64,000 nt of DNA from Flavobacteriales bacterium. Its GTDB lineage: Bacteria > Bacteroidota > Bacteroidia > CAIKAF01. The position numbers were made by a program, and so were the translations under genes. Shown piece by piece: positions 1-64,000 of this stretch. The DNA lies in assembly GCA_022402535.1 (NCBI GenBank), contig JAKRSD010000007.1, forward strand, positions 139,110-203,109. Reading direction: 5' to 3'. The notes below the pieces were generated by a model. That model was given only the letters and a program-made list of their open reading frames with translations. It had not been told where the DNA came from and searched no databases. How positions within the stretch are numbered: position 1 is the stretch's first letter; each line of letters opens with the position of its first letter.

Positions 1-615
1 TTTGAGCGCCTCCACCGTTTCGGGAATAAATAATTCTTCGGGTTTGGATACCTGGGCACGGGCACACATGGAATCCACGTCGTTGGCCCCAAAAACAGGT
101 CCGGGACTGTTAATAATCAACAGTTCTTTGGTTCCCTGCGGGCGCTGATGCAGCATTTCGAAACTTACAAATCCGCCGTAAGAAATACCCGCAATCAAGT
201 CGGGAGTAAAATTCAGTTCATCGCAAAGTTTCCACATCATCCGGGCCTGATTGGTAAGCGTGGGTTCCACTTTTCCGGTAGATTCTCCGAACCACATCAG
301 ATCGGGCACAATAAACTGCAAGTCCGACTCCAGTCCCAACATAGGATCGAGCCAGGTAGTGGCACCCCCCAGTCCGAATCCGTGTACCAACAGCACTTTT
401 TTAGCGCCTTCTCCGCCGCGATAGTAATAAATTTCGGCGGAGTCGGTTTTTAGCGTTTCCCCACGAAAACCCGCCACATAAAGCCGCGCATCACGCACCT
501 GGTTCACCAGCGACAAGGTATGTGTATATCCGTACCATCCTGTTATGGAAACCAATACCGCTAAAACGGAAAGGATAATGATTCGTTTTTTCTTTTTTTG
601 ATTCACGTTGTTCAT
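1..615 (-). CDS. Alpha/beta hydrolase, membrane-anchored (3' part beyond window)
   Basis: Reading leftward from an ATG at 615, 205 codons stay open to the window edge. Residues 1-10 are Lys-rich and 11-29 are a hydrophobic helix, so this is probably an inner-membrane-anchored enzyme or has an uncleaved signal. The alpha/beta hydrolase fold shows as the VHGFGLGG oxyanion loop (about 77-84) and the nucleophile elbow GISYGG with Ser145. The acid and His of the triad lie outside the window. The start is 2 nt after the scoB stop (TAGCAATG), so it is probably co-transcribed and translationally coupled with the CoA-transferase genes. The substrate is unknown. Confidence 0.85.
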   Translation of the reverse strand, partial: MNNVNQKKKKRIIILSVLAVLVSITGWYGYTHTLSLVNQVRDARLYVAGFRGETLKTDSAEIYYYRGGEGAKKVLLVHGFGLGGATTWLDPMLGLESDLQFIVPDLMWFGESTGKVEPTLTNQARMMWKLCDELNFTPDLIAGISYGGFVSFEMLHQRPQGTKELLIINSPGPVFGANDVDSMCARAQVSKPEELFIPETVEALK

Positions 616-617
616 TG

Positions 618-1274
618 CTAAAGAGCCATTTCAGGAACATCACCTTCTATGATCAGTTTGCCGGCGGTGGCTTTCTGTATATCTTCCACCGAAACCCCGG
701 GTGCTCTTTCGAGGAGTTTAAATCCTCCTTCGGGAACCACTTCAAGCACGGCCAGTTCGGTAACGATTTTTTTCACGCATCCTACGCCGGTTAAGGGCAG
801 AGAACACTTGGGCAACAGTTTGCTTTCTCCGGCTTTGTTGACATGCTGCATGGCCACAATAATATTTTTGGCCGAAGCCACCAAATCCATGGCACCGCCC
901 ATGCCTTTCACCATTTTACCGGGAATTTTCCAGTTGGCAATGTCCCCGTTTTCACTCACTTCCATTGCCCCCAAAATGGTAAGATGCACCTTGCCGGCAC
1001 GAATCATACCGAAGCTCATGGCGCTGTCGAATATAGCGGAACCAGGCAGCGTGGTTACGGTTTGTTTTCCGGCATTGATCAGATCGGCATCTTCTTCACC
1101 CTCAAAAGGAAAAGGCCCCATGCCCAACAGCCCGTTTTCTGACTGAAGCACTACATTTACTCCTTCGGGAATATAATTGGCTACCAGGGTGGGAATTCCG
1201 ATTCCGAGATTTACATACATACCGTCTTTTACTTCTTTGGCTATGCGTTTGGCTATTCCTGTTTTATCTAACAT
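618..1274 (-). CDS. scoB: 3-oxoacid CoA-transferase subunit B
   Basis: A 218-aa protein, the normal length for the B subunit of succinyl-CoA:3-ketoacid CoA-transferase. It shows the GIGIPTL loop near residue 25 and the SENG motif, where Glu46 forms the covalent glutamyl-CoA thioester. With subunit A it moves CoA between succinyl-CoA and acetoacetate in ketone-body and short-chain acyl metabolism in the cytoplasm. It belongs to a minus-strand operon after scoA, but an inserted small gene (1329..1676) separates the two subunits, which usually abut. A left inverted-repeat arm begins 6 nt upstream of its ATG. Confidence 0.95.
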
Positions 1275-1280
1275 ATTCTA

Positions 1281-1315
1281 ATTTGATGATTTGAAAATTT
1301 GGTGATTTGATGATG
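1281..1315. repeat. Left arm of 35-nt imperfect inverted repeat around the four-helix-bundle gene
   Basis: An AT-rich arm built from ATTTGA-type words. Compared with the reverse complement of 1693..1727 it matches at 29 of 35 positions, including the shared core TTTGAAAATTTGG. It starts 6 nt upstream of the scoB ATG. The pair encloses exactly one gene. Confidence 0.8.
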
Positions 1316-1328
1316 TAGTTCTTCGATA

Positions 1329-1676
1329 TTACTTCTTGGAGGTGGAAATTATTTTTGATAAAATTTTATTGATGGATTCTATTTCTTGAATTAATTCAAT
1401 TGGACTGGGATAGTTTTCTGATTTTTCACAAAGGGATAACCAATAGGTTGTTTCGTCTGCTTCTTTAGCTGCAAGTTTTATTTTATGTATGAAATCCACT
1501 TTGCTTTGAGCATTCTGAGCTTCTCTTACATTTGCGCCAATAGAAGTCCCAGACCGAAATAATTGATTAGCAATATTGAATTTTCGTTTTTCTTCCAATA
1601 ATTCTGTGAATGAAATAATCTTCAACGCAAAATCAAACGTTAAATCAACAATCAGATTGGGTTTGTCTGTCCTCAT
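1329..1676 (-). CDS. Four-helix-bundle protein of the 23S rRNA intervening-sequence (S23/IVP) family
   Basis: A 115-aa all-helical protein with the family's hallmark segment GTSIGANVREAQNAQSKVDF (about residues 43-62), followed by KAD/KEADET-type helices. Relatives are encoded in intervening sequences of 23S rRNA in Leptospira and Coxiella, and the fold is shared with the Avd accessory protein of diversity-generating retroelements. The molecular function is not established. Here it lies in an mRNA context, between the stop of scoA and the start of scoB, inside a 35-nt inverted repeat. It looks like a small mobile or intervening cassette rather than part of CoA-transferase function. Confidence 0.85.
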   Translation of the reverse strand: MRTDKPNLIVDLTFDFALKIISFTELLEEKRKFNIANQLFRSGTSIGANVREAQNAQSKVDFIHKIKLAAKEADETTYWLSLCEKSENYPSPIELIQEIESINKILSKIISTSKK

Positions 1677-1692
1677 GATTGATCTTAATGCT

Positions 1693-1727
1693 CATTATCA
1701 AATTGCCAAATTTTCAAATTACCAGAT
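1693..1727. repeat. Right arm of the inverted repeat around the four-helix-bundle gene
   Basis: Inverted partner of 1281..1315 (29/35 matches). Its outer end touches the TAA stop of scoA (1727-1729), so the cassette fills the whole space between the two subunit genes. Confidence 0.8.
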
Positions 1728-2425
1728 TACTTATTTCTAACCGTACGTTGTTCAATCCGTTTCTCAAACTTTTCTCCTTTAAAAATGCGGTGAACATAAA
1801 TTCCCGGAACATGAATCTGATCGGGGTCTAATTCACCGGCAGGAACCAGTTCTTCTACTTCAGCCACGGTAATTTTTCCGGCCATGGCCATCATGGGGTT
1901 AAAATTTCGAGCCGTGTAACGGAAGATCAGATTTCCGGCAGTATCGCCCTTCCAGGCTTTTACCAGCGCAAAATCGGCATCAAAAGCATGTTCGAGCAGA
2001 TAGGGTTTGCCGTCAAATTCGCGTACTTCTTTGCCTTCGGCCACTTCGGTGCCCACACCTGCGGCCACGTAAAGGGCAGGAATTCCATAACCTGCCGCCA
2101 AACAGCGGGTAGCCAGTGTTCCCTGCGGAATCAGTTCCACTTCCAATTCGCCGCTGAGCATCTGCCGTTCAAACTCGGCATTTTCACCCACATACGAAGA
2201 AATCATTTTTTTTATCTGTCTCTGCTGAAGCAGCAGCCCCAGTCCAAAATCATCCACGCCTGCGTTGTTCGAGATACAGGTAAGTCCTTTCACGTTAAGG
2301 CGTACCAACTCAGCAATACAATTTTCGGGAATACCGCACAAACCGAACCCGCCCACCATCAGGGTCATATTATCTGCCATGCCGGCAAGGGCTTCTTTTA
2401 CTCCGTTTACCGTTTTGTTAATCAT
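1727..2425 (-). CDS. scoA: 3-oxoacid CoA-transferase subunit A
   Basis: With the ATG at 2425 the protein has 232 aa, typical of the A subunit. Family features are the [11 protein letters not shown] segment near the N terminus, SNNAG, and the C-terminal half with the [12 protein letters not shown] stretch. The frame stays open to a GTG at 2446, but a TATTTTCG promoter-like box (2446..2453, read leftward) would overlap that codon, so I prefer the ATG at 2425, which gives a MINKTVNG start. It is the first gene of the operon and partner of scoB. Together the two subunits activate acetoacetate with succinyl-CoA. Confidence 0.93.
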
Positions 2426-2445
2426 GTTCCGTGTACTATTTGCCA

Positions 2446-2453
2446 CGAAAATA
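2446..2453 (-). promoter_or_regulatory. Putative -7 box upstream of scoA (TATTTTCG)
   Basis: It reads TATTTTCG on the minus strand and resembles the Bacteroidota sigma-factor box TAnnTTTG. A TTTC lies 20 nt further upstream. The box sits about 20 nt ahead of the ATG at 2425, which supports that start over the GTG at 2446. Confidence 0.4.
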
Positions 2454-2541
2454 GGAAATCCGTGCTAAACGGGGAAAGAAATTATACGGTGGGAAAGGGA
2501 CCACAAAAAAGAAAACACAAAACCCTTATTTAACGCTCCCG

Positions 2542-2568
2542 GATGGTGTTTTCACCAATCGGTTTTCT
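2542..2568. repeat. Flanking direct repeat, copy 1
   Basis: A 27-nt unit containing the GGTG...CACC palindrome followed by AAYCGGTTTT. It matches 3822..3848 at 22 of 27 positions in the same orientation. The two copies bracket the AAA+/DUF4143 gene, and this one ends at that gene's stop codon. Confidence 0.65.
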
Positions 2569-3698
2569 CAACAAATAAAATCCAGATAATTCTCTTTATC
2601 AATTACCGTAAACTGCGCTTTGGGATAGGCTGATTTAAACTGGCTTGGAATTTTTATTTTACCACTTTTCCACTTGTATTCATAAGCATGCAATTCATTC
2701 CCGTTTGTTTCAATTCTGTCTATCTCTTGTTGGGTATGTGTACGCCAAAAATAAGAGTCAACATGCATTTTCGTGTAATGAATTTTTTTCATCCGTTCTG
2801 AATTCAGGTAATTTTCCCAAAGCGTACCCACATCTTCCCTGGCGTTGAGCGGATTAAAATTGCTGATTAAGGCATTGCGTATGCCATTATCTGTAAAATA
2901 CCATTTCTTCATTTTGGTAATTTCATTGTCCCGGTTTCTGCTAAACCCTTTCACATCGTACACAATAAAAACCTTCTTAAACAAGTCCAAGTATTTTTCA
3001 ACGGTGTTTTTACTTATTTGCAATTCTTTGCCCAGCGCCTCCAATGAAATTTCGCTACCCGTTCGAAAAGCCAGTTTTTGAAGCAGGGTTATAATCGTAT
3101 CTCTTTTTTTTATGCCTTCAAACGAAAGAACATCCTTGAGCAGGTATCCTTGAACCAGTTCTTTCAGATATGCTGATTTTTGCTGTATACTTTCAAGATG
3201 CAGCAGTTCGGGATAGCCCCCGAAAATGAGCCGCTCCTCTAATTTTCCAAAAGTTTCCAACCTGTTTTCTATCCTTGAAAACTCCAGTTGCGCTAAAGGA
3301 AAAAGTTCAAATGAATACATACGCCCCACGAGCGGTTCTCCAATCTGGTTATGAAGTTCAAATGCAGAGGAACCGGATGCAATAATTTTCAAACCGGGAA
3401 TGGTATCCAACATCAATTTCATCTTTTTGCCGATATCTGCAATTTCCTGGGCTTCATCAATGATTAAAAACCGACAATTGCCAAGCAGGCGTTTGTAGTT
3501 GGCCAAACTCTTCACTTCCAATACATGATGGGTATCCACATCGTCACCATTTAGAAAAATGACTTCCTCGTTAATCTGGGCTTGTATTTTTTTTAGCAAT
3601 TCGGTTTTCCCAACCCGCCTAGCTCCAAATAATAGAATAGCTTTATTGGCCTGAATTTGATTAAGTATAAGCGCTTCGGAAGCCCTGAGAAGTTCCAT
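2568..3698 (-). CDS. AAA+ ATPase with DUF4143 domain
   Basis: A 376-aa protein of the large, poorly understood AAA+/DUF4143 family. It has Walker A GARRVGKT (25-32), Walker B LIIDEAQE with Asp81-Glu82, a sensor-like IASGSSAFEL near 105-115, an arginine-rich middle, and a C-terminal DUF4143 region (about 220-370) carrying an E-x-K-like pattern (HAYEYKWKSGK). Members are widespread in Bacteroidota and are often strain-specific. Roles as mobile or stress ATPases have been proposed but not settled. This copy is bracketed by 27-nt direct repeats and has two 32-nt repeats upstream, which suggests a mobile or accessory gene with its own operator. Confidence 0.88.
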   Translation of the reverse strand: MELLRASEALILNQIQANKAILLFGARRVGKTELLKKIQAQINEEVIFLNGDDVDTHHVLEVKSLANYKRLLGNCRFLIIDEAQEIADIGKKMKLMLDTIPGLKIIASGSSAFELHNQIGEPLVGRMYSFELFPLAQLEFSRIENRLETFGKLEERLIFGGYPELLHLESIQQKSAYLKELVQGYLLKDVLSFEGIKKRDTIITLLQKLAFRTGSEISLEALGKELQISKNTVEKYLDLFKKVFIVYDVKGFSRNRDNEITKMKKWYFTDNGIRNALISNFNPLNAREDVGTLWENYLNSERMKKIHYTKMHVDSYFWRTHTQQEIDRIETNGNELHAYEYKWKSGKIKIPSQFKSAYPKAQFTVIDKENYLDFIC

Positions 3699-3731
3699 GT
3701 CCTGTTTTTTTATTCCACAAAAATAAGAATT

Positions 3732-3802
3732 CCGTCAATTAGCTGACGCAATTTTATGGAATACCGTCAATAAATTGACGCAATTTTATTAATTTCCGTC
3801 AA
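3732..3802. repeat. Two and a fraction copies of a 32-nt tandem repeat upstream of the ATPase gene
   Basis: CCGTCAAT starts at 3732 and 3764 and CCGTCAA at 3796, an exact 32-nt period. The first two units each contain a dyad: GTCAATTAGCTGAC at 3734-3747 and GTCAATAAATTGAC at 3766-3779. They lie 34-104 nt upstream of the ATPase ATG, where an operator would be expected. Confidence 0.75.
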
Positions 3803-3821
3803 AACGAGAGCTTTTACTTCC

Positions 3822-3848
3822 GGTGGTGCTCTCACCAACCGGTTTTTT
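3822..3848. repeat. Flanking direct repeat, copy 2
   Basis: Second copy of the unit at 2542..2568 (22/27 matches, same orientation). With copy 1 it delimits a segment of about 1.28 kb holding only the DUF4143 ATPase gene and its 32-nt repeats. Confidence 0.65.
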
Positions 3849-3914
3849 GTTATTACCTGAAAATTTAAAAAATGGGTCGGTGAAAACACAGTCCCATGGC
3901 ATGAAAAACTAATT

Positions 3915-3936
3915 GTGTTGGTGAAAACACCAACAC
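3915..3936. repeat. Perfect 9-bp palindrome with AAAA loop
   Basis: GTGTTGGTG, AAAA, CACCAACAC. It lies just beyond the 3' end of the esterase gene (stop at 3960) and shares the GGTG/CACC core with the two flanking repeats of the ATPase gene. It is not followed by a clear T-run in the esterase direction, so it is more likely a dispersed palindromic element than a standard terminator. Confidence 0.55.
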
Positions 3937-3959
3937 TAGGCAGAAAACAAAAAAATTAT

Positions 3960-4724
3960 CTATTTCTTCAGAAAACCCAGTACCGTTTCCAGAAAAAGTT
4001 GCGGCTTTTCGGCATGAATCCAATGTCCGGCCCCTTCAATGGTGACCACCGAAGCTTTGGGAAACTGGTTTTCAATCCGGTGAATATCGCTGTCTTTAAT
4101 ATAGTTTGATTTACTGCCGCGCACAAATAGGGTAGGCTTCTCAAAACGATATACCTCGTCCAGCTCTTCGCCTACCGAGGCAATATTGGCGGCAATAGCC
4201 GGCAGGTTAAAACGCCACGCATATCCGCCTTCGTCGCGGGCATATAAATTTTTGAGCAGAAACTGAGCCGTTCCGGGGTCCTGGATACGTTCCATAAACA
4301 ACGTTTCCGCTTCCTTGCGCGAACCCAGGTTTTCGATGGGAAGAGTATCCAACGCTTCCAAAATTTCCTGATGATGCGGAGCATAATAGCGGGGCGCAAT
4401 ATCGGCCACCACCAGTTTACCTACCTTATGCGGAAATTTTACGGCAAAGGTCATGGCTGTTTTTCCGCCCATACTGTGCCCAATAATATGAGCCGACTCA
4501 ATAAAATGTTCGTCCATAAAATCGAGCAGGTCGGCGGCCATCACGTCATAATTGAAAGCTGAGTCATGCGGCGAACGGCCATGATTTCGCTGGTCTATGA
4601 GATAGGTATTGAAATGTTCTCCAAAGTATTTTCCAAGCGAATACCAGTTATCGCTCATGCCAAAAAGTCCGTGTAGGATAATCAACGGATATCCGTCGCC
4701 CAGTTGTTTGTAGTGCAGTGTCAT
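3960..4724 (-). CDS. YbfF-like alpha/beta hydrolase (esterase)
   Basis: A 254-aa protein, typical for the small cytoplasmic acyl-esterase group related to E. coli YbfF. Visible elements are the LHGLFG oxyanion loop (18-22), DQRNHGRSP (44-52), the nucleophile elbow GHSMGGK with Ser84, and the C-terminal GAGHWIH with His234. Asp108 in VVADIAP is the probable acid. It hydrolyses short acyl or CoA esters in relatives, and the physiological substrate is unknown. It is followed on the same strand by pdxJ upstream, with a 47-nt gap, so the two may be co-transcribed. Confidence 0.9.
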   Translation of the reverse strand: MTLHYKQLGDGYPLIILHGLFGMSDNWYSLGKYFGEHFNTYLIDQRNHGRSPHDSAFNYDVMAADLLDFMDEHFIESAHIIGHSMGGKTAMTFAVKFPHKVGKLVVADIAPRYYAPHHQEILEALDTLPIENLGSRKEAETLFMERIQDPGTAQFLLKNLYARDEGGYAWRFNLPAIAANIASVGEELDEVYRFEKPTLFVRGSKSNYIKDSDIHRIENQFPKASVVTIEGAGHWIHAEKPQLFLETVLGFLKK

Positions 4725-4771
4725 AGGTATGGGGCTAAGGTAAGTTTTTTAAAGGAGTGTGCAAAAGCCGT

Positions 4772-5500
4772 TTAAAAATCCTCTTCCGAAAGTTGTCTTT
4801 TGTACATGGCTACCACATTCTGCAGACCATAATACAAGGCATCTGAAATCAAGGCATGACCGATAGACACTTCGGCCAGAAAAGGAATCTGTTGTTTGAG
4901 ATAACGCAGATTATGTAAATCTAAATCATGTCCGGCATTGATACCCAAACCGGCATTGCGACAGGCCAAGGCTGTTTCCACATAAGGCTTTACCGCCAAT
5001 TCGCGGTTTTGATGATACTGCGAAGCATATGCTTCGGTATAAAGTTCAATGCGGTCGGCTCCCGTTTGGGCGGCAAAAACCGCCTGTTCCGGATCCGGGT
5101 TTAAAAAAACCGATACACGGATATCATGCTTTTTAAACTCCGAAATCACTTCCGACAATAAACTGCCAAATTTGCGACAATCCCACCCGTTGTTTGAAGT
5201 GAGCACATCGGGCGGGTCGGGAACCAGCGTAACCTGCTCGGGTTTTACGGCACACACCATCTCAATAAAATCGGGGGAAGGATAGCCTTCGATATTGAAT
5301 TCGGTATACACCACTTTTTTGAGCTCCCAGATATCAGCCCGGCGGATATGGCGCTCATCAGGCCGGGGATGTACGGTAATTCCGTCAGCTCCGAACGATT
5401 GAATTTTTTGGGCCGCCTCGGTAACGCTCGGATTATTTCCTCCCCGGGCATTGCGGATAGTGGCTATTTTATTGATGTTGACGGATAGTTTGGTGCTCAT
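4772..5500 (-). CDS. pdxJ: Pyridoxine 5'-phosphate synthase
   Basis: Condenses 1-deoxyxylulose 5-phosphate with 3-amino-2-oxopropyl phosphate to make PNP, the last ring-forming step of DXP-dependent vitamin B6 synthesis. From the ATG at 5500 it has 242 aa, normal for the family. Visible motifs are SVNINKIATIRNARGG at the N terminus, ITVHPRPDERHI, and the C-terminal GHDLDL and SIGHALI segments of the phosphate-binding barrel. The frame extends 10 codons further upstream, but a TATTTTTG box at 5505-5512 lies just in front of 5500 and makes the shorter start the better one. Confidence 0.95.
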   Translation of the reverse strand: MSTKLSVNINKIATIRNARGGNNPSVTEAAQKIQSFGADGITVHPRPDERHIRRADIWELKKVVYTEFNIEGYPSPDFIEMVCAVKPEQVTLVPDPPDVLTSNNGWDCRKFGSLLSEVISEFKKHDIRVSVFLNPDPEQAVFAAQTGADRIELYTEAYASQYHQNRELAVKPYVETALACRNAGLGINAGHDLDLHNLRYLKQQIPFLAEVSIGHALISDALYYGLQNVVAMYKRQLSEEDF

Positions 5501-5504
5501 GAAG

Positions 5505-5512
5505 CAAAAATA
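5505..5512 (-). promoter_or_regulatory. Promoter -7 box immediately upstream of pdxJ
   Basis: TATTTTTG on the minus strand, matching TAnnTTTG, ends 4 nt before the ATG at 5500. A TTTC lies 19 nt upstream, the usual distance for a -33 element in this phylum. Transcription would begin at or next to the start codon, so the mRNA would be nearly leaderless. This box decides the pdxJ start. Confidence 0.5.
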
Positions 5513-5592
5513 TATGTTGGCAAAGGACAAAGAAACACAGAAAATGGTTCATAATTTGAACTAACGGTAACACAAAATCGTTTATACTTGCA

Positions 5593-6261
5593 ATGATGAT
5601 TGCCGGAACCATATTATCCAACGACATTCCCCCGCTGATGACTTCGGACAGCGGCCTTAAAGCTATAGCCTGGATGGAAGAATTCCGGATAAATCACCTG
5701 CCCATCGTGAACAACCGTCATTTTTTAGGGCTCATCAGCGAAGATGATATCTTCAACCTGAACTCGCCCGAAGATGCCTTGGGCAATCACGAACTTTCAT
5801 TGTCCAATCTGCATGTAAAATCGTATCAGCATGTATTTGATGTGCTGCGTGTGATGACCGATCACCGGCTCACCCTGATTCCCGTGGTGGATGAAAAAGG
5901 AGATTATCTGGGGTGTATTACCCGCAAAGAAGTGTTGGAAAGTATTGCCCAGATTTCATCGGTGAAAGATCCGGGAGCCATTGTAATTCTGGAAATGACC
6001 CAACGTGATTATTCTTTATCTAAAATTGCGCAGATCGTGGAATCGGAAGATGGCAAGATTTTAAACCTGTATATCCATACACATGAAGATGACCCGCTGG
6101 TGATGGATTTAACGTTGAAAATCAACAAAACCGACCTGAGCGCCATTCAAAATGCGTTCATGCGTTTCGACTATAAAATTAAGGCCCTGTACCATGAGGC
6201 CCAGTTTGATGATGAGCTGAAGAACCGATACGACATGCTCATGAACTTTTTAAATATGTAA
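5593..6261 (+). CDS. CBS-domain protein
   Basis: A 222-aa protein. Two CBS motifs fill the N-terminal half (about 5-55 and 70-125), with the patterns INHLPIVNNRHFLGLISEDD and LTLIPVVDEKGDYLGCITRKE. The rest (about 125-215) resembles a degenerate ACT-like regulatory fold. CBS pairs usually bind adenine nucleotides. It lies 24 nt upstream of nadK, an arrangement conserved in Bacteroidota, which suggests a regulatory link to NAD(P) metabolism that remains unproven. Two consecutive ATGs occur at the start. A TATACTTG box ends 2 nt before the first. Confidence 0.85.
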   Translation: MMIAGTILSNDIPPLMTSDSGLKAIAWMEEFRINHLPIVNNRHFLGLISEDDIFNLNSPEDALGNHELSLSNLHVKSYQHVFDVLRVMTDHRLTLIPVVDEKGDYLGCITRKEVLESIAQISSVKDPGAIVILEMTQRDYSLSKIAQIVESEDGKILNLYIHTHEDDPLVMDLTLKINKTDLSAIQNAFMRFDYKIKALYHEAQFDDELKNRYDMLMNFLNM

Positions 6262-6285
6262 CTTCGCGTTCCCAAACGGGAATTT

Positions 6286-7185
6286 ATGAAAGTAACTCTT
6301 TATGGGCGACGGATTGACGAGCCTTATATCCCCTATCTGGTTTCTCTGGTGGAACAACTCAGAAAACACGAAGCAGAAATTGCGGTGTATACGCCCTATT
6401 CCGCGCTTATTTTTCCGTTGTTGGATGCCGTGGACGATATACGCTGTGTTTCCACACCGGCTGAAATTGCCGAAAACACGGATTATCTATTCAGTATAGG
6501 CGGCGACGGTACCATGCTGAGTGCACTGCCGCTCATTCAGGATTCGGGTATTCCCGTAGTGGGAATAAACATCGGAAGGCTCGGATTTTTATCTTCCATT
6601 TCAAAAGATGAAATTTCTTCCGCGCTGGAAAAACTGAAAAAAGGAAACTATAGCCTCGACCGCCGTACCATGATCCGCGTTTCTTCTTCGGCTTCCGATA
6701 TTTTTACGGGCAATGCATACGGTTTGAATGAACTCACCGTGAATAAGACCGATACTTCCAGCATGATTACGGTAGATGTAACCGTTAACGGCCGTTTCTT
6801 TAGCCGGTATTGGGCCGACGGACTCATCATTTCCACCCCTACGGGTTCCACGGCCTATAATTTAAGCTGCGGAGGGCCGGTCATTATGCCCGAAAGTAAC
6901 AGTTTTGCCATTACGGCCATTGCGCCACACAACCTGAACGTGAGACCGATTGTAATTCCCGATTCGAGTGAAATCAAGCTGAAAGTACACAGCCGAAGTG
7001 GACATTTTCTGGCATCTTTAGACTCTAATTTTGTGAATCTGACTACCGAAGATGAAATTACGGTGAAGAAAAATACATTCACGTTTAATATAGTCAGGCT
7101 GAATGAACACGATTATATCAGCACATTACGCACTAAACTCTTGTGGGGTAGCGACATGCGCAACACCATTAAATTTGGAAACTAA
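6286..7185 (+). CDS. nadK: NAD kinase
   Basis: Phosphorylates NAD to NADP with ATP in the cytoplasm. The 299-aa length is normal. Motifs are GGDGTML (72-78), which contains the catalytic Asp, GLNEL (146-150), where Asn-Glu bind the substrate ribose, and TPTGSTAY (184-191) followed by SCGGP. A short dyad TTCCC-AAAC-GGGAA (6269-6282) lies directly before the ATG. The gene is between the CBS protein and the DUF6089 barrel gene, which has its own promoter. Confidence 0.96.
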   Translation: MKVTLYGRRIDEPYIPYLVSLVEQLRKHEAEIAVYTPYSALIFPLLDAVDDIRCVSTPAEIAENTDYLFSIGGDGTMLSALPLIQDSGIPVVGINIGRLGFLSSISKDEISSALEKLKKGNYSLDRRTMIRVSSSASDIFTGNAYGLNELTVNKTDTSSMITVDVTVNGRFFSRYWADGLIISTPTGSTAYNLSCGGPVIMPESNSFAITAIAPHNLNVRPIVIPDSSEIKLKVHSRSGHFLASLDSNFVNLTTEDEITVKKNTFTFNIVRLNEHDYISTLRTKLLWGSDMRNTIKFGN

Positions 7186-7204
7186 ATCTATTTATTTACT
7201 TTTG
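7174..7204 (+). promoter_or_regulatory. Bacteroidota-type promoter for the DUF6089 gene
   Basis: TTTG at 7174-7177, a 19-nt spacer, then TACTTTTG at 7197-7204. This is an exact fit to the TTG-N19-TAnnTTTG consensus known from Bacteroides and Flavobacterium. It overlaps the 3' end of nadK and lies 31 nt ahead of the DUF6089 ATG. Confidence 0.65.
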
Positions 7205-7235
7205 TTGACGGCTCGTAAACCGAAACGATTTGATT

Positions 7236-8195
7236 ATGCATAAAATACTTACCATAGCACTCTCCTTTTTGCTGATTTTCGGCATGGCGAATGCACAAAA
7301 AACAAAATCCGTAATTAAACCCAAAAAGAAGACCAATATGGGTTATTTTGAGGTGTATGCCGGGGTAGGCGTTACCAACTTTTTGGGCGACTTAGGGGGA
7401 GCAAACCAAATCGGTACAAACTTCGCGAAAGACTTGGATATTCAGGCAACACGCCCCGTAATGACCATTGGCGGAAGATATTTTTATCATCCGTGGGTAG
7501 CGCAGCGCGTTTCGGTTAGCTACGGCTGGCTCAGAGGCGATGACAAATGGACCAAAGAAGAGCCCCGTTTTGAACGTAACCTGAACTTCAGAACTCCCAT
7601 TGTAGAAATTGCCACCGCCTTTGAGGTACACATTCTGAGAGATACGCCTCCAAAAAACCGTTATCAGCTTACGGGCATAAAACCCAGCGCCAAAAAAAAT
7701 ATAGGACTATATCTTTTTGCGGGCGTGGGCGGATTTTACTTTAATCCAAAAGGACAAAATTTAAATACGGGAGAGTGGGTTAACTTAAAACCGCTTCGTA
7801 CAGAAGGGCAGGGCTATATCCCCAACCGGAAAGAGTATAGCCTTTGGCAGGTTTCTATTCCTATGGGACTGGGCTTCACGTATCGTTTCGACAAAAACTG
7901 GAAACTCGGTCTGGATTTGGGATTGCGTAAAACATTCACCGATTATATCGATGATGTGAGCACCAATTATGTAGATCCGGCCATGTTCAACTTAAACGGT
8001 TCTCCCGATCCGGCTTTGTCAACATACTTCTCCAGTGGTAAATATACCGGACAGAGTGACGGCCTTCCCGGTAGTGGTAACGTAGCGGGTCAACAACGCG
8101 GAGACCCGAAAGATAAGGATGCTTTCATGTTCCTTACCGTGAATGTGACTTACCGTTTCAACAAAAAAGGACTTTCTGTTCCAAAATTCTTCTAA
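7236..8195 (+). CDS. DUF6089 outer-membrane beta-barrel protein
   Basis: A 319-aa protein from the ATG at 7236; a TTG two codons earlier is in frame but less likely. A signal peptide ends near residue 20 (cleavage after NAQ). The mature part opens with a GYFEVYAGVGVTNFLGDLGG-like strand typical of DUF6089 and continues with alternating aromatic and glycine strands (GVGGFYFNPKG, TFTDYIDDVST) to a terminal Phe, as in outer-membrane barrels. It is conserved beside nadK, uppS and bamA in the phylum, so a role in envelope biogenesis is inferred. A paralogue follows. Confidence 0.85.
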   Translation: MHKILTIALSFLLIFGMANAQKTKSVIKPKKKTNMGYFEVYAGVGVTNFLGDLGGANQIGTNFAKDLDIQATRPVMTIGGRYFYHPWVAQRVSVSYGWLRGDDKWTKEEPRFERNLNFRTPIVEIATAFEVHILRDTPPKNRYQLTGIKPSAKKNIGLYLFAGVGGFYFNPKGQNLNTGEWVNLKPLRTEGQGYIPNRKEYSLWQVSIPMGLGFTYRFDKNWKLGLDLGLRKTFTDYIDDVSTNYVDPAMFNLNGSPDPALSTYFSSGKYTGQSDGLPGSGNVAGQQRGDPKDKDAFMFLTVNVTYRFNKKGLSVPKFF

Positions 8196-8221
8196 CCGAT
8201 TACCCGTGCAATCTTTATGTT

Positions 8222-8241
8222 AAAATCCCGTTTGGGATTTT
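8222..8241. terminator. Short hairpin between the two DUF6089 genes
   Basis: AAAATCCC, GTTT, GGGATTTT forms an 8-bp stem with a 4-nt loop. The T-run after it is interrupted (GGCTTTT), so it may be an attenuator or a weak terminator. Confidence 0.4.
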
Positions 8242-8255
8242 GGCTTTTATAGACC

Positions 8256-9107
8256 ATGATTCGATTCGCATCCATTTTAGTACTCGCAACGCTTACCATT
8301 CTACAGGTAAGAGGTCAAAAGAATGATATGGGTATTACGGGTGGTGTCATGTATTACATGGGTGATTTGAATCCTTCTAAACATTTTCGTTTTCCCGGGC
8401 CGGGTGTAGGTTTTCTTTACCGGCATAATTTTGACCATCACTTTTCCGTGAGGGGAAATGTAATTTTGGGTCGTATCTGGGCCGATGACGCCAAAAGCAA
8501 AAACGGATACCAAAACACCCGTAACCTCAGATTCAGTTCCTATATGGCTGAAGTTTCTGTACAGGGTGAACTCAATTTTTTTCAGTTTGAACCGGGAAAC
8601 CGCAAAAAGGCCAATTTCACGCCCTTCATTTTCGGAGGGGTTGGCGCTTTTTACTTTAACCCAAGATCTACCTTATCCACCGGAGAAGAAGTGAGTCTTG
8701 CCACATTGAACACCGAAGGACAGGGCGTAATTCCCGGCCGAAAAAGATATGGTCCTATTACCGCCTGTCTTCCCTTTGGCATGGGAATAAAATGGAATCC
8801 CTGGAAAGGAGCCACCCTGATGCTGGAATGGGGCATGCGCTACACATTTACCGATTATCTGGATGATGTAAGCACACGATATGCCCACCCCGATGTGGTT
8901 GCCATAAAAGGAGAAAACGCCGTAGAAATGGCTGACCAGAGTATTGGTGTACTGTTAGACAATACCGACAGGCAACGCGGTTTTGCCAAAAATAACGACT
9001 GGTATTCTTACCTGGGATTATACCTAACATTCCGAATTAAGGATAAGGATCCCACCTGTTGGACCGGCAGTAAATATAAATCCCCTTACACGGGAAAACG
9101 TAAATAG
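8256..9107 (+). CDS. DUF6089-like outer-membrane barrel, second copy
   Basis: A 283-aa protein with a signal peptide (cleavage near VRG-QK, about residue 20). It is clearly paralogous to the preceding gene: GVGAFYFNPRS against GVGGFYFNPKG, NTEGQGVIPGRK against RTEGQGYIPNRK, and TFTDYLDDVST against TFTDYIDDVST. It differs at the N terminus and lacks the inserted Lys-rich stretch after the signal peptide. The tandem duplication sits directly ahead of uppS. The function is unknown, and an outer-membrane location is inferred from barrel-like strands. Confidence 0.82.
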   Translation: MIRFASILVLATLTILQVRGQKNDMGITGGVMYYMGDLNPSKHFRFPGPGVGFLYRHNFDHHFSVRGNVILGRIWADDAKSKNGYQNTRNLRFSSYMAEVSVQGELNFFQFEPGNRKKANFTPFIFGGVGAFYFNPRSTLSTGEEVSLATLNTEGQGVIPGRKRYGPITACLPFGMGIKWNPWKGATLMLEWGMRYTFTDYLDDVSTRYAHPDVVAIKGENAVEMADQSIGVLLDNTDRQRGFAKNNDWYSYLGLYLTFRIKDKDPTCWTGSKYKSPYTGKRK

Positions 9108-9127
9108 GGATTTAGTACCTTCGCGCT

Positions 9128-9922
9128 ATGTTTTTCCGAGGAAAAGAAGATTTAAACCCCAACAATATCCCCAGCCATGTGGCCGTAATTATGGACGGAA
9201 ACGGGCGATGGGCTAAAAAGAAGGGATTGATGCGGATTTTTGGGCACAAAAACGGCGTGAAAGCCGTGCGCGAAACCGTGGAAGCTGCAGCAGAAATCGG
9301 AGTGAAGTATTTAACGTTGTATGCTTTTTCCACCGAAAACTGGAATCGCCCACAGGACGAAGTGAATGCCCTCATGGATTTGCTGGTAGACAGCACCCAC
9401 TCCGAAATTGACACGCTGATGAAAAACTCCATCAAGCTTGAAGCCATAGGAGATTTGGATTCGCTGCCCAAAAGCACACGTGAAAACTTACAAAAAGCCA
9501 TTGATAAAACCCGCAATAATTCACGAATGACGCTGATTTTGGCACTGAGCTACAGTTCACGTTGGGAAATCATAAAAGCCGTGAAAGAAATTGCCCAAAA
9601 GTGCAAAAACGGAGATTTAAACCCCGATACACTTTCCGAATCTGATTTTGTAAATGCGCTTTCCACCTCGGGAATACCCGACCCTGAACTAATGATACGT
9701 ACCAGTGGCGAACAACGGATAAGCAATTACCTGCTTTGGCAATTGGCTTATGCCGAACTGTATTTTACCGACGTGCTTTGGCCCGATTTTAGAAAAGACG
9801 ATTTTTTTAAAGCCTTATTTGAATATCAACAACGCGAAAGGAGATTTGGGAAAACAGGCGATCAGCTGCATGCCGAAACCAAACCCGTTCCTGATGCATC
9901 CACCTACAATAAAACCGCTTGA
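9128..9922 (+). CDS. uppS: Isoprenyl transferase (undecaprenyl diphosphate synthase)
   Basis: Makes undecaprenyl diphosphate, the lipid carrier for peptidoglycan and glycan precursors. It has 264 aa. The catalytic motif HVAVIMDGNGRWAK contains Asp23, the KAVRETVEAAAEIGV helix follows, and RTSGEQRISNYLLWQ near the C terminus binds diphosphate and Mg. A TACCTTCG box ends 4 nt ahead of the ATG. The stop overlaps the bamA start by one base (TGATG), which indicates translational coupling. Confidence 0.96.
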   Translation: MFFRGKEDLNPNNIPSHVAVIMDGNGRWAKKKGLMRIFGHKNGVKAVRETVEAAAEIGVKYLTLYAFSTENWNRPQDEVNALMDLLVDSTHSEIDTLMKNSIKLEAIGDLDSLPKSTRENLQKAIDKTRNNSRMTLILALSYSSRWEIIKAVKEIAQKCKNGDLNPDTLSESDFVNALSTSGIPDPELMIRTSGEQRISNYLLWQLAYAELYFTDVLWPDFRKDDFFKALFEYQQRERRFGKTGDQLHAETKPVPDASTYNKTA

Positions 9923-12603
9923 TGAACGTTTGTGAGAAATTGTTTTTTAGAGAATACGTGAGAAAAGTTTTATTGTTGCTCCCTTTGGCTTTATGGATTT
10001 CATTAAGCTCGATTGCCCAGGTTCCGTTGGGTGAAAACTCGGTTTCGTACCGGCACGGTGCCGAATACGAAATAGCCGAAATTACGGTTAGCAGCAACTC
10101 AGATAAAATCGACAAAAATTATGTGATCTTCATCTCAGGCCTGGTACGTGGAGAAAGGGTAGAAATGCCAGGAACCGTGTTTACAAATGCCATCAAAAAA
10201 TTGTGGGCAGAAAAGGTATTTTCAGATATTAAAATCACCCTTACCAAAATCATTGATGATAAAATTTTCGTTAACATTCATGTAGAAGAACGGCCCCGCC
10301 TTTCGCGATTTACCTTCAAAGGAATCAACAAAACGGAATCGGATAATATTCGGGATATCATCAAACTTTTCCGCGGAGAGGTAGTAACCCCAAACCTGTT
10401 GCTGAGCACCAAAGCCAAAATAAAAGATTATTATGACGACAAAGGTTTTCTTCTGGCCGACATTAATCTGGTTGAAATTGCTGACACTACGGCCGGCACA
10501 CCCACCGTTACCTTGGAGATAAAAATTGATAAGGGTCAAAAAGTAAAAATCGGCGACATCATCATCACCGGAAATGACCAAGTGGAAGATTATGAACTGA
10601 AAAGAGCACTAAAAAACACCAAACGCAAATCGGATTTTCAAATTCATAACGACCTCTGGAAATTAATCAGCCGCCCGAGAGCCTCTTTTGCTGCCATTAA
10701 AAAAGAAGATGATAAATATGACTTTTATCCGCTGCTTATCAAATATTTCAGACAAAGGGCAAACATTAATATTTTAAAATCATCCAAATTTGTTGAACCC
10801 GATTACGAAACTGACAAAGACGCGCTGATTGCTTTATATAACCGTGAAGGATATCGAGATGCCCGCATTCTTTCAGACAGTATCGGCTATGTAAATGGCG
10901 ATATGATCATTTACATTAATGTAGAAGAGGGAAGCCGCTATTTTATCCGTAACGTCAACTGGATCGGAAACTCCAAATACAAAACCGAGGATTTAAACAA
11001 AATACTGGATATGAAACGCGGGGATGTATATAACCGCGAAAAGTTGGATATGGCGCTGAACTATAATCCGGCAGGTATGGACATTTCCACCCTTTATCAG
11101 GACAACGGATACCTGTTCTTTAATATTACCCCCGTAGAAACGGCTATTGAAGGCGACTCAGTAGATATTGAGTTCCGGGTGTACGAAGGAAAACAGGCCA
11201 TCATTAATCGGGTGTCAGTTACGGGTAATACCAAAACCAGCGACCACGTAATTATCCGCGAAATCCGTTCTAAACCCGGACAACTTTTCAGCCGGAGCGA
11301 TATTATCCGCACCCAGCAGGAATTAGGCACCTTGGGCTATTTCAACCCGCAGGCCATGAATGTAATTCCTAAGCCCAATCCCCAGGACGGAACGGTAGAT
11401 TTAGAGTTTGTGGTGGAAGAACAGCCCAACGATCAGGTGGAATTGTCGGGCGGTTATGGTAACCGCACCATTGTGGGAACACTCGGGGTTACATTCAACA
11501 ACTTTTCCACCCGAAACATTTTCAACAAAAAAGCATGGAAACCGCTTCCTGCCGGAGATGGACAACGACTTTCCATACGGGCGCAGAGTAACGGACAGTT
11601 TTTTCAGTCGTACAATTTTTCATTCACAGAACCTTGGCTGGGCGGGAAAAAACCGATTGCATTCAGTATTTCGGCATATCACTCGCAAAACAACCTGGGC
11701 CTTACCACTAGCAACAACGGACGGATACAGTCTTCGAGTGTGATGATGAGCGTGGGCAAACGGTTAAAATGGCCTGACGACTTCTTTAATATCTTCACTT
11801 TTGTGAAATGGGAAAGATACAACCTGAGAAATTATGCGATTTCGAATGACTTTGACAATGGTACATCCCATAAAATTGCCTTTCAGATATCCTTATCCCG
11901 AAACTCAACCGATGATTTCATATTCCCGACACGCGGTTCCAATATTTCCGTTTCTTCAGAATTTACACCACCCTTTTCTTACCTGATTGAAAAAGATTAC
12001 GCTAACCTGCCTGCGGAAGAAAGAAATCGACTGCTGGAATATCACAAATGGAAATTTAACGCTCAATTTTTCACGGGTATCGGCGGGCAGAAACTGTCTA
12101 AAAAGCTGGTATTGTTTAACCGTTTCGATTTCGGAGCCTTAGGGGGATACAATCCCAACATTCCGCTCACTCCGTTTGAACGCTTTCAGGTGGGCGGAGA
12201 CGGATTATCGGCTTTAGGTTTCCAAAACCAGTTCTTAGGAAGAGAAGTAATTGCCCTACGCGGCTACCAAAACGGCGCCCTTACACCGGGCTTCCCGGGA
12301 AATCCTTACGGAGGCACCGTGTACACCAAAATCACGACCGAACTGCGTTACCTGATTTCAGGAAATCCGAGTGCCAAAATCTTTGTGTTGGCGTTTATGG
12401 AAGCAGGTAATTCGTGGGAAAACTTTAAAGACTTTTCCTCATTCCGGGTAAACCGTTCTGCGGGCGGAGGGGTTCGAATATTCTTACCGATGTTTGGTTT
12501 ATTGGGAGTAGACTACGGCTGGGGCTTCGACCCTGTACGGGGTACTCCGGAAGACAAACGCCAGAAAGGAAATTTCCACTTTATGATCGGACAACAATTT
12601 TAA
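9922..12603 (+). CDS. bamA: Outer-membrane protein assembly factor BamA
   Basis: The 893-aa Omp85-family insertase of outer-membrane beta-barrels. A signal peptide occupies about residues 1-33. POTRA domains fill roughly 40-480, with repeated VTGNTKT-type and GDxYNREKL-type elements. A 16-strand barrel follows and ends in a terminal Phe (FMIGQQF). The barrel contains the GLPxGDGQ-like and LRGY-type (ALRGYQNG) segments of the substrate-folding loop. The ATG overlaps the uppS stop. In this phylum BamA is followed by Skp, as here, so the two act on the same periplasmic traffic. Confidence 0.95.
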   Translation: MNVCEKLFFREYVRKVLLLLPLALWISLSSIAQVPLGENSVSYRHGAEYEIAEITVSSNSDKIDKNYVIFISGLVRGERVEMPGTVFTNAIKKLWAEKVFSDIKITLTKIIDDKIFVNIHVEERPRLSRFTFKGINKTESDNIRDIIKLFRGEVVTPNLLLSTKAKIKDYYDDKGFLLADINLVEIADTTAGTPTVTLEIKIDKGQKVKIGDIIITGNDQVEDYELKRALKNTKRKSDFQIHNDLWKLISRPRASFAAIKKEDDKYDFYPLLIKYFRQRANINILKSSKFVEPDYETDKDALIALYNREGYRDARILSDSIGYVNGDMIIYINVEEGSRYFIRNVNWIGNSKYKTEDLNKILDMKRGDVYNREKLDMALNYNPAGMDISTLYQDNGYLFFNITPVETAIEGDSVDIEFRVYEGKQAIINRVSVTGNTKTSDHVIIREIRSKPGQLFSRSDIIRTQQELGTLGYFNPQAMNVIPKPNPQDGTVDLEFVVEEQPNDQVELSGGYGNRTIVGTLGVTFNNFSTRNIFNKKAWKPLPAGDGQRLSIRAQSNGQFFQSYNFSFTEPWLGGKKPIAFSISAYHSQNNLGLTTSNNGRIQSSSVMMSVGKRLKWPDDFFNIFTFVKWERYNLRNYAISNDFDNGTSHKIAFQISLSRNSTDDFIFPTRGSNISVSSEFTPPFSYLIEKDYANLPAEERNRLLEYHKWKFNAQFFTGIGGQKLSKKLVLFNRFDFGALGGYNPNIPLTPFERFQVGGDGLSALGFQNQFLGREVIALRGYQNGALTPGFPGNPYGGTVYTKITTELRYLISGNPSAKIFVLAFMEAGNSWENFKDFSSFRVNRSAGGGVRIFLPMFGLLGVDYGWGFDPVRGTPEDKRQKGNFHFMIGQQF

Positions 12604-12629
12604 TTGTAACTTTATACAAATCACAAGCC

Positions 12630-13259
12630 ATGAAAAAACTTGTCGTTATACTCACACTTTTTGCCGGAATACTGACAGCCGGCTACACTCAGAAGTTTGC
12701 CTACGTGGATTCTGAATATATATTGGCGAATTTACCTGAATACACCCAGGCTAAATTTCAGTTAGACCAGGTAGCCAAAAAATGGCAGAAAGAAATTGAA
12801 GACAAAATGTCGGCATTGGATAAAGATATTAAAGCCTACGAAGCCGAAAAAGTGCTATTGACGGAAGATATGCGCATAAAACGCGAAAAAGAAATTGATG
12901 ACAAACGTCAGGCAGTTTTAGATCTTCAGAAAAAACGCTTTGGAAAAGAAGGCGATTTATTCAAAAAGCAACAGGAACTCATAAAACCCATTCAGGATAA
13001 GGTATACGATGCCATTAAAGAAGTTTCTGACAACAAAAGCTACGGAATTGTATTTGACAAAGCCGGCGCCACCACCATTATGTATGCCAGTGCCAAATTC
13101 GATATCAGTGATTTGGTTATCCGCTCTATGGGATACGAACCGGGAGCAAACACTGCCGAGCCTGAAGATAAAAACGACAATAACCGGGGCGGAGGCATCA
13201 TTCAGGAAGTAAAAGAAAAGTCAAACGAGATGTTCGGCTCCGGAAGCCGCTCAAAATGA
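12630..13259 (+). CDS. skp: OmpH/Skp-family periplasmic chaperone
   Basis: A 209-aa protein with signal peptide (cleavage near TQK, about residue 21) and the family start FAYVDSEYILANLPEY. A long charged coiled-coil (about 45-120) follows and returns to the body with YGIVFDKAG, the typical tentacle topology. The C-terminal tail (about 170-209) is Asn/Asp/Gly-rich and looks disordered. It holds unfolded outer-membrane proteins for BamA, encoded just upstream. The stop overlaps the murI ATG by 4 nt (ATGA). Many relatives have two tandem skp genes here, but only one is present. Confidence 0.93.
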   Translation: MKKLVVILTLFAGILTAGYTQKFAYVDSEYILANLPEYTQAKFQLDQVAKKWQKEIEDKMSALDKDIKAYEAEKVLLTEDMRIKREKEIDDKRQAVLDLQKKRFGKEGDLFKKQQELIKPIQDKVYDAIKEVSDNKSYGIVFDKAGATTIMYASAKFDISDLVIRSMGYEPGANTAEPEDKNDNNRGGGIIQEVKEKSNEMFGSGSRSK

Positions 13260-14080
13260 GCCATTCCCCGATCGGAATATTTGACTCCGGGTACGGGGGA
13301 CTTACGGTTTTTCGATCTATTGCCGAAAAACTTCCCCAATACGATTATATTTATTTAGGCGATAATGCCCGTGCACCTTACGGTACACGTTCGTTTGAGA
13401 CTGTATATCAGTATACACTGGAATGCGTTCAGTGGCTTTTTGAACAGGGTTGTCCGTTGGTTATATTGGCCTGTAACACGGCTTCGGCCAAAGCACTTCG
13501 AAATATACAACAGGTAAATTTACCCCGTCAATTTCCCGACAATCGGGTTTTGGGTGTTATCAGACCCACGGCTGAGGTTATCGGGCAATACACAAAAAGT
13601 AAATCCGTGGGTATCTTAGCCACTCCGGGTACGGTAAAATCGGAATCGTACAGACTCGAAATCGAAAAGTTTTTTCCGGATATTGCCGTATTTCAGCAAG
13701 CCTGTCCGCTTTGGGTTCCCTTGATTGAAAATAATGCATTTGATACTCCTGCCGCTTCTTTAATCATTGAGCAGGATATAAAAAAACTGTTGGAACAGTC
13801 GGAAAAAATAGACACGATATTATTGGCCTGTACTCATTATCCGGTATTAATGAGTCAGATTAAACGTATGTTGCCGCATCCGTTGCAGATTATTTCACAG
13901 GGAGCCATTGTGGCCGAAAGTCTGGCCGATTATTTAAAGCGTCATCCGGAAATGGAAACCCGGTTAAGCCAAAATGCATCCCAATCATTTTATACCACGG
14001 ACGACGCTCTTGATTTTGAAACACATGCCCCTTTATTTTTTGGCAGCACGGTTCATGCTAAACACGTACGTATCGGATAA
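13256..14080 (+). CDS. murI: Glutamate racemase
   Basis: Converts L- to D-glutamate for peptidoglycan. It has 274 aa. The start GIFDSGYGGLTV includes the catalytic Asp-Ser region. The two catalytic cysteines are in ACNTASA (Cys73) and LACTHYPVL (Cys192), and GDNARAPYG provides the substrate loop. It overlaps skp by 4 nt, so it closes the uppS-bamA-skp-murI operon. Confidence 0.96.
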   Translation: MSHSPIGIFDSGYGGLTVFRSIAEKLPQYDYIYLGDNARAPYGTRSFETVYQYTLECVQWLFEQGCPLVILACNTASAKALRNIQQVNLPRQFPDNRVLGVIRPTAEVIGQYTKSKSVGILATPGTVKSESYRLEIEKFFPDIAVFQQACPLWVPLIENNAFDTPAASLIIEQDIKKLLEQSEKIDTILLACTHYPVLMSQIKRMLPHPLQIISQGAIVAESLADYLKRHPEMETRLSQNASQSFYTTDDALDFETHAPLFFGSTVHAKHVRIG

Positions 14081-14123
14081 CGGGAAAAAATTTGCCTTAT
14101 CTTTACGGTCAACCTGATACACC

Positions 14124-14867
14124 ATGAAAAGCCTTGTAATAAAAATATGGCGTTCGTTATTCTTTGCCAATTTTGCCGTTACCCTGGTGTTTTTCTATCC
14201 TTTTTTCAAACTTCTTTTCAGCAGACCTTCATTGTACCATACTGCATTAAAATTGCAGCGGTTTTGGGCAGCATGGCTCTTGTTTTGGGCGGGAATCCGC
14301 ACCATTCCGGTATTTGAGGAAAACATCCGAAACAAAGGACCTTTTGTCTGGTGCCCAAATCATACTTCAGCTTTGGATATTTTAGAAATGTATGGTACGG
14401 TGCCGCATTATTTTCATTTTGTGGCTAAAAAAGAACATGCTCAAACCCCTCTTTTCGGAATTATGTTTACCAAAACGCATATTCCCATAAGGCGCGAAAG
14501 CATGACAGACTCATACAAAGCCATGCAAAGGGCAATGGGTGATTTGAAAAAAGGAATTGATATCGTCCTGTTTCCGGAAGGCACCATGAATTTTGAAAAA
14601 AACACGATATTAAAATTTAAAAACGGGGCGTTTAAACTGGCCTGCGATGCCAATGTGCCTGTTTTACCTGTCTTTATGCCCGACAATTTGGAAAGACTCC
14701 CATTTACATACAAAGTATTATATCCCGGTGGGGGACCAGGGAAAGCCAGAGTAATCGTAGGCAAACCGATTTACCCGAAAGATTTTAATTATGATGCAGA
14801 AGCCATTTCGCGGGAAGTGAGAAGGTTTATGGAAAAGCATATGCTCAAACACAAATTAGAAAACTAA
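14124..14867 (+). CDS. 1-acyl-sn-glycerol-3-phosphate acyltransferase (PlsC family)
   Basis: A 247-aa membrane-associated acyltransferase with one or two N-terminal hydrophobic helices (about 10-35 and 48-62). The H-x4-D catalytic motif is NHTSALD (His80, Asp85), and FPEGTMNF (150-157) binds the phosphate. PIRRES near 121 matches motif II. It adds the second acyl chain to lysophosphatidate. A second PlsC-like gene occurs at 35630..36400, so I leave the symbol open. It is the last gene before ssrA. Confidence 0.92.
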   Translation: MKSLVIKIWRSLFFANFAVTLVFFYPFFKLLFSRPSLYHTALKLQRFWAAWLLFWAGIRTIPVFEENIRNKGPFVWCPNHTSALDILEMYGTVPHYFHFVAKKEHAQTPLFGIMFTKTHIPIRRESMTDSYKAMQRAMGDLKKGIDIVLFPEGTMNFEKNTILKFKNGAFKLACDANVPVLPVFMPDNLERLPFTYKVLYPGGGPGKARVIVGKPIYPKDFNYDAEAISREVRRFMEKHMLKHKLEN

Positions 14868-14931
14868 GCGTACATTCGCACTCCTTTTGAAACTTAATGT
14901 AAAAATTTCCGTTTCAGGGGCAACGTTCTTT

Positions 14932-15304
14932 GGGGTCGACCGGTTTTGACAGCGTGTCGAATGGGTATGTAAGCATGCCGAGGGTTGGATGGAACCTCGT
15001 TAATATCAATGTTCAAACTTTTATGTGGCAATAGCTACTCTTACGCAATGGCGGCTTAATCAAAACGATTAGTGCGCTTTGCCGTTTCCCGCAGACCGAA
15101 CCCGTAGGTTAGCGTCAGGAGGCGTCGTTCAAATCGGGTTGGCCAAATCGGACGTTCCGACGATGAGGCGAGATTAACCGGAAATAAGGATATGATCCGG
15201 CTGCGTTTGGCCAAATTATATCTCGAAAACCAAAACAAGCGATAAGCGTGTAGAAAGCATATCGGTTCCATGTTTGGACGAGGGTTCGAATCCCTCCGAC
15301 TCCA
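14932..15304 (+). ncRNA. ssrA: Transfer-messenger RNA (tmRNA)
   Basis: The 5' end GGGGTCGACCGGTTTTGACAG is the standard tmRNA start. It pairs over 7 bp with the 3' CGACTCC, including one G-U, to form the acceptor stem. The T-arm shows as GGGTTCGAATCCC. The length is about 373 nt, and CCA is not encoded (ACTA follows). The tag reading frame is at 15027-15059. The RNA rescues stalled ribosomes together with SmpB. The last 14 bases are the attachment site of the integrated element that follows. Confidence 0.95.
15027..15059 (+). other. tmRNA proteolysis-tag reading frame
   Basis: GGC AAT AGC TAC TCT TAC GCA ATG GCG GCT TAA encodes GNSYSYAMAA. With the alanine carried on the tRNA-like end this makes an 11-residue tag, the same length as the E. 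coli tag. The AMAA end is a plausible ClpXP-type degron. Confidence 0.8.
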
Positions 15305-15305
15305 C
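15291..15305 (+). repeat. attL: 15-bp direct repeat within the 3' end of ssrA
   Basis: TCCCTCCGACTCCAC, identical to 23025..23039. It covers the 3' T-arm/acceptor part of tmRNA, a classic tyrosine-integrase target, so the element regenerates an intact ssrA 3' end on insertion. Confidence 0.92.
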
Positions 15306-15312
15306 TACAATT

Positions 15313-15350
15313 ATCCGTAAGTGTTTTATTATAAAACGTTTACGGATTTT
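15313..15350 (+). terminator. Strong hairpin terminator at the left end of the element
   Basis: A 16-bp stem (15313-15328 with 15332-15347, two G-U wobbles) with a TTA loop, followed by TTTTTGTTTT. It lies 9 nt after tmRNA and is inside the element. It would end ssrA transcription and could also serve the convergent gene ending at 15415. Confidence 0.85.
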
Positions 15351-15363
15351 TGTTTTCTATATA

Positions 15364-15383
15364 AGTCCACATTTAGCCCACAA
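15364..15383 (+). repeat. Left arm-type integrase sites
   Basis: AGTCCACAT (15364-15372) and AGCCCACAA (15375-15383), spaced 11 nt, about one helical turn. They have the same word, spacing and orientation as the set at 22866-22896 at the other end, as expected for integrase arm sites of attP. Confidence 0.65.
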
Positions 15384-15414
15384 TCTATAAATAGGCCGAT
15401 TTTAGTCGGTAATT

Positions 15415-15672
15415 TTACTTACTGAAAACCGCATGAAAGGCTTCAACTACTTTTTCATAAACTCCATTTGGCAGTTCTTCACCTCTTTGGGCAATTTTTG
15501 CATTACCTAAGTTATCCCATACCAAAAGAATGTGATTTTCTAACTTATCGTGTTTTTGCTCATTATGCGCCGGCTTTCTGTCTTTAAAGAAGGAAATGTG
15601 TTCACTTTCTATCCTTTCCAGATGTTTGCCAAATTCAGCCCGTAAATCAAACATTTCATTTTCTGTCTGCAT
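15415..15672 (-). CDS. Small unknown protein downstream of the restriction-modification gene
   Basis: I do not recognise this gene. From the ATG at 15672 it has 85 aa; a GTG two codons earlier is also possible. The product is soluble, charged and probably alpha-helical, with residues such as EHISFFKDRKPAHNEQKH in the middle and a C-terminal helix YEKVVEAFHAVF. It starts 24 nt after the restriction-modification stop and is probably co-transcribed with it. It could be an accessory of that enzyme, or an unrelated element gene. Confidence 0.6.
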   Translation of the reverse strand: MQTENEMFDLRAEFGKHLERIESEHISFFKDRKPAHNEQKHDKLENHILLVWDNLGNAKIAQRGEELPNGVYEKVVEAFHAVFSK

Positions 15673-15695
15673 ATTCACTTTGTATTAGTGTTTAC

Positions 15696-18600
15696 TTACT
15701 CAATATTGATTTTGTCAATTTCTTTCATCAGCCTGTCGGTTTCGGAGAGTGCAACAATGATTTTTTGATAGTGAAGTATATCTTCAAAATCTAAAACACG
15801 GCCTTTTCTGTCTTTTAACCATTTTTGCGCCGGCTGATACCCTCCTATATAAAAGTTCCATGCTGTTGGCGGCACGTTATCGAAGTATTGGGTATCGTTT
15901 ATATAAACTTTGTTTTCTATGTAAACGGGTTTAGTAACTTCATTATCTCCGCTTATAGGGTACTTTGTAATATATTGCTCTACTCTGGGGCTTTCCAATA
16001 AATGTATCTGGCGTATTTCGCCGCCCAGTTTTACCAATTTCCAGAATGTTTCTTTGTCTTTGGGATAAGGAACTCTGGGAAAATCTATCTTTAGAAACTC
16101 TTTGTACTTCTCTCTGTAAGTTGGTGAGTGCAAAACCGCATAGATATAATCTAAAAGGTCTATGGGTGCAAAAGTGCCTTTGTCCGTTTCTTTTTCATTG
16201 GTAAACGTTAAACCCAATTTCGCTGTAATTTGCTTTACTATTTCTGTATTTAAGTTGGGTTGTCTTTCTGTTGATTGCTCAATGGTTTGCTGTCCATCTG
16301 TTTCGGGGTAGAGATATAACGGAAATTCTGTATTATTTGCATAGGCGCTTTCAAAAAGACAACTCTCACAGATACTTCTATGAATGAATGAGTAGGAGAA
16401 ATCAAATTTAGATTGTCTTTTTAATGATAAAGAAAGGTTATTATCAAATACTAAGTGCTTCATAGCCTTAGAAGCAGGACGACTTATAATTTTAGGGTCA
16501 TAGTATATCCATCTATTATCAAAAGGTCTGTATTGTATTGGCTTAAGATGGTTTTCACTATGCTGTTTGCCTTTTATTACTTTCGTCAATTTGTAGCTAC
16601 CCGAATCATTCACTTTAAATTCTTTTACAAAGTTAGCGTCAAAATCATGAGAGATTAGTTTTTTAATTCTGTTACTTAGCTTTGATTTGTCAAAATCAAT
16701 AAATAAATTATCTCTGTCTGTCTTTATGCCTGAGTTGAAAATTTCAAATAACTCATTCACTTTAAAACCTTGCTTGTAATTATCAGAATCATCAAATTTA
16801 TCAGATGTAAAAAAAAAGTATGGTGCTTTAGGTTTTAATTTTGTCCACTTAGTTGCTGCAACATTCTTTTCAATTAAAAATTGATACTTTTCATTTCGAT
16901 TACCATAGAGGTCGATGTGTAGTACATCGCAATTTTTTGATTTGGTTTTAGTTTTGACGAATATATTGATACTTACCCCTTGTTTAATGTCAAAAACATT
17001 TTGGTCTGGACTTCCATCTGGCTGATTTTCTTTAATATTTGAATTTCCGTGTAAGTCGAGAATATAAATCTTGTCAAAACTATTTGTCAAATTTTTTCTC
17101 ATCTCACGATGAGTTACACCGCTTAAAAAACTATTATTAGAAATATAAGCTAGTATTCCACTGCCATTTTTTTGAATGAAGTGTTGACCATACCTTATAA
17201 ATTTTATATAGTCGTCATCCAAATTAATTTTCTTTTCGTTTAAGTTTTCCTTGTACACTTTTATCAAGTCAAGTATCCACTCATTTTTATTCGTACTGTT
17301 ATTGCTGTAAGGTGGGTTTCCTATTACACACATTACAGGCGTGTCCCGTTTTATATGGTTTGCCTCGTTTGCCTCTGCACTTAACCAATTTGCAAACAAA
17401 GTACCCGTATCGGGGTGGCTTTCCTCCAAACTATTGGTAAGATAAACTCTAAATCTTTGGTTGGTTGTGGGTTTGTAGCCCGTTTCGGTCAACAGCATAT
17501 CCAGTTTAAGATGTGCCATTGCATAACTGGCCATTAACAACTCAAAACCGTTCAAACGGGGTATTAAATGATTTTCTACATAGGTGTTCCAAATGCCCTG
17601 TTGGTTTTCAAACTTCTGGTAAATGTGTTTCACCACTTCGGCCAAAAAAGTACCCGTACCTGTTGCCGGGTCTAAAATCTGTACTTTATGAACTTCTTTT
17701 TCTACTTGTTTACCCTGTTGAAGAACTTTTATTTTGGTTTTGCTGCTGTCCGCAATTCCCTGAGGTAAACCAAACTCAGTTTTCAGAATGTCGTCAACCG
17801 CCCTTACAATGAATTTTACAACGGGTTCGGGCGTGTACCATACGCCTCTGGCTTTTCTTAGTTTGGGGTCGTACTCAGATAAAAACGTTTCATAAAAGTG
17901 AATTATAGGGTCATTGGTTTGTGTTGATTTACCAAAGTTCTTTAATAGTGCTGCTATATCGGTAGCCCTGAATAAGTCTGCCAATCCATCAACAATCCAA
18001 ACAATACGGGTATCTAAATCATAGCCGGCGATGTACTGAAAGAGTTTCCTCAAAAACGGGTTTGATTTGGGGATTAAGTTTGCGGCCTCCTGTCGGTTAA
18101 ACGTTTCTAAAGAGGTATCGTGCAAACGTGCCGCAAACATACCATAAGCAATTGTCTGGGCATATATATCGGCAAATTCTTTGGGTTTTATATCGTGTAT
18201 CAGAATTTCTTTGAACGTATGTAACTGGCTTTGCAGGGCTGTATCGGATTGGTTGCTTTCGGCCTCATCTTCGATTAGTGCTTTTTCAATTACATCGGAT
18301 AACATCCGTGCTTTACCCGCCATCATTTCGGCCAGTTTTTTGGAACTCTTTATGGTTTGGCCTATGTATAGACAAAAGTCCGATATAAAGCGTTCAAATG
18401 CCTCAAAATTTGCAGATAGCGGTACTATTTTCCCGTTCTGGATTTCGCCGATTTTTACCGAAGTCGTGAACTCCCCGTTTAAGTAGAGGTGAAAATCTAA
18501 ATAATCGGTAATAATGAGGTTATCTAATGATGTTCTGTATCTGTCAAATTGCTCTTTTAGTGTTTTACTTTTTAGGTCAACTCCTATATCTTTTGCCTCA

Positions 18601-18824
18601 ATATACCCTACCGGAATGTCCTTTTTTGTAATGATGTAATCCGGCGCACCACAGGCAATTCTTTTGGGTTCGTTTGTGGCGGTAATATCTTTTACTAATG
18701 TTTCTATAAGCTGTTGTAAATCTCCCCTGTATGAGTGTTCTGTTGCAGTTCCTCTTTTGAATCGGTCAGAAATGGTATCAATATAGGCTTGTATGGCTTT
18801 TTGTGGCATATCCGGAATTTTCAT
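15696..18824 (-). CDS. Single-chain restriction-modification enzyme (N6-adenine methylase plus PD-(D/E)xK nuclease)
   Basis: 1042 aa from the ATG at 18824; an upstream in-frame TTG at 18839 exists. The N terminus has a PD-(D/E)xK nuclease pattern (Pro61-Asp62, Glu76-Ala-Lys78 in GYIEAKDIG). The methylase follows, with YTPEPVVKFIV, SAM-binding motif I DPATGTGTF (385-393) and catalytic NPPY (503-506). The C-terminal third is probably the target-recognition domain. I see no helicase motifs, so it is unlike the long ATP-dependent type ISP enzymes and closer to type IIG/IIL enzymes. It is the likely anti-phage cargo of the element. Confidence 0.88.
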   Translation of the reverse strand: MKIPDMPQKAIQAYIDTISDRFKRGTATEHSYRGDLQQLIETLVKDITATNEPKRIACGAPDYIITKKDIPVGYIEAKDIGVDLKSKTLKEQFDRYRTSLDNLIITDYLDFHLYLNGEFTTSVKIGEIQNGKIVPLSANFEAFERFISDFCLYIGQTIKSSKKLAEMMAGKARMLSDVIEKALIEDEAESNQSDTALQSQLHTFKEILIHDIKPKEFADIYAQTIAYGMFAARLHDTSLETFNRQEAANLIPKSNPFLRKLFQYIAGYDLDTRIVWIVDGLADLFRATDIAALLKNFGKSTQTNDPIIHFYETFLSEYDPKLRKARGVWYTPEPVVKFIVRAVDDILKTEFGLPQGIADSSKTKIKVLQQGKQVEKEVHKVQILDPATGTGTFLAEVVKHIYQKFENQQGIWNTYVENHLIPRLNGFELLMASYAMAHLKLDMLLTETGYKPTTNQRFRVYLTNSLEESHPDTGTLFANWLSAEANEANHIKRDTPVMCVIGNPPYSNNSTNKNEWILDLIKVYKENLNEKKINLDDDYIKFIRYGQHFIQKNGSGILAYISNNSFLSGVTHREMRKNLTNSFDKIYILDLHGNSNIKENQPDGSPDQNVFDIKQGVSINIFVKTKTKSKNCDVLHIDLYGNRNEKYQFLIEKNVAATKWTKLKPKAPYFFFTSDKFDDSDNYKQGFKVNELFEIFNSGIKTDRDNLFIDFDKSKLSNRIKKLISHDFDANFVKEFKVNDSGSYKLTKVIKGKQHSENHLKPIQYRPFDNRWIYYDPKIISRPASKAMKHLVFDNNLSLSLKRQSKFDFSYSFIHRSICESCLFESAYANNTEFPLYLYPETDGQQTIEQSTERQPNLNTEIVKQITAKLGLTFTNEKETDKGTFAPIDLLDYIYAVLHSPTYREKYKEFLKIDFPRVPYPKDKETFWKLVKLGGEIRQIHLLESPRVEQYITKYPISGDNEVTKPVYIENKVYINDTQYFDNVPPTAWNFYIGGYQPAQKWLKDRKGRVLDFEDILHYQKIIVALSETDRLMKEIDKINIE

Positions 18825-18856
18825 TTCCAAATATATCAATTTAGGAACATGGAAAC

Positions 18857-19915
18857 TTATTCATTGAACGTATCTATATTGTTGCTGAGTATATCCAACG
18901 TTTTTGCCGCCGGCATATAGTTGGTTAATTTCTTATCATTCCCCGAAAAAACCCAGTCAAAATCTTCCATGCTGTAAGTCAAATTTTCGTAATCGCTTAA
19001 CTCGATATATTTTGGCTCTTTGGTGCTTTTTTTACTTGTATTGAAACCAAATCTATCAAAAACACGGTGGCCTCTAAATGCTTCTATTATGTTGTGAAGT
19101 GCTGCTGCATATACCTGAGGATTTTGTCCCGACTTTCCTCTTTTTTTCATTTCGGGGTCTGTAAATATTTTGCTGCTGTATTTTACAATCTCTATCAATG
19201 CTTTTTCTTTATCCCATATTTCGGTGGCATTTTGCGCTGCTTTGGTGGCAAATTTGGAGGTTAAAAGGCTGCACCATTGTTCTACTAGTAAATCGGCCAT
19301 TTCTTTATTAGCCACGATTATATGAAAATGCGGATTGTACGTTTTGCGGATTGGGTTAAAATTGCACTCTAATGCTTTCAGCCCTACTAATTTAATACCC
19401 GTACCCCTCTGATTGCGTTTTTTATTTCTGTCCAATATAATTCTAAATCCTCTGAGCATTTGAGTAACTCTGTTTTTTAAGCTTTTGGCGGGGCATGATT
19501 TACAGGTTAAGGTAACAAAGTATGGATTATCCCAATCCAATATTTCTGTCAAATACGTGTTAATTATGGCTGCTTTCCTAATACTGGAACATAAGGTGCA
19601 AAATCTGTTTTTACAGAAATCTCCGTAAATTCTACCGTTTGCTTTTACCAATTTGTTTTGGCAATGGTATGTATTCCAAAATGATTTTTTACTCCTTTCA
19701 TTTTGTTTTGCCTCAGATACATCAATTAGTTTAAGGCAAATTTTTTGGGTAAGCATTTTCCGTTTAGCCCTATTTTTTAGTCCGATTTCTTTTTCTATCG
19801 GTATACCTTCGCCGGCGACAATTTTAGTCTGTTTTGGGGAGTTATTTGTCCCACTTTGTACTAATGTATTGAATTGCCTTTCCCCAAAGGCCGATAAAAC
19901 ATTTTGATGTTCCAT
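18857..19915 (-). CDS. Rolling-circle replication initiator (HUH Rep)
   Basis: 352 aa. A Cys cluster (C101, C106, C109) is followed by the three motifs of the pC194/pUB110-type Rep family: motif I YFVTLTCKS (134-137 VTLT), motif II NPHFHIIV with His196 and His198, and motif III KYSSK with catalytic Tyr246 and Lys249. It nicks one strand to start replication and forms a 5'-phosphotyrosine link. Its ATG overlaps the stop of the HTH gene by one base (TAATG), so the two are coupled. Its presence suggests the excised circle can replicate. Confidence 0.88.
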   Translation of the reverse strand: MEHQNVLSAFGERQFNTLVQSGTNNSPKQTKIVAGEGIPIEKEIGLKNRAKRKMLTQKICLKLIDVSEAKQNERSKKSFWNTYHCQNKLVKANGRIYGDFCKNRFCTLCSSIRKAAIINTYLTEILDWDNPYFVTLTCKSCPAKSLKNRVTQMLRGFRIILDRNKKRNQRGTGIKLVGLKALECNFNPIRKTYNPHFHIIVANKEMADLLVEQWCSLLTSKFATKAAQNATEIWDKEKALIEIVKYSSKIFTDPEMKKRGKSGQNPQVYAAALHNIIEAFRGHRVFDRFGFNTSKKSTKEPKYIELSDYENLTYSMEDFDWVFSGNDKKLTNYMPAAKTLDILSNNIDTFNE

Positions 19916-20208
19916 TAATCTGCTGTTTTGTTATTGCCCAGAGGAACTAATACAGCTTCTATTTCACTACGTTTATAGTAAATGCGGTTGCCGATACCAT
20001 AAGGTTTAAGCTTTCCTTTCTTAGTCCAATTGTGAATAGTTGATAAATCGCATTTGAGCATGGTCGCAACTTCATTGCGTGTCAAATACTCAGTAGGTTT
20101 TACTGGCTCAAACTTTTCTTTAATTTCCCTGATACTCTGATTGAGTTTCTCAAATTGGCGAGAAATTTCTTCGGGGGTTAATTCGTGCAGTATTGTGGAC
20201 TGTTTCAT
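19915..20208 (-). CDS. Helix-turn-helix DNA-binding protein (excisionase-like)
   Basis: 97 aa from the ATG at 20208; the frame opens 12 codons earlier at a GTG. The C-terminal half is a HTH_17/MerR-like domain: YLTRNEVATMLKCDLSTIHN, then WTKKGKLKPYGIGNRIYYKR. This is the standard excisionase-family module in Bacteroidota elements. The N-terminal part is a short coiled coil. It is coupled to Rep by overlapping TAATG. It may act as a directionality factor for the integrase or as a regulator of rep. Confidence 0.85.
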   Translation of the reverse strand: MKQSTILHELTPEEISRQFEKLNQSIREIKEKFEPVKPTEYLTRNEVATMLKCDLSTIHNWTKKGKLKPYGIGNRIYYKRSEIEAVLVPLGNNKTAD

Positions 20209-20288
20209 TTGTGAATACTTTCGACAAATTTTATAACAGGCCACGTCCTATTTAAAAGACGTTATTGTCCTATTTTAGGACAGAAAAA

Positions 20289-21623
20289 TTATCTGAAATC
20301 CTTCTTTATTTTTCTGTATATGATGTCTTTCTTTGCGTTTGAACTATTTCTACTTTTGAATTGAGAGTATCTGTCCCCCAAATCAGCACCATAATGCTTA
20401 TCTAAAAAATCAATAAAACCCTGTTGTTTAATGTTATGTAAATAACTATCATTCAACATTTTGTAATATATATAACTATAATCCGAATATTTAGTTTTTT
20501 CGTTCACTAATTCGGATTTTAATGCCTCAAAAAGTCTAAAGCCCTTCACAGATATAAAGATATTTGGGTACGGATTATCATTATTCACATCGACTTCTAT
20601 CGGGTCTTTTAATACAGAAATCAACTCATCAATAAATTCCTTTTCATCTCTATACCATTTGTTTAATAATTTAACGTACCGGCGTTCCTTATTATTCGGG
20701 TTTCCCTTATAGGGTTCTTTTAACTTATGCTTTCGTTTTGTAATGATTAAGTCGAATTTTGCCTGTTTAGCTTCATTCAGCGTCCACACCTTTTTTAGAT
20801 TATACTCGGTAAATTGTCTTAGCATTGAATCCGTTTGATTTTCCAACGCTTCTAATAAGGTGTCCTTTGTATGATATCGTAGTTTCTCGCTTCCCGTAAA
20901 CTCATTTTTAATCCCTGTATCCTTAATAAATGGTATAATAGTTCTATAAGAGTTTTTTAATCTACTTAATTGTGGTGCTAAATGAAAAGGAAACATCTGA
21001 TACCATTTCTCATAAATTGCCATAATAGCTTCAAAATCAATATTTACAGGCTTATTGTTTCTCTTTTTTTCTAGGTAGGATATTATTTTTGCTTTCTTAT
21101 CAGAATCAATCTTAATTTTCTCAACGGTTTCTTTTAGATATATGTAATAATCATTTAGAAATAGAGGTAAACCGCAATTTCTGGGCATTTCTCCAAAACT
21201 TTCAACACACCAATCTATATAGTCGTTAATCGTTTTTTCCCAATTTTTTGTGTTAATGTTATTTACTATGTGCTGTTTGGTAAAAATTACTTTTTCGGCA
21301 GTCATTTGGGGCGAATTATCAAAATCTTTACGCTCAAAATCTTTATGCCCAATAAGGTTTTTATGCCCTTCGCAACAATTTGGAAATCCTTCAACGCTTT
21401 CATTTCCTAAATATTTATCAGTCAATATTTTATATATCTTCTGATATGCATTTTGGCAAAATTCACATTTTAGATAGTCATGTTCTCCGATTGTAGGGTA
21501 AACAGGGTATGGAATTTCATATATAGAAAATTCTCCAACACTAAATGAATACTCCCCATCCAGTTGAATGTCTTTGGGGTTGCTTAATTGTAAGCTAAAC
21601 TTCCTTTTTATTGGGTCTGCCAT
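20289..21623 (-). CDS. Unknown 444-aa element protein with a putative zinc site
   Basis: I do not recognise this family with certainty. The protein is soluble and Lys/Asn-rich. A Cys/His cluster near the N terminus (Cys53, Cys56, Cys83, Cys84, His87) could bind zinc. The middle and C terminus are predicted helical, and the last 70 residues (LFEALKSELV to RKIKKDF) recall helical C-terminal modules seen in accessory proteins of Bacteroidota mobile elements, for example RteC-like proteins; this is only an impression. It lies 8 nt after the integrase stop and ahead of the HTH gene. It may be a regulator of excision or replication. Confidence 0.75.
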   Translation of the reverse strand: MADPIKRKFSLQLSNPKDIQLDGEYSFSVGEFSIYEIPYPVYPTIGEHDYLKCEFCQNAYQKIYKILTDKYLGNESVEGFPNCCEGHKNLIGHKDFERKDFDNSPQMTAEKVIFTKQHIVNNINTKNWEKTINDYIDWCVESFGEMPRNCGLPLFLNDYYIYLKETVEKIKIDSDKKAKIISYLEKKRNNKPVNIDFEAIMAIYEKWYQMFPFHLAPQLSRLKNSYRTIIPFIKDTGIKNEFTGSEKLRYHTKDTLLEALENQTDSMLRQFTEYNLKKVWTLNEAKQAKFDLIITKRKHKLKEPYKGNPNNKERRYVKLLNKWYRDEKEFIDELISVLKDPIEVDVNNDNPYPNIFISVKGFRLFEALKSELVNEKTKYSDYSYIYYKMLNDSYLHNIKQQGFIDFLDKHYGADLGDRYSQFKSRNSSNAKKDIIYRKIKKDFR

Positions 21624-21631
21624 ATTTGAGT

Positions 21632-22846
21632 TTATTTTATGTATTCGGCTAATTGAATAGCTTTCTGGGTTTCTGTTTTACCGATGTAGGTTAAAAACAT
21701 CTTCTCTGTTGAATGTCCCGTAACTCCAATAAGCAAAGAGGTCGGAATGTGGCCAAAATAGTTAGTAGAAAAAGACCTTCTTCCGATATGGGACGTTACC
21801 AACTCCCATTTTTCAAAAGTCCCCTTCATTTTTCTAGTTCCATTACCGTTGGTATGAGGTTTTGAACCTTGTGTTTTTTCATTAATCTGGGCTTTCTTAC
21901 ATACTTCTTTTATATAATCGTTGTATCTCTGGTCGCTTATTTTACGGGGAAAATTTCCGTTTCTTCTATCCAATATGTTTTGTACCTTTTTGCTTACAGG
22001 TATAGCAATCATTTTACCTGTTTTCACTTGCGTAAATTCAATTAATTTGACTCCCGACTCTATTCTTATCAAATCTTTGGTAAACCGCATGAAATCAGAA
22101 ACTCGCTGCCCGGTTTCACAACTTATAATTAGCCAATCCCTTGCATTTACTAAGTGTTCGGCTTCCAGTTCAACATTTTCTATTTTTTGAATCTCCTCAG
22201 GGCTAAGAAATATTGACTTTACTTTTTCAATTTTAACAGCTATGTTACTCAGTTGGAAATGTGTTTCAATGCCGTTGGATTGTGCATGATAACATAGTGT
22301 TTTTATAAACTTTATGGCTCTGGCAATCGTATTGGGTGCATAGTTTTGACTTATGCAGTATTTTTCAAACTCTAGTTTGAAGTTCGCATTAACATCTTTA
22401 ACATGGTAAATTTGTTTACTATCAATCTGAAAACGCTCAATCAGTCTTTTATTTACAATCAGTTTTTTATGTGTCGATTTTTCAATTGTTCCTTTCTTAT
22501 GTAATGCATAATAATCAAAATACTCAACTAGCTTAGTTGGTATTTTATCATCATTATCTGGAGGGTTTATAAAATCTTTAAGCCATTTTGAGTTAATTTC
22601 CTGTTTCCCTACACTATTATTGAAGTGTGCCAATAAATCAGCTTTCAAATCTGAAAGTTGTTGATTGAGTTTTTTATTTACTACATCATTAAGGTTTTTG
22701 GGTTGACCTTTTGCGGCACTCCATTGCTCTGGATTTACGGCAAATCTTGTTTTTGCTTTTGCGTCAGTATATCTCCCATCCCTTAGTCGTACATATATGC
22801 CGGCGGGACTCTTTTTACTTTGAATGAAAAAATTTATTGTTGCCAT
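21632..22846 (-). CDS. int: Tyrosine site-specific recombinase (integrase)
   Basis: 404 aa from the ATG at 22846; an in-frame start at 22885 would run through the arm repeats. It has an N-terminal arm-binding domain, a core SAM-like domain (about 105-210) and a catalytic domain with Arg248 (TGQRVSD), His353-Ile-Gly-Arg356 (SHIGRRSF), His378 (TGHSTEK) and nucleophile Tyr387 (LTYIGKT). It catalyses insertion into and excision from ssrA. It lies at the right end of the element reading inward, with its promoter region in the arm-site cluster. Confidence 0.95.
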   Translation of the reverse strand: MATINFFIQSKKSPAGIYVRLRDGRYTDAKAKTRFAVNPEQWSAAKGQPKNLNDVVNKKLNQQLSDLKADLLAHFNNSVGKQEINSKWLKDFINPPDNDDKIPTKLVEYFDYYALHKKGTIEKSTHKKLIVNKRLIERFQIDSKQIYHVKDVNANFKLEFEKYCISQNYAPNTIARAIKFIKTLCYHAQSNGIETHFQLSNIAVKIEKVKSIFLSPEEIQKIENVELEAEHLVNARDWLIISCETGQRVSDFMRFTKDLIRIESGVKLIEFTQVKTGKMIAIPVSKKVQNILDRRNGNFPRKISDQRYNDYIKEVCKKAQINEKTQGSKPHTNGNGTRKMKGTFEKWELVTSHIGRRSFSTNYFGHIPTSLLIGVTGHSTEKMFLTYIGKTETQKAIQLAEYIK

Positions 22847-22865
22847 GCTCCAAATATATGGATTT

Positions 22866-22896
22866 AGTCCACATATAATCCACATTTAGTCCACAT
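22866..22896 (+). repeat. Right arm-type integrase sites / int operator
   Basis: Three direct words, AGTCCACAT (22866-22874), AATCCACAT (22877-22885) and AGTCCACAT (22888-22896), spaced exactly 11 nt. They sit 20 nt upstream of the int ATG, so they probably serve both as recombination arm sites and as a site of int autoregulation. The same word recurs at the left end (15364). Confidence 0.7.
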
Positions 22897-23024
22897 GTTT
22901 CAATCTACTTCAATTTATATCAATTGTTTCAGATTGTCATAAATACCTTATATTCATTGAAAATATGGCATACATTCGCATAAATAAAAGGAATTATAAA
23001 AAGGTATGATTTAGAGTATAGTAG

Positions 23025-23039
23025 TCCCTCCGACTCCAC
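23025..23039 (+). repeat. attR: second copy of the 15-bp ssrA 3'-end repeat
   Basis: TCCCTCCGACTCCAC, identical to the end of ssrA at 15291-15305. It marks the right boundary of the element. The 22897-23024 stretch before it has no gene. Confidence 0.92.
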
Positions 23040-23048
23040 GAAAAAATA

Positions 23049-23074
23049 AAAAAGCACCAGAGGGTGCTTTTTTT
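23049..23074 (+). terminator. Original ssrA terminator, now displaced
   Basis: AAAGCACC, AGAG, GGTGCTTT followed by TTTTATTT: an 8-bp stem plus T-run, 10 nt beyond attR. Before the insertion it would have lain directly behind tmRNA. Between it and the next gene (23294) I see only AT-rich spacer and an upstream promoter. Confidence 0.8.
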
Positions 23075-23257
23075 ATTTCATAGAAAACCAAAGCTTGCTT
23101 TGTGTTTTTGGTGAAATAAAAAAAGGCAGATGCGCAGCAGATGCTTTTTTATTGTGACTGAGTAAAAGGTGGGATCACGTCAGTAATCCCTCATGAAAAG
23201 TGCCGGGAAATGCTTTTTGGGGAATAAAACGAACACCAAAATCCCTACTCTTAGGTA

Positions 23258-23288
23258 TTTCGGAAGGGGCAGCGAAGGTTTACCTTTG
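23258..23288 (+). promoter_or_regulatory. Promoter of the M28 peptidase gene
   Basis: TTTC at 23258-23261, a 19-nt spacer, then TACCTTTG at 23281-23288, ending 5 nt before the ATG at 23294. The -7 box is a full match to TAnnTTTG. The transcript would be practically leaderless. Confidence 0.55.
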
Positions 23289-23293
23289 TCGCC

Positions 23294-24988
23294 ATGAATA
23301 GTTCAATCTTTTTTATGCGCAGATGCCTGGTATTCATTTCTGCATTTCTATTATACGGTTTGGTTTCGGCCCAGTATCTGGGCTCCAAAGTAACCGAATC
23401 ACTCAAAAAACATGTGTATTTTCTGGCTTCCGATAAGCTGGAAGGCCGGCTTCCGGGTACCGCCGGCGAAGAAGAAGCCGCACGATACATTTCAACCCAA
23501 TTCAAAAAAGCGGGAGTAAAGCCGGGAGGCGAAAACGGTTCTTGGTTCAAACCCTTTCAATTTACCGACAAAGTGGTGGCCGACAACAGTTGTACACTTT
23601 CAGTAAATGAAAAAAACTATACACTCAATTCCGATTTTTGGCCTATGGCATTTTCGGGAAACGGAACATACAGCGGATCCGGAGTATATGTACGTTACGG
23701 CATTACTAATCCCGAAAAGGAATACGATGATTATAAAGCCTTCTCAGACGCCGAACTGAAGGGGAAAGTGTTTATCATAGAACTTTCTTCGCCTGATGGA
23801 ATACACCCGCATTCGGCCCACATCAAATATTCTGCTCCTGAAACCAAGGTAAAACTGGCCCTAGAAAAAGGCGCATCGGCCGTAATTTTTATTGATAACC
23901 GCAAAGACACCGAAACACCTTCTAAATCCTTGTCAAAAAATATACAGCCCGAAAATATTCCGGTCGTACTTGCCGAAGGATTGCTTCCCAAAATATTGAG
24001 TGAATCTGTTTTAGAAAAAATAGAACTGAATATAAAAATCAACCGGGTAACCGGGAAGGGAAAAAACGTGGTCGGATTTATTGACAATGGGGCCGCACAA
24101 AACGTAATTATCGGAGCCCATTACGACCATTTAGGATGGGGTAGTGAAGGTTCTTTGTACAATGGAGAACCGGCTATTCATAACGGAGCCGACGACAATG
24201 CTTCGGGTACTGCGGCGCTAATTGAAATAGGAAAATACCTGGCCAAAAAAGGTCCAAAAAACAATAATTATATTCTGGTGGCTTTTTCTGCCGAAGAAAA
24301 AGGACTGCTGGGTTCCAATGATTTTGTAAAGTCTTCGCTATTCGATCCCGCCAAAGCCAATTACATGATTAATATGGACATGGTGGGAAGATTAGAAAAC
24401 GATCAGATTGCCGTGAATGCCGTGGGCACTTCCTCTATGTGGGGCAATAACCTGAATGCCGTGAAAGCCGGAAATTTGAAAATTAAAACATCCGAAAGCG
24501 GCATCGGTCCTTCTGACCATACTTCTTTCTATTTAAAAGATATTCCGGTCTTGCACTTTTTCACCGGAACCCATGCCGATTATCATAAACCCAGCGACGA
24601 TGCCGAAAAAATAAATTTTGAAGGCATGAACCGCATCGGAAATTTCATCATTGACCTTATCACGGCATTAGACGGTCAGGGCAAATTAGATTTTGTAAAA
24701 ACTAAAGAAGCCGAGAGTACGAAAGCCCCCCGATTCAGTGTTACTTTAGGCATTGTTCCCGATTATATGTACGACGGACAAGGTGTTAAAGCCGATGGTG
24801 TAACCGACGGCAAACCGGCTCAGGCAGCAGGAGTAAAAGCCGGCGATGTGCTAATCCGCTTAGGAGATTACACCATCCATGATATGAAAAGTTATATGGA
24901 AGCTTTAGGAAAGTTTAAAAAAGGAGATTCCACTGAATTGGAAGTGATGCGTAATGGTCAAACCCTTATTTTAAACGTACAGTTTTAA
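23294..24988 (+). CDS. Secreted M28-family metallopeptidase with C-terminal PDZ domain
   Basis: 564 aa with a signal peptide (about 1-26, ending VSAQ). A PA-like inserted domain spans about 95-240, then the M28 zinc-aminopeptidase core: GAHYDHLG (about 274-281), NGADDNASG (about 298), FSAEEKG (about 330), NMDMVG (about 360) and THADYHKPSDD (about 426). A PDZ domain (about 475-564) ends the protein. It probably trims peptides in the periplasm or at the cell surface. It is the first gene right of the ssrA element and is followed by a terminator at 25031. Confidence 0.92.
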   Translation: MNSSIFFMRRCLVFISAFLLYGLVSAQYLGSKVTESLKKHVYFLASDKLEGRLPGTAGEEEAARYISTQFKKAGVKPGGENGSWFKPFQFTDKVVADNSCTLSVNEKNYTLNSDFWPMAFSGNGTYSGSGVYVRYGITNPEKEYDDYKAFSDAELKGKVFIIELSSPDGIHPHSAHIKYSAPETKVKLALEKGASAVIFIDNRKDTETPSKSLSKNIQPENIPVVLAEGLLPKILSESVLEKIELNIKINRVTGKGKNVVGFIDNGAAQNVIIGAHYDHLGWGSEGSLYNGEPAIHNGADDNASGTAALIEIGKYLAKKGPKNNNYILVAFSAEEKGLLGSNDFVKSSLFDPAKANYMINMDMVGRLENDQIAVNAVGTSSMWGNNLNAVKAGNLKIKTSESGIGPSDHTSFYLKDIPVLHFFTGTHADYHKPSDDAEKINFEGMNRIGNFIIDLITALDGQGKLDFVKTKEAESTKAPRFSVTLGIVPDYMYDGQGVKADGVTDGKPAQAAGVKAGDVLIRLGDYTIHDMKSYMEALGKFKKGDSTELEVMRNGQTLILNVQF

Positions 24989-25030
24989 AAAACACGGCCT
25001 TAAGGTTCCCGTTATATTCAGCCTCAATTT

Positions 25031-25063
25031 AAAGCCGAAAAAAAAATTTTCGGCTTTTTTATT
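25031..25063 (+). terminator. Hairpin terminator after the M28 peptidase gene
   Basis: AAAGCCGAAAA pairs with TTTTCGGCTTT and is followed by more T residues. It separates the peptidase from the 25224 gene, which must therefore have its own promoter in 25065-25223. A TACTACTTTGG stretch near 25182 is a candidate, with an imperfect match. Confidence 0.8.
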
Positions 25064-25223
25064 TCTTTTAGTTTATCCGCTTATTAAACCGGCCCATCAC
25101 CCTTTTATTGAATAAAAACAGGATTTCATAAAGCGAAAACCCGGTTTCGTCAAGTGGACTATATCCTGATTTGCCCAAATACTACTTTGGCAATCAATTT
25201 TTGAAAACATAGTTAAACCAAAT

Positions 25224-28200
25224 ATGAGTACCTATTTCTTAGTACATCTAACATTACCCTCTGAATTCCAACGCTTTTCTTTTAAAGTATTTGCTACGGA
25301 TGCTTCAGGTAAAATCATCACGGGCGAAGGATATTCTCTTGAAAAAAGTGGATATGTCCAAATTCCTGTTGTAGAAGGCATCGGATCTTATTTTCCGTAC
25401 AGGTTAGTCTTGCGCAATGGGGTTAAAACAGCCGGATTTTTAGAAATTCCCGACAAAAAAACACTTGCTGTTTCTTTACTTTCAGAAAAAACGGGCTTGC
25501 AATACGACAAAGCGCTTTGTTTTAAAATGGTTGAATGGGGGCAAATCCAATTTAACCCGACCCTGATAACTGATTACAAACCGATAAAAGAACCGGATAT
25601 GAATATGAAAGAAGAAACTCAGGAACCTACTGTAATCCTCAGTATGCCTAAAAAAGTAGAAAGCTTGAAAGAATATCCCATAAAAGGAAGAATCATTGAT
25701 AAAAAAGGAGAGCCCTTCAAAGCGGCTACTTTTATTATTTATGTGCAGGATCATACTAAAACGGAAGAAGAAGGACGATACTTTCCCTTATTAACTGCAC
25801 ATACCGACCAACTCGGTTCTTTTCAGATTTCGGTACAAAACAAATCGTATTCTGGAGCCAAAATCACGGTGGGTGCAGCCTATGATGAACCCATTGAAAT
25901 TAATCTGACGCAAGAAGGCAAATTGCCCGAGTTCACCTTGGTGGTGACGGATTATCCTGTAGAAGCGTATAAATCTGTTGACGACGACGATTGCGGATGT
26001 GGAGTTCCGCCAGACAGACTGCCCGAAATGGAAGATCTCCTGAACCCCGACAACAAATACCAACAAGATATCGGCGGATCGTGTGTGAATTTTACCACAC
26101 CCAACCGGGCTTTGGAAGAGTTTTCGTTTTATAAAATTGTCAGAACCACTGACCCTGAAGTAGTATCGCAGGAAATCCTGTTTCAGATAGAAGCAATTAA
26201 TGAGCAGCTCCGCAATTTGAGGAGTCAACTGCTAAACCTACAGCGGTATAAATCGGCGGCCGTTTATGAAAACACGCAAAAACTTGCCGGTAAAGGCGTT
26301 AATCCCAACACCCCTACTCAACCCATGGCCGGCTCCGAAACCGAAATCCGTAATCTGGAAAATCAGATTGCAGACCTGGAGGGTAAGCGGAATGCCCTAT
26401 ACAGAGGTGCAAGCGGACGCAGAAGTTTAGGTATGGAATTCAGCGTAGATTGGGATCAGACTCCCACTACTTTTCAGGCAACGACCATTGCACACGGGCA
26501 TATATTAGAATTCAGACAGGTATGGCGTGCCGACGGATACAGCATGGGAGACCTGTTGTATTCACTTCCCTTGGCCCCCGGCCAAAAAAAGCAAATCGCC
26601 ATTTTTGATTGGGACAGAAGGGAATCGGCATCCAGAACTGAAGACCAGACTCAGGAAGAATCACTTCAGAATACGTTGAGCAGAGACCGCGATGTTTCAG
26701 ACATCGTAAAATCTACCCTTAATGAATCATTGGAAGGAAGCAGTTCCAGCAACAGCAACAGCACCACGAAAAGTATAAGTGCCACGATGGGTACGCCGCC
26801 GGTATCTCCCGTTTCTGCCAGCGTAACGGCCGGAATCAGCAACACAAAAAGCTCTGCCAGCAGCGAATCGAGCCAACAATCATCCCGGGACTTAGCAGCT
26901 AGCTCCATGCAACAGCTGCGCGATAAAACCATGCAGAGTGCTTCTTCTTTACGCTCTCAGCGTTCTACGGTTATACAAGCCGTGAATCAGGGCGAAAGCA
27001 TGAACGTGACTACTGAGTCCGTAGCTAACTATAACCACTGCCATGCCATCACTATTCAATATTTCGAGGTGTTAAGGCATTTTGCCCTTTCTACCGAATT
27101 GGCCGATGTAAAAGAATGTCTGTTTGTCCCACTGCCCATGACATTGTTTGACAATGCCAAGGTGATGCGCTGGCGCGAAATATTAGTAAAAGCTGTTGGA
27201 AACAGATGGTTTCTGAGAGGTTTTGATGCCGTAGCCAGAGCCGAACAGGCCCGGATTGAAGGCCCTAATACCACAGCCTATGCCGATTTGCCGCCCACAC
27301 GGTACTGTGATGAGCGCTTCACATACATTGATGTGAAAATCCGCTTGCGTTGCCATTTAGCCCGACCTGCAGAAATATATCCTGCCGACACCCCCACTCT
27401 CCAAACCCTCATGACCACCACGGCAACGGGTATTTTCGGAATCACCTCGCCTCAGGTTTTGCTGGAAGAAGCGCAAAAAGCCGCTTTGCTGAATCACCCC
27501 GCCGATTTGGATAATTGGAGAGTGCAGATTGGATTTATTCCCGGTTGGACGCATATAAGAAACCGCGTACTGAACGCTCCGCGCGAACAGAGAGATATAG
27601 TTTTTCAGCAAGAAATTGAAGCTGCGGATTGGATCAGTCATTTTATCGACAAAACGGTTCTTTCATTGGAAGGCATACTTCCCATTCCCGGTTCGCTGAG
27701 AATACTAAACCGGAGTAATCCTAAAATTGACAAATTCAGAAACGGAAGTGCCGGAAGAGGAACTGAAGTAACCGTAGGCGTAACATATAATGAACCTGCC
27801 GGAGTTCCTATTACCAGAGAAAGAATCAGCAAACTGACCTACCAGATTGCCTATGTAGGCGGAAACACGCCAGCCATCACGCAAATGCCCGACGGAACAA
27901 GTATCCGTATGGTTGGCGGCTCGGGAAGATACCGCACCCGTACATTCAGCGGGTTATTGTTTAATGAGTTCACTTCTCCGCTGGATTTGGCCCAGGGCGA
28001 CCGTATCGACATTCCCACACCGCTCACGCACGAAGAAATGCGAAATCCGCGCCAGGAACTGGAAAGAGCCAGAGTGGAACTGCTTCAACACCTGAACAAC
28101 AACCTGGAGGTATACCACAGCTGGCTGTTTTACTACATGAGCCCTGAAAGAAGATACATGATGCTGGATGGAATTCAGGTAAAAGTACCGAACCGGCATA

Positions 28201-29366
28201 TTCCCGGACAACCACAGCCCGGTCCGAATGATTTTACCATGCGAAGTGTGGCTTCCGTGGTAGAAAACCGGATTATCAGCATTGTGGGCAACACCATGGT
28301 GATGCCGGTAGCAAGCGGATTTAATTTAGATCCGACCTTCCGTTACGATGATGATTTGGTTACGCTGGACGACGGAAGAAAAGTATCTCTGCTGATGTAT
28401 CATTACATGCCTGAAAAAGGATTCAAATCAGCTCCATTCCGAATCAGTGTACCTACTAAAGGCGTATTTGCTGAGGCCGTAACGGGAGCCTGTAATTCAT
28501 GCGAAAAAATTGATGATACCCGGTTCTGGAAGTGGGAAGAACACCCGATTCCGGACAGTCCTACCGGAATTCAGACGATCAGTACCGACAGTCGCCGGGC
28601 AGAAGTAGGCAACCTGCAGGCCAAGGAGTTTGCCCAACCTATGGTGAACATTCAAAATGCACCTGAAGCCCCTGCTTATGGAGGAGTTGCCGCTGCCTTA
28701 GAAGCCATTACAAAAAATGATGCATTCCGCGATGCCACCGGATTAGCGGGAACTCAGGAGTTAGTAAAAGAAGGCTTAAAAGCCAGCGGTGAGGCTCAGA
28801 AACATGCCATGGAAAAAGCGGCCGAAATTACCAAGCAGGCCATGAATCAGAAGAACAATCAATCGCTTACCCAACAGATCAAAAACTCCGGTTTACCCAA
28901 AGAAAAACAGCAGGAACTGATGGAAGAGCTGCTTCGTTCGCAGATATCCGGAAAAACCCAAAAGGACGACCCGAACAAGGGCGGAGGGGAAAAGCCTAAA
29001 AAACCCGTTTACGGTCCTGATTCCATGAAAGTAGTGGCAAGTGGCTCAGAACAGGGAAAAGGAGACTTTGTTCAATATGCCGACGGGCGTAAAGTTTATG
29101 TGGACGATGACGGAAATGCCGTTGACATGGGTAAAAAAGGTAAAGACGAGTTCGGGAATTATACAATAGATAAATATGGCCGTAAAATCTATGACGGAGA
29201 TACAACCGAAGGAGGATCGGCTGCCATCTCACCAAGAAATTATACCGACAACCAACAGGATGCTCTCAGAAGCACGGCTCTCAACGAAATGAATCAAATT
29301 ATTCAAAACTTCAATAATCAATTTCCTGCACAGGATTTAGATGATAATAACCAACCTACCGCATAA
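25224..29366 (+). CDS. Unknown 1380-aa protein paired with a caspase-like protease
   Basis: I do not recognise this family. There is no signal peptide, transmembrane segment or T9SS tail, so it is probably cytoplasmic. Visible parts are an N-terminal beta-rich region; a carboxypeptidase-regulatory-like beta-sandwich (about 150-245, KGRIIDKKGEPF); an Asp-Cys cluster DDDDCGCG (about 253); coiled coils (about 316-395); a motif-like block with HGHILEFRQVWRADGYSMGD then YSLPLAPGQKKQ (about 424-460); a Ser/Thr/Gln-rich linker (about 500-590); a CHAITIQYFEVLRHF block (about 606); a long beta-rich C-terminal half with GVFAEAVTGACNSCEK (about 1083); Ala/Lys-rich helices (about 1150-1240); and a charged tail. 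The caspase gene follows after 20 nt. It may be a scaffold, sensor or substrate of that protease. Confidence 0.85.
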   Translation: MSTYFLVHLTLPSEFQRFSFKVFATDASGKIITGEGYSLEKSGYVQIPVVEGIGSYFPYRLVLRNGVKTAGFLEIPDKKTLAVSLLSEKTGLQYDKALCFKMVEWGQIQFNPTLITDYKPIKEPDMNMKEETQEPTVILSMPKKVESLKEYPIKGRIIDKKGEPFKAATFIIYVQDHTKTEEEGRYFPLLTAHTDQLGSFQISVQNKSYSGAKITVGAAYDEPIEINLTQEGKLPEFTLVVTDYPVEAYKSVDDDDCGCGVPPDRLPEMEDLLNPDNKYQQDIGGSCVNFTTPNRALEEFSFYKIVRTTDPEVVSQEILFQIEAINEQLRNLRSQLLNLQRYKSAAVYENTQKLAGKGVNPNTPTQPMAGSETEIRNLENQIADLEGKRNALYRGASGRRSLGMEFSVDWDQTPTTFQATTIAHGHILEFRQVWRADGYSMGDLLYSLPLAPGQKKQIAIFDWDRRESASRTEDQTQEESLQNTLSRDRDVSDIVKSTLNESLEGSSSSNSNSTTKSISATMGTPPVSPVSASVTAGISNTKSSASSESSQQSSRDLAASSMQQLRDKTMQSASSLRSQRSTVIQAVNQGESMNVTTESVANYNHCHAITIQYFEVLRHFALSTELADVKECLFVPLPMTLFDNAKVMRWREILVKAVGNRWFLRGFDAVARAEQARIEGPNTTAYADLPPTRYCDERFTYIDVKIRLRCHLARPAEIYPADTPTLQTLMTTTATGIFGITSPQVLLEEAQKAALLNHPADLDNWRVQIGFIPGWTHIRNRVLNAPREQRDIVFQQEIEAADWISHFIDKTVLSLEGILPIPGSLRILNRSNPKIDKFRNGSAGRGTEVTVGVTYNEPAGVPITRERISKLTYQIAYVGGNTPAITQMPDGTSIRMVGGSGRYRTRTFSGLLFNEFTSPLDLAQGDRIDIPTPLTHEEMRNPRQELERARVELLQHLNNNLEVYHSWLFYYMSPERRYMMLDGIQVKVPNRHIPGQPQPGPNDFTMRSVASVVENRIISIVGNTMVMPVASGFNLDPTFRYDDDLVTLDDGRKVSLLMYHYMPEKGFKSAPFRISVPTKGVFAEAVTGACNSCEKIDDTRFWKWEEHPIPDSPTGIQTISTDSRRAEVGNLQAKEFAQPMVNIQNAPEAPAYGGVAAALEAITKNDAFRDATGLAGTQELVKEGLKASGEAQKHAMEKAAEITKQAMNQKNNQSLTQQIKNSGLPKEKQQELMEELLRSQISGKTQKDDPNKGGGEKPKKPVYGPDSMKVVASGSEQGKGDFVQYADGRKVYVDDDGNAVDMGKKGKDEFGNYTIDKYGRKIYDGDTTEGGSAAISPRNYTDNQQDALRSTALNEMNQIIQNFNNQFPAQDLDDNNQPTA

Positions 29367-29386
29367 CATACTTAATCATACCATTT

Positions 29387-30436
29387 ATGAGCGTACAAGC
29401 ACAACAAGAAGCTGCAAGCCCCAATCCAAGCGGATTTTATAATAACGGACGGGCACTGATTGTGTCTATTCAAGATTTTAGAAGGCTAAGAAACACTTTG
29501 AGAAGTAAGGGATTGGACGGGTATTACGGACCATTAGGATATACACATGAATCAGGCGAGTTTTTCAAAGAGATTTTGAAATTTCAATCGGGTTCATGGG
29601 GCGCCAAAGATTATGCTTCCAGAAACTACAGGATGATACAAGACAGTGATGCCACCTATCTGAATATTATCTCCGGTATTTTAACATTAGCTTCTGAGGC
29701 TGTTCCCGGAGATGTAGTTACCATCACCTTCTCTACTCATGGTGAATCTGTTCCGACAAGCAGCAGAACCGACCAAAAAATCAACCTGAATTATGTGGCA
29801 TTATATGATGAATTCCTAAGCGAGTTTGAATTATATGTATTGCTGAGACTATTTAAAAAAGGGGTGAGAATTTTTGTGTGTTTTGATTGTTGTCATTCGG
29901 GCTCCTGGATGAATTTTAATCAGTTAGATTATTACGATGCCACTGCAACCTTGAGCAATATCATGGCAAAACTTGAAAATACGGGAAATCGGTGGGCCTC
30001 TGAACTGCTTAAACAAAATTACTCCAACATGGTAGAAAACTTTGATATCTCTGCAAGTGCATGTATGGTAGGAGGATTAAGGGATGCCGTTCCGATGAAT
30101 GACTATTTAAACAGTGCCCGATTTTATTTATATAATCTTGCGGATGAAAATAGAGAGATGCCTATCCGCGAATTTATTTCTAGAACGAGGTCTGTTATTT
30201 ACAAAGCCATGGAAAATAATTATAGGCTGAAAATAGGGTCTATTTTTCCTTATTGGTTTGCATTGTATGAAGAATATGTAGAAAAAAAGAAAAATCCTGT
30301 TGTAGACGAAAGTCTTGTTTACAACCCCAATAATTCAAAACATGTAACTGTGGTTCGATACTTCTGCCCCACTGTAGGCTTTATCGGAAAAGACACCGAT
30401 ATTTTTGACGAAGTACCCGCATTCGGATTGTATTAA
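29387..30436 (+). CDS. Caspase-family cysteine protease (peptidase C14)
   Basis: 349 aa with no signal peptide. The p20-like caspase fold shows GRALIVSIQDF (21-31), the catalytic His118 in TFSTHGES and the catalytic Cys169 in FVCFDCCHSGSW (Cys168 precedes it). Strand-helix repeats follow, and a C-terminal segment of about 100 aa is unassigned. Orthocaspases and metacaspases normally cleave after Arg or Lys; specificity cannot be read here. It lies 20 nt behind the 1380-aa gene on the same strand and stops 1 nt from the convergent M28 gene, so the two-gene operon is complete in the window. Confidence 0.9.
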   Translation: MSVQAQQEAASPNPSGFYNNGRALIVSIQDFRRLRNTLRSKGLDGYYGPLGYTHESGEFFKEILKFQSGSWGAKDYASRNYRMIQDSDATYLNIISGILTLASEAVPGDVVTITFSTHGESVPTSSRTDQKINLNYVALYDEFLSEFELYVLLRLFKKGVRIFVCFDCCHSGSWMNFNQLDYYDATATLSNIMAKLENTGNRWASELLKQNYSNMVENFDISASACMVGGLRDAVPMNDYLNSARFYLYNLADENREMPIREFISRTRSVIYKAMENNYRLKIGSIFPYWFALYEEYVEKKKNPVVDESLVYNPNNSKHVTVVRYFCPTVGFIGKDTDIFDEVPAFGLY

Positions 30437-30437
30437 C

Positions 30438-31826
30438 TTACCAGGGATGTTGGTCTATCAGGTAAACCAACGCCGTGATAGCTGCGGAACCTAAATCGAG
30501 TTCGCGCTTATTGACCTTATCAAAAGTGTCACTGGCGGCATGGTGATAATCAAAATATCGCTGGTCGTCGGGGCGGTAGCCGAACAACGCTACGGGTCCG
30601 TTTGCCTTCAAAGGGCCTATATCGGCACCGCTTCCACCTTCTATAAAACGATGCAAGAGATAGGGCTCCAATAAAGGAATCCAACTCATTAAAGCCCTGC
30701 CGGCTTTCATATTGTTTTCAAAGGTAAAGCCTCTGGGGGTAAATCCTCCCGCATCGCTTTCAATAGCGGCCAAATGAACTTCCTTGTTCTTTTTAGCTTC
30801 TTCGGCATATTTCAGTGCTCCGCGTAACCCGTTTTCTTCATTCATAAATAGTACGGCTCGCAAGGAATGGCGGGGTTTATATCCAAGTGCCTTAAAGGTT
30901 CTAAGCATCTCCAGAGATTGCACACAACCTGCCCCGTCATCGTGGGCTCCGTGGCCCACGTCCCATGAGTCTAAATGTCCGCCGGCGATAATATATTCAT
31001 CGGGTTTTTCACTGCCGCGGATTTCACCGATTACGTTGTATGAAAGTTTTTCTGGATATGATTGGCAATGTAATACCATGGAAATCGAAACTTTTTTGCC
31101 CGAATTCAGCAGGTCATGCAGTTTCAGTGATGATGCAGTACCCAGAGCGGCACAGGGAATGGGGGTTACTCCGGCATCGAAACCGGTGTTTCCGGTATGT
31201 GGAAAATCATCGCCGGCATGGGTGAGCGAGCGTACCAGACAACCCACGGCTCCTTTTTTGGACGCTTCAGATGGACCAAACCTGCGTGCAGAATAATTTT
31301 CACCATAACAGGTAAAGGTGTGTATATGCGCTTTGTTGAAAGGCATATTAATAAATACTATTTTGCCTTCCACTTTTTCGCGGGGGAGTAATTTCAATTC
31401 TTCCACATCGGCAACTTCTATGACTTCTGCTGTTAATGTGCCTTGGGTGGAGGGAGAACTTCCCAGGGCTAAAAGTTCGAGTGGAATTTTTTCTTTTCCC
31501 CATTGTACATAGGCAATTTCAGGGGCACCCCGTTCCCAATGCGGCACCATAACCGGCTGAAGTATAACACGGTCCAGTCCTAATCCCTCCATGATGTTTT
31601 TTGCCCAGAATACTGCTTTTTCAGCCGATTCAGATCCACTGATCCGGTGCCCGATATTCAGACATAAATCACGAAGCCATTCGTATCCCTGCCCGTTTTT
31701 CAACACTTCGTCATATATTTTTCGAATCTCAAGCGAATCTTTAGTAAATACATGAGCGGGCGTGTTTTGAGAAAAAACGTCCGTGCAAAACATCAATAAA
31801 ATAGAGAATATCAGTACCTTTCTCAT
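30438..31826 (-). CDS. Secreted M28-family metallopeptidase with PA domain
   Basis: 462 aa from the ATG at 31826, with signal peptide MRKVLIFSILLMFCTDVFSQ. A protease-associated domain (about 130-260) precedes the zinc core: GGHLDSWDVGHGAHDDGAG-type ligands (about 293-310), FMNEENGLRG, ESDAGG, and YHHAASDTFD near the C terminus. It resembles carboxypeptidase Q/plasma glutamate carboxypeptidase-like enzymes. It converges on the caspase gene with one base between the stops and no terminator hairpin visible there. It is only distantly similar to the M28 protein at 23294 and lacks its PDZ domain. Confidence 0.92.
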   Translation of the reverse strand: MRKVLIFSILLMFCTDVFSQNTPAHVFTKDSLEIRKIYDEVLKNGQGYEWLRDLCLNIGHRISGSESAEKAVFWAKNIMEGLGLDRVILQPVMVPHWERGAPEIAYVQWGKEKIPLELLALGSSPSTQGTLTAEVIEVADVEELKLLPREKVEGKIVFINMPFNKAHIHTFTCYGENYSARRFGPSEASKKGAVGCLVRSLTHAGDDFPHTGNTGFDAGVTPIPCAALGTASSLKLHDLLNSGKKVSISMVLHCQSYPEKLSYNVIGEIRGSEKPDEYIIAGGHLDSWDVGHGAHDDGAGCVQSLEMLRTFKALGYKPRHSLRAVLFMNEENGLRGALKYAEEAKKNKEVHLAAIESDAGGFTPRGFTFENNMKAGRALMSWIPLLEPYLLHRFIEGGSGADIGPLKANGPVALFGYRPDDQRYFDYHHAASDTFDKVNKRELDLGSAAITALVYLIDQHPW

Positions 31827-31865
31827 AGGGCATGTGTTGTGTTTGCAAATAAACACATTACCCCC

Positions 31866-32873
31866 TTATCGCCCACTCAAATTCTTTGGAATTCTTCCTG
31901 ATTTTATACTTTCTGACCGGAGGGTTCGTCCCACAATCCGTTCATTCATGTTGCCCAGCTCCAAAAGTCTGTCTATGTCTATACCGGTTTCAATTCCCAT
32001 TTCATCCATCATCACCAGCATATCTTCCGAACTTACCAAACCCGTAAGATTAGGGTCTTTGTAATAGTATTCACCGGTGCCGGCTACGGGTACTCCATCC
32101 ACAAAATTGGCTGGTTGTCCACCAATTCCACCCAAAGTGGCTTCAAAGTTTGTCATTCCGGCCTGAAGAGCCGCTAAAACATTGGCCAATCCCCAACCTC
32201 TTGTGGTATGGAGGTGTACAATGTGCTTTTCGGTATTTCCGATTTTATCCTGAATTAAACTGAAATATCGAAAAATTCTGTCAGGCGAAGCGGAACCGTC
32301 ATGGTCGGCATGTTCCACATCTGATGCTCCGATTTCGAACCATCGTTTTGTAAATTCAACAGCCCTATTTAGTTCTGTCGGACCTTCAATAGGACAACCC
32401 CAAATGGTGCTAACGGTTCCATTCACTTTGATTCCTGCTTCTCTGGCGAGCGGAATATATTTTTCGCACATTTTCCAATAATCATGCAGGCTAAGGCCTG
32501 AATTTTTTTTATGATGCGACTCACTGGTAGAAACCATTACCAAAATTCTGTCCGGCCCCCAACCTTCTTCCCGAGCACGAATGGCTCTTTCAATGGCCTT
32601 TTCGCGGATAGTAACCGCCGTGAGGGTAACTTCCGGCAACAGATGTGCAATGCGTTTACTGCTCCGAATTCGTTTAAACACTTCATCTGCGTCTTTAAAC
32701 TGAGGCATACCTACCGGGTTACCCATATTAGTTACTTCCAAATGTCTGAATCCGGCAAGAATCAGTTCTTCGGCCAACCATACTTTGGCATCTGCAGAAA
32801 TGTATTTTTCTTCGTGCTGAAAGCCGTCGCGGATAGTAATATCTCCTACCGTAATTTTTGGGGGATAGTTCAT
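31866..32873 (-). CDS. HMG-CoA-lyase-like DRE-TIM metalloenzyme, non-canonical
   Basis: 335 aa. The DRE-TIM barrel shows ITIRDGFQHEE (Arg15-Asp16), EVTNMGNP, and the metal-binding HLHTTRG (His220, His222). In true HMG-CoA lyases the loop after this reads GGxGGCP with a catalytic cysteine; here it is GGIGGQP, with Gln253 in that place, and EHADHDGSASP is also unusual. It probably acts on another acyl-CoA or keto acid by aldol cleavage or condensation. A TACTTTTG box (32893-32900, minus) lies 19 nt upstream of the ATG. Confidence 0.85.
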   Translation of the reverse strand: MNYPPKITVGDITIRDGFQHEEKYISADAKVWLAEELILAGFRHLEVTNMGNPVGMPQFKDADEVFKRIRSSKRIAHLLPEVTLTAVTIREKAIERAIRAREEGWGPDRILVMVSTSESHHKKNSGLSLHDYWKMCEKYIPLAREAGIKVNGTVSTIWGCPIEGPTELNRAVEFTKRWFEIGASDVEHADHDGSASPDRIFRYFSLIQDKIGNTEKHIVHLHTTRGWGLANVLAALQAGMTNFEATLGGIGGQPANFVDGVPVAGTGEYYYKDPNLTGLVSSEDMLVMMDEMGIETGIDIDRLLELGNMNERIVGRTLRSESIKSGRIPKNLSGR

Positions 32874-32945
32874 GAATTGCGCTTTAAGGGCGCAAAAGTA
32901 TATTCAGTAATTGGGGATAATGTCCAACCGCCGTGGATGGGCGTT

Positions 32946-34184
32946 CTACTTTTTGGGCTGGTAATAATTCCAGAGTATTTTAACCTCCACGCGCCGGTTG
33001 CGTTGTCTGCCTTCGTCCGTTTCGTTGGTCGACTTGGGTACCTTTTCGCCATACCCCTGCCGTACCACAATATTTCCCCGGGGATAACCCAGACGTATCA
33101 GATAATCTACGACTACGGCAACCCTTCTGTCCGAAAGCCGCTGATTAAACTGATCTGACCCCTTATAATCGGTGTGACCGCGAATTTCAATTTTAGCCTC
33201 TTTGTAATCTTTGATGTCTTTATACATATAGTACAACTTGGCTTTTGAGGTGTCCGGAATTACGGATTTGTCAAAATCAAACTCAATTAGGATGTCTCTG
33301 GGAAGGGGTTTTCTGGGCTTCTGATTGGCGGAGGTGGCATTACCTTTCCATCCGGGCGGGGGCGGCATTTGTTTTCCGACCGATTTAAAACTCTTTGATT
33401 TTAAATACACTCCGCTGTCCACCACACCATCTCCCGCATCGGCAATGGCAATTTTTATGCGGTACTTCGCGTATGGAGTTACCTTGTGGGTGGCCGTAAG
33501 CACAGTTGTAAAACCATCCCACTGCAGTTGATTGTCAAATACTTTTGATCTGAGTTGAGCACTTTTATCGCGGGGGTCGAGCGTAGACCCGTTATCAATA
33601 TAATATTGGGCGTTTACCCTGTCGTTTATTGTATTTACCGATACGATTTCGTCGGATTCGGGCAGTTTGGCCAAATTTACAGTGCCGTTAATTCCGGGCC
33701 CGGACAAGTAAAAACCGAATACATCATTAAAACCTCGGTTTACATATTCAAGGTATTCTTCGCTGGCAAACACATACCGGAATTCAATCCTGTCGGAAAC
33801 CGGATAAAAATCAAATTCGAGGGATACGGCATCGTAGGTGGTTTTCCCGGCCATTTTGGTCAACTGCCCATCTCCGGGTCGGTTATTATCCGTTCCCATC
33901 ACCGGGTTATTGTTGGGACCTTTGGATCCGTATATACTTCCTGTGGTAAGCAAAATACCGTCGGGCATACCCAATTTACCGTTGGGATAAGAAAAATAAC
34001 CCAGCGCATGGTTGGCCCCGTTGAACGTAATGTTGGAAACCATCACATCTGAAGAACCCAGAAACACTGTTTTTACCAAGTAATCAATTTTATACTTCAT
34101 ACTCACATCATATTGGGCATGAAGCGAATGTATCCACGCCGCAAAAATGAATAGGAGTATGCCGTATTTTTTCAAATTCTGCAC
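32946..34184 (-). CDS. OmpA-family protein with choice-of-anchor L domain
   Basis: 412 aa starting at GTG; no in-frame ATG occurs before residue 29. A signal peptide ends near LHAQ (residue 24). The N-terminal domain (about 30-260) carries LEFDFYP, RYVFASEEYLEY and FNDVFGFYLSGPG, the signature of choice-of-anchor L beta-sandwiches found in secreted Bacteroidota proteins. The C-terminal OmpA domain (about 295-410) has FDFDKSVIPD, IRGHTDYKGS, LSDRRVAVV and RQRNRRVEVKI, which bind peptidoglycan. It probably links the outer membrane or a surface structure to the cell wall. Confidence 0.9.
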   Translation of the reverse strand: MQNLKKYGILLFIFAAWIHSLHAQYDVSMKYKIDYLVKTVFLGSSDVMVSNITFNGANHALGYFSYPNGKLGMPDGILLTTGSIYGSKGPNNNPVMGTDNNRPGDGQLTKMAGKTTYDAVSLEFDFYPVSDRIEFRYVFASEEYLEYVNRGFNDVFGFYLSGPGINGTVNLAKLPESDEIVSVNTINDRVNAQYYIDNGSTLDPRDKSAQLRSKVFDNQLQWDGFTTVLTATHKVTPYAKYRIKIAIADAGDGVVDSGVYLKSKSFKSVGKQMPPPPGWKGNATSANQKPRKPLPRDILIEFDFDKSVIPDTSKAKLYYMYKDIKDYKEAKIEIRGHTDYKGSDQFNQRLSDRRVAVVVDYLIRLGYPRGNIVVRQGYGEKVPKSTNETDEGRQRNRRVEVKILWNYYQPKK

Positions 34185-34228
34185 ATTTAGTTAATATCAG
34201 TAACGATAAACCTGTAAAATTGGTGTAA

Positions 34229-34945
34229 TCAACGCGACCATATGTTATATTTCAGGATACAATATATGGCCCTGAAACCATCTTTCCAGTTAATTTTTTT
34301 TCCTTCGGCATAGGTTCTTCCATAATATGAAATTCCTACTTCGTAGATTCTGATATTTTCTACCCTGGATATTTTGGCGGTTACTTCGGGTTCAAAACCA
34401 AAGCGGTTTTCTTTCAGGGTAATTCCCTTGATAATATCGGCACGGAAAAGTTTGTAGCAGGTTTCCATATCGGTCAGATTCAGGTTGGTAAACGCGTTGG
34501 AAAGGAACGTTAAAAACTTGTTTCCGATGCTATGCCAGAAAAACAGAATCCGGTGGGGTTTTCCGCCCATGAAACGTGAGCCGTAAACCACGTCGGCAAA
34601 ACCATCTACTATGGGTTTAAGTAAAATATTAAACTCATTGGGGTCATATTCCAAATCCGCATCCTGAATGACCACATAATCACCGTTAGCCTCGCGGATA
34701 CCCGTGTGTAACGCAGCTCCTTTACCACGGTTTACGGGATGAGAAATCAGTTTTATGTCCACATCGGGATTTTGGGTACAGTATTCCTCCACCTTCTGAA
34801 TGGTATTGTCTGACGAGCAGTCATTGACAACCACAATTTGTTTGGTGAAACCTGTGATTAACTCTACGGCAGAAACTTTAGCGAGAATGACCTGTATGGT
34901 TTTTTCTTCGTTGTAAGCCGGAATGATGACAGAAAGTGTTCCCAA
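34229..34945 (-). CDS. Family 2 glycosyltransferase (dolichyl-phosphate-mannose-synthase-like)
   Basis: 238 aa, start codon TTG; a stop lies four codons upstream and no ATG is available. The GT-A fold shows VIIPAYNEEKTI at the N terminus, VVVNDCSSDNT, the IQDADLEYDPNE nucleotide-sugar and metal site (about 93-104), and GYGSRFM-like segments. No C-terminal membrane helix is evident, so it is a soluble or peripheral enzyme transferring a sugar to a polyprenyl-phosphate or similar acceptor. It is followed at a distance by gmk on the same strand. Confidence 0.9.
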   Translation of the reverse strand: MGTLSVIIPAYNEEKTIQVILAKVSAVELITGFTKQIVVVNDCSSDNTIQKVEEYCTQNPDVDIKLISHPVNRGKGAALHTGIREANGDYVVIQDADLEYDPNEFNILLKPIVDGFADVVYGSRFMGGKPHRILFFWHSIGNKFLTFLSNAFTNLNLTDMETCYKLFRADIIKGITLKENRFGFEPEVTAKISRVENIRIYEVGISYYGRTYAEGKKINWKDGFRAIYCILKYNIWSR

Positions 34946-35020
34946 AACGTGATTTTATTGGGCAAAAGTGCAAAAAAATGGCAAGAGGAAATGCCAACAG
35001 ATAAGATATAACTAACAGGC

Positions 35021-35590
35021 TTATGCTTGTAAAAAACGTCGAATGGCGGATTCAGCTTCCTGTAAGGCTATTGAAAGTTCATTATTTTGAATCACAATAT
35101 CAAATGCTCCTGCGTATTCTAATTCTTCCTCGGCCTTATCTACCCGCATTTTTAGCGATTCTTCGGATTCGGAACCTCTTGCCCTCAAACGGCTTTCCAA
35201 CACTTCCAGTGAAGGCGGCATCACAAAAATACCTAAGGCTTTTTCGCCAAATTTTTCTTTCAGGCTAAGCCCACCTTCTACGTCCACATCAAAAACTACA
35301 TGATTTCCTTCTTTCCAGATTCGCTCAATTTCGGAGCGTAATGTGCCATAATATTTCCCGGAATACACCATCTCCCATTCTACAAATTCATCATTCTCAA
35401 TGGCTTTTATAAATTCCTCTTCCGAAATAAAATAATAGTCTTTCCCATGAATTTCTCCTTCGCGCGGTTGGCGGGTACATGCTGAAACCGAAAAGGCCAG
35501 TTCCGGAATTTTCTTGAGCATTTCTTTTACAATGGTGGTTTTTCCGGAGCCGCTGGGTGCTGAGAAAATAATGAGCTTACCTTGATTCAA
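35021..35590 (-). CDS. gmk: Guanylate kinase
   Basis: Phosphorylates GMP to GDP. It has 189 aa with P-loop APSGSGKT (11-18), the GMP-binding SACTRQPREGE and GKDYYFIS segment (about 37-55), FVEWEMVYSGKYYGT, and the lid region RARGSESEESLKMRV. The start codon appears to be TTG, as no ATG is in frame upstream. It diverges from the acyltransferase gene at 35630. Confidence 0.95.
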   Translation of the reverse strand: MNQGKLIIFSAPSGSGKTTIVKEMLKKIPELAFSVSACTRQPREGEIHGKDYYFISEEEFIKAIENDEFVEWEMVYSGKYYGTLRSEIERIWKEGNHVVFDVDVEGGLSLKEKFGEKALGIFVMPPSLEVLESRLRARGSESEESLKMRVDKAEEELEYAGAFDIVIQNNELSIALQEAESAIRRFLQA

Positions 35591-35629
35591 AAGAAGTAAT
35601 TTCGTACAAAATTCATAATTTTAATCTCA

Positions 35630-36400
35630 ATGAGAAGAGCAGTGCGTATATTTTTTGGCATTCCCTATAGTATCTACTCCTACACCGTTTACTTTATTAC
35701 GCTGATATTAATGTTTTTAGCCAGTGTATTTTTGTCTGTATTTTTTTCCACGGAAAAAGCGGGATATTACTTTATACGGGTGCTGCATACCTGGTCGGCC
35801 AGTTGGATGTTTTTATCGGGAATCCGCTACCGGTTTGTAAACAGAGAACATTATCAAAAAAATAAACCTTACGTAATGGTCAATAATCATTTCAGTTTTC
35901 TGGATATGATGATTGGTGCCGTAACCGTGTATCCCAATGTACGGGTTTTGGCAAAGGCTGAAATTAAGAAAGTGCCTTTTTTCAATAAACTGTTTGCCAT
36001 GTCGAGTGTGTTTGTGGACCGTAAAAGCAAAGAAAGCCGCGCACAAAGCAAAAAAGAACTGGCCGAAGCCATTGAAAAAGGAAAAAGTATCTGGCTTTTT
36101 CCAGAAGGAACCCGCAACCGTACTCCCAACCCGTTGAAAGAGTTTTATGACGGAGCTTTTAAGATTGCCATTGAAGAACAGGTTCCGGTGTTGGCATTGG
36201 TTACCACAAATTCACGTTTTATTAATCGGATGAATTCCAAAATTCTGATGCCGGGCACTTTCGAAATCCGGTTTCTACCTCCTTTTGAAACAAAAGGATT
36301 GGGAGAAGAAGATATTCCTGCTCTTCGAGACAAGGTATATAAGGCCATGGAAGAGGAAATATTGAAACACGATCGCTGGTTTGCCGAAAAAAAGAATTAG
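35630..36400 (+). CDS. Lysophospholipid acyltransferase (PlsC family), second copy
   Basis: 256 aa. Two N-terminal hydrophobic segments (about 10-40 and 48-62) anchor it in the inner membrane. The catalytic motif is NHFSFLD (His-x4-Asp), with VDRKSKESR and FPEGTRNRTPNP as substrate-binding motifs. It is a better match to classical 1-acylglycerol-3-phosphate acyltransferases than the 14124 gene in the FPEGTRNR motif, but the split of labour between the two is unknown. It is divergent from gmk. Confidence 0.92.
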   Translation: MRRAVRIFFGIPYSIYSYTVYFITLILMFLASVFLSVFFSTEKAGYYFIRVLHTWSASWMFLSGIRYRFVNREHYQKNKPYVMVNNHFSFLDMMIGAVTVYPNVRVLAKAEIKKVPFFNKLFAMSSVFVDRKSKESRAQSKKELAEAIEKGKSIWLFPEGTRNRTPNPLKEFYDGAFKIAIEEQVPVLALVTTNSRFINRMNSKILMPGTFEIRFLPPFETKGLGEEDIPALRDKVYKAMEEEILKHDRWFAEKKN

Positions 36401-36444
36401 GTGAATGGGGTGAAAATCTGTACTTTGGTGAAAATTTCATTCAT

Positions 36445-36627
36445 ATGAAACAGAAAACCAGACACTTCTTAGGATACTTTTTTGCCGCTTTGGCCATCGT
36501 ATTCACCGCTTCCGTATTGGGTATTGTTTCTGAATTAAACATTCTTCCCTTTTTACTGATCGGAATGGCTATTCTACTTACCGGATGTGCCAAAATTGCC
36601 GGACAGAATTCTTCACTAAAATCCTGA
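36445..36627 (+). CDS. Small two-helix membrane protein
   Basis: 60 aa, unrecognised. Two hydrophobic stretches, about 8-28 (LGYFFAALAIVFTASVLGIV) and 33-48 (LPFLLIGMAILLTGCA), make it a hairpin membrane protein. It begins 45 nt after the acyltransferase and ends 4 nt before the next gene, so these three are probably one transcript. Confidence 0.65.
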   Translation: MKQKTRHFLGYFFAALAIVFTASVLGIVSELNILPFLLIGMAILLTGCAKIAGQNSSLKS

Positions 36628-36631
36628 ACGA

Positions 36632-37021
36632 TTGGCTCCCGTTACTGTTGCCGTATTTTATAATGTACTGGATGCGCTTATTTTCAAATCCTTTCTGGAG
36701 AGTTATTCGGTAACCTGTTTTCTTGCTGACGATACTTTTTTGAGTATTCATCCTATGGCATCCCAGGCTATAGGCGGTGTTAAACTAAATGTACATCCTG
36801 ATGATTTTGAAAAAGCAAGCGCACTTTTCCAATCGTTTAAAGAAGGAAAAAATGAGGAACTGTTAGCAGAAATCCCACATTGTCCGGAATGCAGCTCAGA
36901 CAGTGTGCTGCCTTTACCCCCCGAACCGGGTATTTATTACAATGAGTTCCGTTGCTTTGATTGCGACCATGAATGGAATGACCGTAATCTGCATGATTTA
37001 AACCCGGGGCATATTGAGTAA
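36632..37021 (+). CDS. DUF2007-like protein with zinc ribbon
   Basis: 129 aa. The N-terminal part (about 3-70) matches the DUF2007 'putative signal transducing protein' pattern: a beta-alpha-beta fold where VFYNVLDALIFKSFLES is followed by GGVKLNVHPDDFEKA. A C-terminal zinc ribbon has CPEC (about 84-87) and CFDC (about 107-110). The only available upstream start is TTG at 36632; the next in-frame ATG would remove 41 residues. The function is unknown. Confidence 0.75.
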   Translation: MAPVTVAVFYNVLDALIFKSFLESYSVTCFLADDTFLSIHPMASQAIGGVKLNVHPDDFEKASALFQSFKEGKNEELLAEIPHCPECSSDSVLPLPPEPGIYYNEFRCFDCDHEWNDRNLHDLNPGHIE

Positions 37022-37051
37022 GAGAACCGTTACTAATCGTATATTCGCCGC

Positions 37052-38413
37052 ATGTCTTGTGTGTATAACCCACAAATTGGTGTTGTTGACTTTGTAATTT
37101 CTTCGTTTCTGGTGTTAGGCTTTTTGGCAGGAGCCAGCCAGAAAAGCAAGAAAATGTCGGCGCTTCATCCACACTACAAGTACTATTTCAGCGGAATGGC
37201 ATTTAAGCTGTTTGCAGTGATTTCGTTCCTGTTAATTTTCATTTATTATTATAACGGCGGTGATACCCTTTCGTATCACAAGGGTGCCATAGCCATGAAA
37301 AACTTATTTTTCAGTTCGCCGGGCCGTTATTTCGATCTGCTTCTAAATCCAATTACTGTTGAAAAGTACTACAATTATTTCAACCCGGAAACCTGCTACC
37401 CGCCCACCTGGATGGTTAAAAAAGAAGCTAACTTCACTGTAATCCGTGTGGCTTCCATATTTCAGATTTTTTTGGGAAACAGTGTGGTGGCGCCTAATAT
37501 CATTTTTGCCCGCTTAGCCTACACCCCTTTGTTTAAATTGTATGAATTGGTTTGCAACTATTTCCCTGAAAAAGGCACGATTCTGCGTTATGCCATTTTA
37601 TTTACTCCTTCAGTGGCATTCTGGGGTTCCGGAATTATGAAAGACACCATTGCGGTTACCGGTATATGCTGGCTTGTGGTGATGTTTGAAAAAGTGGCGA
37701 TTCAAAAAGTACGTATTTCTATTTCCCGTTTTGCCATTATTGCCTTTTCTGCCATGGCCATTTATCAGGTAAAATCCTATCTTCTGCTGGCATTAATTCC
37801 CGGAATGATTGTTTGGTTTAATTTTCAACGGGTTTCCCGAATTAAAAGCGGATTTGTAAAAGCCGTGTTATTCCCGGCTTTTGGCATAGGTTCGTTTTTT
37901 GGGTTTCTATACTTATATACCACCTACGGAGAATTATTTGGTATTTATAGCGCCGATTCCATTTTTGTGGAAGCGGCCATTATTCAGCAGGATTTGCTTC
38001 GCGAAGAAGCTTATGGAGCCAATAGTTTTAATATCGGCACTTTTGAACCTACGCTTGCCGGGGTTACCGGCAAAATACCCAAAGCCTTGGAAGCCGGGTT
38101 GCTCAGGCCCTATTTATGGGAATCGGGCGGTAGCCCAACCATGGTGCTTTCCGGTATAGAAAATACCATCATTTTGTTTATGCTTATCGTAGGATTATTC
38201 AGGCGTAAAATATTCGGTTTTTTCGGAAATACATTTTCACATCCGTTTTTAATTCTGAGTCTGATATTCACCTTATTCCTTGCGTTTAGTATCGGACTCA
38301 CGTCGGCTAATTTTGGGGCGTTGGTGCGTTATAAAATTCCGCTCATGCCCTTTTTTATGACGATTTTAATTTTGAATTACTCCCGCGGTAAATCTGAATA
38401 TATCGCCAAATAA
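37052..38413 (+). CDS. Polytopic membrane protein of unknown function
   Basis: 453 aa with about 9-11 hydrophobic segments spread over the whole length and a large extracytoplasmic loop around 80-130 and 290-350. It is not a recognised transporter family. The pattern (paired helices, aromatic loops, neighbouring glycosyltransferase) recalls polysaccharide polymerase or EpsG-like proteins, a weak guess. A TATATTCG box ends 4 nt before the ATG. Its 3' end overlaps the convergent GT4 gene by 37 nt. Confidence 0.75.
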   Translation: MSCVYNPQIGVVDFVISSFLVLGFLAGASQKSKKMSALHPHYKYYFSGMAFKLFAVISFLLIFIYYYNGGDTLSYHKGAIAMKNLFFSSPGRYFDLLLNPITVEKYYNYFNPETCYPPTWMVKKEANFTVIRVASIFQIFLGNSVVAPNIIFARLAYTPLFKLYELVCNYFPEKGTILRYAILFTPSVAFWGSGIMKDTIAVTGICWLVVMFEKVAIQKVRISISRFAIIAFSAMAIYQVKSYLLLALIPGMIVWFNFQRVSRIKSGFVKAVLFPAFGIGSFFGFLYLYTTYGELFGIYSADSIFVEAAIIQQDLLREEAYGANSFNIGTFEPTLAGVTGKIPKALEAGLLRPYLWESGGSPTMVLSGIENTIILFMLIVGLFRRKIFGFFGNTFSHPFLILSLIFTLFLAFSIGLTSANFGALVRYKIPLMPFFMTILILNYSRGKSEYIAK

Positions 38414-39612
38414 GATTTTATTCCCGACTCAAGGCTGTAAACTTCTATCCCATTTTTGCGGATTAGTTCTCTATCAAAAGTGCTTGCTAAACATTGCATG
38501 GCAGCCTGAGCCAGGCCCTGATCACCCAACTCATTTACCACAATTCCTGATTGTGAATTAAGCACAATTTCTTCTGTATCACCTACTCCTTTGTTACAAA
38601 CCACAGGTATACCCATCCCCATCAACTCGCCCTGTTTGGTGGGAGAAGATGCCTGTTTTGAAAAAGAAGGAAGAATAAAAAAAACCGACGCGTGAAACAC
38701 AGAAAGCCAAGCCGGCATTTTTTCCCGGCTAACCGACTGAACCTTTATCTTGTCGGGCGGGACACCATATTCTTTCGCTTTTTCAAAAAGAATTTCTGAA
38801 TCGTCGCGTGTGAGAAACAAAAACAAAGAATCCGGATGGAGTTCCAACACCTTTTTATAAAACTGTATCATTTCGTCCAACATATACCAGGTGCCTACGG
38901 AACCTGAATATCCCAGAATAAAGGTGATTTCCTCTGCACCGAGCTGATTTCGCAGGGATATTGTTTCATCCGAATCAACGCCTGAGTAGTCAAAAAAATC
39001 CATATCGGCACAGCAGGGAATTACCGATAGCGGAATATGCTGAGGATTTCCGGTTAATCCGCCGCTTTGAATTATTTTTTTTCCGGCATGGGTCAGCACT
39101 ACGGTATGAGCCGCTTCGCGTAAAAATTCTTTTTCCTTCTGCTTAAAATAGCGATACACACTGCCATACAACAGATGGTCTTTTTTCCACATGCCGGCAT
39201 CAGCCCGTTCATCGGCAAAAAAACCACGCATATCAAAAATAAACGGAACGCCCCATTTCCTTTTAGCCATTAAACCGGCCAACGGAGTTATATATCCCCG
39301 ACAATGTAAAAATTGAAAGGCATCTTCTGCATACAACCTTTTTAAAGCATTTTTAAGAGCATTTACATCCCATAACGTAGAAAATACGGGCGGCGATTTA
39401 TGGTATGTCAGCGGAATCCAACGAATATTTTTATCTTCCAATTGTTTACGGATGACGGTTTCTCCTGCACCGAAACGCTCCGGTTTTTCAAAACTGATTA
39501 CCGTATATCGGTAACCCGATTTTTCAATTCCTAAAATATAGGGCAACACCTGACTTGCTCCCAATGGATCGGTAAGTCCGTCGTAACTCAGGTAAACAAC
39601 ATGTGTAGCCAT
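38377..39612 (-). CDS. Family 4 glycosyltransferase
   Basis: 411 aa from the ATG at 39612. The longer frame starts 26 codons earlier with a non-typical tail. The GT-B fold shows HVVYLSYDGLTDPLGASQVLPY at the N terminus in two parts, TLVL-like acceptor segments, and a C-terminal donor domain with ILGYSGSVGTWYMLDEMI and the GELMGMGIPVVCNKGVGDTEEI pattern, which includes the E-x7-E donor site. It probably acts in surface polysaccharide synthesis. Its 3' end overlaps the neighbouring membrane-protein gene tail-to-tail. Confidence 0.9.
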   Translation of the reverse strand: MATHVVYLSYDGLTDPLGASQVLPYILGIEKSGYRYTVISFEKPERFGAGETVIRKQLEDKNIRWIPLTYHKSPPVFSTLWDVNALKNALKRLYAEDAFQFLHCRGYITPLAGLMAKRKWGVPFIFDMRGFFADERADAGMWKKDHLLYGSVYRYFKQKEKEFLREAAHTVVLTHAGKKIIQSGGLTGNPQHIPLSVIPCCADMDFFDYSGVDSDETISLRNQLGAEEITFILGYSGSVGTWYMLDEMIQFYKKVLELHPDSLFLFLTRDDSEILFEKAKEYGVPPDKIKVQSVSREKMPAWLSVFHASVFFILPSFSKQASSPTKQGELMGMGIPVVCNKGVGDTEEIVLNSQSGIVVNELGDQGLAQAAMQCLASTFDRELIRKNGIEVYSLESGIKSYLAIYSDLPRE

Positions 39613-39694
39613 GGGGCAAATGAAGAAAAAAAGTACATAACGGGGAAAAAACGGACCGCTATTTTCAAAAACCATGCTACTTGCCGGCATTATT

Positions 39695-39702
39695 TACCTT
39701 TG
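39695..39702 (+). promoter_or_regulatory. Promoter -7 box before tsaB
   Basis: TACCTTTG, a full TAnnTTTG match ending 4 nt ahead of the tsaB ATG. No convincing -33 element is seen. It is one of six boxes in the window placed 2-5 nt before the start codon. Confidence 0.5.
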
Positions 39703-39706
39703 AGGC

Positions 39707-40393
39707 ATGGAAACTCTACCGCTGATTCTGTGTATCGAAACGTCTTCGCCCGTTTGTTCCGTGGCGCTTTGCCGGGGAAAAAAAGTTTTATCTGAAGACG
39801 TTTCTGCCGAATCAAACAGTCATTCCTCAGTGTTGGCTTCCATGATTCAGAATATTCTCCAAAAAAATCATTTCTCTTTTTCACATTTGGATGCTGTAGC
39901 CGTTAGTGCCGGACCGGGTTCCTACACAGGCTTGCGCATCGGCATGGCTACGGCAAAAGGCATCTGTTATGCTGCTGAAAAACCGTTGTTATCCATTTCT
40001 ACCTTTGAAGGCATGGTGCAATCATTTCTGGCCAAAAACAATCCGGTAAACCCTACTGATATGCTCATTCCCATGATTGATGCCCGAAGAATGGAAGTAT
40101 TTACCCGATTGTATAACTTTCAAGGAGAGGCAATCGGCAATCAACTCAATTTTATCGCCGGTGAAGGCTCCCTTTTTATAGAAAAGCCGAAAGGAAAACT
40201 TTATCTCTTCGGGTCAGGAGCCGAAAAAATGATGCCTTCATTTACAGCATATGATTGTATCTGCGACCCCGATACCCATATTACGGCATCGGCACTTCGC
40301 ATTCCCGCCCTGAAAAAATGGGAAAAGAGCGAGTATAATAATTTAGCGTATACCCTTCCGAACTACGGAAAAGACTGGCAACCCGGAAAATAA
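39707..40393 (+). CDS. tsaB: tRNA threonylcarbamoyladenosine synthesis protein TsaB
   Basis: 228 aa, the usual length. The ASKHA-type fold shows ILCIETSSPVCSVAL at the N terminus, the switch-like VSAGPGSYTGLRIGMATAKG (about 67-86) and ISTFEGM. It partners TsaD and TsaE to make t6A37 on ANN-decoding tRNAs. The C-terminal part is shorter and more divergent, as normal for TsaB, and it lacks the metal-binding His pair of TsaD. Confidence 0.92.
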   Translation: METLPLILCIETSSPVCSVALCRGKKVLSEDVSAESNSHSSVLASMIQNILQKNHFSFSHLDAVAVSAGPGSYTGLRIGMATAKGICYAAEKPLLSISTFEGMVQSFLAKNNPVNPTDMLIPMIDARRMEVFTRLYNFQGEAIGNQLNFIAGEGSLFIEKPKGKLYLFGSGAEKMMPSFTAYDCICDPDTHITASALRIPALKKWEKSEYNNLAYTLPNYGKDWQPGK

Positions 40394-40482
40394 TCCCAAA
40401 CTTATTTTCAGTTTTTTTTCTTTTCGGATTGAACCCTATCCGTTATGCCGTGTAACAAAGGTTCAACTAAAAAATCTTTGTT

Positions 40483-41592
40483 ATGCGAACTTCAAAATTT
40501 TTGGCCGTTATCACCGCCTTGTTATTCTTCTCGGTTCATGTATCTGCCCAACGAAAAATTCAGGTAGCCCTGCTGTTAGACACCAGCAACAGTATGGACG
40601 GGCTGATAGACCAGGCAAAATCTCAGCTTTGGAATATTGTAAACGAAATGGCCTCTGCCAGAGTCGATGGCCGGGCGCCCGAAATAGAAATTGCCTTATA
40701 TGAGTATGGCAATGACAACCTTTCGGCTTCGGTAAATTATATACGGCAGGTTATTCCGCTTACTAAAGACCTTGACAAAATTTCGGAAGCTCTTTTTGGC
40801 TTAAAAACACACGGCGGTCATGAATACTGCGGAGCCGTTATCGGAAAAAGCACGGAAGAACTGCGCTGGTCTACCTCAAACCGCGATTTAAAAATGATTT
40901 ATATCGCCGGAAACGAAATGTTCAATCAGGGTAAAGTAGACTTTAGAGAAACTTGTGCTAAAGCCATAAAAAACGGGATTACAGTAAACACCATTTTCTG
41001 CGGAGACTATAACGAAGGTGTGCGTACTTTCTGGAAAGAGGGGGCCGATCTGGCCGATGGAAAATATTTCAACATAAACCACAACCAGGCCACGGCATAT
41101 ATTGAAACGCCTTACGACAAAACCATAAACGAGTTGAATGGAAAACTGAATAACACCTATATCGGGTATGGGACTTTCGGACAGGCCAAAAAGGCTAATC
41201 AGGAGGCTCAGGATTTGAATGCCGCCGGATACAGCCCGGCCAATATGGCCGAAAGAACCGCTACAAAATCAAGCGCCGCATACAGAGCCGATGATTGGGA
41301 CTTGGTAGATGCCGTAAAGAATGAAAAAGTGAAAGTAGCAGAAATGAAAAAAGAAGATTTGCCCTCTGAACTGCAAGGAAAATCAAAAGATGAAATAAAA
41401 GCGTATGTGGATAAAAAAGCTGAGGAGAGAACCAAAATTCAGCTTGAAATTCAAGAGCTGAATAAAAAACGCAGCGAATATATAACTGCCGAAAACAAAA
41501 AAAGAGGACAACAAAACTCGCTCAATACAGCTATGACGACAGCCATGCGCGAACGTGCAGAAAAACTCGGATTCACCTTTCCAAAACCCTGA
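40483..41592 (+). CDS. Secreted von Willebrand factor A-domain protein
   Basis: 369 aa with signal peptide (ends VSAQ, about residue 23). The VWA domain (about 26-230) has a near-complete MIDAS: DTSNSM at 33-38 and a Thr/Asp further along. The C-terminal third (about 270-360) is a Lys/Glu-rich coiled coil. The function is unknown; VWA domains bind partners through Mg or Ca. The next gene, 48 nt downstream, also has a VWA domain, so a paired role is likely. Confidence 0.85.
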   Translation: MRTSKFLAVITALLFFSVHVSAQRKIQVALLLDTSNSMDGLIDQAKSQLWNIVNEMASARVDGRAPEIEIALYEYGNDNLSASVNYIRQVIPLTKDLDKISEALFGLKTHGGHEYCGAVIGKSTEELRWSTSNRDLKMIYIAGNEMFNQGKVDFRETCAKAIKNGITVNTIFCGDYNEGVRTFWKEGADLADGKYFNINHNQATAYIETPYDKTINELNGKLNNTYIGYGTFGQAKKANQEAQDLNAAGYSPANMAERTATKSSAAYRADDWDLVDAVKNEKVKVAEMKKEDLPSELQGKSKDEIKAYVDKKAEERTKIQLEIQELNKKRSEYITAENKKRGQQNSLNTAMTTAMRERAEKLGFTFPKP

Positions 41593-41640
41593 TGTTTCAC
41601 CGGCCGCTGCCTTATTTCAGGGCAGCGGTTTTAATTATTT

Positions 41641-43839
41641 ATGTTTATGAAAAAAAGTATTCAGACCGCCGCACTTCTGCTGATCATCGTGTGGCAGGGA
41701 ATTGCCGGAGGAATCATAATTACCGATCCACAAAACCCACAATCGCCGGGTGCGGGGCGCTACCTTTTAGAGTCCAGGGTGTATGATGCCGATATAATCA
41801 TCCGTAACGGAATTGCGCAAACCACGCTCAATCAAACATTCTATAACAACTCTCAGGCACGCCTCGAAGGATGGTTTATTTTCCCTGTTCCGGCAGGTTC
41901 GGGAATTAAAGATTTTATGATGGATGTGAACGGCACCATGACCAGAGCCGAATTAATGGACGCCGGAAAAGCAAAAGAGATTTATGAGAGCATCGTAAGA
42001 AAACAACAGGACCCGGCTTTGTTGGAATACGTAGGTGCCGATCTGTTTCGGATCCGCATATTCCCAATTGAACCCCGTTCCGAGAAAAAAACACGCATCA
42101 CATTCACACAAACGCTTCCCAAAATGGGCGATTTGTGGGAATATACGCTACCCGTTTCCGGACAGGGTAAAACCACAAAAAAGTTGCAAAAAATAAATAT
42201 CCGGGTTTCCGCTGAAGCGTCATCAGCCATCAAAACGGTGTATTCACCTACCTTCAAAATGAATACAGACAGAATCAATGCGAATAAAACGGTGCTTCAG
42301 TTCAGTGCAAGTGATTTTACCCCCGATAACGATTTTAGATTGTATGTTTCTGCCGTAGATGATAAATTGGGCATCAGTCTGCTCGCACACAAAGAAGCTG
42401 GTGAAGATGGTTTCCTTTTTATGGATTTAAATCCGGGGTATTTAGATGAAACGGCAGATAACTATCCCAAAGACATCACGTTCATCTTAGATGTTTCGGG
42501 CAGTATGTCGGGCGAAAAAATAAAACAGGCCAAAAACGCCCTGATTTTTTGTTTGGATAAATTAAAACCATCCGATTATTTCGAAGTAATCCGCTTTTCA
42601 ACCGAAGCGGAGGCTCTATTTGGCAAAAGAGTACCCAACACTCCGGTCAACAATGCCAAAGCCAAACAATTTGTAAAAAATCTACAGGAAGTAGGCGGAA
42701 CCAATATTGACGAAGCTTTTGAATTGGCATTGGCCGAAAAAGAAAATGCTAACCGACCACATATTGTGTTGTTTTTAACCGATGGCAAACCCACAATTGG
42801 CGAAACACAACCCGATTTGCTGACTAATAAAATCCGGAAAAAAACCGGATCCGGAACACGTATTTTCTCCATAGGAATTGGAAATGATTTACACACAAAA
42901 CTGCTAGAAAAAATCAGCAATGAATCCAAAGGCTATTGCACCTATATAGCCCCCGAAGAAGATATGGAACTAAAAATATCCGATATCTACAAAAAACTCA
43001 GCCGTCCCGTGCTTACGGATATCAAAGTGAATGTGGAGGGCAGTGCCCGCGTTTCGCAAATATATCCGCGCGAAATACCCGATGTGTTTGCAGGTTCTTC
43101 GGTTACCCTTTTCGGCAAATTTGACAAACCGGGTCCCATTAAAATTACCGTAACCGGCAAAGTGAAAGGGGCGCCCTTTTCATTCACCAAAAATGCGGTA
43201 ATACCCGATGGAAATAAGCATGATTTTATACCCACCTTATGGGCCACACGCAAAATTGGCTGGATGTTGGAAGAAATTCGTCTTCGTGGTGAAAATGAAG
43301 AGTTGAAAAACGAAATTGTCGCCCTTTCCAGAAAGTATGGCATTATTACACCCTATACCAGTTATCTGATTCTGGAAGATGAAGAGCAGCTCGTAAGAAC
43401 CCCTACGCCTACCATGCCACGTCCTGTTTTGTTTAATCAGGGACGCTCAGATGCTATTCCCATGAAAGAAAGTTCTAAAAAGGAATACGAAGACATGAAA
43501 GCGGTTTCGGGAGCCGGCAGCACCCGTTCGGGCAATGAAATCCGGAATCTGAATATGGCAGAAGCTACCTCTGAAAAAAATCAGGGATATGACAGAATGG
43601 ATAAACCCGGTATGAAGAATCTGGATATGAAAAATGCGGGCGGAAGAGCCTTTGTATATGATGGAAAAATGTGGAATCAGATGGAACCCGGGAAATTTAT
43701 AAAAACCCTCAAAATCAAATTCGGAAGTGCGGAATATTTCGAACTGCTAAGCAAAGTTCCTGAAGCAAAATATTATGTTTCCGTGGGACGGAATGTATCG
43801 TTTACTGCTCAAAACATCCGATTTGAGATCGTGGATTAA
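41641..43839 (+). CDS. VIT and VWA domain protein (inter-alpha-trypsin-inhibitor-like)
   Basis: 732 aa with a signal peptide (about 1-21). The VIT domain (about 35-165) contains ARLEGWFIFPVPAGSGIKDF and EPRSEKKTRI. The VWA domain (about 275-450) has the MIDAS DVSGSMSG near 284-291 and TDGKPTIG. The C-terminal 200 residues are Met/Lys/Asn-rich and probably disordered. Such VIT-VWA proteins in bacteria are exported, and some are sorted by dedicated sortases; no LPXTG-like or T9SS tail is visible here. A second in-frame Met three codons in is an alternative start. A terminator follows. Confidence 0.88.
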   Translation: MFMKKSIQTAALLLIIVWQGIAGGIIITDPQNPQSPGAGRYLLESRVYDADIIIRNGIAQTTLNQTFYNNSQARLEGWFIFPVPAGSGIKDFMMDVNGTMTRAELMDAGKAKEIYESIVRKQQDPALLEYVGADLFRIRIFPIEPRSEKKTRITFTQTLPKMGDLWEYTLPVSGQGKTTKKLQKINIRVSAEASSAIKTVYSPTFKMNTDRINANKTVLQFSASDFTPDNDFRLYVSAVDDKLGISLLAHKEAGEDGFLFMDLNPGYLDETADNYPKDITFILDVSGSMSGEKIKQAKNALIFCLDKLKPSDYFEVIRFSTEAEALFGKRVPNTPVNNAKAKQFVKNLQEVGGTNIDEAFELALAEKENANRPHIVLFLTDGKPTIGETQPDLLTNKIRKKTGSGTRIFSIGIGNDLHTKLLEKISNESKGYCTYIAPEEDMELKISDIYKKLSRPVLTDIKVNVEGSARVSQIYPREIPDVFAGSSVTLFGKFDKPGPIKITVTGKVKGAPFSFTKNAVIPDGNKHDFIPTLWATRKIGWMLEEIRLRGENEELKNEIVALSRKYGIITPYTSYLILEDEEQLVRTPTPTMPRPVLFNQGRSDAIPMKESSKKEYEDMKAVSGAGSTRSGNEIRNLNMAEATSEKNQGYDRMDKPGMKNLDMKNAGGRAFVYDGKMWNQMEPGKFIKTLKIKFGSAEYFELLSKVPEAKYYVSVGRNVSFTAQNIRFEIVD

Positions 43840-43860
43840 ACAATATCTATCACCAAATAA

Positions 43861-43893
43861 AAAAGGCTGCCATAGAAATATGACAGCCTTTTT
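43861..43893. terminator. Bidirectional terminator between the VIT-VWA gene and the large T9SS gene
   Basis: AAAAGGCTGYCAT forms a stem of about 13 bp, with one mismatch, with ATGACAGCCTTTT, and A- and T-runs lie on both sides. It serves two convergent genes. Confidence 0.85.
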
Positions 43894-43911
43894 ATTTGAA
43901 TTTTTACTTAA

Positions 43912-46900
43912 TTATTTCGCGATAATCAGTCTCAGTGTGGCTTCAGCCTGACTTCCTGTAAGGCGCACAAAGTAAGTGCCTGCAGCAAGGTGCTGAACAT
44001 CGGTCGTAAACGTAACTGTTTCAGAAGCGTTTCCGATCCACTCGGTAGACACCACCTGACCCACGGCATTCAGAATATCCATACGGATGCCGTTACCGGT
44101 GTTTCCGGTAATCTGAATCGTAAAGCGATCGCTGGCCGGATTCGGGAACATATCCACAGAACCTCCGTTTGCACCAAATGAAGCTATAGATGCTGTGAAG
44201 TTTACATTCACTTCATCCGAAGCAGTACATCCAAACGAGTTTGTTACCGTTACGCTGTATGTACCATTTTGGGTAACCGTAATAGTTTGGGAAGTGGCTC
44301 CTGTATTCCATAAATAAGAAGCAGCTCCCGATCCGCCATTCAAAATCACCGGAGGATTAGGAACAGCAATATCGTTACCCAGATTCACTACCGGCAAAGG
44401 ATTCACGGTTAAGTTGGTTACGATTATACTATCACAACCGTTCACCGTTTGAAGGTTTGACGTGTAAGTTCCTGCCTGATTAACCGTATTTCCATCAGGT
44501 AACAGATAGGATGCATCAGCACAGATAGCAGCATTTACGGTGTTGTTAAATACAGGATTCACGGTAAGAGTAACCGTTACCACACTGTCGCAGCCATAAA
44601 TTGTGCTGGTACCAGCTGTATAATTACCTGGGGTAGAAACGGTAGCACCATTCACCAGCGTATACGTCTGCCCCTGACAGATAGAAACTGGAACGGTTAC
44701 ATTGTAATTTTGTCTCACAGTTAAATCAACAATCACCGTACTGTCGCAGCCTGTTGCCACTGATGGAACGGTTACGGTATAAATATCTGTGGTGTTAACC
44801 ACGGTTCCGTTGGCAAGTGTGTAAGAACCGCCGGGACAAATATTAGCCGTTACATTGGTTGTATATATCGGATTTACGGTAAGGTTCACCGTAATGGTAG
44901 AATCACATCCGTTAATGGCGTTGAATGGGAATACATATGTTCCCGCTGTGCTGGACGTAGTACCATCAGGCATGGTGTAGGACTGATTTGCACAAATTAC
45001 CGGATTTAAGGTGCTGGTAAAGACCGGCAAAACGGTAAGGTTAGTTACAAATGTACTGTCGCAACCGTTTGCCGAGGCAAAAGTAACCGTGTACGTTCCG
45101 GGAGTATTTACCGAAGTTCCATTTTGTAGTTGGAATGTTTCGTTTGCACAAATGGTTTCATTGGCTGTAAATAGCTGAGCCGGTAAAACAGTAAGGTTAA
45201 CCGTTACCGTACTGTCACAACCTGCAACAGAAGGAACTGTAACCACGTAAGTATTCGCTGTGGTTACCACAGTTCCATTGGCAAGAGTATAGGTCTCGTT
45301 TGAACAGATTGACGTATTAACCGTATTGTTGTATGTTGGGTTTACGGTAAGGTTCACCACAATAATACTGTCGCATCCTGCAACTGTTGAACGCTGTTCA
45401 AAATATGTACCTGTAGTAGAAACGATGGTACCATCAAAAAGAGTAAACGTTTGGTTATCGCAAATTTGCGGATTGGTTTGAACCACATATGTAGGATTGA
45501 TAGTTACATCCACACTGGCATTACCCGGGCAGGCATTGGGAGATGTTACCAATACCGAATAGGTACCTGATGCTGTTGGTGTAATACTTTGTGTAGAGGC
45601 TCCTGTATTCCAAAGGAACGTGTAATCAAAGGGGCTTCCCGTCAGGGTTACCATATCAAATCTTGCTGTTCCGCCGGTTCCGTAAGTAGAACCCGAGTTA
45701 ACCGCCACGTAAGAAGTGCCACTGGCTAAATCAAACGCACTCACTACACGGATACCCAAATTAGGATTGTTATTCGCAGCAGGATGAACGGAAAAGTCAA
45801 TCACTTGATTGTTAATGAATACACCACCTGTCGAATATATCAGGGTATCTACAGAAATCCAGGGAGATAAACCATTGGTTATGTCGGGATTATACTGAAC
45901 CAAATACGTATTGGCAGCGGTATTGGATAAACGGATATCAAAGCTGAAAGATAAATCCGTATAACCCGCAGTACTGATGTTAAACTGGGTTCCCGCAGTA
46001 CCTGAGCCTGTGTTTTGTGCAGGATAACTTGTAGTATTTAAAGCCTGACCGGGTTGTACCAAATCTGTAGAACCTGCACCAGAAACTAAGGTTTGAGTAG
46101 TACCTCCTACTGCTAAAACAGATCCGGCTCCAATTGTCGGAAGCAGATCGGTGTTAAAGTTCCACTGAGTAATTACTGCCGGTGCACCGGCAGAAAGACC
46201 CTCCACATTTAACACCAAAGGATCACCTTGGCAAATGGTAATCGGCCCTGCAGGAGAAATGGTAATCGGGGTTGACGCAATGTTCGAAACCACTACGGAA
46301 TCCGACAAAGTTGACCATAAACCCAAAGTGGCATTGTAAGCACGGATATAGTATGTGTCATTTAAAAATACAACTAATGAATCCGTAGCCGGTGAAGTTA
46401 AATCTGTACCGTTAGATGAAGTTTGCCAGTACCATTCAACCCCGGCTTCAGGTGAACCGACGGCATACACATAAGTACCATTGGTACATGAAGGTACTAA
46501 CGAATCCTGAAGCGGAGTATTCGGTTTCATCGGATAGTTGGCAAATTCATCAGCGCCCATATCCGGAGTTGTTCCGCGTAAATCGCCATCTATATCGTCG
46601 GTTACTTCAGCCAATACGGTACCTAAATCAATCAATGAAATATTGGTAGCAGCAGGAAGATGTAAATCTGTGGCAGAAGTAAATACAGGCGCTATGTTCA
46701 CGGAGTTGGCATCCTGTCCTGTTGCAGTTTGCCAGTTTGCCAGCGTGGCTCTGTCAGAAGTCAAGAATCCTGTGAATGCCTGTGAATTGTATGCGTAATA
46801 ATTGTTATGGTTTATATTTGAAAATGCGGATGAGGCGGAGTTGCTGTAAATAGCATACGATTTTGCCCCAGCATTTAATGGGTTTACAATACCATTTGAC

Positions 46901-49900
46901 AATATATTATTCCGAATATCAATATTTGTTTGGTTTGAGCCAACATAAATACCTGTTGAAACGGTGGCAGTAGCTGCCCGGGGTTGATCTCCGTATAAGT
47001 TAATTGAGTTGTTATATACTTTAATACCGCTTTGTGAAGTAGTAATACCTACAATAATTCCAACATTGATATCTCCCGGTATACCGGCTGTCCATCCGTC
47101 TCCATTGAGATTGGCGATCATGTTATTTGAAACCAACAGATTAGAATTTGCAGTATTTGTTTGGATATTAATTCCTTTTGAGCCATATCCGCCTGTGCCG
47201 GTATAAGCCAAATCATGAATATAGTTTTTAGTAACTTCTGTATTAATTACGCCGGTTCCAATAAAAATTCCAGTCGGATTGTTCGCCGGATTGATAATGT
47301 TGAATACCTCATTTTTTGAGATGACAGAACCATTAGCTTGTGCAACAGTAATACCTCTGTTTCCAATATAATTATCAATAATACTAGAACCAATAATATT
47401 ATCAACTATCTGGAGATTATCATTACGTCCCGTGGCATTTGCTGCTACATAAATACCATAATGAACTTTCCATATTTCATTGTTCTCAATAAGCAAATTA
47501 TCATTATCATCCCCTGCTGCAGTATTAGTTAATGAATTGTTAGCAGCATGAATTCCGAAACTGGTTACTGCTGTATTTGATCCACCAATAATTTTAATGT
47601 TTTTAATTGTATTATTTGTCGCACCTGCATTAGTGCCTAAGCTCGAAACAGTGATTACACTTCTTGCTGCAGCAGTAGCCGTATTTTCAAGAGTTAAACT
47701 TCTGTCTGTTCCGTTGTTGTTAGAACCATCAATGGTTACAAAATCTGCTCCATTTAATAATATGATGCTTGAGGTTGAATTCCCGCTGATCAAAGCAGTA
47801 TTTCCAGCCGCAGGACGAATAGATAACGTATTTACTGCACTGGCAAAGTTGTTATTATTTATCGTAATCGGATATGATTCAGACGGATAGGACGCATCAA
47901 TTAATTCAAATACAACTGGGCCAGAAAGGCAAGAGGTGTTATATGCATTCGCCGCTGCAGTCAGGGTTGTATAGTTTCCACTTACCCCTACAGAATATAT
48001 TCCTGAAAGGGTAGGGCTTATAGAATAATTGTTTGAGGTGGCAGGGTGAGTAACCACTGTATTAACATCTGTTGCCACCACACCAGAAGGCGTTGAGCTA
48101 ATATTTGGAGTAGCAACGATATCCTGAGCAATAACATAATAATTTACCACATCACTAACAACAAGGCTTCCTAAATCGGATGCTAAAATGGCGAATGTCC
48201 AAGTTCCATTTATTCCATTTCCTGAAGATAAAGTACCGGGCTGAGAAAACCAGGCTCCACCATTTTTATTGTAGTAAACTCTTGGAACCAAAGAACCTGA
48301 AACGGGAACTCCTGATGCATCAGTAATTATTGCCGTGAGGGTACGATCTCCTGTAGAACAGGTGAAAGAAAGGGGTGTATAAGATATTTGTGGAGCGGAT
48401 AGGTCTGAAAGTAAAAACTCTCCTTCATCAGCTCCAATATCCGGTGAAGAACCCGTTCCGGTATATCCGGGATTGCCGGCACGAATATCCCCATCAAAGT
48501 CATCCACAATACCGGTAATGTTATCAGCACCACTTTCAATTTGAGTGGCAATTGATGGATTAATATGTAAGAAATTGGGCGCAGAACCTACCAAACTTAA
48601 GAAATTTGGATTTTCAGTTATGGAATTTGCATCCGCAGAAGCTACCCTTGTTTTAAAATCATTAATGGTCTGGTCAGCATTTGTTCCATCATAAAAAATA
48701 AGATTTGAAGCCGAGGGAACACCAGCATATAACAGGTTTCGGTTTGAAGCCGAATTGTAGTTAGCTAATGCCGTTGAAGATCTCTGATAAGCTGTAGAAA
48801 ATCCTGTACCGGCGGCAACAGAATTATTCACCAAAATGTTATTCCTCAGGGTAAGATTGAATGTGGTGGCCGTTGTAGATGTCGTCACCCACAAGGCTGT
48901 TGTTCCAAAGTTTGCCCCGGTAGAAGATGCATTCAGAACAACCGTATTAAAAGACACATTTACCTGCGAATTAGCCGTAGTACCTGTAATATTAATTCCT
49001 CTAATTGTAGGGGAAGTAGCGGAAGAAGTGCTTGCATTAGGCGCTTTTATATCTCCAATGTAATTGTTATATATATTCGCCTGTCCTGCTGTACCCAAAG
49101 AGGATAAAATGATTCCAGAAACCGTAGGAGCACCCGACGATGTACTTTGCACATCATAAATTTTGTTTTTGAAAACATTGGGAGAGCTGGTCGTCATTAC
49201 CATTCCTGCAACAGTGGTTCCATTAGTGGATATTCCATAAATGGTGTTGTGTGAAACTGTTCTTGTACCTGTCACAGTATTGGTATTTATACCGTAGGTT
49301 GTTCCAGTTCCGTTATGAATTATATTAAAAATTGTGTTGTAGTTATAATTTTCATTTACGGGTGAAGAAATATTGTAAATACCAAATAAAAGACCTGTTC
49401 CTGATGTTTTTAAACAGGAGAGGTTACTCACAGTATTACTGTCAACCACTATGTTACCGGTTGAAGCCTGAATTCCATACAAAGTACTTGTAGTTCCTGT
49501 TCCGTCAATAGTTAAGTTGTTTACTACGTTGTTGTTTATTTTAACATTCATGCCTCCTGTTCCTACCGTAAATGCAATACCAATGGTAGTACCGCCTGTG
49601 GTTCCCAAACGGCTTATGTTTTGAACCGAGTTGTTATTACAGTTTACATTCATGGCCGCATTGCTCACACTGTTGTGAATTCCGTAATTCACTCCGGTAC
49701 CGGAGGTAGCTAAACTACCATAAGACATTCCTGTAATCACATTGTTGTTCATATTCAAAAATGCAGGTGTGGCCGCATTCCATATTCCATGAAATGCTCC
49801 GGTTGTAGCCGTGTTGTACTCTAATGACAATGTGTTGTTGTTGATATTAATTGTATTTCCTGCCGGAGTAGAACCCGCCTGATTGTAAATTCCGGTAACC

Positions 49901-50937
49901 TGCTGGGTTGTGCCGGATGCTTTCAGCGTAATGGTATTGTTATTGATATTAGCACTGGCGCTGGTAGATGATGAATTCAACCACACACCATAGAGCGAGT
50001 TAGGATGATTTGCCCCGCCTCCGTCGTTATTATTAATGGTATTGTTGGAAAAGTTAAAATCCCACTGATTATTTACAAAGCATGCATCTGTACCCAGAGT
50101 AGAACCTGTTGATCCTCCAAAATTTCTAATAATATTTCCTGTTGATAATGAGCTGCCTCCTACGTCATTACCTGTATCGGCCAAGGTAAAAGGAGAGGGC
50201 GCAGAAAATGAAATAAAGGATATTCCTCTGTGAGTATTCTGAATGGTATTGGAATAAAATTTATTGAACGAGTTTGTTCCTTCGGGAAGTGTGGGTGTGA
50301 GCCCGGTATTGGACGTTGCGGTACACCACAACACCACGATTCCGTTAGAGCCGGGATGCCAAACTCCGCCTGATGCACCTTGATTATCGCGAGAAAGCGT
50401 AATCGTACAATTTTTTATGGTATTATTCTGGCTTCCATTATCTGCTGAAGCTTTAAATAAACCAATTGCATACTCCATACGTTCAGTATCGTTTGAATTT
50501 AATGGGTTTTCCTGAAAATCAATTCCATCTACAGTAACCCAATCGCTTCCTTCCAAACTTAGCATACCGTCTCTTTCCTGACTGTTTGCCAAATTAGTTC
50601 CCACAAAGGCTGTAAGAAGTGGATTGGCACCAACCCCCGACTTCTGGATAATAATTGGATTTGCCGCCGTTCCTGTGGCCGTAAGACTTATACGGGCGCC
50701 TAATGTTTCCGTGTGTCCGGCAGATACGTTGATGATAACCCCTCCTGCACCAACACCCTGCGTATTTAAATCGGCAACTGCCGCTGCAAGCGTGGGATAA
50801 CTTCCCGGTACCGTATATGTTCCTGAAAGCTGAGCCGAAATGGTACCGGCCGAAATCATAAGCACACAGGTAAGCGAAAGCCTAAATATGGCTTTTCCTG
50901 TCGTGCTAAAGAATGATGGGATAAATTTCCTTTTCAT
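43912..50937 (-). CDS. Giant T9SS-secreted beta-helix protein with seven cysteine repeats
   Basis: 2341 aa with a signal peptide ending ISAQ (about residue 36). Two beta-helix or pectate-lyase-like regions, made of short NNxI/NNNT rungs, each end in a DIDGDxR and PDMGADE-type motif, so the helical part is probably duplicated. A region with PAGPITICQGD and a jelly-roll-like module follow. Seven repeats of about 52 aa then follow, each with IC near the start and GCDS near the end (44395-45495), and an Ig-like module. The last 75-80 residues, from FPNPASDRF to LRLIIAK, are a T9SS sorting domain. It is probably a surface adhesin or polysaccharide-binding protein. Confidence 0.9.
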   Translation of the reverse strand: MKRKFIPSFFSTTGKAIFRLSLTCVLMISAGTISAQLSGTYTVPGSYPTLAAAVADLNTQGVGAGGVIINVSAGHTETLGARISLTATGTAANPIIIQKSGVGANPLLTAFVGTNLANSQERDGMLSLEGSDWVTVDGIDFQENPLNSNDTERMEYAIGLFKASADNGSQNNTIKNCTITLSRDNQGASGGVWHPGSNGIVVLWCTATSNTGLTPTLPEGTNSFNKFYSNTIQNTHRGISFISFSAPSPFTLADTGNDVGGSSLSTGNIIRNFGGSTGSTLGTDACFVNNQWDFNFSNNTINNNDGGGANHPNSLYGVWLNSSSTSASANINNNTITLKASGTTQQVTGIYNQAGSTPAGNTININNNTLSLEYNTATTGAFHGIWNAATPAFLNMNNNVITGMSYGSLATSGTGVNYGIHNSVSNAAMNVNCNNNSVQNISRLGTTGGTTIGIAFTVGTGGMNVKINNNVVNNLTIDGTGTTSTLYGIQASTGNIVVDSNTVSNLSCLKTSGTGLLFGIYNISSPVNENYNYNTIFNIIHNGTGTTYGINTNTVTGTRTVSHNTIYGISTNGTTVAGMVMTTSSPNVFKNKIYDVQSTSSGAPTVSGIILSSLGTAGQANIYNNYIGDIKAPNASTSSATSPTIRGINITGTTANSQVNVSFNTVVLNASSTGANFGTTALWVTTSTTATTFNLTLRNNILVNNSVAAGTGFSTAYQRSSTALANYNSASNRNLLYAGVPSASNLIFYDGTNADQTINDFKTRVASADANSITENPNFLSLVGSAPNFLHINPSIATQIESGADNITGIVDDFDGDIRAGNPGYTGTGSSPDIGADEGEFLLSDLSAPQISYTPLSFTCSTGDRTLTAIITDASGVPVSGSLVPRVYYNKNGGAWFSQPGTLSSGNGINGTWTFAILASDLGSLVVSDVVNYYVIAQDIVATPNISSTPSGVVATDVNTVVTHPATSNNYSISPTLSGIYSVGVSGNYTTLTAAANAYNTSCLSGPVVFELIDASYPSESYPITINNNNFASAVNTLSIRPAAGNTALISGNSTSSIILLNGADFVTIDGSNNNGTDRSLTLENTATAAARSVITVSSLGTNAGATNNTIKNIKIIGGSNTAVTSFGIHAANNSLTNTAAGDDNDNLLIENNEIWKVHYGIYVAANATGRNDNLQIVDNIIGSSIIDNYIGNRGITVAQANGSVISKNEVFNIINPANNPTGIFIGTGVINTEVTKNYIHDLAYTGTGGYGSKGINIQTNTANSNLLVSNNMIANLNGDGWTAGIPGDINVGIIVGITTSQSGIKVYNNSINLYGDQPRAATATVSTGIYVGSNQTNIDIRNNILSNGIVNPLNAGAKSYAIYSNSASSAFSNINHNNYYAYNSQAFTGFLTSDRATLANWQTATGQDANSVNIAPVFTSATDLHLPAATNISLIDLGTVLAEVTDDIDGDLRGTTPDMGADEFANYPMKPNTPLQDSLVPSCTNGTYVYAVGSPEAGVEWYWQTSSNGTDLTSPATDSLVVFLNDTYYIRAYNATLGLWSTLSDSVVVSNIASTPITISPAGPITICQGDPLVLNVEGLSAGAPAVITQWNFNTDLLPTIGAGSVLAVGGTTQTLVSGAGSTDLVQPGQALNTTSYPAQNTGSGTAGTQFNISTAGYTDLSFSFDIRLSNTAANTYLVQYNPDITNGLSPWISVDTLIYSTGGVFINNQVIDFSVHPAANNNPNLGIRVVSAFDLASGTSYVAVNSGSTYGTGGTARFDMVTLTGSPFDYTFLWNTGASTQSITPTASGTYSVLVTSPNACPGNASVDVTINPTYVVQTNPQICDNQTFTLFDGTIVSTTGTYFEQRSTVAGCDSIIVVNLTVNPTYNNTVNTSICSNETYTLANGTVVTTANTYVVTVPSVAGCDSTVTVNLTVLPAQLFTANETICANETFQLQNGTSVNTPGTYTVTFASANGCDSTFVTNLTVLPVFTSTLNPVICANQSYTMPDGTTSSTAGTYVFPFNAINGCDSTITVNLTVNPIYTTNVTANICPGGSYTLANGTVVNTTDIYTVTVPSVATGCDSTVIVDLTVRQNYNVTVPVSICQGQTYTLVNGATVSTPGNYTAGTSTIYGCDSVVTVTLTVNPVFNNTVNAAICADASYLLPDGNTVNQAGTYTSNLQTVNGCDSIIVTNLTVNPLPVVNLGNDIAVPNPPVILNGGSGAASYLWNTGATSQTITVTQNGTYSVTVTNSFGCTASDEVNVNFTASIASFGANGGSVDMFPNPASDRFTIQITGNTGNGIRMDILNAVGQVVSTEWIGNASETVTFTTDVQHLAAGTYFVRLTGSQAEATLRLIIAK
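44395..45495 (-). repeat. Seven tandem protein-coding repeats of about 52 codons
   Basis: The GCDS codons recur near 45370, 45213, 45058, 44914, 44741, 44587 and 44429, a spacing of about 144-173 nt. Each unit reads roughly ICANxTxxLxxGTxVxT, then GTY, then GCDSxxxVNLTVNP. The two cysteines per unit could form a disulfide. DNA identity between units is moderate, so they are old repeats. Confidence 0.85.
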
Positions 50938-51084
50938 AAGATAACTATTTAATAATTCGCGATTGAGCTGAAGTTTTTAAAACAGCCGCCAAAGATATTG
51001 ATAGATAAGCAATCCACAAAATGGATGCATGCATACAATCCTTGTTCTTTCCATGCTTTTAAAAAAAATATCACCTTTGTTCCC

Positions 51085-51645
51085 ATGAAGTTTTTGATCG
51101 TCGGATTGGGTAACATTGGCAACGAATACGAACACACGCGCCACAACATTGGTTTTGATGTGGTTGATTTTTTGGCCAAAGAGCAGGGTTCTTCATTTTC
51201 TGTTGACCGCCACGCCTATCGTACTGAACTGAAAATCAAAGGAAAAACTTTCATCCTGCTCAAACCCGTTACCTACATGAACCTGAGCGGTAAAGCCGTT
51301 AAACATCATGTTCAACAAGAAAAAATACCCCTTTCCAATCTTTTGGTGATTACGGATGATTTGGCACTTCCCACCGGAAAAATACGGCTTAAACCCAAAG
51401 GTTCAGATGGAGGACACAACGGCCTAAAATCTATTAATGAGCTGATGCTCAGCAATGAATATCCCCGCCTGAGAATCGGCATCGGAAGCGACTTTCCCAA
51501 GGGAAGGCAAAGCGATTATGTGCTGGGGAAATGGAAACCCGAAGAAGAACCGGTAATCGCACTTGCTATTGAAAATGCGGCAAAAGCCGTGGTAGAGTTC
51601 GGTCTGGGAGGCATCCAAAATGCCATGAACGCCTTTAATCGTTAA
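51085..51645 (+). CDS. pth: Peptidyl-tRNA hydrolase
   Basis: 186 aa from the ATG at 51085; a TTG-initiated extension of 29 codons is unlikely for this family. It recycles peptidyl-tRNA released from stalled ribosomes. Motifs are FLIVGLGNIGNEYEHTRHNIGF, which includes the catalytic His of the NHNxGF region, KPVTYMNLSG, VITDDLALPTGKIR and GSDGGHNGLKS, and all are family-typical. A CACCTTTG box ends 5 nt before the ATG. It is divergent from the giant T9SS gene. Confidence 0.95.
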   Translation: MKFLIVGLGNIGNEYEHTRHNIGFDVVDFLAKEQGSSFSVDRHAYRTELKIKGKTFILLKPVTYMNLSGKAVKHHVQQEKIPLSNLLVITDDLALPTGKIRLKPKGSDGGHNGLKSINELMLSNEYPRLRIGIGSDFPKGRQSDYVLGKWKPEEEPVIALAIENAAKAVVEFGLGGIQNAMNAFNR

Positions 51646-51692
51646 TCTTCTTCTTTTCGTTTACGTATCGCTTTATTTGTGAACGGTATTCC

Positions 51693-51700
51693 TACTTTTG
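51693..51700 (+). promoter_or_regulatory. Putative -7 box upstream of alaS
   Basis: TACTTTTG, an exact TAnnTTTG match 22 nt ahead of the alaS ATG. No exact -33 TTG at 19 nt is seen. Confidence 0.4.
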
Positions 51701-51722
51701 TGCTCTTATTTTTGAGTACATC

Positions 51723-54332
51723 ATGACTTCCAACCAAATTCGGCAGACTTTTCTTGATTTCTTTAAATCCAAAGGACATACCATCGTTCCTTCAGCACCT
51801 ATGGTTTTGAAAAACGACCCCACCCTGATGTTTACCAATGCGGGGATGAATCCGTTCAAGGATATTTTTTTAGGAAACGCACCCGCCGAATATGCCCGTG
51901 TGGCCGACACACAGAAATGCCTTCGTGTAAGCGGAAAACACAACGATTTGGAAGAAGTAGGCCACGATACCTACCACCATACCATGTTCGAAATGCTGGG
52001 CAACTGGAGTTTTGGCGATTACTTCAAAGAAGAAGCCATTGCCTGGGCCTGGGAATTGCTTACCGAAGTATACAAACTCGATAAAGACCGTATTTATGTT
52101 ACTGTTTTTGAAGGAGATGCCTCCGAAAATTTAGATTTCGATCAGGAAGCGTATGACTTCTGGAAGCGGCATATTGCCGAAGACCGCATTCTGAAAGGGA
52201 ATAAAAAAGATAACTTTTGGGAAATGGGAGATCAGGGTCCCTGCGGCCCATGTTCTGAAATTCATATCGATTTAAGAACGGATGAAGAACGTGCCCGGGT
52301 GGATGGAAAAACACTCGTAAACAACGACCATCCGCAGGTGATTGAAATCTGGAATAACGTATTCATGCAGTTCAATCGCAGTGCCGACGGCAAATTGAGC
52401 CCTTTGCCTGCCAAACATGTGGATACGGGCATGGGCTTTGAACGTCTGGTACGCGCCATTGAAGGAAAACACTCCAACTACGATACAGATGTTTTCCGTC
52501 CCTACATAGGCGAAACCGAAAAGCTGTCTGGCATTAAATACGGCGAAACGGAAAAAACCGATGTGGCATTCCGGGTGGTAGCCGATCATGTGCGTGCCGT
52601 GGCTTTTGCCATTGCCGACGGACAAATGCCTTCCCATACAGGTGCCGGTTATGTGATTCGCCGGATTCTTCGCCGCGCCATCCGATACGGGTACAGCTAT
52701 CTGAATTTCCGTGAGCCTTTCATGTGGAAACTGGTTTCCGTCATGGCGGAAAATATGGGCAGCACTTTCCCGGAACTGATTCAGCAGAAAGATTTTATAG
52801 AAAAAGTTATCCGCGAGGAAGAAAACGGATTTCTACGCACACTCGAAAAAGGGCTTACCCGCCTGGCCTTTTTGATGGAAAAAGCCGAAAACAAACAGAT
52901 CGGCGGAGCCGAAGTGTTTGAACTGTACGACACGTTTGGATTTCCGGTAGATCTTACCCGACTCATTGCCGCCGAAAATGGCATCAGTATAGATGAAGAA
53001 GGATTTACGAAATGCCTTTCAGAACAGAAAGAACGCTCGCGAAAAGCCACACAAATTAAAGCAGGCGATTGGGTAGAAATTCGCCCATATTCGCAGCCTC
53101 AGTTTGTAGGGTACGACCAATTGGAATGTGAAGCCCATATTCTGCGCTACCGGAAAGTGAATGCAAAAGGAAAAGACCTGTTTCATATCGTACTCGATAA
53201 AACGCCTTTTTATGCCGAAAGCGGCGGACAGGTGGGCGACAGCGGTGTATTGGAATCGGCCAACGAAAGACTGAAGGTTACCGATACCCAAAAAGAAAAT
53301 GAACTGATCATTCATATATGTGAGCAGGTTCCCGAAAATCCGGAAGCGGTGTTTACGGCCAAACCCGATGCCCATAACCGTATTCTTACCGCCAATAACC
53401 ACAGTGCCACACACCTGTTACATGCCGCATTGCGCAGTGTGTTGGGAACTCACGTAGAACAACGAGGTTCACTCGTAAATCCGGAGGGGTTACGTTTTGA
53501 CTTTTCGCATCACTCCAAACTTTCTGCGGAAGAAATCCTGGAAATAGAGCAGTTGGTGAACCGCAAAATCCGCGAAAACATTCAAAAAGGAGAGCGAAGA
53601 AATGTGCCGATTGAGGAAGCCAAAAAACTGGGAGCAATGGCTCTTTTTGGCGAAAAATATGGCGATGAGGTGCGCGTAATATCGTTTGGATTAGATTATT
53701 CCGTGGAGCTTTGCGGGGGAATCCATGTGAATTATACCGGACAAATCGGCTATTTCAAAATTATTTCTGAAGCCTCGGTAGCCGCGGGAATCCGAAGAAT
53801 TGAAGCCGTTACCGCCGTAGGCGCAGAAAATCATGTGCTGTCTGAACTCAATCTGTTGCAGGAATTAAAATCCGTGTTAAAAAGTACGGGAAATCCCATA
53901 AAACAGGCTGAAAATCTTCAAAAAGAAATTTCGGAACTGCGCAAAACCGTGGAAAGCTACAAAGCCAAAGAAGCTTCGGCTGCCGTAAAAGATTTACTTA
54001 CCAAAACACACGAAGTAAACGGAGTCCGCCTGCTTACAGCGAAAGTAAATTTAGACGCCGACGCCATGAAAAATGTATGTTTTGAATGGAAACGCGACCA
54101 GCAGAATCTGGTGGCGGTTTTAGGCAATTCGGTGGAGGGAAAAGCACTTCTTTCCGTATTTGTTTCCGATGACTTAATCACATCCAAAGGATTGAATGCC
54201 GTGAATATTACCCGCGAAATTGCTAAAGAAATTCAGGGCGGTGGAGGCGGACAACCGTTTTTTGCCACTGCCGGTGGAAAAAATCCCGACGGGCTTGAAG
54301 CCGCATTCGCTAAGGTTTCCGATTTGTTGTAA
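51723..54332 (+). CDS. alaS: Alanyl-tRNA synthetase
   Basis: 869 aa, full length. The class II catalytic core (about 1-250) begins with IRQTFLDFFKSKGHT and has the AlaRS signature FTNAGMNPFKDIF and EMLGNWSFGDYF. The tRNA-binding and editing part includes the zinc and editing motifs HSATHLLH (about 559-566) and CGGIHV (Cys about 664), and the C-terminal oligomerisation domain ends in the Gly-rich GGGGGQPFFATAGGKN. It charges tRNA-Ala and clears Ser/Gly mischarging. Confidence 0.97.
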   Translation: MTSNQIRQTFLDFFKSKGHTIVPSAPMVLKNDPTLMFTNAGMNPFKDIFLGNAPAEYARVADTQKCLRVSGKHNDLEEVGHDTYHHTMFEMLGNWSFGDYFKEEAIAWAWELLTEVYKLDKDRIYVTVFEGDASENLDFDQEAYDFWKRHIAEDRILKGNKKDNFWEMGDQGPCGPCSEIHIDLRTDEERARVDGKTLVNNDHPQVIEIWNNVFMQFNRSADGKLSPLPAKHVDTGMGFERLVRAIEGKHSNYDTDVFRPYIGETEKLSGIKYGETEKTDVAFRVVADHVRAVAFAIADGQMPSHTGAGYVIRRILRRAIRYGYSYLNFREPFMWKLVSVMAENMGSTFPELIQQKDFIEKVIREEENGFLRTLEKGLTRLAFLMEKAENKQIGGAEVFELYDTFGFPVDLTRLIAAENGISIDEEGFTKCLSEQKERSRKATQIKAGDWVEIRPYSQPQFVGYDQLECEAHILRYRKVNAKGKDLFHIVLDKTPFYAESGGQVGDSGVLESANERLKVTDTQKENELIIHICEQVPENPEAVFTAKPDAHNRILTANNHSATHLLHAALRSVLGTHVEQRGSLVNPEGLRFDFSHHSKLSAEEILEIEQLVNRKIRENIQKGERRNVPIEEAKKLGAMALFGEKYGDEVRVISFGLDYSVELCGGIHVNYTGQIGYFKIISEASVAAGIRRIEAVTAVGAENHVLSELNLLQELKSVLKSTGNPIKQAENLQKEISELRKTVESYKAKEASAAVKDLLTKTHEVNGVRLLTAKVNLDADAMKNVCFEWKRDQQNLVAVLGNSVEGKALLSVFVSDDLITSKGLNAVNITREIAKEIQGGGGGQPFFATAGGKNPDGLEAAFAKVSDLL

Positions 54333-54338
54333 GAAAAA

Positions 54339-54926
54339 TCAGGCGTTTTCGGCCACTACTTCTTCCACCCCGGGCACCATCTTTTTCAGCAGGTGCTCAA
54401 TTCCGTTTTTCAATGTAACGGTAGATGACGGACATCCGCTGCATGAACCCGCAAGGCGAACGGTTACTTTGCCGTCGGAAAAAGACACAAACGAAATTTC
54501 ACCTCCGTCTCCCTCTACAGCCGGGCGGACATATTCATCCAATATATCCATAATCTGCCCTTCTACGCCGGCTGCATTGATATCCTGAATCGAAGTGGGA
54601 ATGGTCGTTTCTTTTTTCGCCGGCATTACGGTTACAATGTCTTTTCCTTCATCAATCCAGTTTTTCAAAAACTCACGTACCTGCGGAATAATTTCGGACC
54701 AGGAGGTAAATTCTTTTTTGGTGATGGTGATAAAATTATTATTGATATAAACCGAACGGACAAATTCAAACCCGAATAAAGCTTCTGCCACCGGCGAAGA
54801 ATCCTTGGCTTCCGAAATATCGGTGTATTCCACGCTGTTTTGGGGTAAAAGGAAGATATTGGCCACAAACTTCATGGTAGCCGGATTCGGGGTAGATTCT
54901 GCGTATATGATTGCCGGAGTTTTCAT
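54339..54926 (-). CDS. NifU-like iron-sulfur carrier (Nfu family)
   Basis: 195 aa. The N-terminal Nfu domain (about 5-90) starts IIYAESTPNPATMKFV. The C-terminal NifU domain (about 115-190) contains RPAVEGDGGEISF and the cluster-binding GSCSGCPSS (Cys162, Cys165). Dimers hold a [4Fe-4S] cluster and deliver it to apo-enzymes. It is convergent with alaS, 6 nt between stops. Its ATG is 4 nt downstream of the stop of the T9SS gene that ends at 54931, so the two may be co-transcribed by read-through. Confidence 0.94.
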   Translation of the reverse strand: MKTPAIIYAESTPNPATMKFVANIFLLPQNSVEYTDISEAKDSSPVAEALFGFEFVRSVYINNNFITITKKEFTSWSEIIPQVREFLKNWIDEGKDIVTVMPAKKETTIPTSIQDINAAGVEGQIMDILDEYVRPAVEGDGGEISFVSFSDGKVTVRLAGSCSGCPSSTVTLKNGIEHLLKKMVPGVEEVVAENA

Positions 54927-54930
54927 TTTT

Positions 54931-57900
54931 TTATTGTTTGATTAACGGCAGTGTTTTCGATTTTCCGCCGGACGTGAGGGTTACAAAATACATACCGGAG
55001 GCAAGTCCTTGTAAATCGATTTCCAAAACACCCTCCATAGGCTGTGCCGTCTGACTTCTTAACACCCGGCCTGACATATCCGTCAACGTAAGGCGGACAT
55101 CTTTCTGCCAATCCGGCGTAAAGGTGAGTGTTACATTATCCGAAGCAGGATTGGGAAAGAGATATAATGAGGAAAGTAGATTTTGTTCCTCTAATGAAGC
55201 ATCATGCTGGGCAATGACCACAACAGTTCCCTGCACAGTAGTGGTACAGTTATAATTCACTGCTGTTAGGGTTACTGTATATACTCCAGGAGCCGTGTAC
55301 ACATAGTAAGGATTTGCTGCCGTTGTAAATCCGCTTCCGTCTCCAAAATTCCATAAATATGAAACGGCGTTAGTGCTTTGATTGGTAAACTGTGCCACCC
55401 CCGACAAACTCATATACACGGTATCCGTGGCATCAAACTGAGCCGAAAGGCCGATTGTGGGACAGTCCCACAACACATTAATCTGCTGTATGGAAGTGTC
55501 TTTGCATATTCCGTTATCGGCAAGCAGGAATATACTGTACAGTCCTGCCGCATTGTAGGTATGCGAGGCATTTTGACCGGGAGTGCCCGCAGAATTATCT
55601 CCAAAATTCCAGAAGTAATTTAATGTATTCAACGGATTGCTGGTGTTTACGGGGCTTACCAACTGTCCTACCTGCACGGTGGGCGGATACGTAAAATTCG
55701 CAGTAGGGGCTATTTCCACCACAAGGCCCATATCATCAACAGCTGTACATCCAAACTGATTCGTTACGCTTACCTGATAGGTTCCGGCAACTGTGGTTTG
55801 TAAAAACTGGCTGTTCGTTCCGGTTGGATTTCCGTTTACCGTCCATTGGTAATTGATTCCCTGGCTACCGGCATTCAAAATCGGGAAGCTTTCGTTGGAA
55901 CAAGCTAATAAATTGGGGCCCAGGTTCACCTGTGGATCGCTGATGCTCAGCAGCAAGGTATCCGTTCCCAGGCAACCGGTATTGCTGGTTACAGAAAGTG
56001 CATATACTCCGGGAGCCGATGTTTGAAGCAAGGGACTGTTCATGCCGATGGGATTACCGTTGAACGACCATTGATATAAAGAAGCATTCGCAAATCCCGC
56101 ATTTAACACCGGAAACGGAGAACTGATACAGATAGCCGTATCAGCACCGAGGTTGATCGGTAATGTGGATGCCACCAACACCTGAATTTGATCGGAACCC
56201 ACACATGAACCGCCATAACTAACCGTTACGCCGTACGTTCCCTCTCCGTTCGTCTGTAGCGTTTGTGTATTTCCACCGAATGGCGCTCCGTTTTTGGTCC
56301 AACTATAGGTGGCCCCCGGATTTGCTGCATTTAATATCGGAAGGGGATCGGTGAAACAGATGCCAATATCGGATCCCAGATTTACCGTAACGCTGTTGAT
56401 CACATTCACTGTTTTTTTGGTGATATGTGTTCCACAGCATGAAGTGGTGACCAATTGAATTTCGTATGTACCGGGCGTATTAAAGGTTACTGCCGGCGGA
56501 TTTTGTGCTGAAGAACCGGGCACAGAACCTCCGGGGAAAGTCCATTGATAAGACTGGGCTACCGGTTGGGTGGTAAACGTGATGCTTCCTCCCGCACAAA
56601 TGGTTTCCTGACTTGCCTGAATGACAGGCGGTGTATATGGGTCGCGGATGGTTACAAAATTGGAATAGCGGTAAGGAACTCCGTCCGCCAACAAGGTGAG
56701 CGATCTGAAACCGGGGAGAAAATACGATACGGTATCCACCGCGGCACTTCCGAAGGAAGGAGTAGATGCGTAATCAAAGAGCCAATTCAGAATTCCATTG
56801 GCCGTGGTGCTAATAATGACATCACTGTTTGTACAACCAAAATGGTTGACAAAAATGGGAGGTTCCGCGGGGTTATTGTTATTCACCACAAAAACAGGTT
56901 CGCCGGTATTGGTCTGAAACAAAGTCATGGACAAACCCTCTGAACCCTGACCGCCCTGACCGCCCTGTCCGCCGTTGCCACCGTTTCCGCCGTTTCCGCC
57001 TTCGCCATTATTGCAGCTGTTAAAGTTGTTTGGCGCATCACCCAGTCGTCCGCCCGCACCCCCTGCTCCGCCAAGTCCGCCCGGACCACCGGCACCCCCG
57101 ATTCCACCCGAGCCACCCTGACCGGCCTGTAGTGTACAATCCTGTAGATATCCATTAAATCCGTTATTCCATACATATACGGCAAAGGAACCGCCTCCGC
57201 CTGAGCCTCCCAGACCGCCATAGCCTCCCTGTCCGCCTTCTCCGCCTCCACCGCCACCACCGCCGGTTCCTGCAGTGTTATATACTACTGCGCAACCCAG
57301 CGGATTAATGGCTACAGGTTCGCAGCCTTTTCCACCGCCGCCGCCACCGCCGCCGCCGCCGGTTCCGTTAGCACCATTAGCGCCTGTAAAACCGGTAGTA
57401 GGCAAAAAATATCCTCCTACGTTAACCCCAAGACTTTGTGCCCCGGCAGCACCCGGCAATCCATCCGCCCCATTTGCACCGGATGCACCGTGGTTTATCA
57501 TCTGGGCTATACAGCTGGTATTTACGTACGTAAGTTCACAAACCCCGATACCTCCCACTCCGCCTGTTCCGGCTTGGGGACCCTGCCCATTAAGACCGGG
57601 TGCGCCGGGATTTGAAAATTCACTTCCAGGTTCTACTACACAAAAACCCAATGCGGTAGTTGTTTGATATCCTCCTTCCTGACCACCCATGCCACCGTTT
57701 CCGCCGGCAAAGCTGCCCGGAAAAGTGCCGGAACCTCCTAAGCCTGGCTCGCGGCAACAGGTGCCTTCCCCTTCGCCCGGCTGACCGGCTCCGCCCGGTG
57801 CGCCGTTATCACCCGGTGCTCCGGCATTGCCGGGTAAGCCCGGAGAACCGTTTCCGGCAATAATCTGACATCGGGTAATGTTATAATTTGAACATCCGTT

Positions 57901-58359
57901 AAGATAAATACCATAAACAGAAACGCCGTTTCCGGTGGCATTGGCAACGGTTATGGTTAAATCCTGTAACCGGAAAGCACTTGCATTGACTCCCCTGAAA
58001 GCGGTTATACGGTTTGGAGAAGGTTCCACATTAAGCGCAGAGCGCTGTATAATCGTTTGGTAGGTATTACTTTTTATCCATTGAACCGTCTCAAAACCAC
58101 CCTCAATTGTGTAATTTGAAGTTAGCGTTACGGGTTCATTAATGGTATATGTTCCCTGAGCCATGCGCATGTGGTTATTAATGGGCGACATCAAGGTTAA
58201 TCCGTATGTAAAAGAAGCCGGATTGGCCCGCGTTCCTGCAGAACCACTGTTAGCGCCATTAGGGGAAACATACACATAGCCGCATTCCTGGGCCTGTAAG
58301 CTTATAGATGAAATTATCAGAAAGAAAAAGGCAATTGCCCCCCGGAGCCGTGTATTCAT
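54931..58359 (-). CDS. T9SS-secreted protein with glycine-rich/collagen-like loops and Ig/PKD repeats
   Basis: 1142 aa from the ATG at 58359; the longer frame's 108 extra codons lack features and overlap the divergent gene. Signal peptide to ISLQAQ (about 26). A beta-helix-like start (GTYTINEPVTL, TSNYTIEGGF) is interrupted by Gly-rich segments: Gly-x-x runs with Pro at about residues 170-190, then poly-Gly and GGxGGxGG arrays to about 475. A PKD-like domain, three similar Ig-like units of about 72 aa (each beginning VNLGxD or VNLGPN, 55715-56395), two more PKD domains (FWNFGD, LWNFGD), and a C-terminal T9SS domain (LFPNPASDNVTL to LPLIKQ) complete it. It is probably a surface or extracellular-matrix protein. 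Confidence 0.9.
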   Translation of the reverse strand: MNTRLRGAIAFFFLIISSISLQAQECGYVYVSPNGANSGSAGTRANPASFTYGLTLMSPINNHMRMAQGTYTINEPVTLTSNYTIEGGFETVQWIKSNTYQTIIQRSALNVEPSPNRITAFRGVNASAFRLQDLTITVANATGNGVSVYGIYLNGCSNYNITRCQIIAGNGSPGLPGNAGAPGDNGAPGGAGQPGEGEGTCCREPGLGGSGTFPGSFAGGNGGMGGQEGGYQTTTALGFCVVEPGSEFSNPGAPGLNGQGPQAGTGGVGGIGVCELTYVNTSCIAQMINHGASGANGADGLPGAAGAQSLGVNVGGYFLPTTGFTGANGANGTGGGGGGGGGGKGCEPVAINPLGCAVVYNTAGTGGGGGGGGEGGQGGYGGLGGSGGGGSFAVYVWNNGFNGYLQDCTLQAGQGGSGGIGGAGGPGGLGGAGGAGGRLGDAPNNFNSCNNGEGGNGGNGGNGGQGGQGGQGSEGLSMTLFQTNTGEPVFVVNNNNPAEPPIFVNHFGCTNSDVIISTTANGILNWLFDYASTPSFGSAAVDTVSYFLPGFRSLTLLADGVPYRYSNFVTIRDPYTPPVIQASQETICAGGSITFTTQPVAQSYQWTFPGGSVPGSSAQNPPAVTFNTPGTYEIQLVTTSCCGTHITKKTVNVINSVTVNLGSDIGICFTDPLPILNAANPGATYSWTKNGAPFGGNTQTLQTNGEGTYGVTVSYGGSCVGSDQIQVLVASTLPINLGADTAICISSPFPVLNAGFANASLYQWSFNGNPIGMNSPLLQTSAPGVYALSVTSNTGCLGTDTLLLSISDPQVNLGPNLLACSNESFPILNAGSQGINYQWTVNGNPTGTNSQFLQTTVAGTYQVSVTNQFGCTAVDDMGLVVEIAPTANFTYPPTVQVGQLVSPVNTSNPLNTLNYFWNFGDNSAGTPGQNASHTYNAAGLYSIFLLADNGICKDTSIQQINVLWDCPTIGLSAQFDATDTVYMSLSGVAQFTNQSTNAVSYLWNFGDGSGFTTAANPYYVYTAPGVYTVTLTAVNYNCTTTVQGTVVVIAQHDASLEEQNLLSSLYLFPNPASDNVTLTFTPDWQKDVRLTLTDMSGRVLRSQTAQPMEGVLEIDLQGLASGMYFVTLTSGGKSKTLPLIKQ
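55715..56395 (-). repeat. Three tandem Ig-like repeats of about 72 aa
   Basis: Each unit opens with NLGxD or NLGPN, has a Cys, then FPxLNAG and an aromatic YxWxxNGxPxGxN segment, and closes with GTYxVxVT, then Cys. The two cysteines per unit are well placed for a disulfide. Confidence 0.75.
56930..57860 (-). repeat. Glycine-rich low-complexity coding tract
   Basis: GC-rich repetitive DNA encoding arrays of GGx and Gly-x-x, with a Gly-x-Pro stretch near its start (57780-57860) and uninterrupted poly-Gly tracts near 57250 and 57340. It is responsible for the spurious Ala/Pro-rich open frames on other frames. Confidence 0.85.
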
Positions 58360-58401
58360 TACTTTTGAAACCGAATTTTGAACGGATAAAATTATAAAAT
58401 T

Positions 58402-58920
58402 ATGGCTACAATAATCCCGGTTAACAAAAAAGAACCCGTTTTGGGCGATAATTGCTTCGTGGCAGAAAATGCAACCCTGATTGGAGATTTGGTTTGTGGC
58501 CAAGAATGCAGCTTTTGGTTTACCGCTGTGGTACGGGCCGATGTGCATTATATCCGTATGGGAAACCGTGTAAATGTGCAGGATGGCGCCGTGCTTCATT
58601 GCACCTACCAAAAACATCCGCTTAACATTGGGAATAATGTGTCGATAGGACACAGGGCCCTGGTGCATGGATGCACAATTCATGATAATGTTCTCATCGG
58701 TATGGGAGCTATCGTGATGGATGGTGTGGTGGTGGAATCGAATTGTATTATTGCGGCGGGTGCCGTAGTGCTTGAAGGCACACGGGTAGAATCGGGCAGC
58801 GTGTATGCCGGCGTACCGGCCAAAAAAGTGAAATCCATTACCCCCGAACTAGTTAAAGGCGAAATAGAACGCATTGCCAACAATTACGTGTTCTATTCGT
58901 CCTGGTTCAAAAACCCTTAA
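58402..58920 (+). CDS. Gamma-carbonic-anhydrase-type hexapeptide-repeat protein
   Basis: 172 aa left-handed beta-helix with hexapeptide repeats (IGDLVCGQ, VNVQDGAV, IGNNVSIGH, IGMGAIVMDG, IIAAGAVV). The metal ligands of the gamma-CA family are in place: His66, His84 and His89, the last two 5 residues apart. Catalytic activity in this short YrdA/CaiE-like subgroup is often untested. It starts 43 nt from the divergent T9SS gene and lies close to a beta-carbonic anhydrase gene. Confidence 0.92.
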   Translation: MATIIPVNKKEPVLGDNCFVAENATLIGDLVCGQECSFWFTAVVRADVHYIRMGNRVNVQDGAVLHCTYQKHPLNIGNNVSIGHRALVHGCTIHDNVLIGMGAIVMDGVVVESNCIIAAGAVVLEGTRVESGSVYAGVPAKKVKSITPELVKGEIERIANNYVFYSSWFKNP

Positions 58921-58996
58921 GATTGGGATAAACTGATGGTTCGAAAAACAGAAATTTGTTCAAGTGAATGTTCTTTCTTTTACCTTTACCAAACCA

Positions 58997-59392
58997 ATGA
59001 ACAAACCGAACCGTAACGCTTTTGATAAATTTCAAAGAGTCATATCTCTCATTTTGGGGATTTTGATACTGAATCTTTGCGCACAGGTGCCCTCTCACAA
59101 GTATCCATACAGCATAGTCAAATCTTCTGAAAAATCATACCCTTCGTTCGACAATCACTTTATATTAGAAGCGGTAGCAAACTGGCTACTCGAAAACAAC
59201 ACTCAAATACCCGACAATACCTCTTCCGGTTTATCGGAAGAATTAAATGAAAACCACGTGAACTGGTTTCATTCTCCCATGTGGGAATCTTTCGGATTTT
59301 CTGAAACATTAATTTCCTCTGTTACCGAATCTGTCGAAGTGCATTATTCTCTTTGTCAGGACCTCAGGTTTTCACCTCCACCCGAGGCATAA
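58997..59392 (+). CDS. Small exported or membrane protein, unknown
   Basis: 131 aa from the ATG at 58997; the frame opens 11 codons earlier. A hydrophobic segment at about residues 15-31 (VISLILGILILNLCAQ) is a signal peptide or anchor. The rest is polar with no known motif and ends in RFSPPPEA. A TACCTTTA box ends 8 nt ahead of the ATG. It sits just upstream of the carbonic anhydrase and SulP genes, the way a similar-sized small protein sits before the efflux genes at 62835. Confidence 0.6.
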   Translation: MNKPNRNAFDKFQRVISLILGILILNLCAQVPSHKYPYSIVKSSEKSYPSFDNHFILEAVANWLLENNTQIPDNTSSGLSEELNENHVNWFHSPMWESFGFSETLISSVTESVEVHYSLCQDLRFSPPPEA

Positions 59393-59459
59393 AGCCAAGT
59401 ATTCGTTTTCTTTTTTCGCCCGTGTAGGGGCTATTTATTTCATTTAAAATTATGTATTT

Positions 59460-60107
59460 ATGCCAAAATCGTATCAAAACTTATTTGAAGGGAACCGCAA
59501 TTGGGTGAACGCCAAACTAGAGAGTGATCCTGCATTTTTTGAGAATTTATCAAAAGGGCAAAAGCCGCCATTTCTGTGGATAGGGTGTTCGGACAGCCGA
59601 GTGCCCGCCAATGAAATTACCAATACCGACCCGGGTGAAATTTTTGTACACCGCAATATTGCCAATATGGTGGTGCATACCGATATGAGCATGCTCAGTG
59701 TGCTCGACTATTCGGTAAATGTGCTCGAAGTACGCCATGTAATTGTGTGCGGACATTATGGATGCGGCGGAGTAATTGCCGCTATGGGAAACAAATCTGT
59801 AGGAATTATTGATAACTGGCTGCGCCATATTAAAGATGTGTATCGTTTTCATCGTGATGAACTGGATGCCATAAACGATGATAAAGCCCGTGCCGACCGT
59901 TTTGTGGAACTCAACGTAATAGAGCAGGTATATGACTTATGCAAAACTTCCATTGTGCAAAATGCATGGGCAAACGGCAGATTTCTTCAGGTGCATGGGC
60001 TAGTGTACGATGTAGCCAATGGAATTCTGAAAGATTTACATGTTACCGTTTCGGGCGACAGCGAAATGGAAAAAATTTATGTGTTTGACAAAGGGATCGT
60101 GAAATAG
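59460..60107 (+). CDS. Beta-class carbonic anhydrase
   Basis: 215 aa. Zinc ligands are Cys43, His99 and Cys102 (WIGCSDSRVPANE, VCGHYGCGGV), and the Asp45-Arg47 pair of the CSDSR motif forms the active-site dyad. It interconverts CO2 and bicarbonate in the cytoplasm. It lies 30 nt upstream of the SulP transporter on the same strand, which suggests joint supply of bicarbonate. Confidence 0.95.
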   Translation: MPKSYQNLFEGNRNWVNAKLESDPAFFENLSKGQKPPFLWIGCSDSRVPANEITNTDPGEIFVHRNIANMVVHTDMSMLSVLDYSVNVLEVRHVIVCGHYGCGGVIAAMGNKSVGIIDNWLRHIKDVYRFHRDELDAINDDKARADRFVELNVIEQVYDLCKTSIVQNAWANGRFLQVHGLVYDVANGILKDLHVTVSGDSEMEKIYVFDKGIVK

Positions 60108-60137
60108 AGGTTCTCAAAATATTTTTATAAAAATTGT

Positions 60138-61712
60138 ATGGCTGAAAATAACTTCAACCTGTTTAAAAATTTCAAATCCGATTTGCCCGCCGGTCTGGTG
60201 GTATATCTGGTAGCCCTGCCCCTTTGTCTGGGTGTGGCCCTGGCCTCTACCGGCAAACCCGATTATCTGTTTGCCGGCATTATCGCCGGTGTGGTGGGTG
60301 GTATCGTGGTGGGTGCACTCAGCGGTTCTTCATTGGGAGTTTCAGGACCGGCAGCCGGGTTGGTGGTTATCGTACTTAACGCCATTTCAACCCTCGGGAG
60401 CTTTGAAGCGTTTCTTTTGGCTGTTGTATTGGCAGGGGCCATACAACTGATTGCAGGCTTTGTAAACGCCGGGATCATCGGGTATTACTTCCCTTCTTCC
60501 GTGATTAAGGGCATGTTGGCAGCCATAGGAATCACCCTGGTGCTCAAAGAAATTCCACATGCCTTGGGCTACGATGAAGATTTTATGGGCGATGAAGCCT
60601 TTCTGCAAAAAGACGGACACAATACGTTTACCGAAATTTATCATGCATTCCGATACAGCAGCGTAGGGGCAATTATTATTTCTGTCGTTTCCATCGGATT
60701 ACTGCTGTTGTTTGACCGGCCTTTTATGAAAAAAATCGGGCTGTTTAAATTTCTTCCGGGAGCTTTATTTGTGGTCATCACAGGTATTGTATTGAATATA
60801 ATTTTCGGAGTCGTGGCTCCCGAATGGGTTATGGCCGGCAAACACCTGGTTCAGTTGCCGGTGGCGTCTTCACCTTCGGAATTTATCAGCTTTTTCCGTA
60901 TGCCCGATTTCAGTGCATTCAGCAATCCCAATGTGTATGTAGTGGCTTTCACACTGGCTATTATTGCCAGTCTGGAAACTCTGCTTTCCGTAGAAGCAAC
61001 CGACAAACTCGACCCCTATAAACGCAATACACCCACCAACCGCGAGCTTAAAGCACAGGGCATCGGAAATATGGTTTCCGGATTAATAGGCGGTTTGCCC
61101 GTTACCCAGGTAATTGTGCGTAGCTCGGCCAATATCGAATCGGGCGGAAAAACCAAAATGGCCACAATCATACATGGTGCCATTTTACTTTTATCGGCGG
61201 TGTTTATTCCGTATTATCTTAATTTTATTCCACTGGCTTCATTAGCAGCCGTGTTGCTGATGGTGGGTTACAAACTTTCTAAAGTGTCTTTATATAAATC
61301 CATGTTCAAACTGGGTTGGGATCAGTTTATCCCTTTTGTGGTAACCGTGGTGGCCATCTTATTTACCGATTTGTTAAAAGGTATAGGAATCGGAATGGTG
61401 GTGGCGATTTTCTTTATTCTTCGTAAAAACTACAAACATTCATATTCCTACAAAACGGAAACCCAACTAGAAGGAGAAGTAATCACGATTCGTTTATCGG
61501 AAGAAGTTACCTTTTTAAACAAAGGCAGCATTCAGCTTACGTTAGACAAACTGCCTAACGGATGTACCGTAATTATTGACGGTTCTAAATCGAAAAACAT
61601 TGATTACGATGTATTGGAAATCATACAGGATTTCAAAAATCATTCGGCACCCAATCGGGGCATAACAGTAGAAACTATCGGAATTAAAGATGTAACCGTA
61701 ACGGGACATTAG
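60138..61712 (+). CDS. SulP-family inorganic anion transporter
   Basis: 524 aa. The N-terminal transporter part (about 10-430) has 10-12 hydrophobic helices with the SulP signature GLVVYLVALPLCLGVALAS at the start and VSGLIGGLPVTQVIVRSSAN in the core. A reduced STAS-like domain follows (about 440-524, with GCTVIIDGSKSKNIDYDVLE). Linked to a beta-carbonic anhydrase gene, it most likely carries bicarbonate, though sulfate cannot be excluded. A strong terminator follows at 61744. Confidence 0.92.
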   Translation: MAENNFNLFKNFKSDLPAGLVVYLVALPLCLGVALASTGKPDYLFAGIIAGVVGGIVVGALSGSSLGVSGPAAGLVVIVLNAISTLGSFEAFLLAVVLAGAIQLIAGFVNAGIIGYYFPSSVIKGMLAAIGITLVLKEIPHALGYDEDFMGDEAFLQKDGHNTFTEIYHAFRYSSVGAIIISVVSIGLLLLFDRPFMKKIGLFKFLPGALFVVITGIVLNIIFGVVAPEWVMAGKHLVQLPVASSPSEFISFFRMPDFSAFSNPNVYVVAFTLAIIASLETLLSVEATDKLDPYKRNTPTNRELKAQGIGNMVSGLIGGLPVTQVIVRSSANIESGGKTKMATIIHGAILLLSAVFIPYYLNFIPLASLAAVLLMVGYKLSKVSLYKSMFKLGWDQFIPFVVTVVAILFTDLLKGIGIGMVVAIFFILRKNYKHSYSYKTETQLEGEVITIRLSEEVTFLNKGSIQLTLDKLPNGCTVIIDGSKSKNIDYDVLEIIQDFKNHSAPNRGITVETIGIKDVTVTGH

Positions 61713-61743
61713 ACCCAAGAACCCTGCATTTCAATAACAAAAA

Positions 61744-61770
61744 AAGAGCCGGACATGTCCGGCTCTTTCT
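61744..61770. terminator. Strong bidirectional terminator after the SulP gene
   Basis: AGAGCCGGACATGTCCGGCTCT is a perfect palindrome, flanked by A-run and T-run. It separates the SulP gene from the convergent DUF2911 gene. Confidence 0.85.
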
Positions 61771-61792
61771 CTATTAAATAAAGCGATTGGAA

Positions 61793-62668
61793 TTATTTTT
61801 TTCCTTTCCCTTTGGGGGCAAAAGCAGCCCAATCAATCACCGCTTTTTCAATTTCTGCTTTATAGGCATCATAAAAACCGCTGGGATTTTTTTCACCGTT
61901 TGCTTTAGCCTCAGCAGCCCATTGATAGGCACCGGCATTATCCCCTTTTTTAGCCAGAATCTGGGCTTTTACCCACTTATTAAAAAAGTGATCTTTCAGG
62001 CTGATGGACTGATCTATCCACGCCAAGGCTTTATCGGCATTCAATCCGTTGGCATTGCTGTAGCGGGCAGCCTGGGCCAGATCGTACCACAAACCGCCGG
62101 TTTTGCGCTCAAACGCCGCCAGATTGGCTTCGGCGTTTTTCACGGAATTGGTTTTAAACCCAAAACTTACGCGGGTTTTTTCCCAGGTGATATGCACCAT
62201 TCCTTCATTATCCGAAACCGGATCAACCGTAAACTCCAGACGTTCTTTAAATTCGGGTGCGGCTGTGGCTTTTGCTTTAAAACGCAACACATCCAGCGAC
62301 TCTTTATAGTCGGTGCTTCCTTTTTGACCTTCGTTGGTGTTGATGATGATCGTCCATTCATTAGCCGAAGGAATGGTAAACAACGCATACTCACCGGCAG
62401 CAATGGTTTTACCGGCTATTTCTACCTCTTTACCAAAAGTAATGGCTGTGGCAGAATTCGCTCCCGTGCGCCATACTTTATCCATGGGTACCAAACCGCC
62501 CCATATTTTACGGCCGGCAACAGCAGGACGAGAATATTCGATGGTTACGTCGGTTAAACCCACACGCTGTTCCACCTTGGCTTTAGGACTGGGAACGGGA
62601 AGTTCCAATTGGGCAAATAATAGTCCTGTTGATAAGGCCATGGTCATAGTCATCAGTGTTCTTTTCAT
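61793..62668 (-). CDS. DUF2911-domain secreted protein
   Basis: 291 aa from the ATG at 62668, with a signal peptide MKRTLMTMTMALSTGLLFAQ. The DUF2911 part (about 30-185) contains VTIEYSRPAVAGRKIWGGLVP in two pieces, WRTGANSATAI and GEYALFTIP. The C-terminal 110 residues look like a TPR-style helical region (LAQAARYSNANGL, IDQSISLKD, AYQWAAEAK). It is periplasmic or outer-membrane-associated. No catalytic function is known for the family. Confidence 0.88.
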   Translation of the reverse strand: MKRTLMTMTMALSTGLLFAQLELPVPSPKAKVEQRVGLTDVTIEYSRPAVAGRKIWGGLVPMDKVWRTGANSATAITFGKEVEIAGKTIAAGEYALFTIPSANEWTIIINTNEGQKGSTDYKESLDVLRFKAKATAAPEFKERLEFTVDPVSDNEGMVHITWEKTRVSFGFKTNSVKNAEANLAAFERKTGGLWYDLAQAARYSNANGLNADKALAWIDQSISLKDHFFNKWVKAQILAKKGDNAGAYQWAAEAKANGEKNPSGFYDAYKAEIEKAVIDWAAFAPKGKGKK

Positions 62669-62817
62669 CTCAAAATAATATTGTTTAAGTTCATAAAAGT
62701 AACCTAAATTCACAGAAAAGGTTGCCAATAAGTTCGTTTTACATCTCGATTTGCTCGCAAATGTTAATGAATATTTAAACCTATAGGGTGATAACGTGTT
62801 ATAAAAACTGAATGTAG

Positions 62818-62825
62818 TACTTTTG
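62818..62825 (+). promoter_or_regulatory. Putative -7 box before the small secreted-protein gene
   Basis: TACTTTTG, an exact TAnnTTTG match, ends 9 nt before the ATG at 62835. GTG stands at the usual -33 distance. Confidence 0.4.
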
Positions 62826-62834
62826 GCTCGCTAA

Positions 62835-63242
62835 ATGAAAAAGGGGATTTTTACATTTTTGTTTCTATCGGTTTTGGCATCGGGAATCTCCTTTTGCCGA
62901 ACTCTCAGTCCATTTGAAAAAATGGCAGAAACCACCGTCATTTCCCACGAAACGCAAATATGTGATGCGCATTTGGGTGATGTTTCGGACAATCACTCCG
63001 ATATCATTTACGAAGATTGGACATTCAACCGCCTTATTTTATCGAGAACCCGAAGAGTTGAAAACAACCGCAGAAAATCAGGCCGTTTTTTAAAGCAGGA
63101 TTCCGTAGTAGAATTAGTGGGGTCATTTCACTCCTCATTAATTCAATTAATAAATCACTCCAATTTTTTATTTTTTAAAGAAAATAACTTGACGGCGAAG
63201 CCGGGTTATTACAATTTTATTTTTAGGCTCACGCCTTTTTAA
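62835..63242 (+). CDS. Small secreted protein, unknown, upstream of efflux genes
   Basis: 135 aa with a signal peptide (about 1-21, ISFCR). No recognised domain. The mature part is His/Asp-rich near residues 38-60 (SHETQICDAHLGDVSDNHSD) and basic further on (TRRVENNRRKSGR). It lies 64 nt upstream of an RND-type membrane-fusion protein and may be co-transcribed. The cluster of His, Cys and Asp suggests metal binding, unproven. Confidence 0.6.
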   Translation: MKKGIFTFLFLSVLASGISFCRTLSPFEKMAETTVISHETQICDAHLGDVSDNHSDIIYEDWTFNRLILSRTRRVENNRRKSGRFLKQDSVVELVGSFHSSLIQLINHSNFLFFKENNLTAKPGYYNFIFRLTPF

Positions 63243-63306
63243 GCCCTTTACCCTTGTGTAACAAGGATTTTTTCGTTTTTATTTTTTAATCATTAATTTA
63301 TTTAAA

Positions 63307-64000
63307 ATGAATTATTTACGCCTTTTGGTTGTATTGGTATTATTTGTTGGTCTGTATTCCTGCGAAAGCTCTTCGGGAAAATCAAACACTATAGCTACTT
63401 CAAAGTTTAAAGTAGTAAGTCCGGCATTGAAAGATACCGTATTAGTGAATGAGTATGTGGCAGATATTGAAGCTGAAAATAATGTTGAAATCAGGCTCAG
63501 GGTAGGTGGATTTTTAGATAAAATTTATGTGAAAGAAGGGCAGGAAATAAAAAAAGGAGATTTGCTTTTTTATATAAATGATGCCGAATACCGCAACCGC
63601 CTTATGGGCATGAAAGCTACGCTAGCCAACGCCAAAGCAGAATTAAACGTGGCTGAAGTAGAACAAAAAAGGGTAGCCTCTTTGGTTAAACAAAATATAC
63701 TTTCACCTTCGGAGGCCGATGTGGCCAACTCTAAACTGGAAGCGGCCAAAGCCAAAGTGGAAGAAGCTGCGGCAAACGTAGAATATGCAGAAATTCAACT
63801 TTCGTACACCAAAATAAAGGCACCGTTTAATGGCGTAATTGACCGTATTCCGCTAAAAACAGGTTCCCTGTTGAAAGAAGGAGATCTGTTAACCACCGTT
63901 TCTGAAATTCAGGGAGTATATGCCTATTTTCATATTTCAGAAAATGAATACCTGTCCATGATCAAAAATAATCAGGTTCAACATACAGAGACTTATCTGG
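63307..64000 (+). CDS. RND efflux membrane-fusion lipoprotein (5' part, cut by window edge)
   Basis: 231 codons are visible. A lipoprotein signal ends in LYSCES (lipobox Cys about residue 19). The periplasmic adaptor pattern follows: a biotinyl-lipoyl half VGGFLDKIYVKEGQEIKKGD, an alpha-helical hairpin (about 95-160), the second lipoyl half YTKIKAPFNGVIDRI, and the start of the beta-barrel domain. It would join an RND inner-membrane pump and an outer-membrane TolC-like channel encoded beyond the window. Confidence 0.92.
   Translation, partial: MNYLRLLVVLVLFVGLYSCESSSGKSNTIATSKFKVVSPALKDTVLVNEYVADIEAENNVEIRLRVGGFLDKIYVKEGQEIKKGDLLFYINDAEYRNRLMGMKATLANAKAELNVAEVEQKRVASLVKQNILSPSEADVANSKLEAAKAKVEEAAANVEYAEIQLSYTKIKAPFNGVIDRIPLKTGSLLKEGDLLTTVSEIQGVYAYFHISENEYLSMIKNNQVQHTETYL

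Follow-up and report, generated by a model that had tools for sequence, protein, structure and literature searches.

Gene Pair and Genomic Setting

The window, which is the whole stretch of 64,000 nucleotides that was analyzed, contains on its forward strand two ORFs starting with ATG that encode proteins of 1380 and 349 amino acids, respectively (Table 1). The first gene, which carries the core of the protein family described below, and the second, which codes for a caspase-type protease, are separated by 20 nt, and a convergent gene begins 1 nt past the end of the latter. This layout, together with the hairpin that closes the upstream unit, agrees with the two-gene unit behind a terminator delimited in the first-pass annotation. 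The GC contents of the caspase gene and of the core gene differ (38.4% versus 46.3%). The gene order around the flanking M28 peptidase gene is not conserved in the window's own family, so that an insertion of the pair cannot be read from synteny.

An A+T-rich block (34.8% GC; 15696-22885, reverse strand) ends 2.3 kb before the core gene. One of its genes encodes a restriction-methylase of type ISP/IIG, with a Type_ISP_C score of 292 bits. Also present are genes for a Rep_1-like protein, a probable tyrosine integrase, and a small protein resembling DNA-binding proteins, and the block is probably a small mobile defence element. The restriction enzyme on this integrase-bearing element is the defence gene nearest to the pair in the window, and defence neighbours are found near the core in three loci; both observations are anecdotal. 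Two reverse-strand genes of the window (43912-50937 and 54931-58683) encode large secreted proteins of 2341 and 1250 amino acids with type IX secretion sorting domains.

Table 1: Features of the gene pair, with positions in the window and residues of the encoded proteins.
Feature	Positions	Strand	Basis
Terminator-like hairpin, closes upstream unit	25031..25057	+	11-pair stem and T-run; sequence read
Core gene, 1380-aa modular protein	25224..29366	+	ORF and homologues
Variable N-terminal module, residues 1-152	25224..25679	+	HhH domains at same place in several homologues
CarboxypepD_reg-like beta domain, residues 153-228	25680..25907	+	Sub-threshold Pfam match
Conserved core, residues 395-1215	26406..28868	+	About 49% mean column identity, 19 sequences
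Predicted long beta-hairpin, putative membrane-insertion region, residues 455-601	26586..27026	+	AlphaFold, Foldseek, Ser+Thr 34%
Ser/Thr/Gly-rich, low-charge hairpin tip, residues 499-559	26718..26900	+	Composition
Conserved NYNHCHAIT motif, residues 602-610	27027..27053	+	Family alignment
PTKGVFAEAVTGACNSCEK motif, residues 1077-1095	28452..28508	+	Family alignments
Short C-terminal tail without enzyme, residues 1216-1380	28869..29363	+	Tail comparison
Conserved junction, xPDGxxV-like in relatives; homology to other members stops after it	29064..29105	+	
C-terminal helix-like segment, candidate caspase docking site	29247..29327	+	Similar segment ends Belliella tails
C14/metacaspase-like protease, encoded in trans	29387..30436	+	Pfam, alignment, structural-relative match
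Catalytic His118 codon	29738..29740	+	Invariant in subfamily alignment A5
Catalytic Cys169 codon	29891..29893	+	Invariant in subfamily alignment A5

The Large Protein and Its Family

Searches of Pfam, NCBIfam, PADLOC, and PHROGs assigned the 1380-aa protein to no convincing family, and no PDB profile matched it; the lowest E-value (0.0013) belonged to an 18-residue PHROG match. Its earlier description as a protein of no known family has thus been upheld. The carboxypeptidase-regulatory-like domain proposed at the same time does correspond to a CarboxypepD_reg match, but one whose score of 16.8 bits lies below the Pfam cut-off of 32.3 bits.

The protein is the founder of a rare and patchily distributed family with members in several bacterial phyla and in one haloarchaeon. 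Scanning of genome contigs revealed 18 homologous loci across several phyla, namely, in Bacteroidota, Legionella, actinobacteria including Mycobacterium, Verrucomicrobia, Acidobacteria, and alpha- and betaproteobacteria, to which plasmid searches added Caballeronia, Psychrobacter, Polaromonas, Nostoc, Streptomyces, and the haloarchaeon Haladaptatus. With sampling uneven across lineages, a core homologue was present in 4 of 396 Bacteroidota, 6 of 149 members of the Belliella family, 4 of 77 of the Legionella family, and 2 of 297 of the phylum holding the Mycobacterium member. Near-invariant motifs are located around HGH, NYNHCHAIT, and PTKGVxAEAVxGxCNSCE; the HGHILEFRQVWRADGYSMGD and GACNSCEK blocks, originally noticed in the single sequence, proved in the homologue alignments to be motifs of the whole family. 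N-termini vary among homologues, several of them including helix-hairpin-helix (HhH) domains, and minimal stand-alone core relatives of 435-462 amino acids exist. Distant members retain model positions of about 29-290 and 490-727 with the intervening stretch replaced; in the Streptomyces clavuligerus member, the mid-core insert is filled by a Tectonin domain (score exactly at the cut-off).

A phage or viral origin of the core was rejected, as there were no relatives in viral contigs and no significant fold match of the core model among viral structures. A core homologue is present in one unverified "Bacteriophage sp." record (MT835996.1), an unannotated contig whose remaining ORFs resemble high-GC bacterial genes; the record may be mislabelled. 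Directly upstream of one distant core homologue, an SpvB/TcB-like gene (338 bits) is found (L080, 5525-7426).

Exchange of C-Terminal Modules

Homology between members extends through a conserved helical stretch and an xPDGxxV-like junction; there it ends and unrelated modules start. A papain-like Peptidase_C70 domain is located at the C-terminus of five homologues, with three from Legionella adding Amidase_2 behind it; M23, OmpA (two homologues), DUF2272, and reprolysin-like modules were further identified by Pfam. Metallopeptidase-like modules with HExxH motifs (L006, L009, L014, L017, L018, and L077) and alpha/beta-hydrolase-like modules with GHSRGG motifs (L007 and L020) were assigned by eye, none passing a Pfam threshold. 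Tail similarity is undetectable in 150 of 171 homologue pairs, and tails are unrelated even at core identities of 73% (L006/L013), 70% (L018/L019), and 64% (L008/L011). Most fused members have tails of 253-678 amino acids; cores accompanied by a caspase in trans have enzyme-free tails of 154-165 amino acids, a combination seen only in the window and in two Belliella cores. A constant core followed, beyond a junction, by exchanged C-terminal modules is a trait shared with polymorphic toxins.

Three loci deserve separate mention. The haloarchaeal member, encoded on a Haladaptatus plasmid (L036, 7335-11435), contains DUF2272; its host, as a haloarchaeon, is not known to have peptidoglycan, and the locus may be relevant to attacks by archaea on bacteria. 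In L077, the core gene is followed immediately by a gene (4229-5974, reverse strand) whose 581-aa product has an HExxH-type motif and is possibly another enzyme supplied in trans. In L012 (11112-13099), the C70 domain begins in the core ORF and continues in the following one, which may reflect a frameshift or a recent gene split.

The Caspase-Like Protease and Its Link to the Core

The 349-aa protein is a C14/metacaspase-like protein and a predicted protease. It matches PF00656 with 26.2 bits (cut-off, 21.4 bits), its closest solved relative is GSU0716 (E=1.6e-9), and the His118/Cys169 dyad named in the first-pass annotation is invariant in its subfamily. With GSU0716-like caspases and metacaspases it shares the p20 domain including the HG and DxCHxG motifs, whereas its C-terminal half is its own and full-length versions are found only beside cores. 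These are the proteins of the window, of Belliella aquatica (two copies), and of B. alkalica; no other was found in the remaining core-bearing genomes or elsewhere among the 396 Bacteroidota, where the caspase model matched the p20 part alone, with scores not above about 60 bits. Because those four members served to build the model, their own high scores are given by construction, and the informative part is the absence of further full-length matches. The second C14 protein of the window's own genome (L001 on contig C4, 1399-3705), with a signal-peptide-like start and TPR-like repeats, is unlike the window caspase.

The core-bearing set comprised 29 genomes, listed as 30 entries because one genome appears twice (as G205 and as G418). 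In three of these, that is, at the window and at two Belliella loci, the caspase adjoins the core; it is the sole recurrent neighbour directly adjacent to it. The same caspase subfamily directly behind the same core supports a functional link of the two genes, the pairing being based on two lineages. The caspase as an obligate partner of the family was rejected, since 26 of the 29 genomes have no caspase neighbour, a situation that the first-pass annotation had itself named as counting against its model. Other homologues bear different C-terminal hydrolases, and the caspase is therefore one of several interchangeable modules. From the original proposal of a scaffold or sensor with its own protease, the gene linkage remains; the essential partnership is not supported, and the scaffold or sensor role is less likely than membrane insertion of the core.

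The two Belliella loci (L004, 7944-14756; L005, 7944-13761) belong to different species and share the cores in otherwise nonsyntenic surroundings. The cores are 99% identical over about 1000 residues, and 62 of 69 differing codons are synonymous; judged from these codons, they are under purifying selection. Outside the core, identity is about 55% in the N-termini, about 35% in the tails, and 29-41% in the caspases, and one locus has a doubled caspase gene. Together with the GC contrast in the window, this divergence is the trace that would be expected from module exchange around a constant core.

Predicted Structure of the Core

An AlphaFold model of the window sequence (pLDDT 62), in which coiled-coil-like helices are present, gave no significant fold match in the PDB. 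A second model, for which a more typical homologue (L013) was used as query, gave significant matches. Both models agree on a very long beta-hairpin, whose strands enter a low-confidence Ser/Thr/Gly-rich stretch; the segment previously regarded as a Ser-rich linker would form the tip of this hairpin and is thus more than a linker. The best Foldseek match of the second model was to aerolysin pores (E 1.1e-5, probability 0.77), followed, ahead of all else, by lysenin pores, the anthrax PA channel, the epsilon-toxin pore, CDTb, and Ib. TM-scores were below 0.2 (about 0.1) and the hairpin pLDDT was below 50; the Foldseek result is therefore a lead that carries moderate weight, the interpretation as a pore is founded on topology and composition, and long hairpins by themselves might yield such matches.

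Ser and Thr account for 34% of the hairpin region in the window and for 18-34% in homologues, compared to 13.8% of the whole core. Insertion regions of the aerolysin family comprise 75 +/- 8 residues with 23-44% Ser+Thr (PMC4823867); the predicted region of about 142 residues overlaps with this range in composition and is about twice as long as the norm, hence lying outside that description, and no Pfam or PDB profile of the aerolysin family matched the core. Many members have Gly-rich hydrophobic hairpin tips, which are reminiscent of the glycine zipper whose use in translocation was reported for a T6SS effector (PMC10240207).

Export, Immunity, and Injection Particles

By hydropathy analysis (not SignalP), with the neighbouring M28 peptidase as positive control, neither protein of the pair has a hydrophobic N-terminal signal, which bears out the view that neither is exported by such a signal. 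The same analysis gave no clear export signal for the homologues examined; the listed N-terminus of L077 is hydrophobic, its start codon being uncertain. The genome uses a T9SS, as is evident from Por_Secre_tail domains in window ORFs, and according to Pfam the large protein contains no T9SS sorting domain and the core family no known export or trafficking domain. Neither a shared immunity gene nor an adjacent secretion machine was found beside the core. The lack of signals and of an immunity gene favours suicide, or release by lysis or by a particle, over classical secreted antibacterial toxins.

All three caspase-linked genomes gave a phage-sheath match, which in one genome scored under the family cut-off, and two of the three have gene clusters that read as eCIS-like. 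Sheath genes occur in 13 of 29 core-bearing genomes, compared to 10 of 51 without a core (Fisher p=0.02). This association is weak; genome size and lineage confound it, and it is no longer significant for full-length Bacteroidota members (p=0.14). What reads as an eCIS-like cluster in the window's own genome (L139-L140, contig C9) has a sheath-like gene, identified by Pfam, along with tube-like, spike-like, and baseplate-like genes recognized by eye.

Comparison with Known Systems and Proposed Function

Our preferred reading, to which we assign a probability of roughly 0.4, is that a new family of polymorphic modular effectors is represented here by its caspase-carrying version, with a core that is probably membrane inserting and a hydrolase supplied in trans. 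The beta-rich core would insert its long amphipathic hairpin into a membrane in the manner of aerolysin- or PA-type pores, while the exchangeable hydrolase would sit beyond the conserved C-terminal junction, in most members fused to the core as a papain-like protease, a metallopeptidase-like or alpha/beta-hydrolase-like domain, a peptidoglycan amidase, M23, or DUF2272. In the window, where the fused enzyme is absent, the caspase-type protease of the next gene would substitute for it, probably held by the variable C-terminal tail of the core. The likely role would be to breach an envelope, with the hydrolase attacking behind, in competition or antagonism; the attack would be directed outward. 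The comparisons demonstrate the family, its conserved core, the exchange of tails, and the linkage with the caspase, and from these and the predicted structure membrane insertion, docking of the caspase, and an outward attack are inferred.

This scenario combines traits of several systems. As in polymorphic toxins (Rhs, CdiA, MuF, and PVC effectors), modules are swapped behind a constant core and a conserved junction, and papain-like, OmpA, and caspase modules are common to both; in contrast to these toxins, a known trafficking domain and an immunity gene are lacking, and the modules identified in the sample seen are almost all hydrolases. With aerolysin-type beta-PFTs, as well as PA, Ib, and CDTb, the core shares an insertion region rich in Ser and Thr with long strands predicted on either side of it, but it differs from them in having no sequence homology, no signal peptide, an insertion region about twice as long, and hydrolase modules.

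A pore-former-like gene beside one or two caspase-like proteases, as present in the window and at both Belliella loci, is also the arrangement of bacterial gasdermin-caspase operons, in which other proteases, lysozymes, and amidases serve as alternative partners (PMC9612521). The pair might accordingly be a suicide device, in which the caspase, upon infection or damage, would cut the tail of an autoinhibited cytoplasmic pore-former that then perforates the cell's own inner membrane and kills the cell, the fused amidases and M23 domains of relatives acting as endolysins after pore formation. We regard this as the main rival, less likely than the preferred reading: the cytoplasmic location, the missing immunity genes, and the directly adjacent caspase, doubled in one Belliella, are explained by it equally well as by an effector, the partner classes are those of gasdermin operons, and the N-terminal HhH domains could sense DNA in the cell. 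Against it, most members fuse the enzyme to the core and have no activating protease alongside; the DUF2272, Tectonin, OmpA, and Big_1-like modules look extracytoplasmic; and the DUF2272 version is carried by a haloarchaeon. Moreover, no gasdermin match was obtained in Pfam or PADLOC, the core is several times larger than gasdermins, and its first 90 residues contain no cysteine for the known N-terminal lipid anchor.

Two further explanations are less supported. That the core is the carrier, and the caspase the payload or processing protease, of an eCIS or Tc-type toxin complex would fit the sheath matches in the caspase-linked genomes, the SpvB/TcB-like gene upstream of a distant homologue, and the occurrence of OmpA and papain-like modules in PVC-linked toxins (PMC3482391); it is improbable given that no examined homologue lies inside an eCIS cluster, that all core-bearing Legionella are without a sheath match, and that the statistical association is confounded as described. 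A module for scaffolding or regulated proteolysis that acts in the cytoplasm and has no membrane activity, as envisaged at the outset, would account for the cytoplasmic-looking proteins, the coiled-coil-like helices of the model, and the caspase pairing, and is likewise doubtful in view of the fusion of cell-wall and protein hydrolases at a common position, the rapid exchange of ends, and the pore-former type of beta-hairpin. On the strength of the AlphaFold hairpin and the Foldseek matches, a membrane-inserting core is the likelier of the two.

Summarizing, the polymorphic effector reading would tentatively define a class of bacterial and archaeal membrane-inserting proteins not described before, in which a beta-hairpin pore core is combined with interchangeable hydrolases and one branch has separately evolved a pore-plus-caspase pair unrelated to gasdermins. 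If this is true, the partnership of caspase and pore arose a second time, outside gasdermins, and the link between caspases and membrane rupture would be a recurrent solution in prokaryotes. The family further offers natural tail swaps for testing how the core recruits its enzyme, including the two proteins from Belliella, in which nearly identical cores go with divergent tails and caspases.
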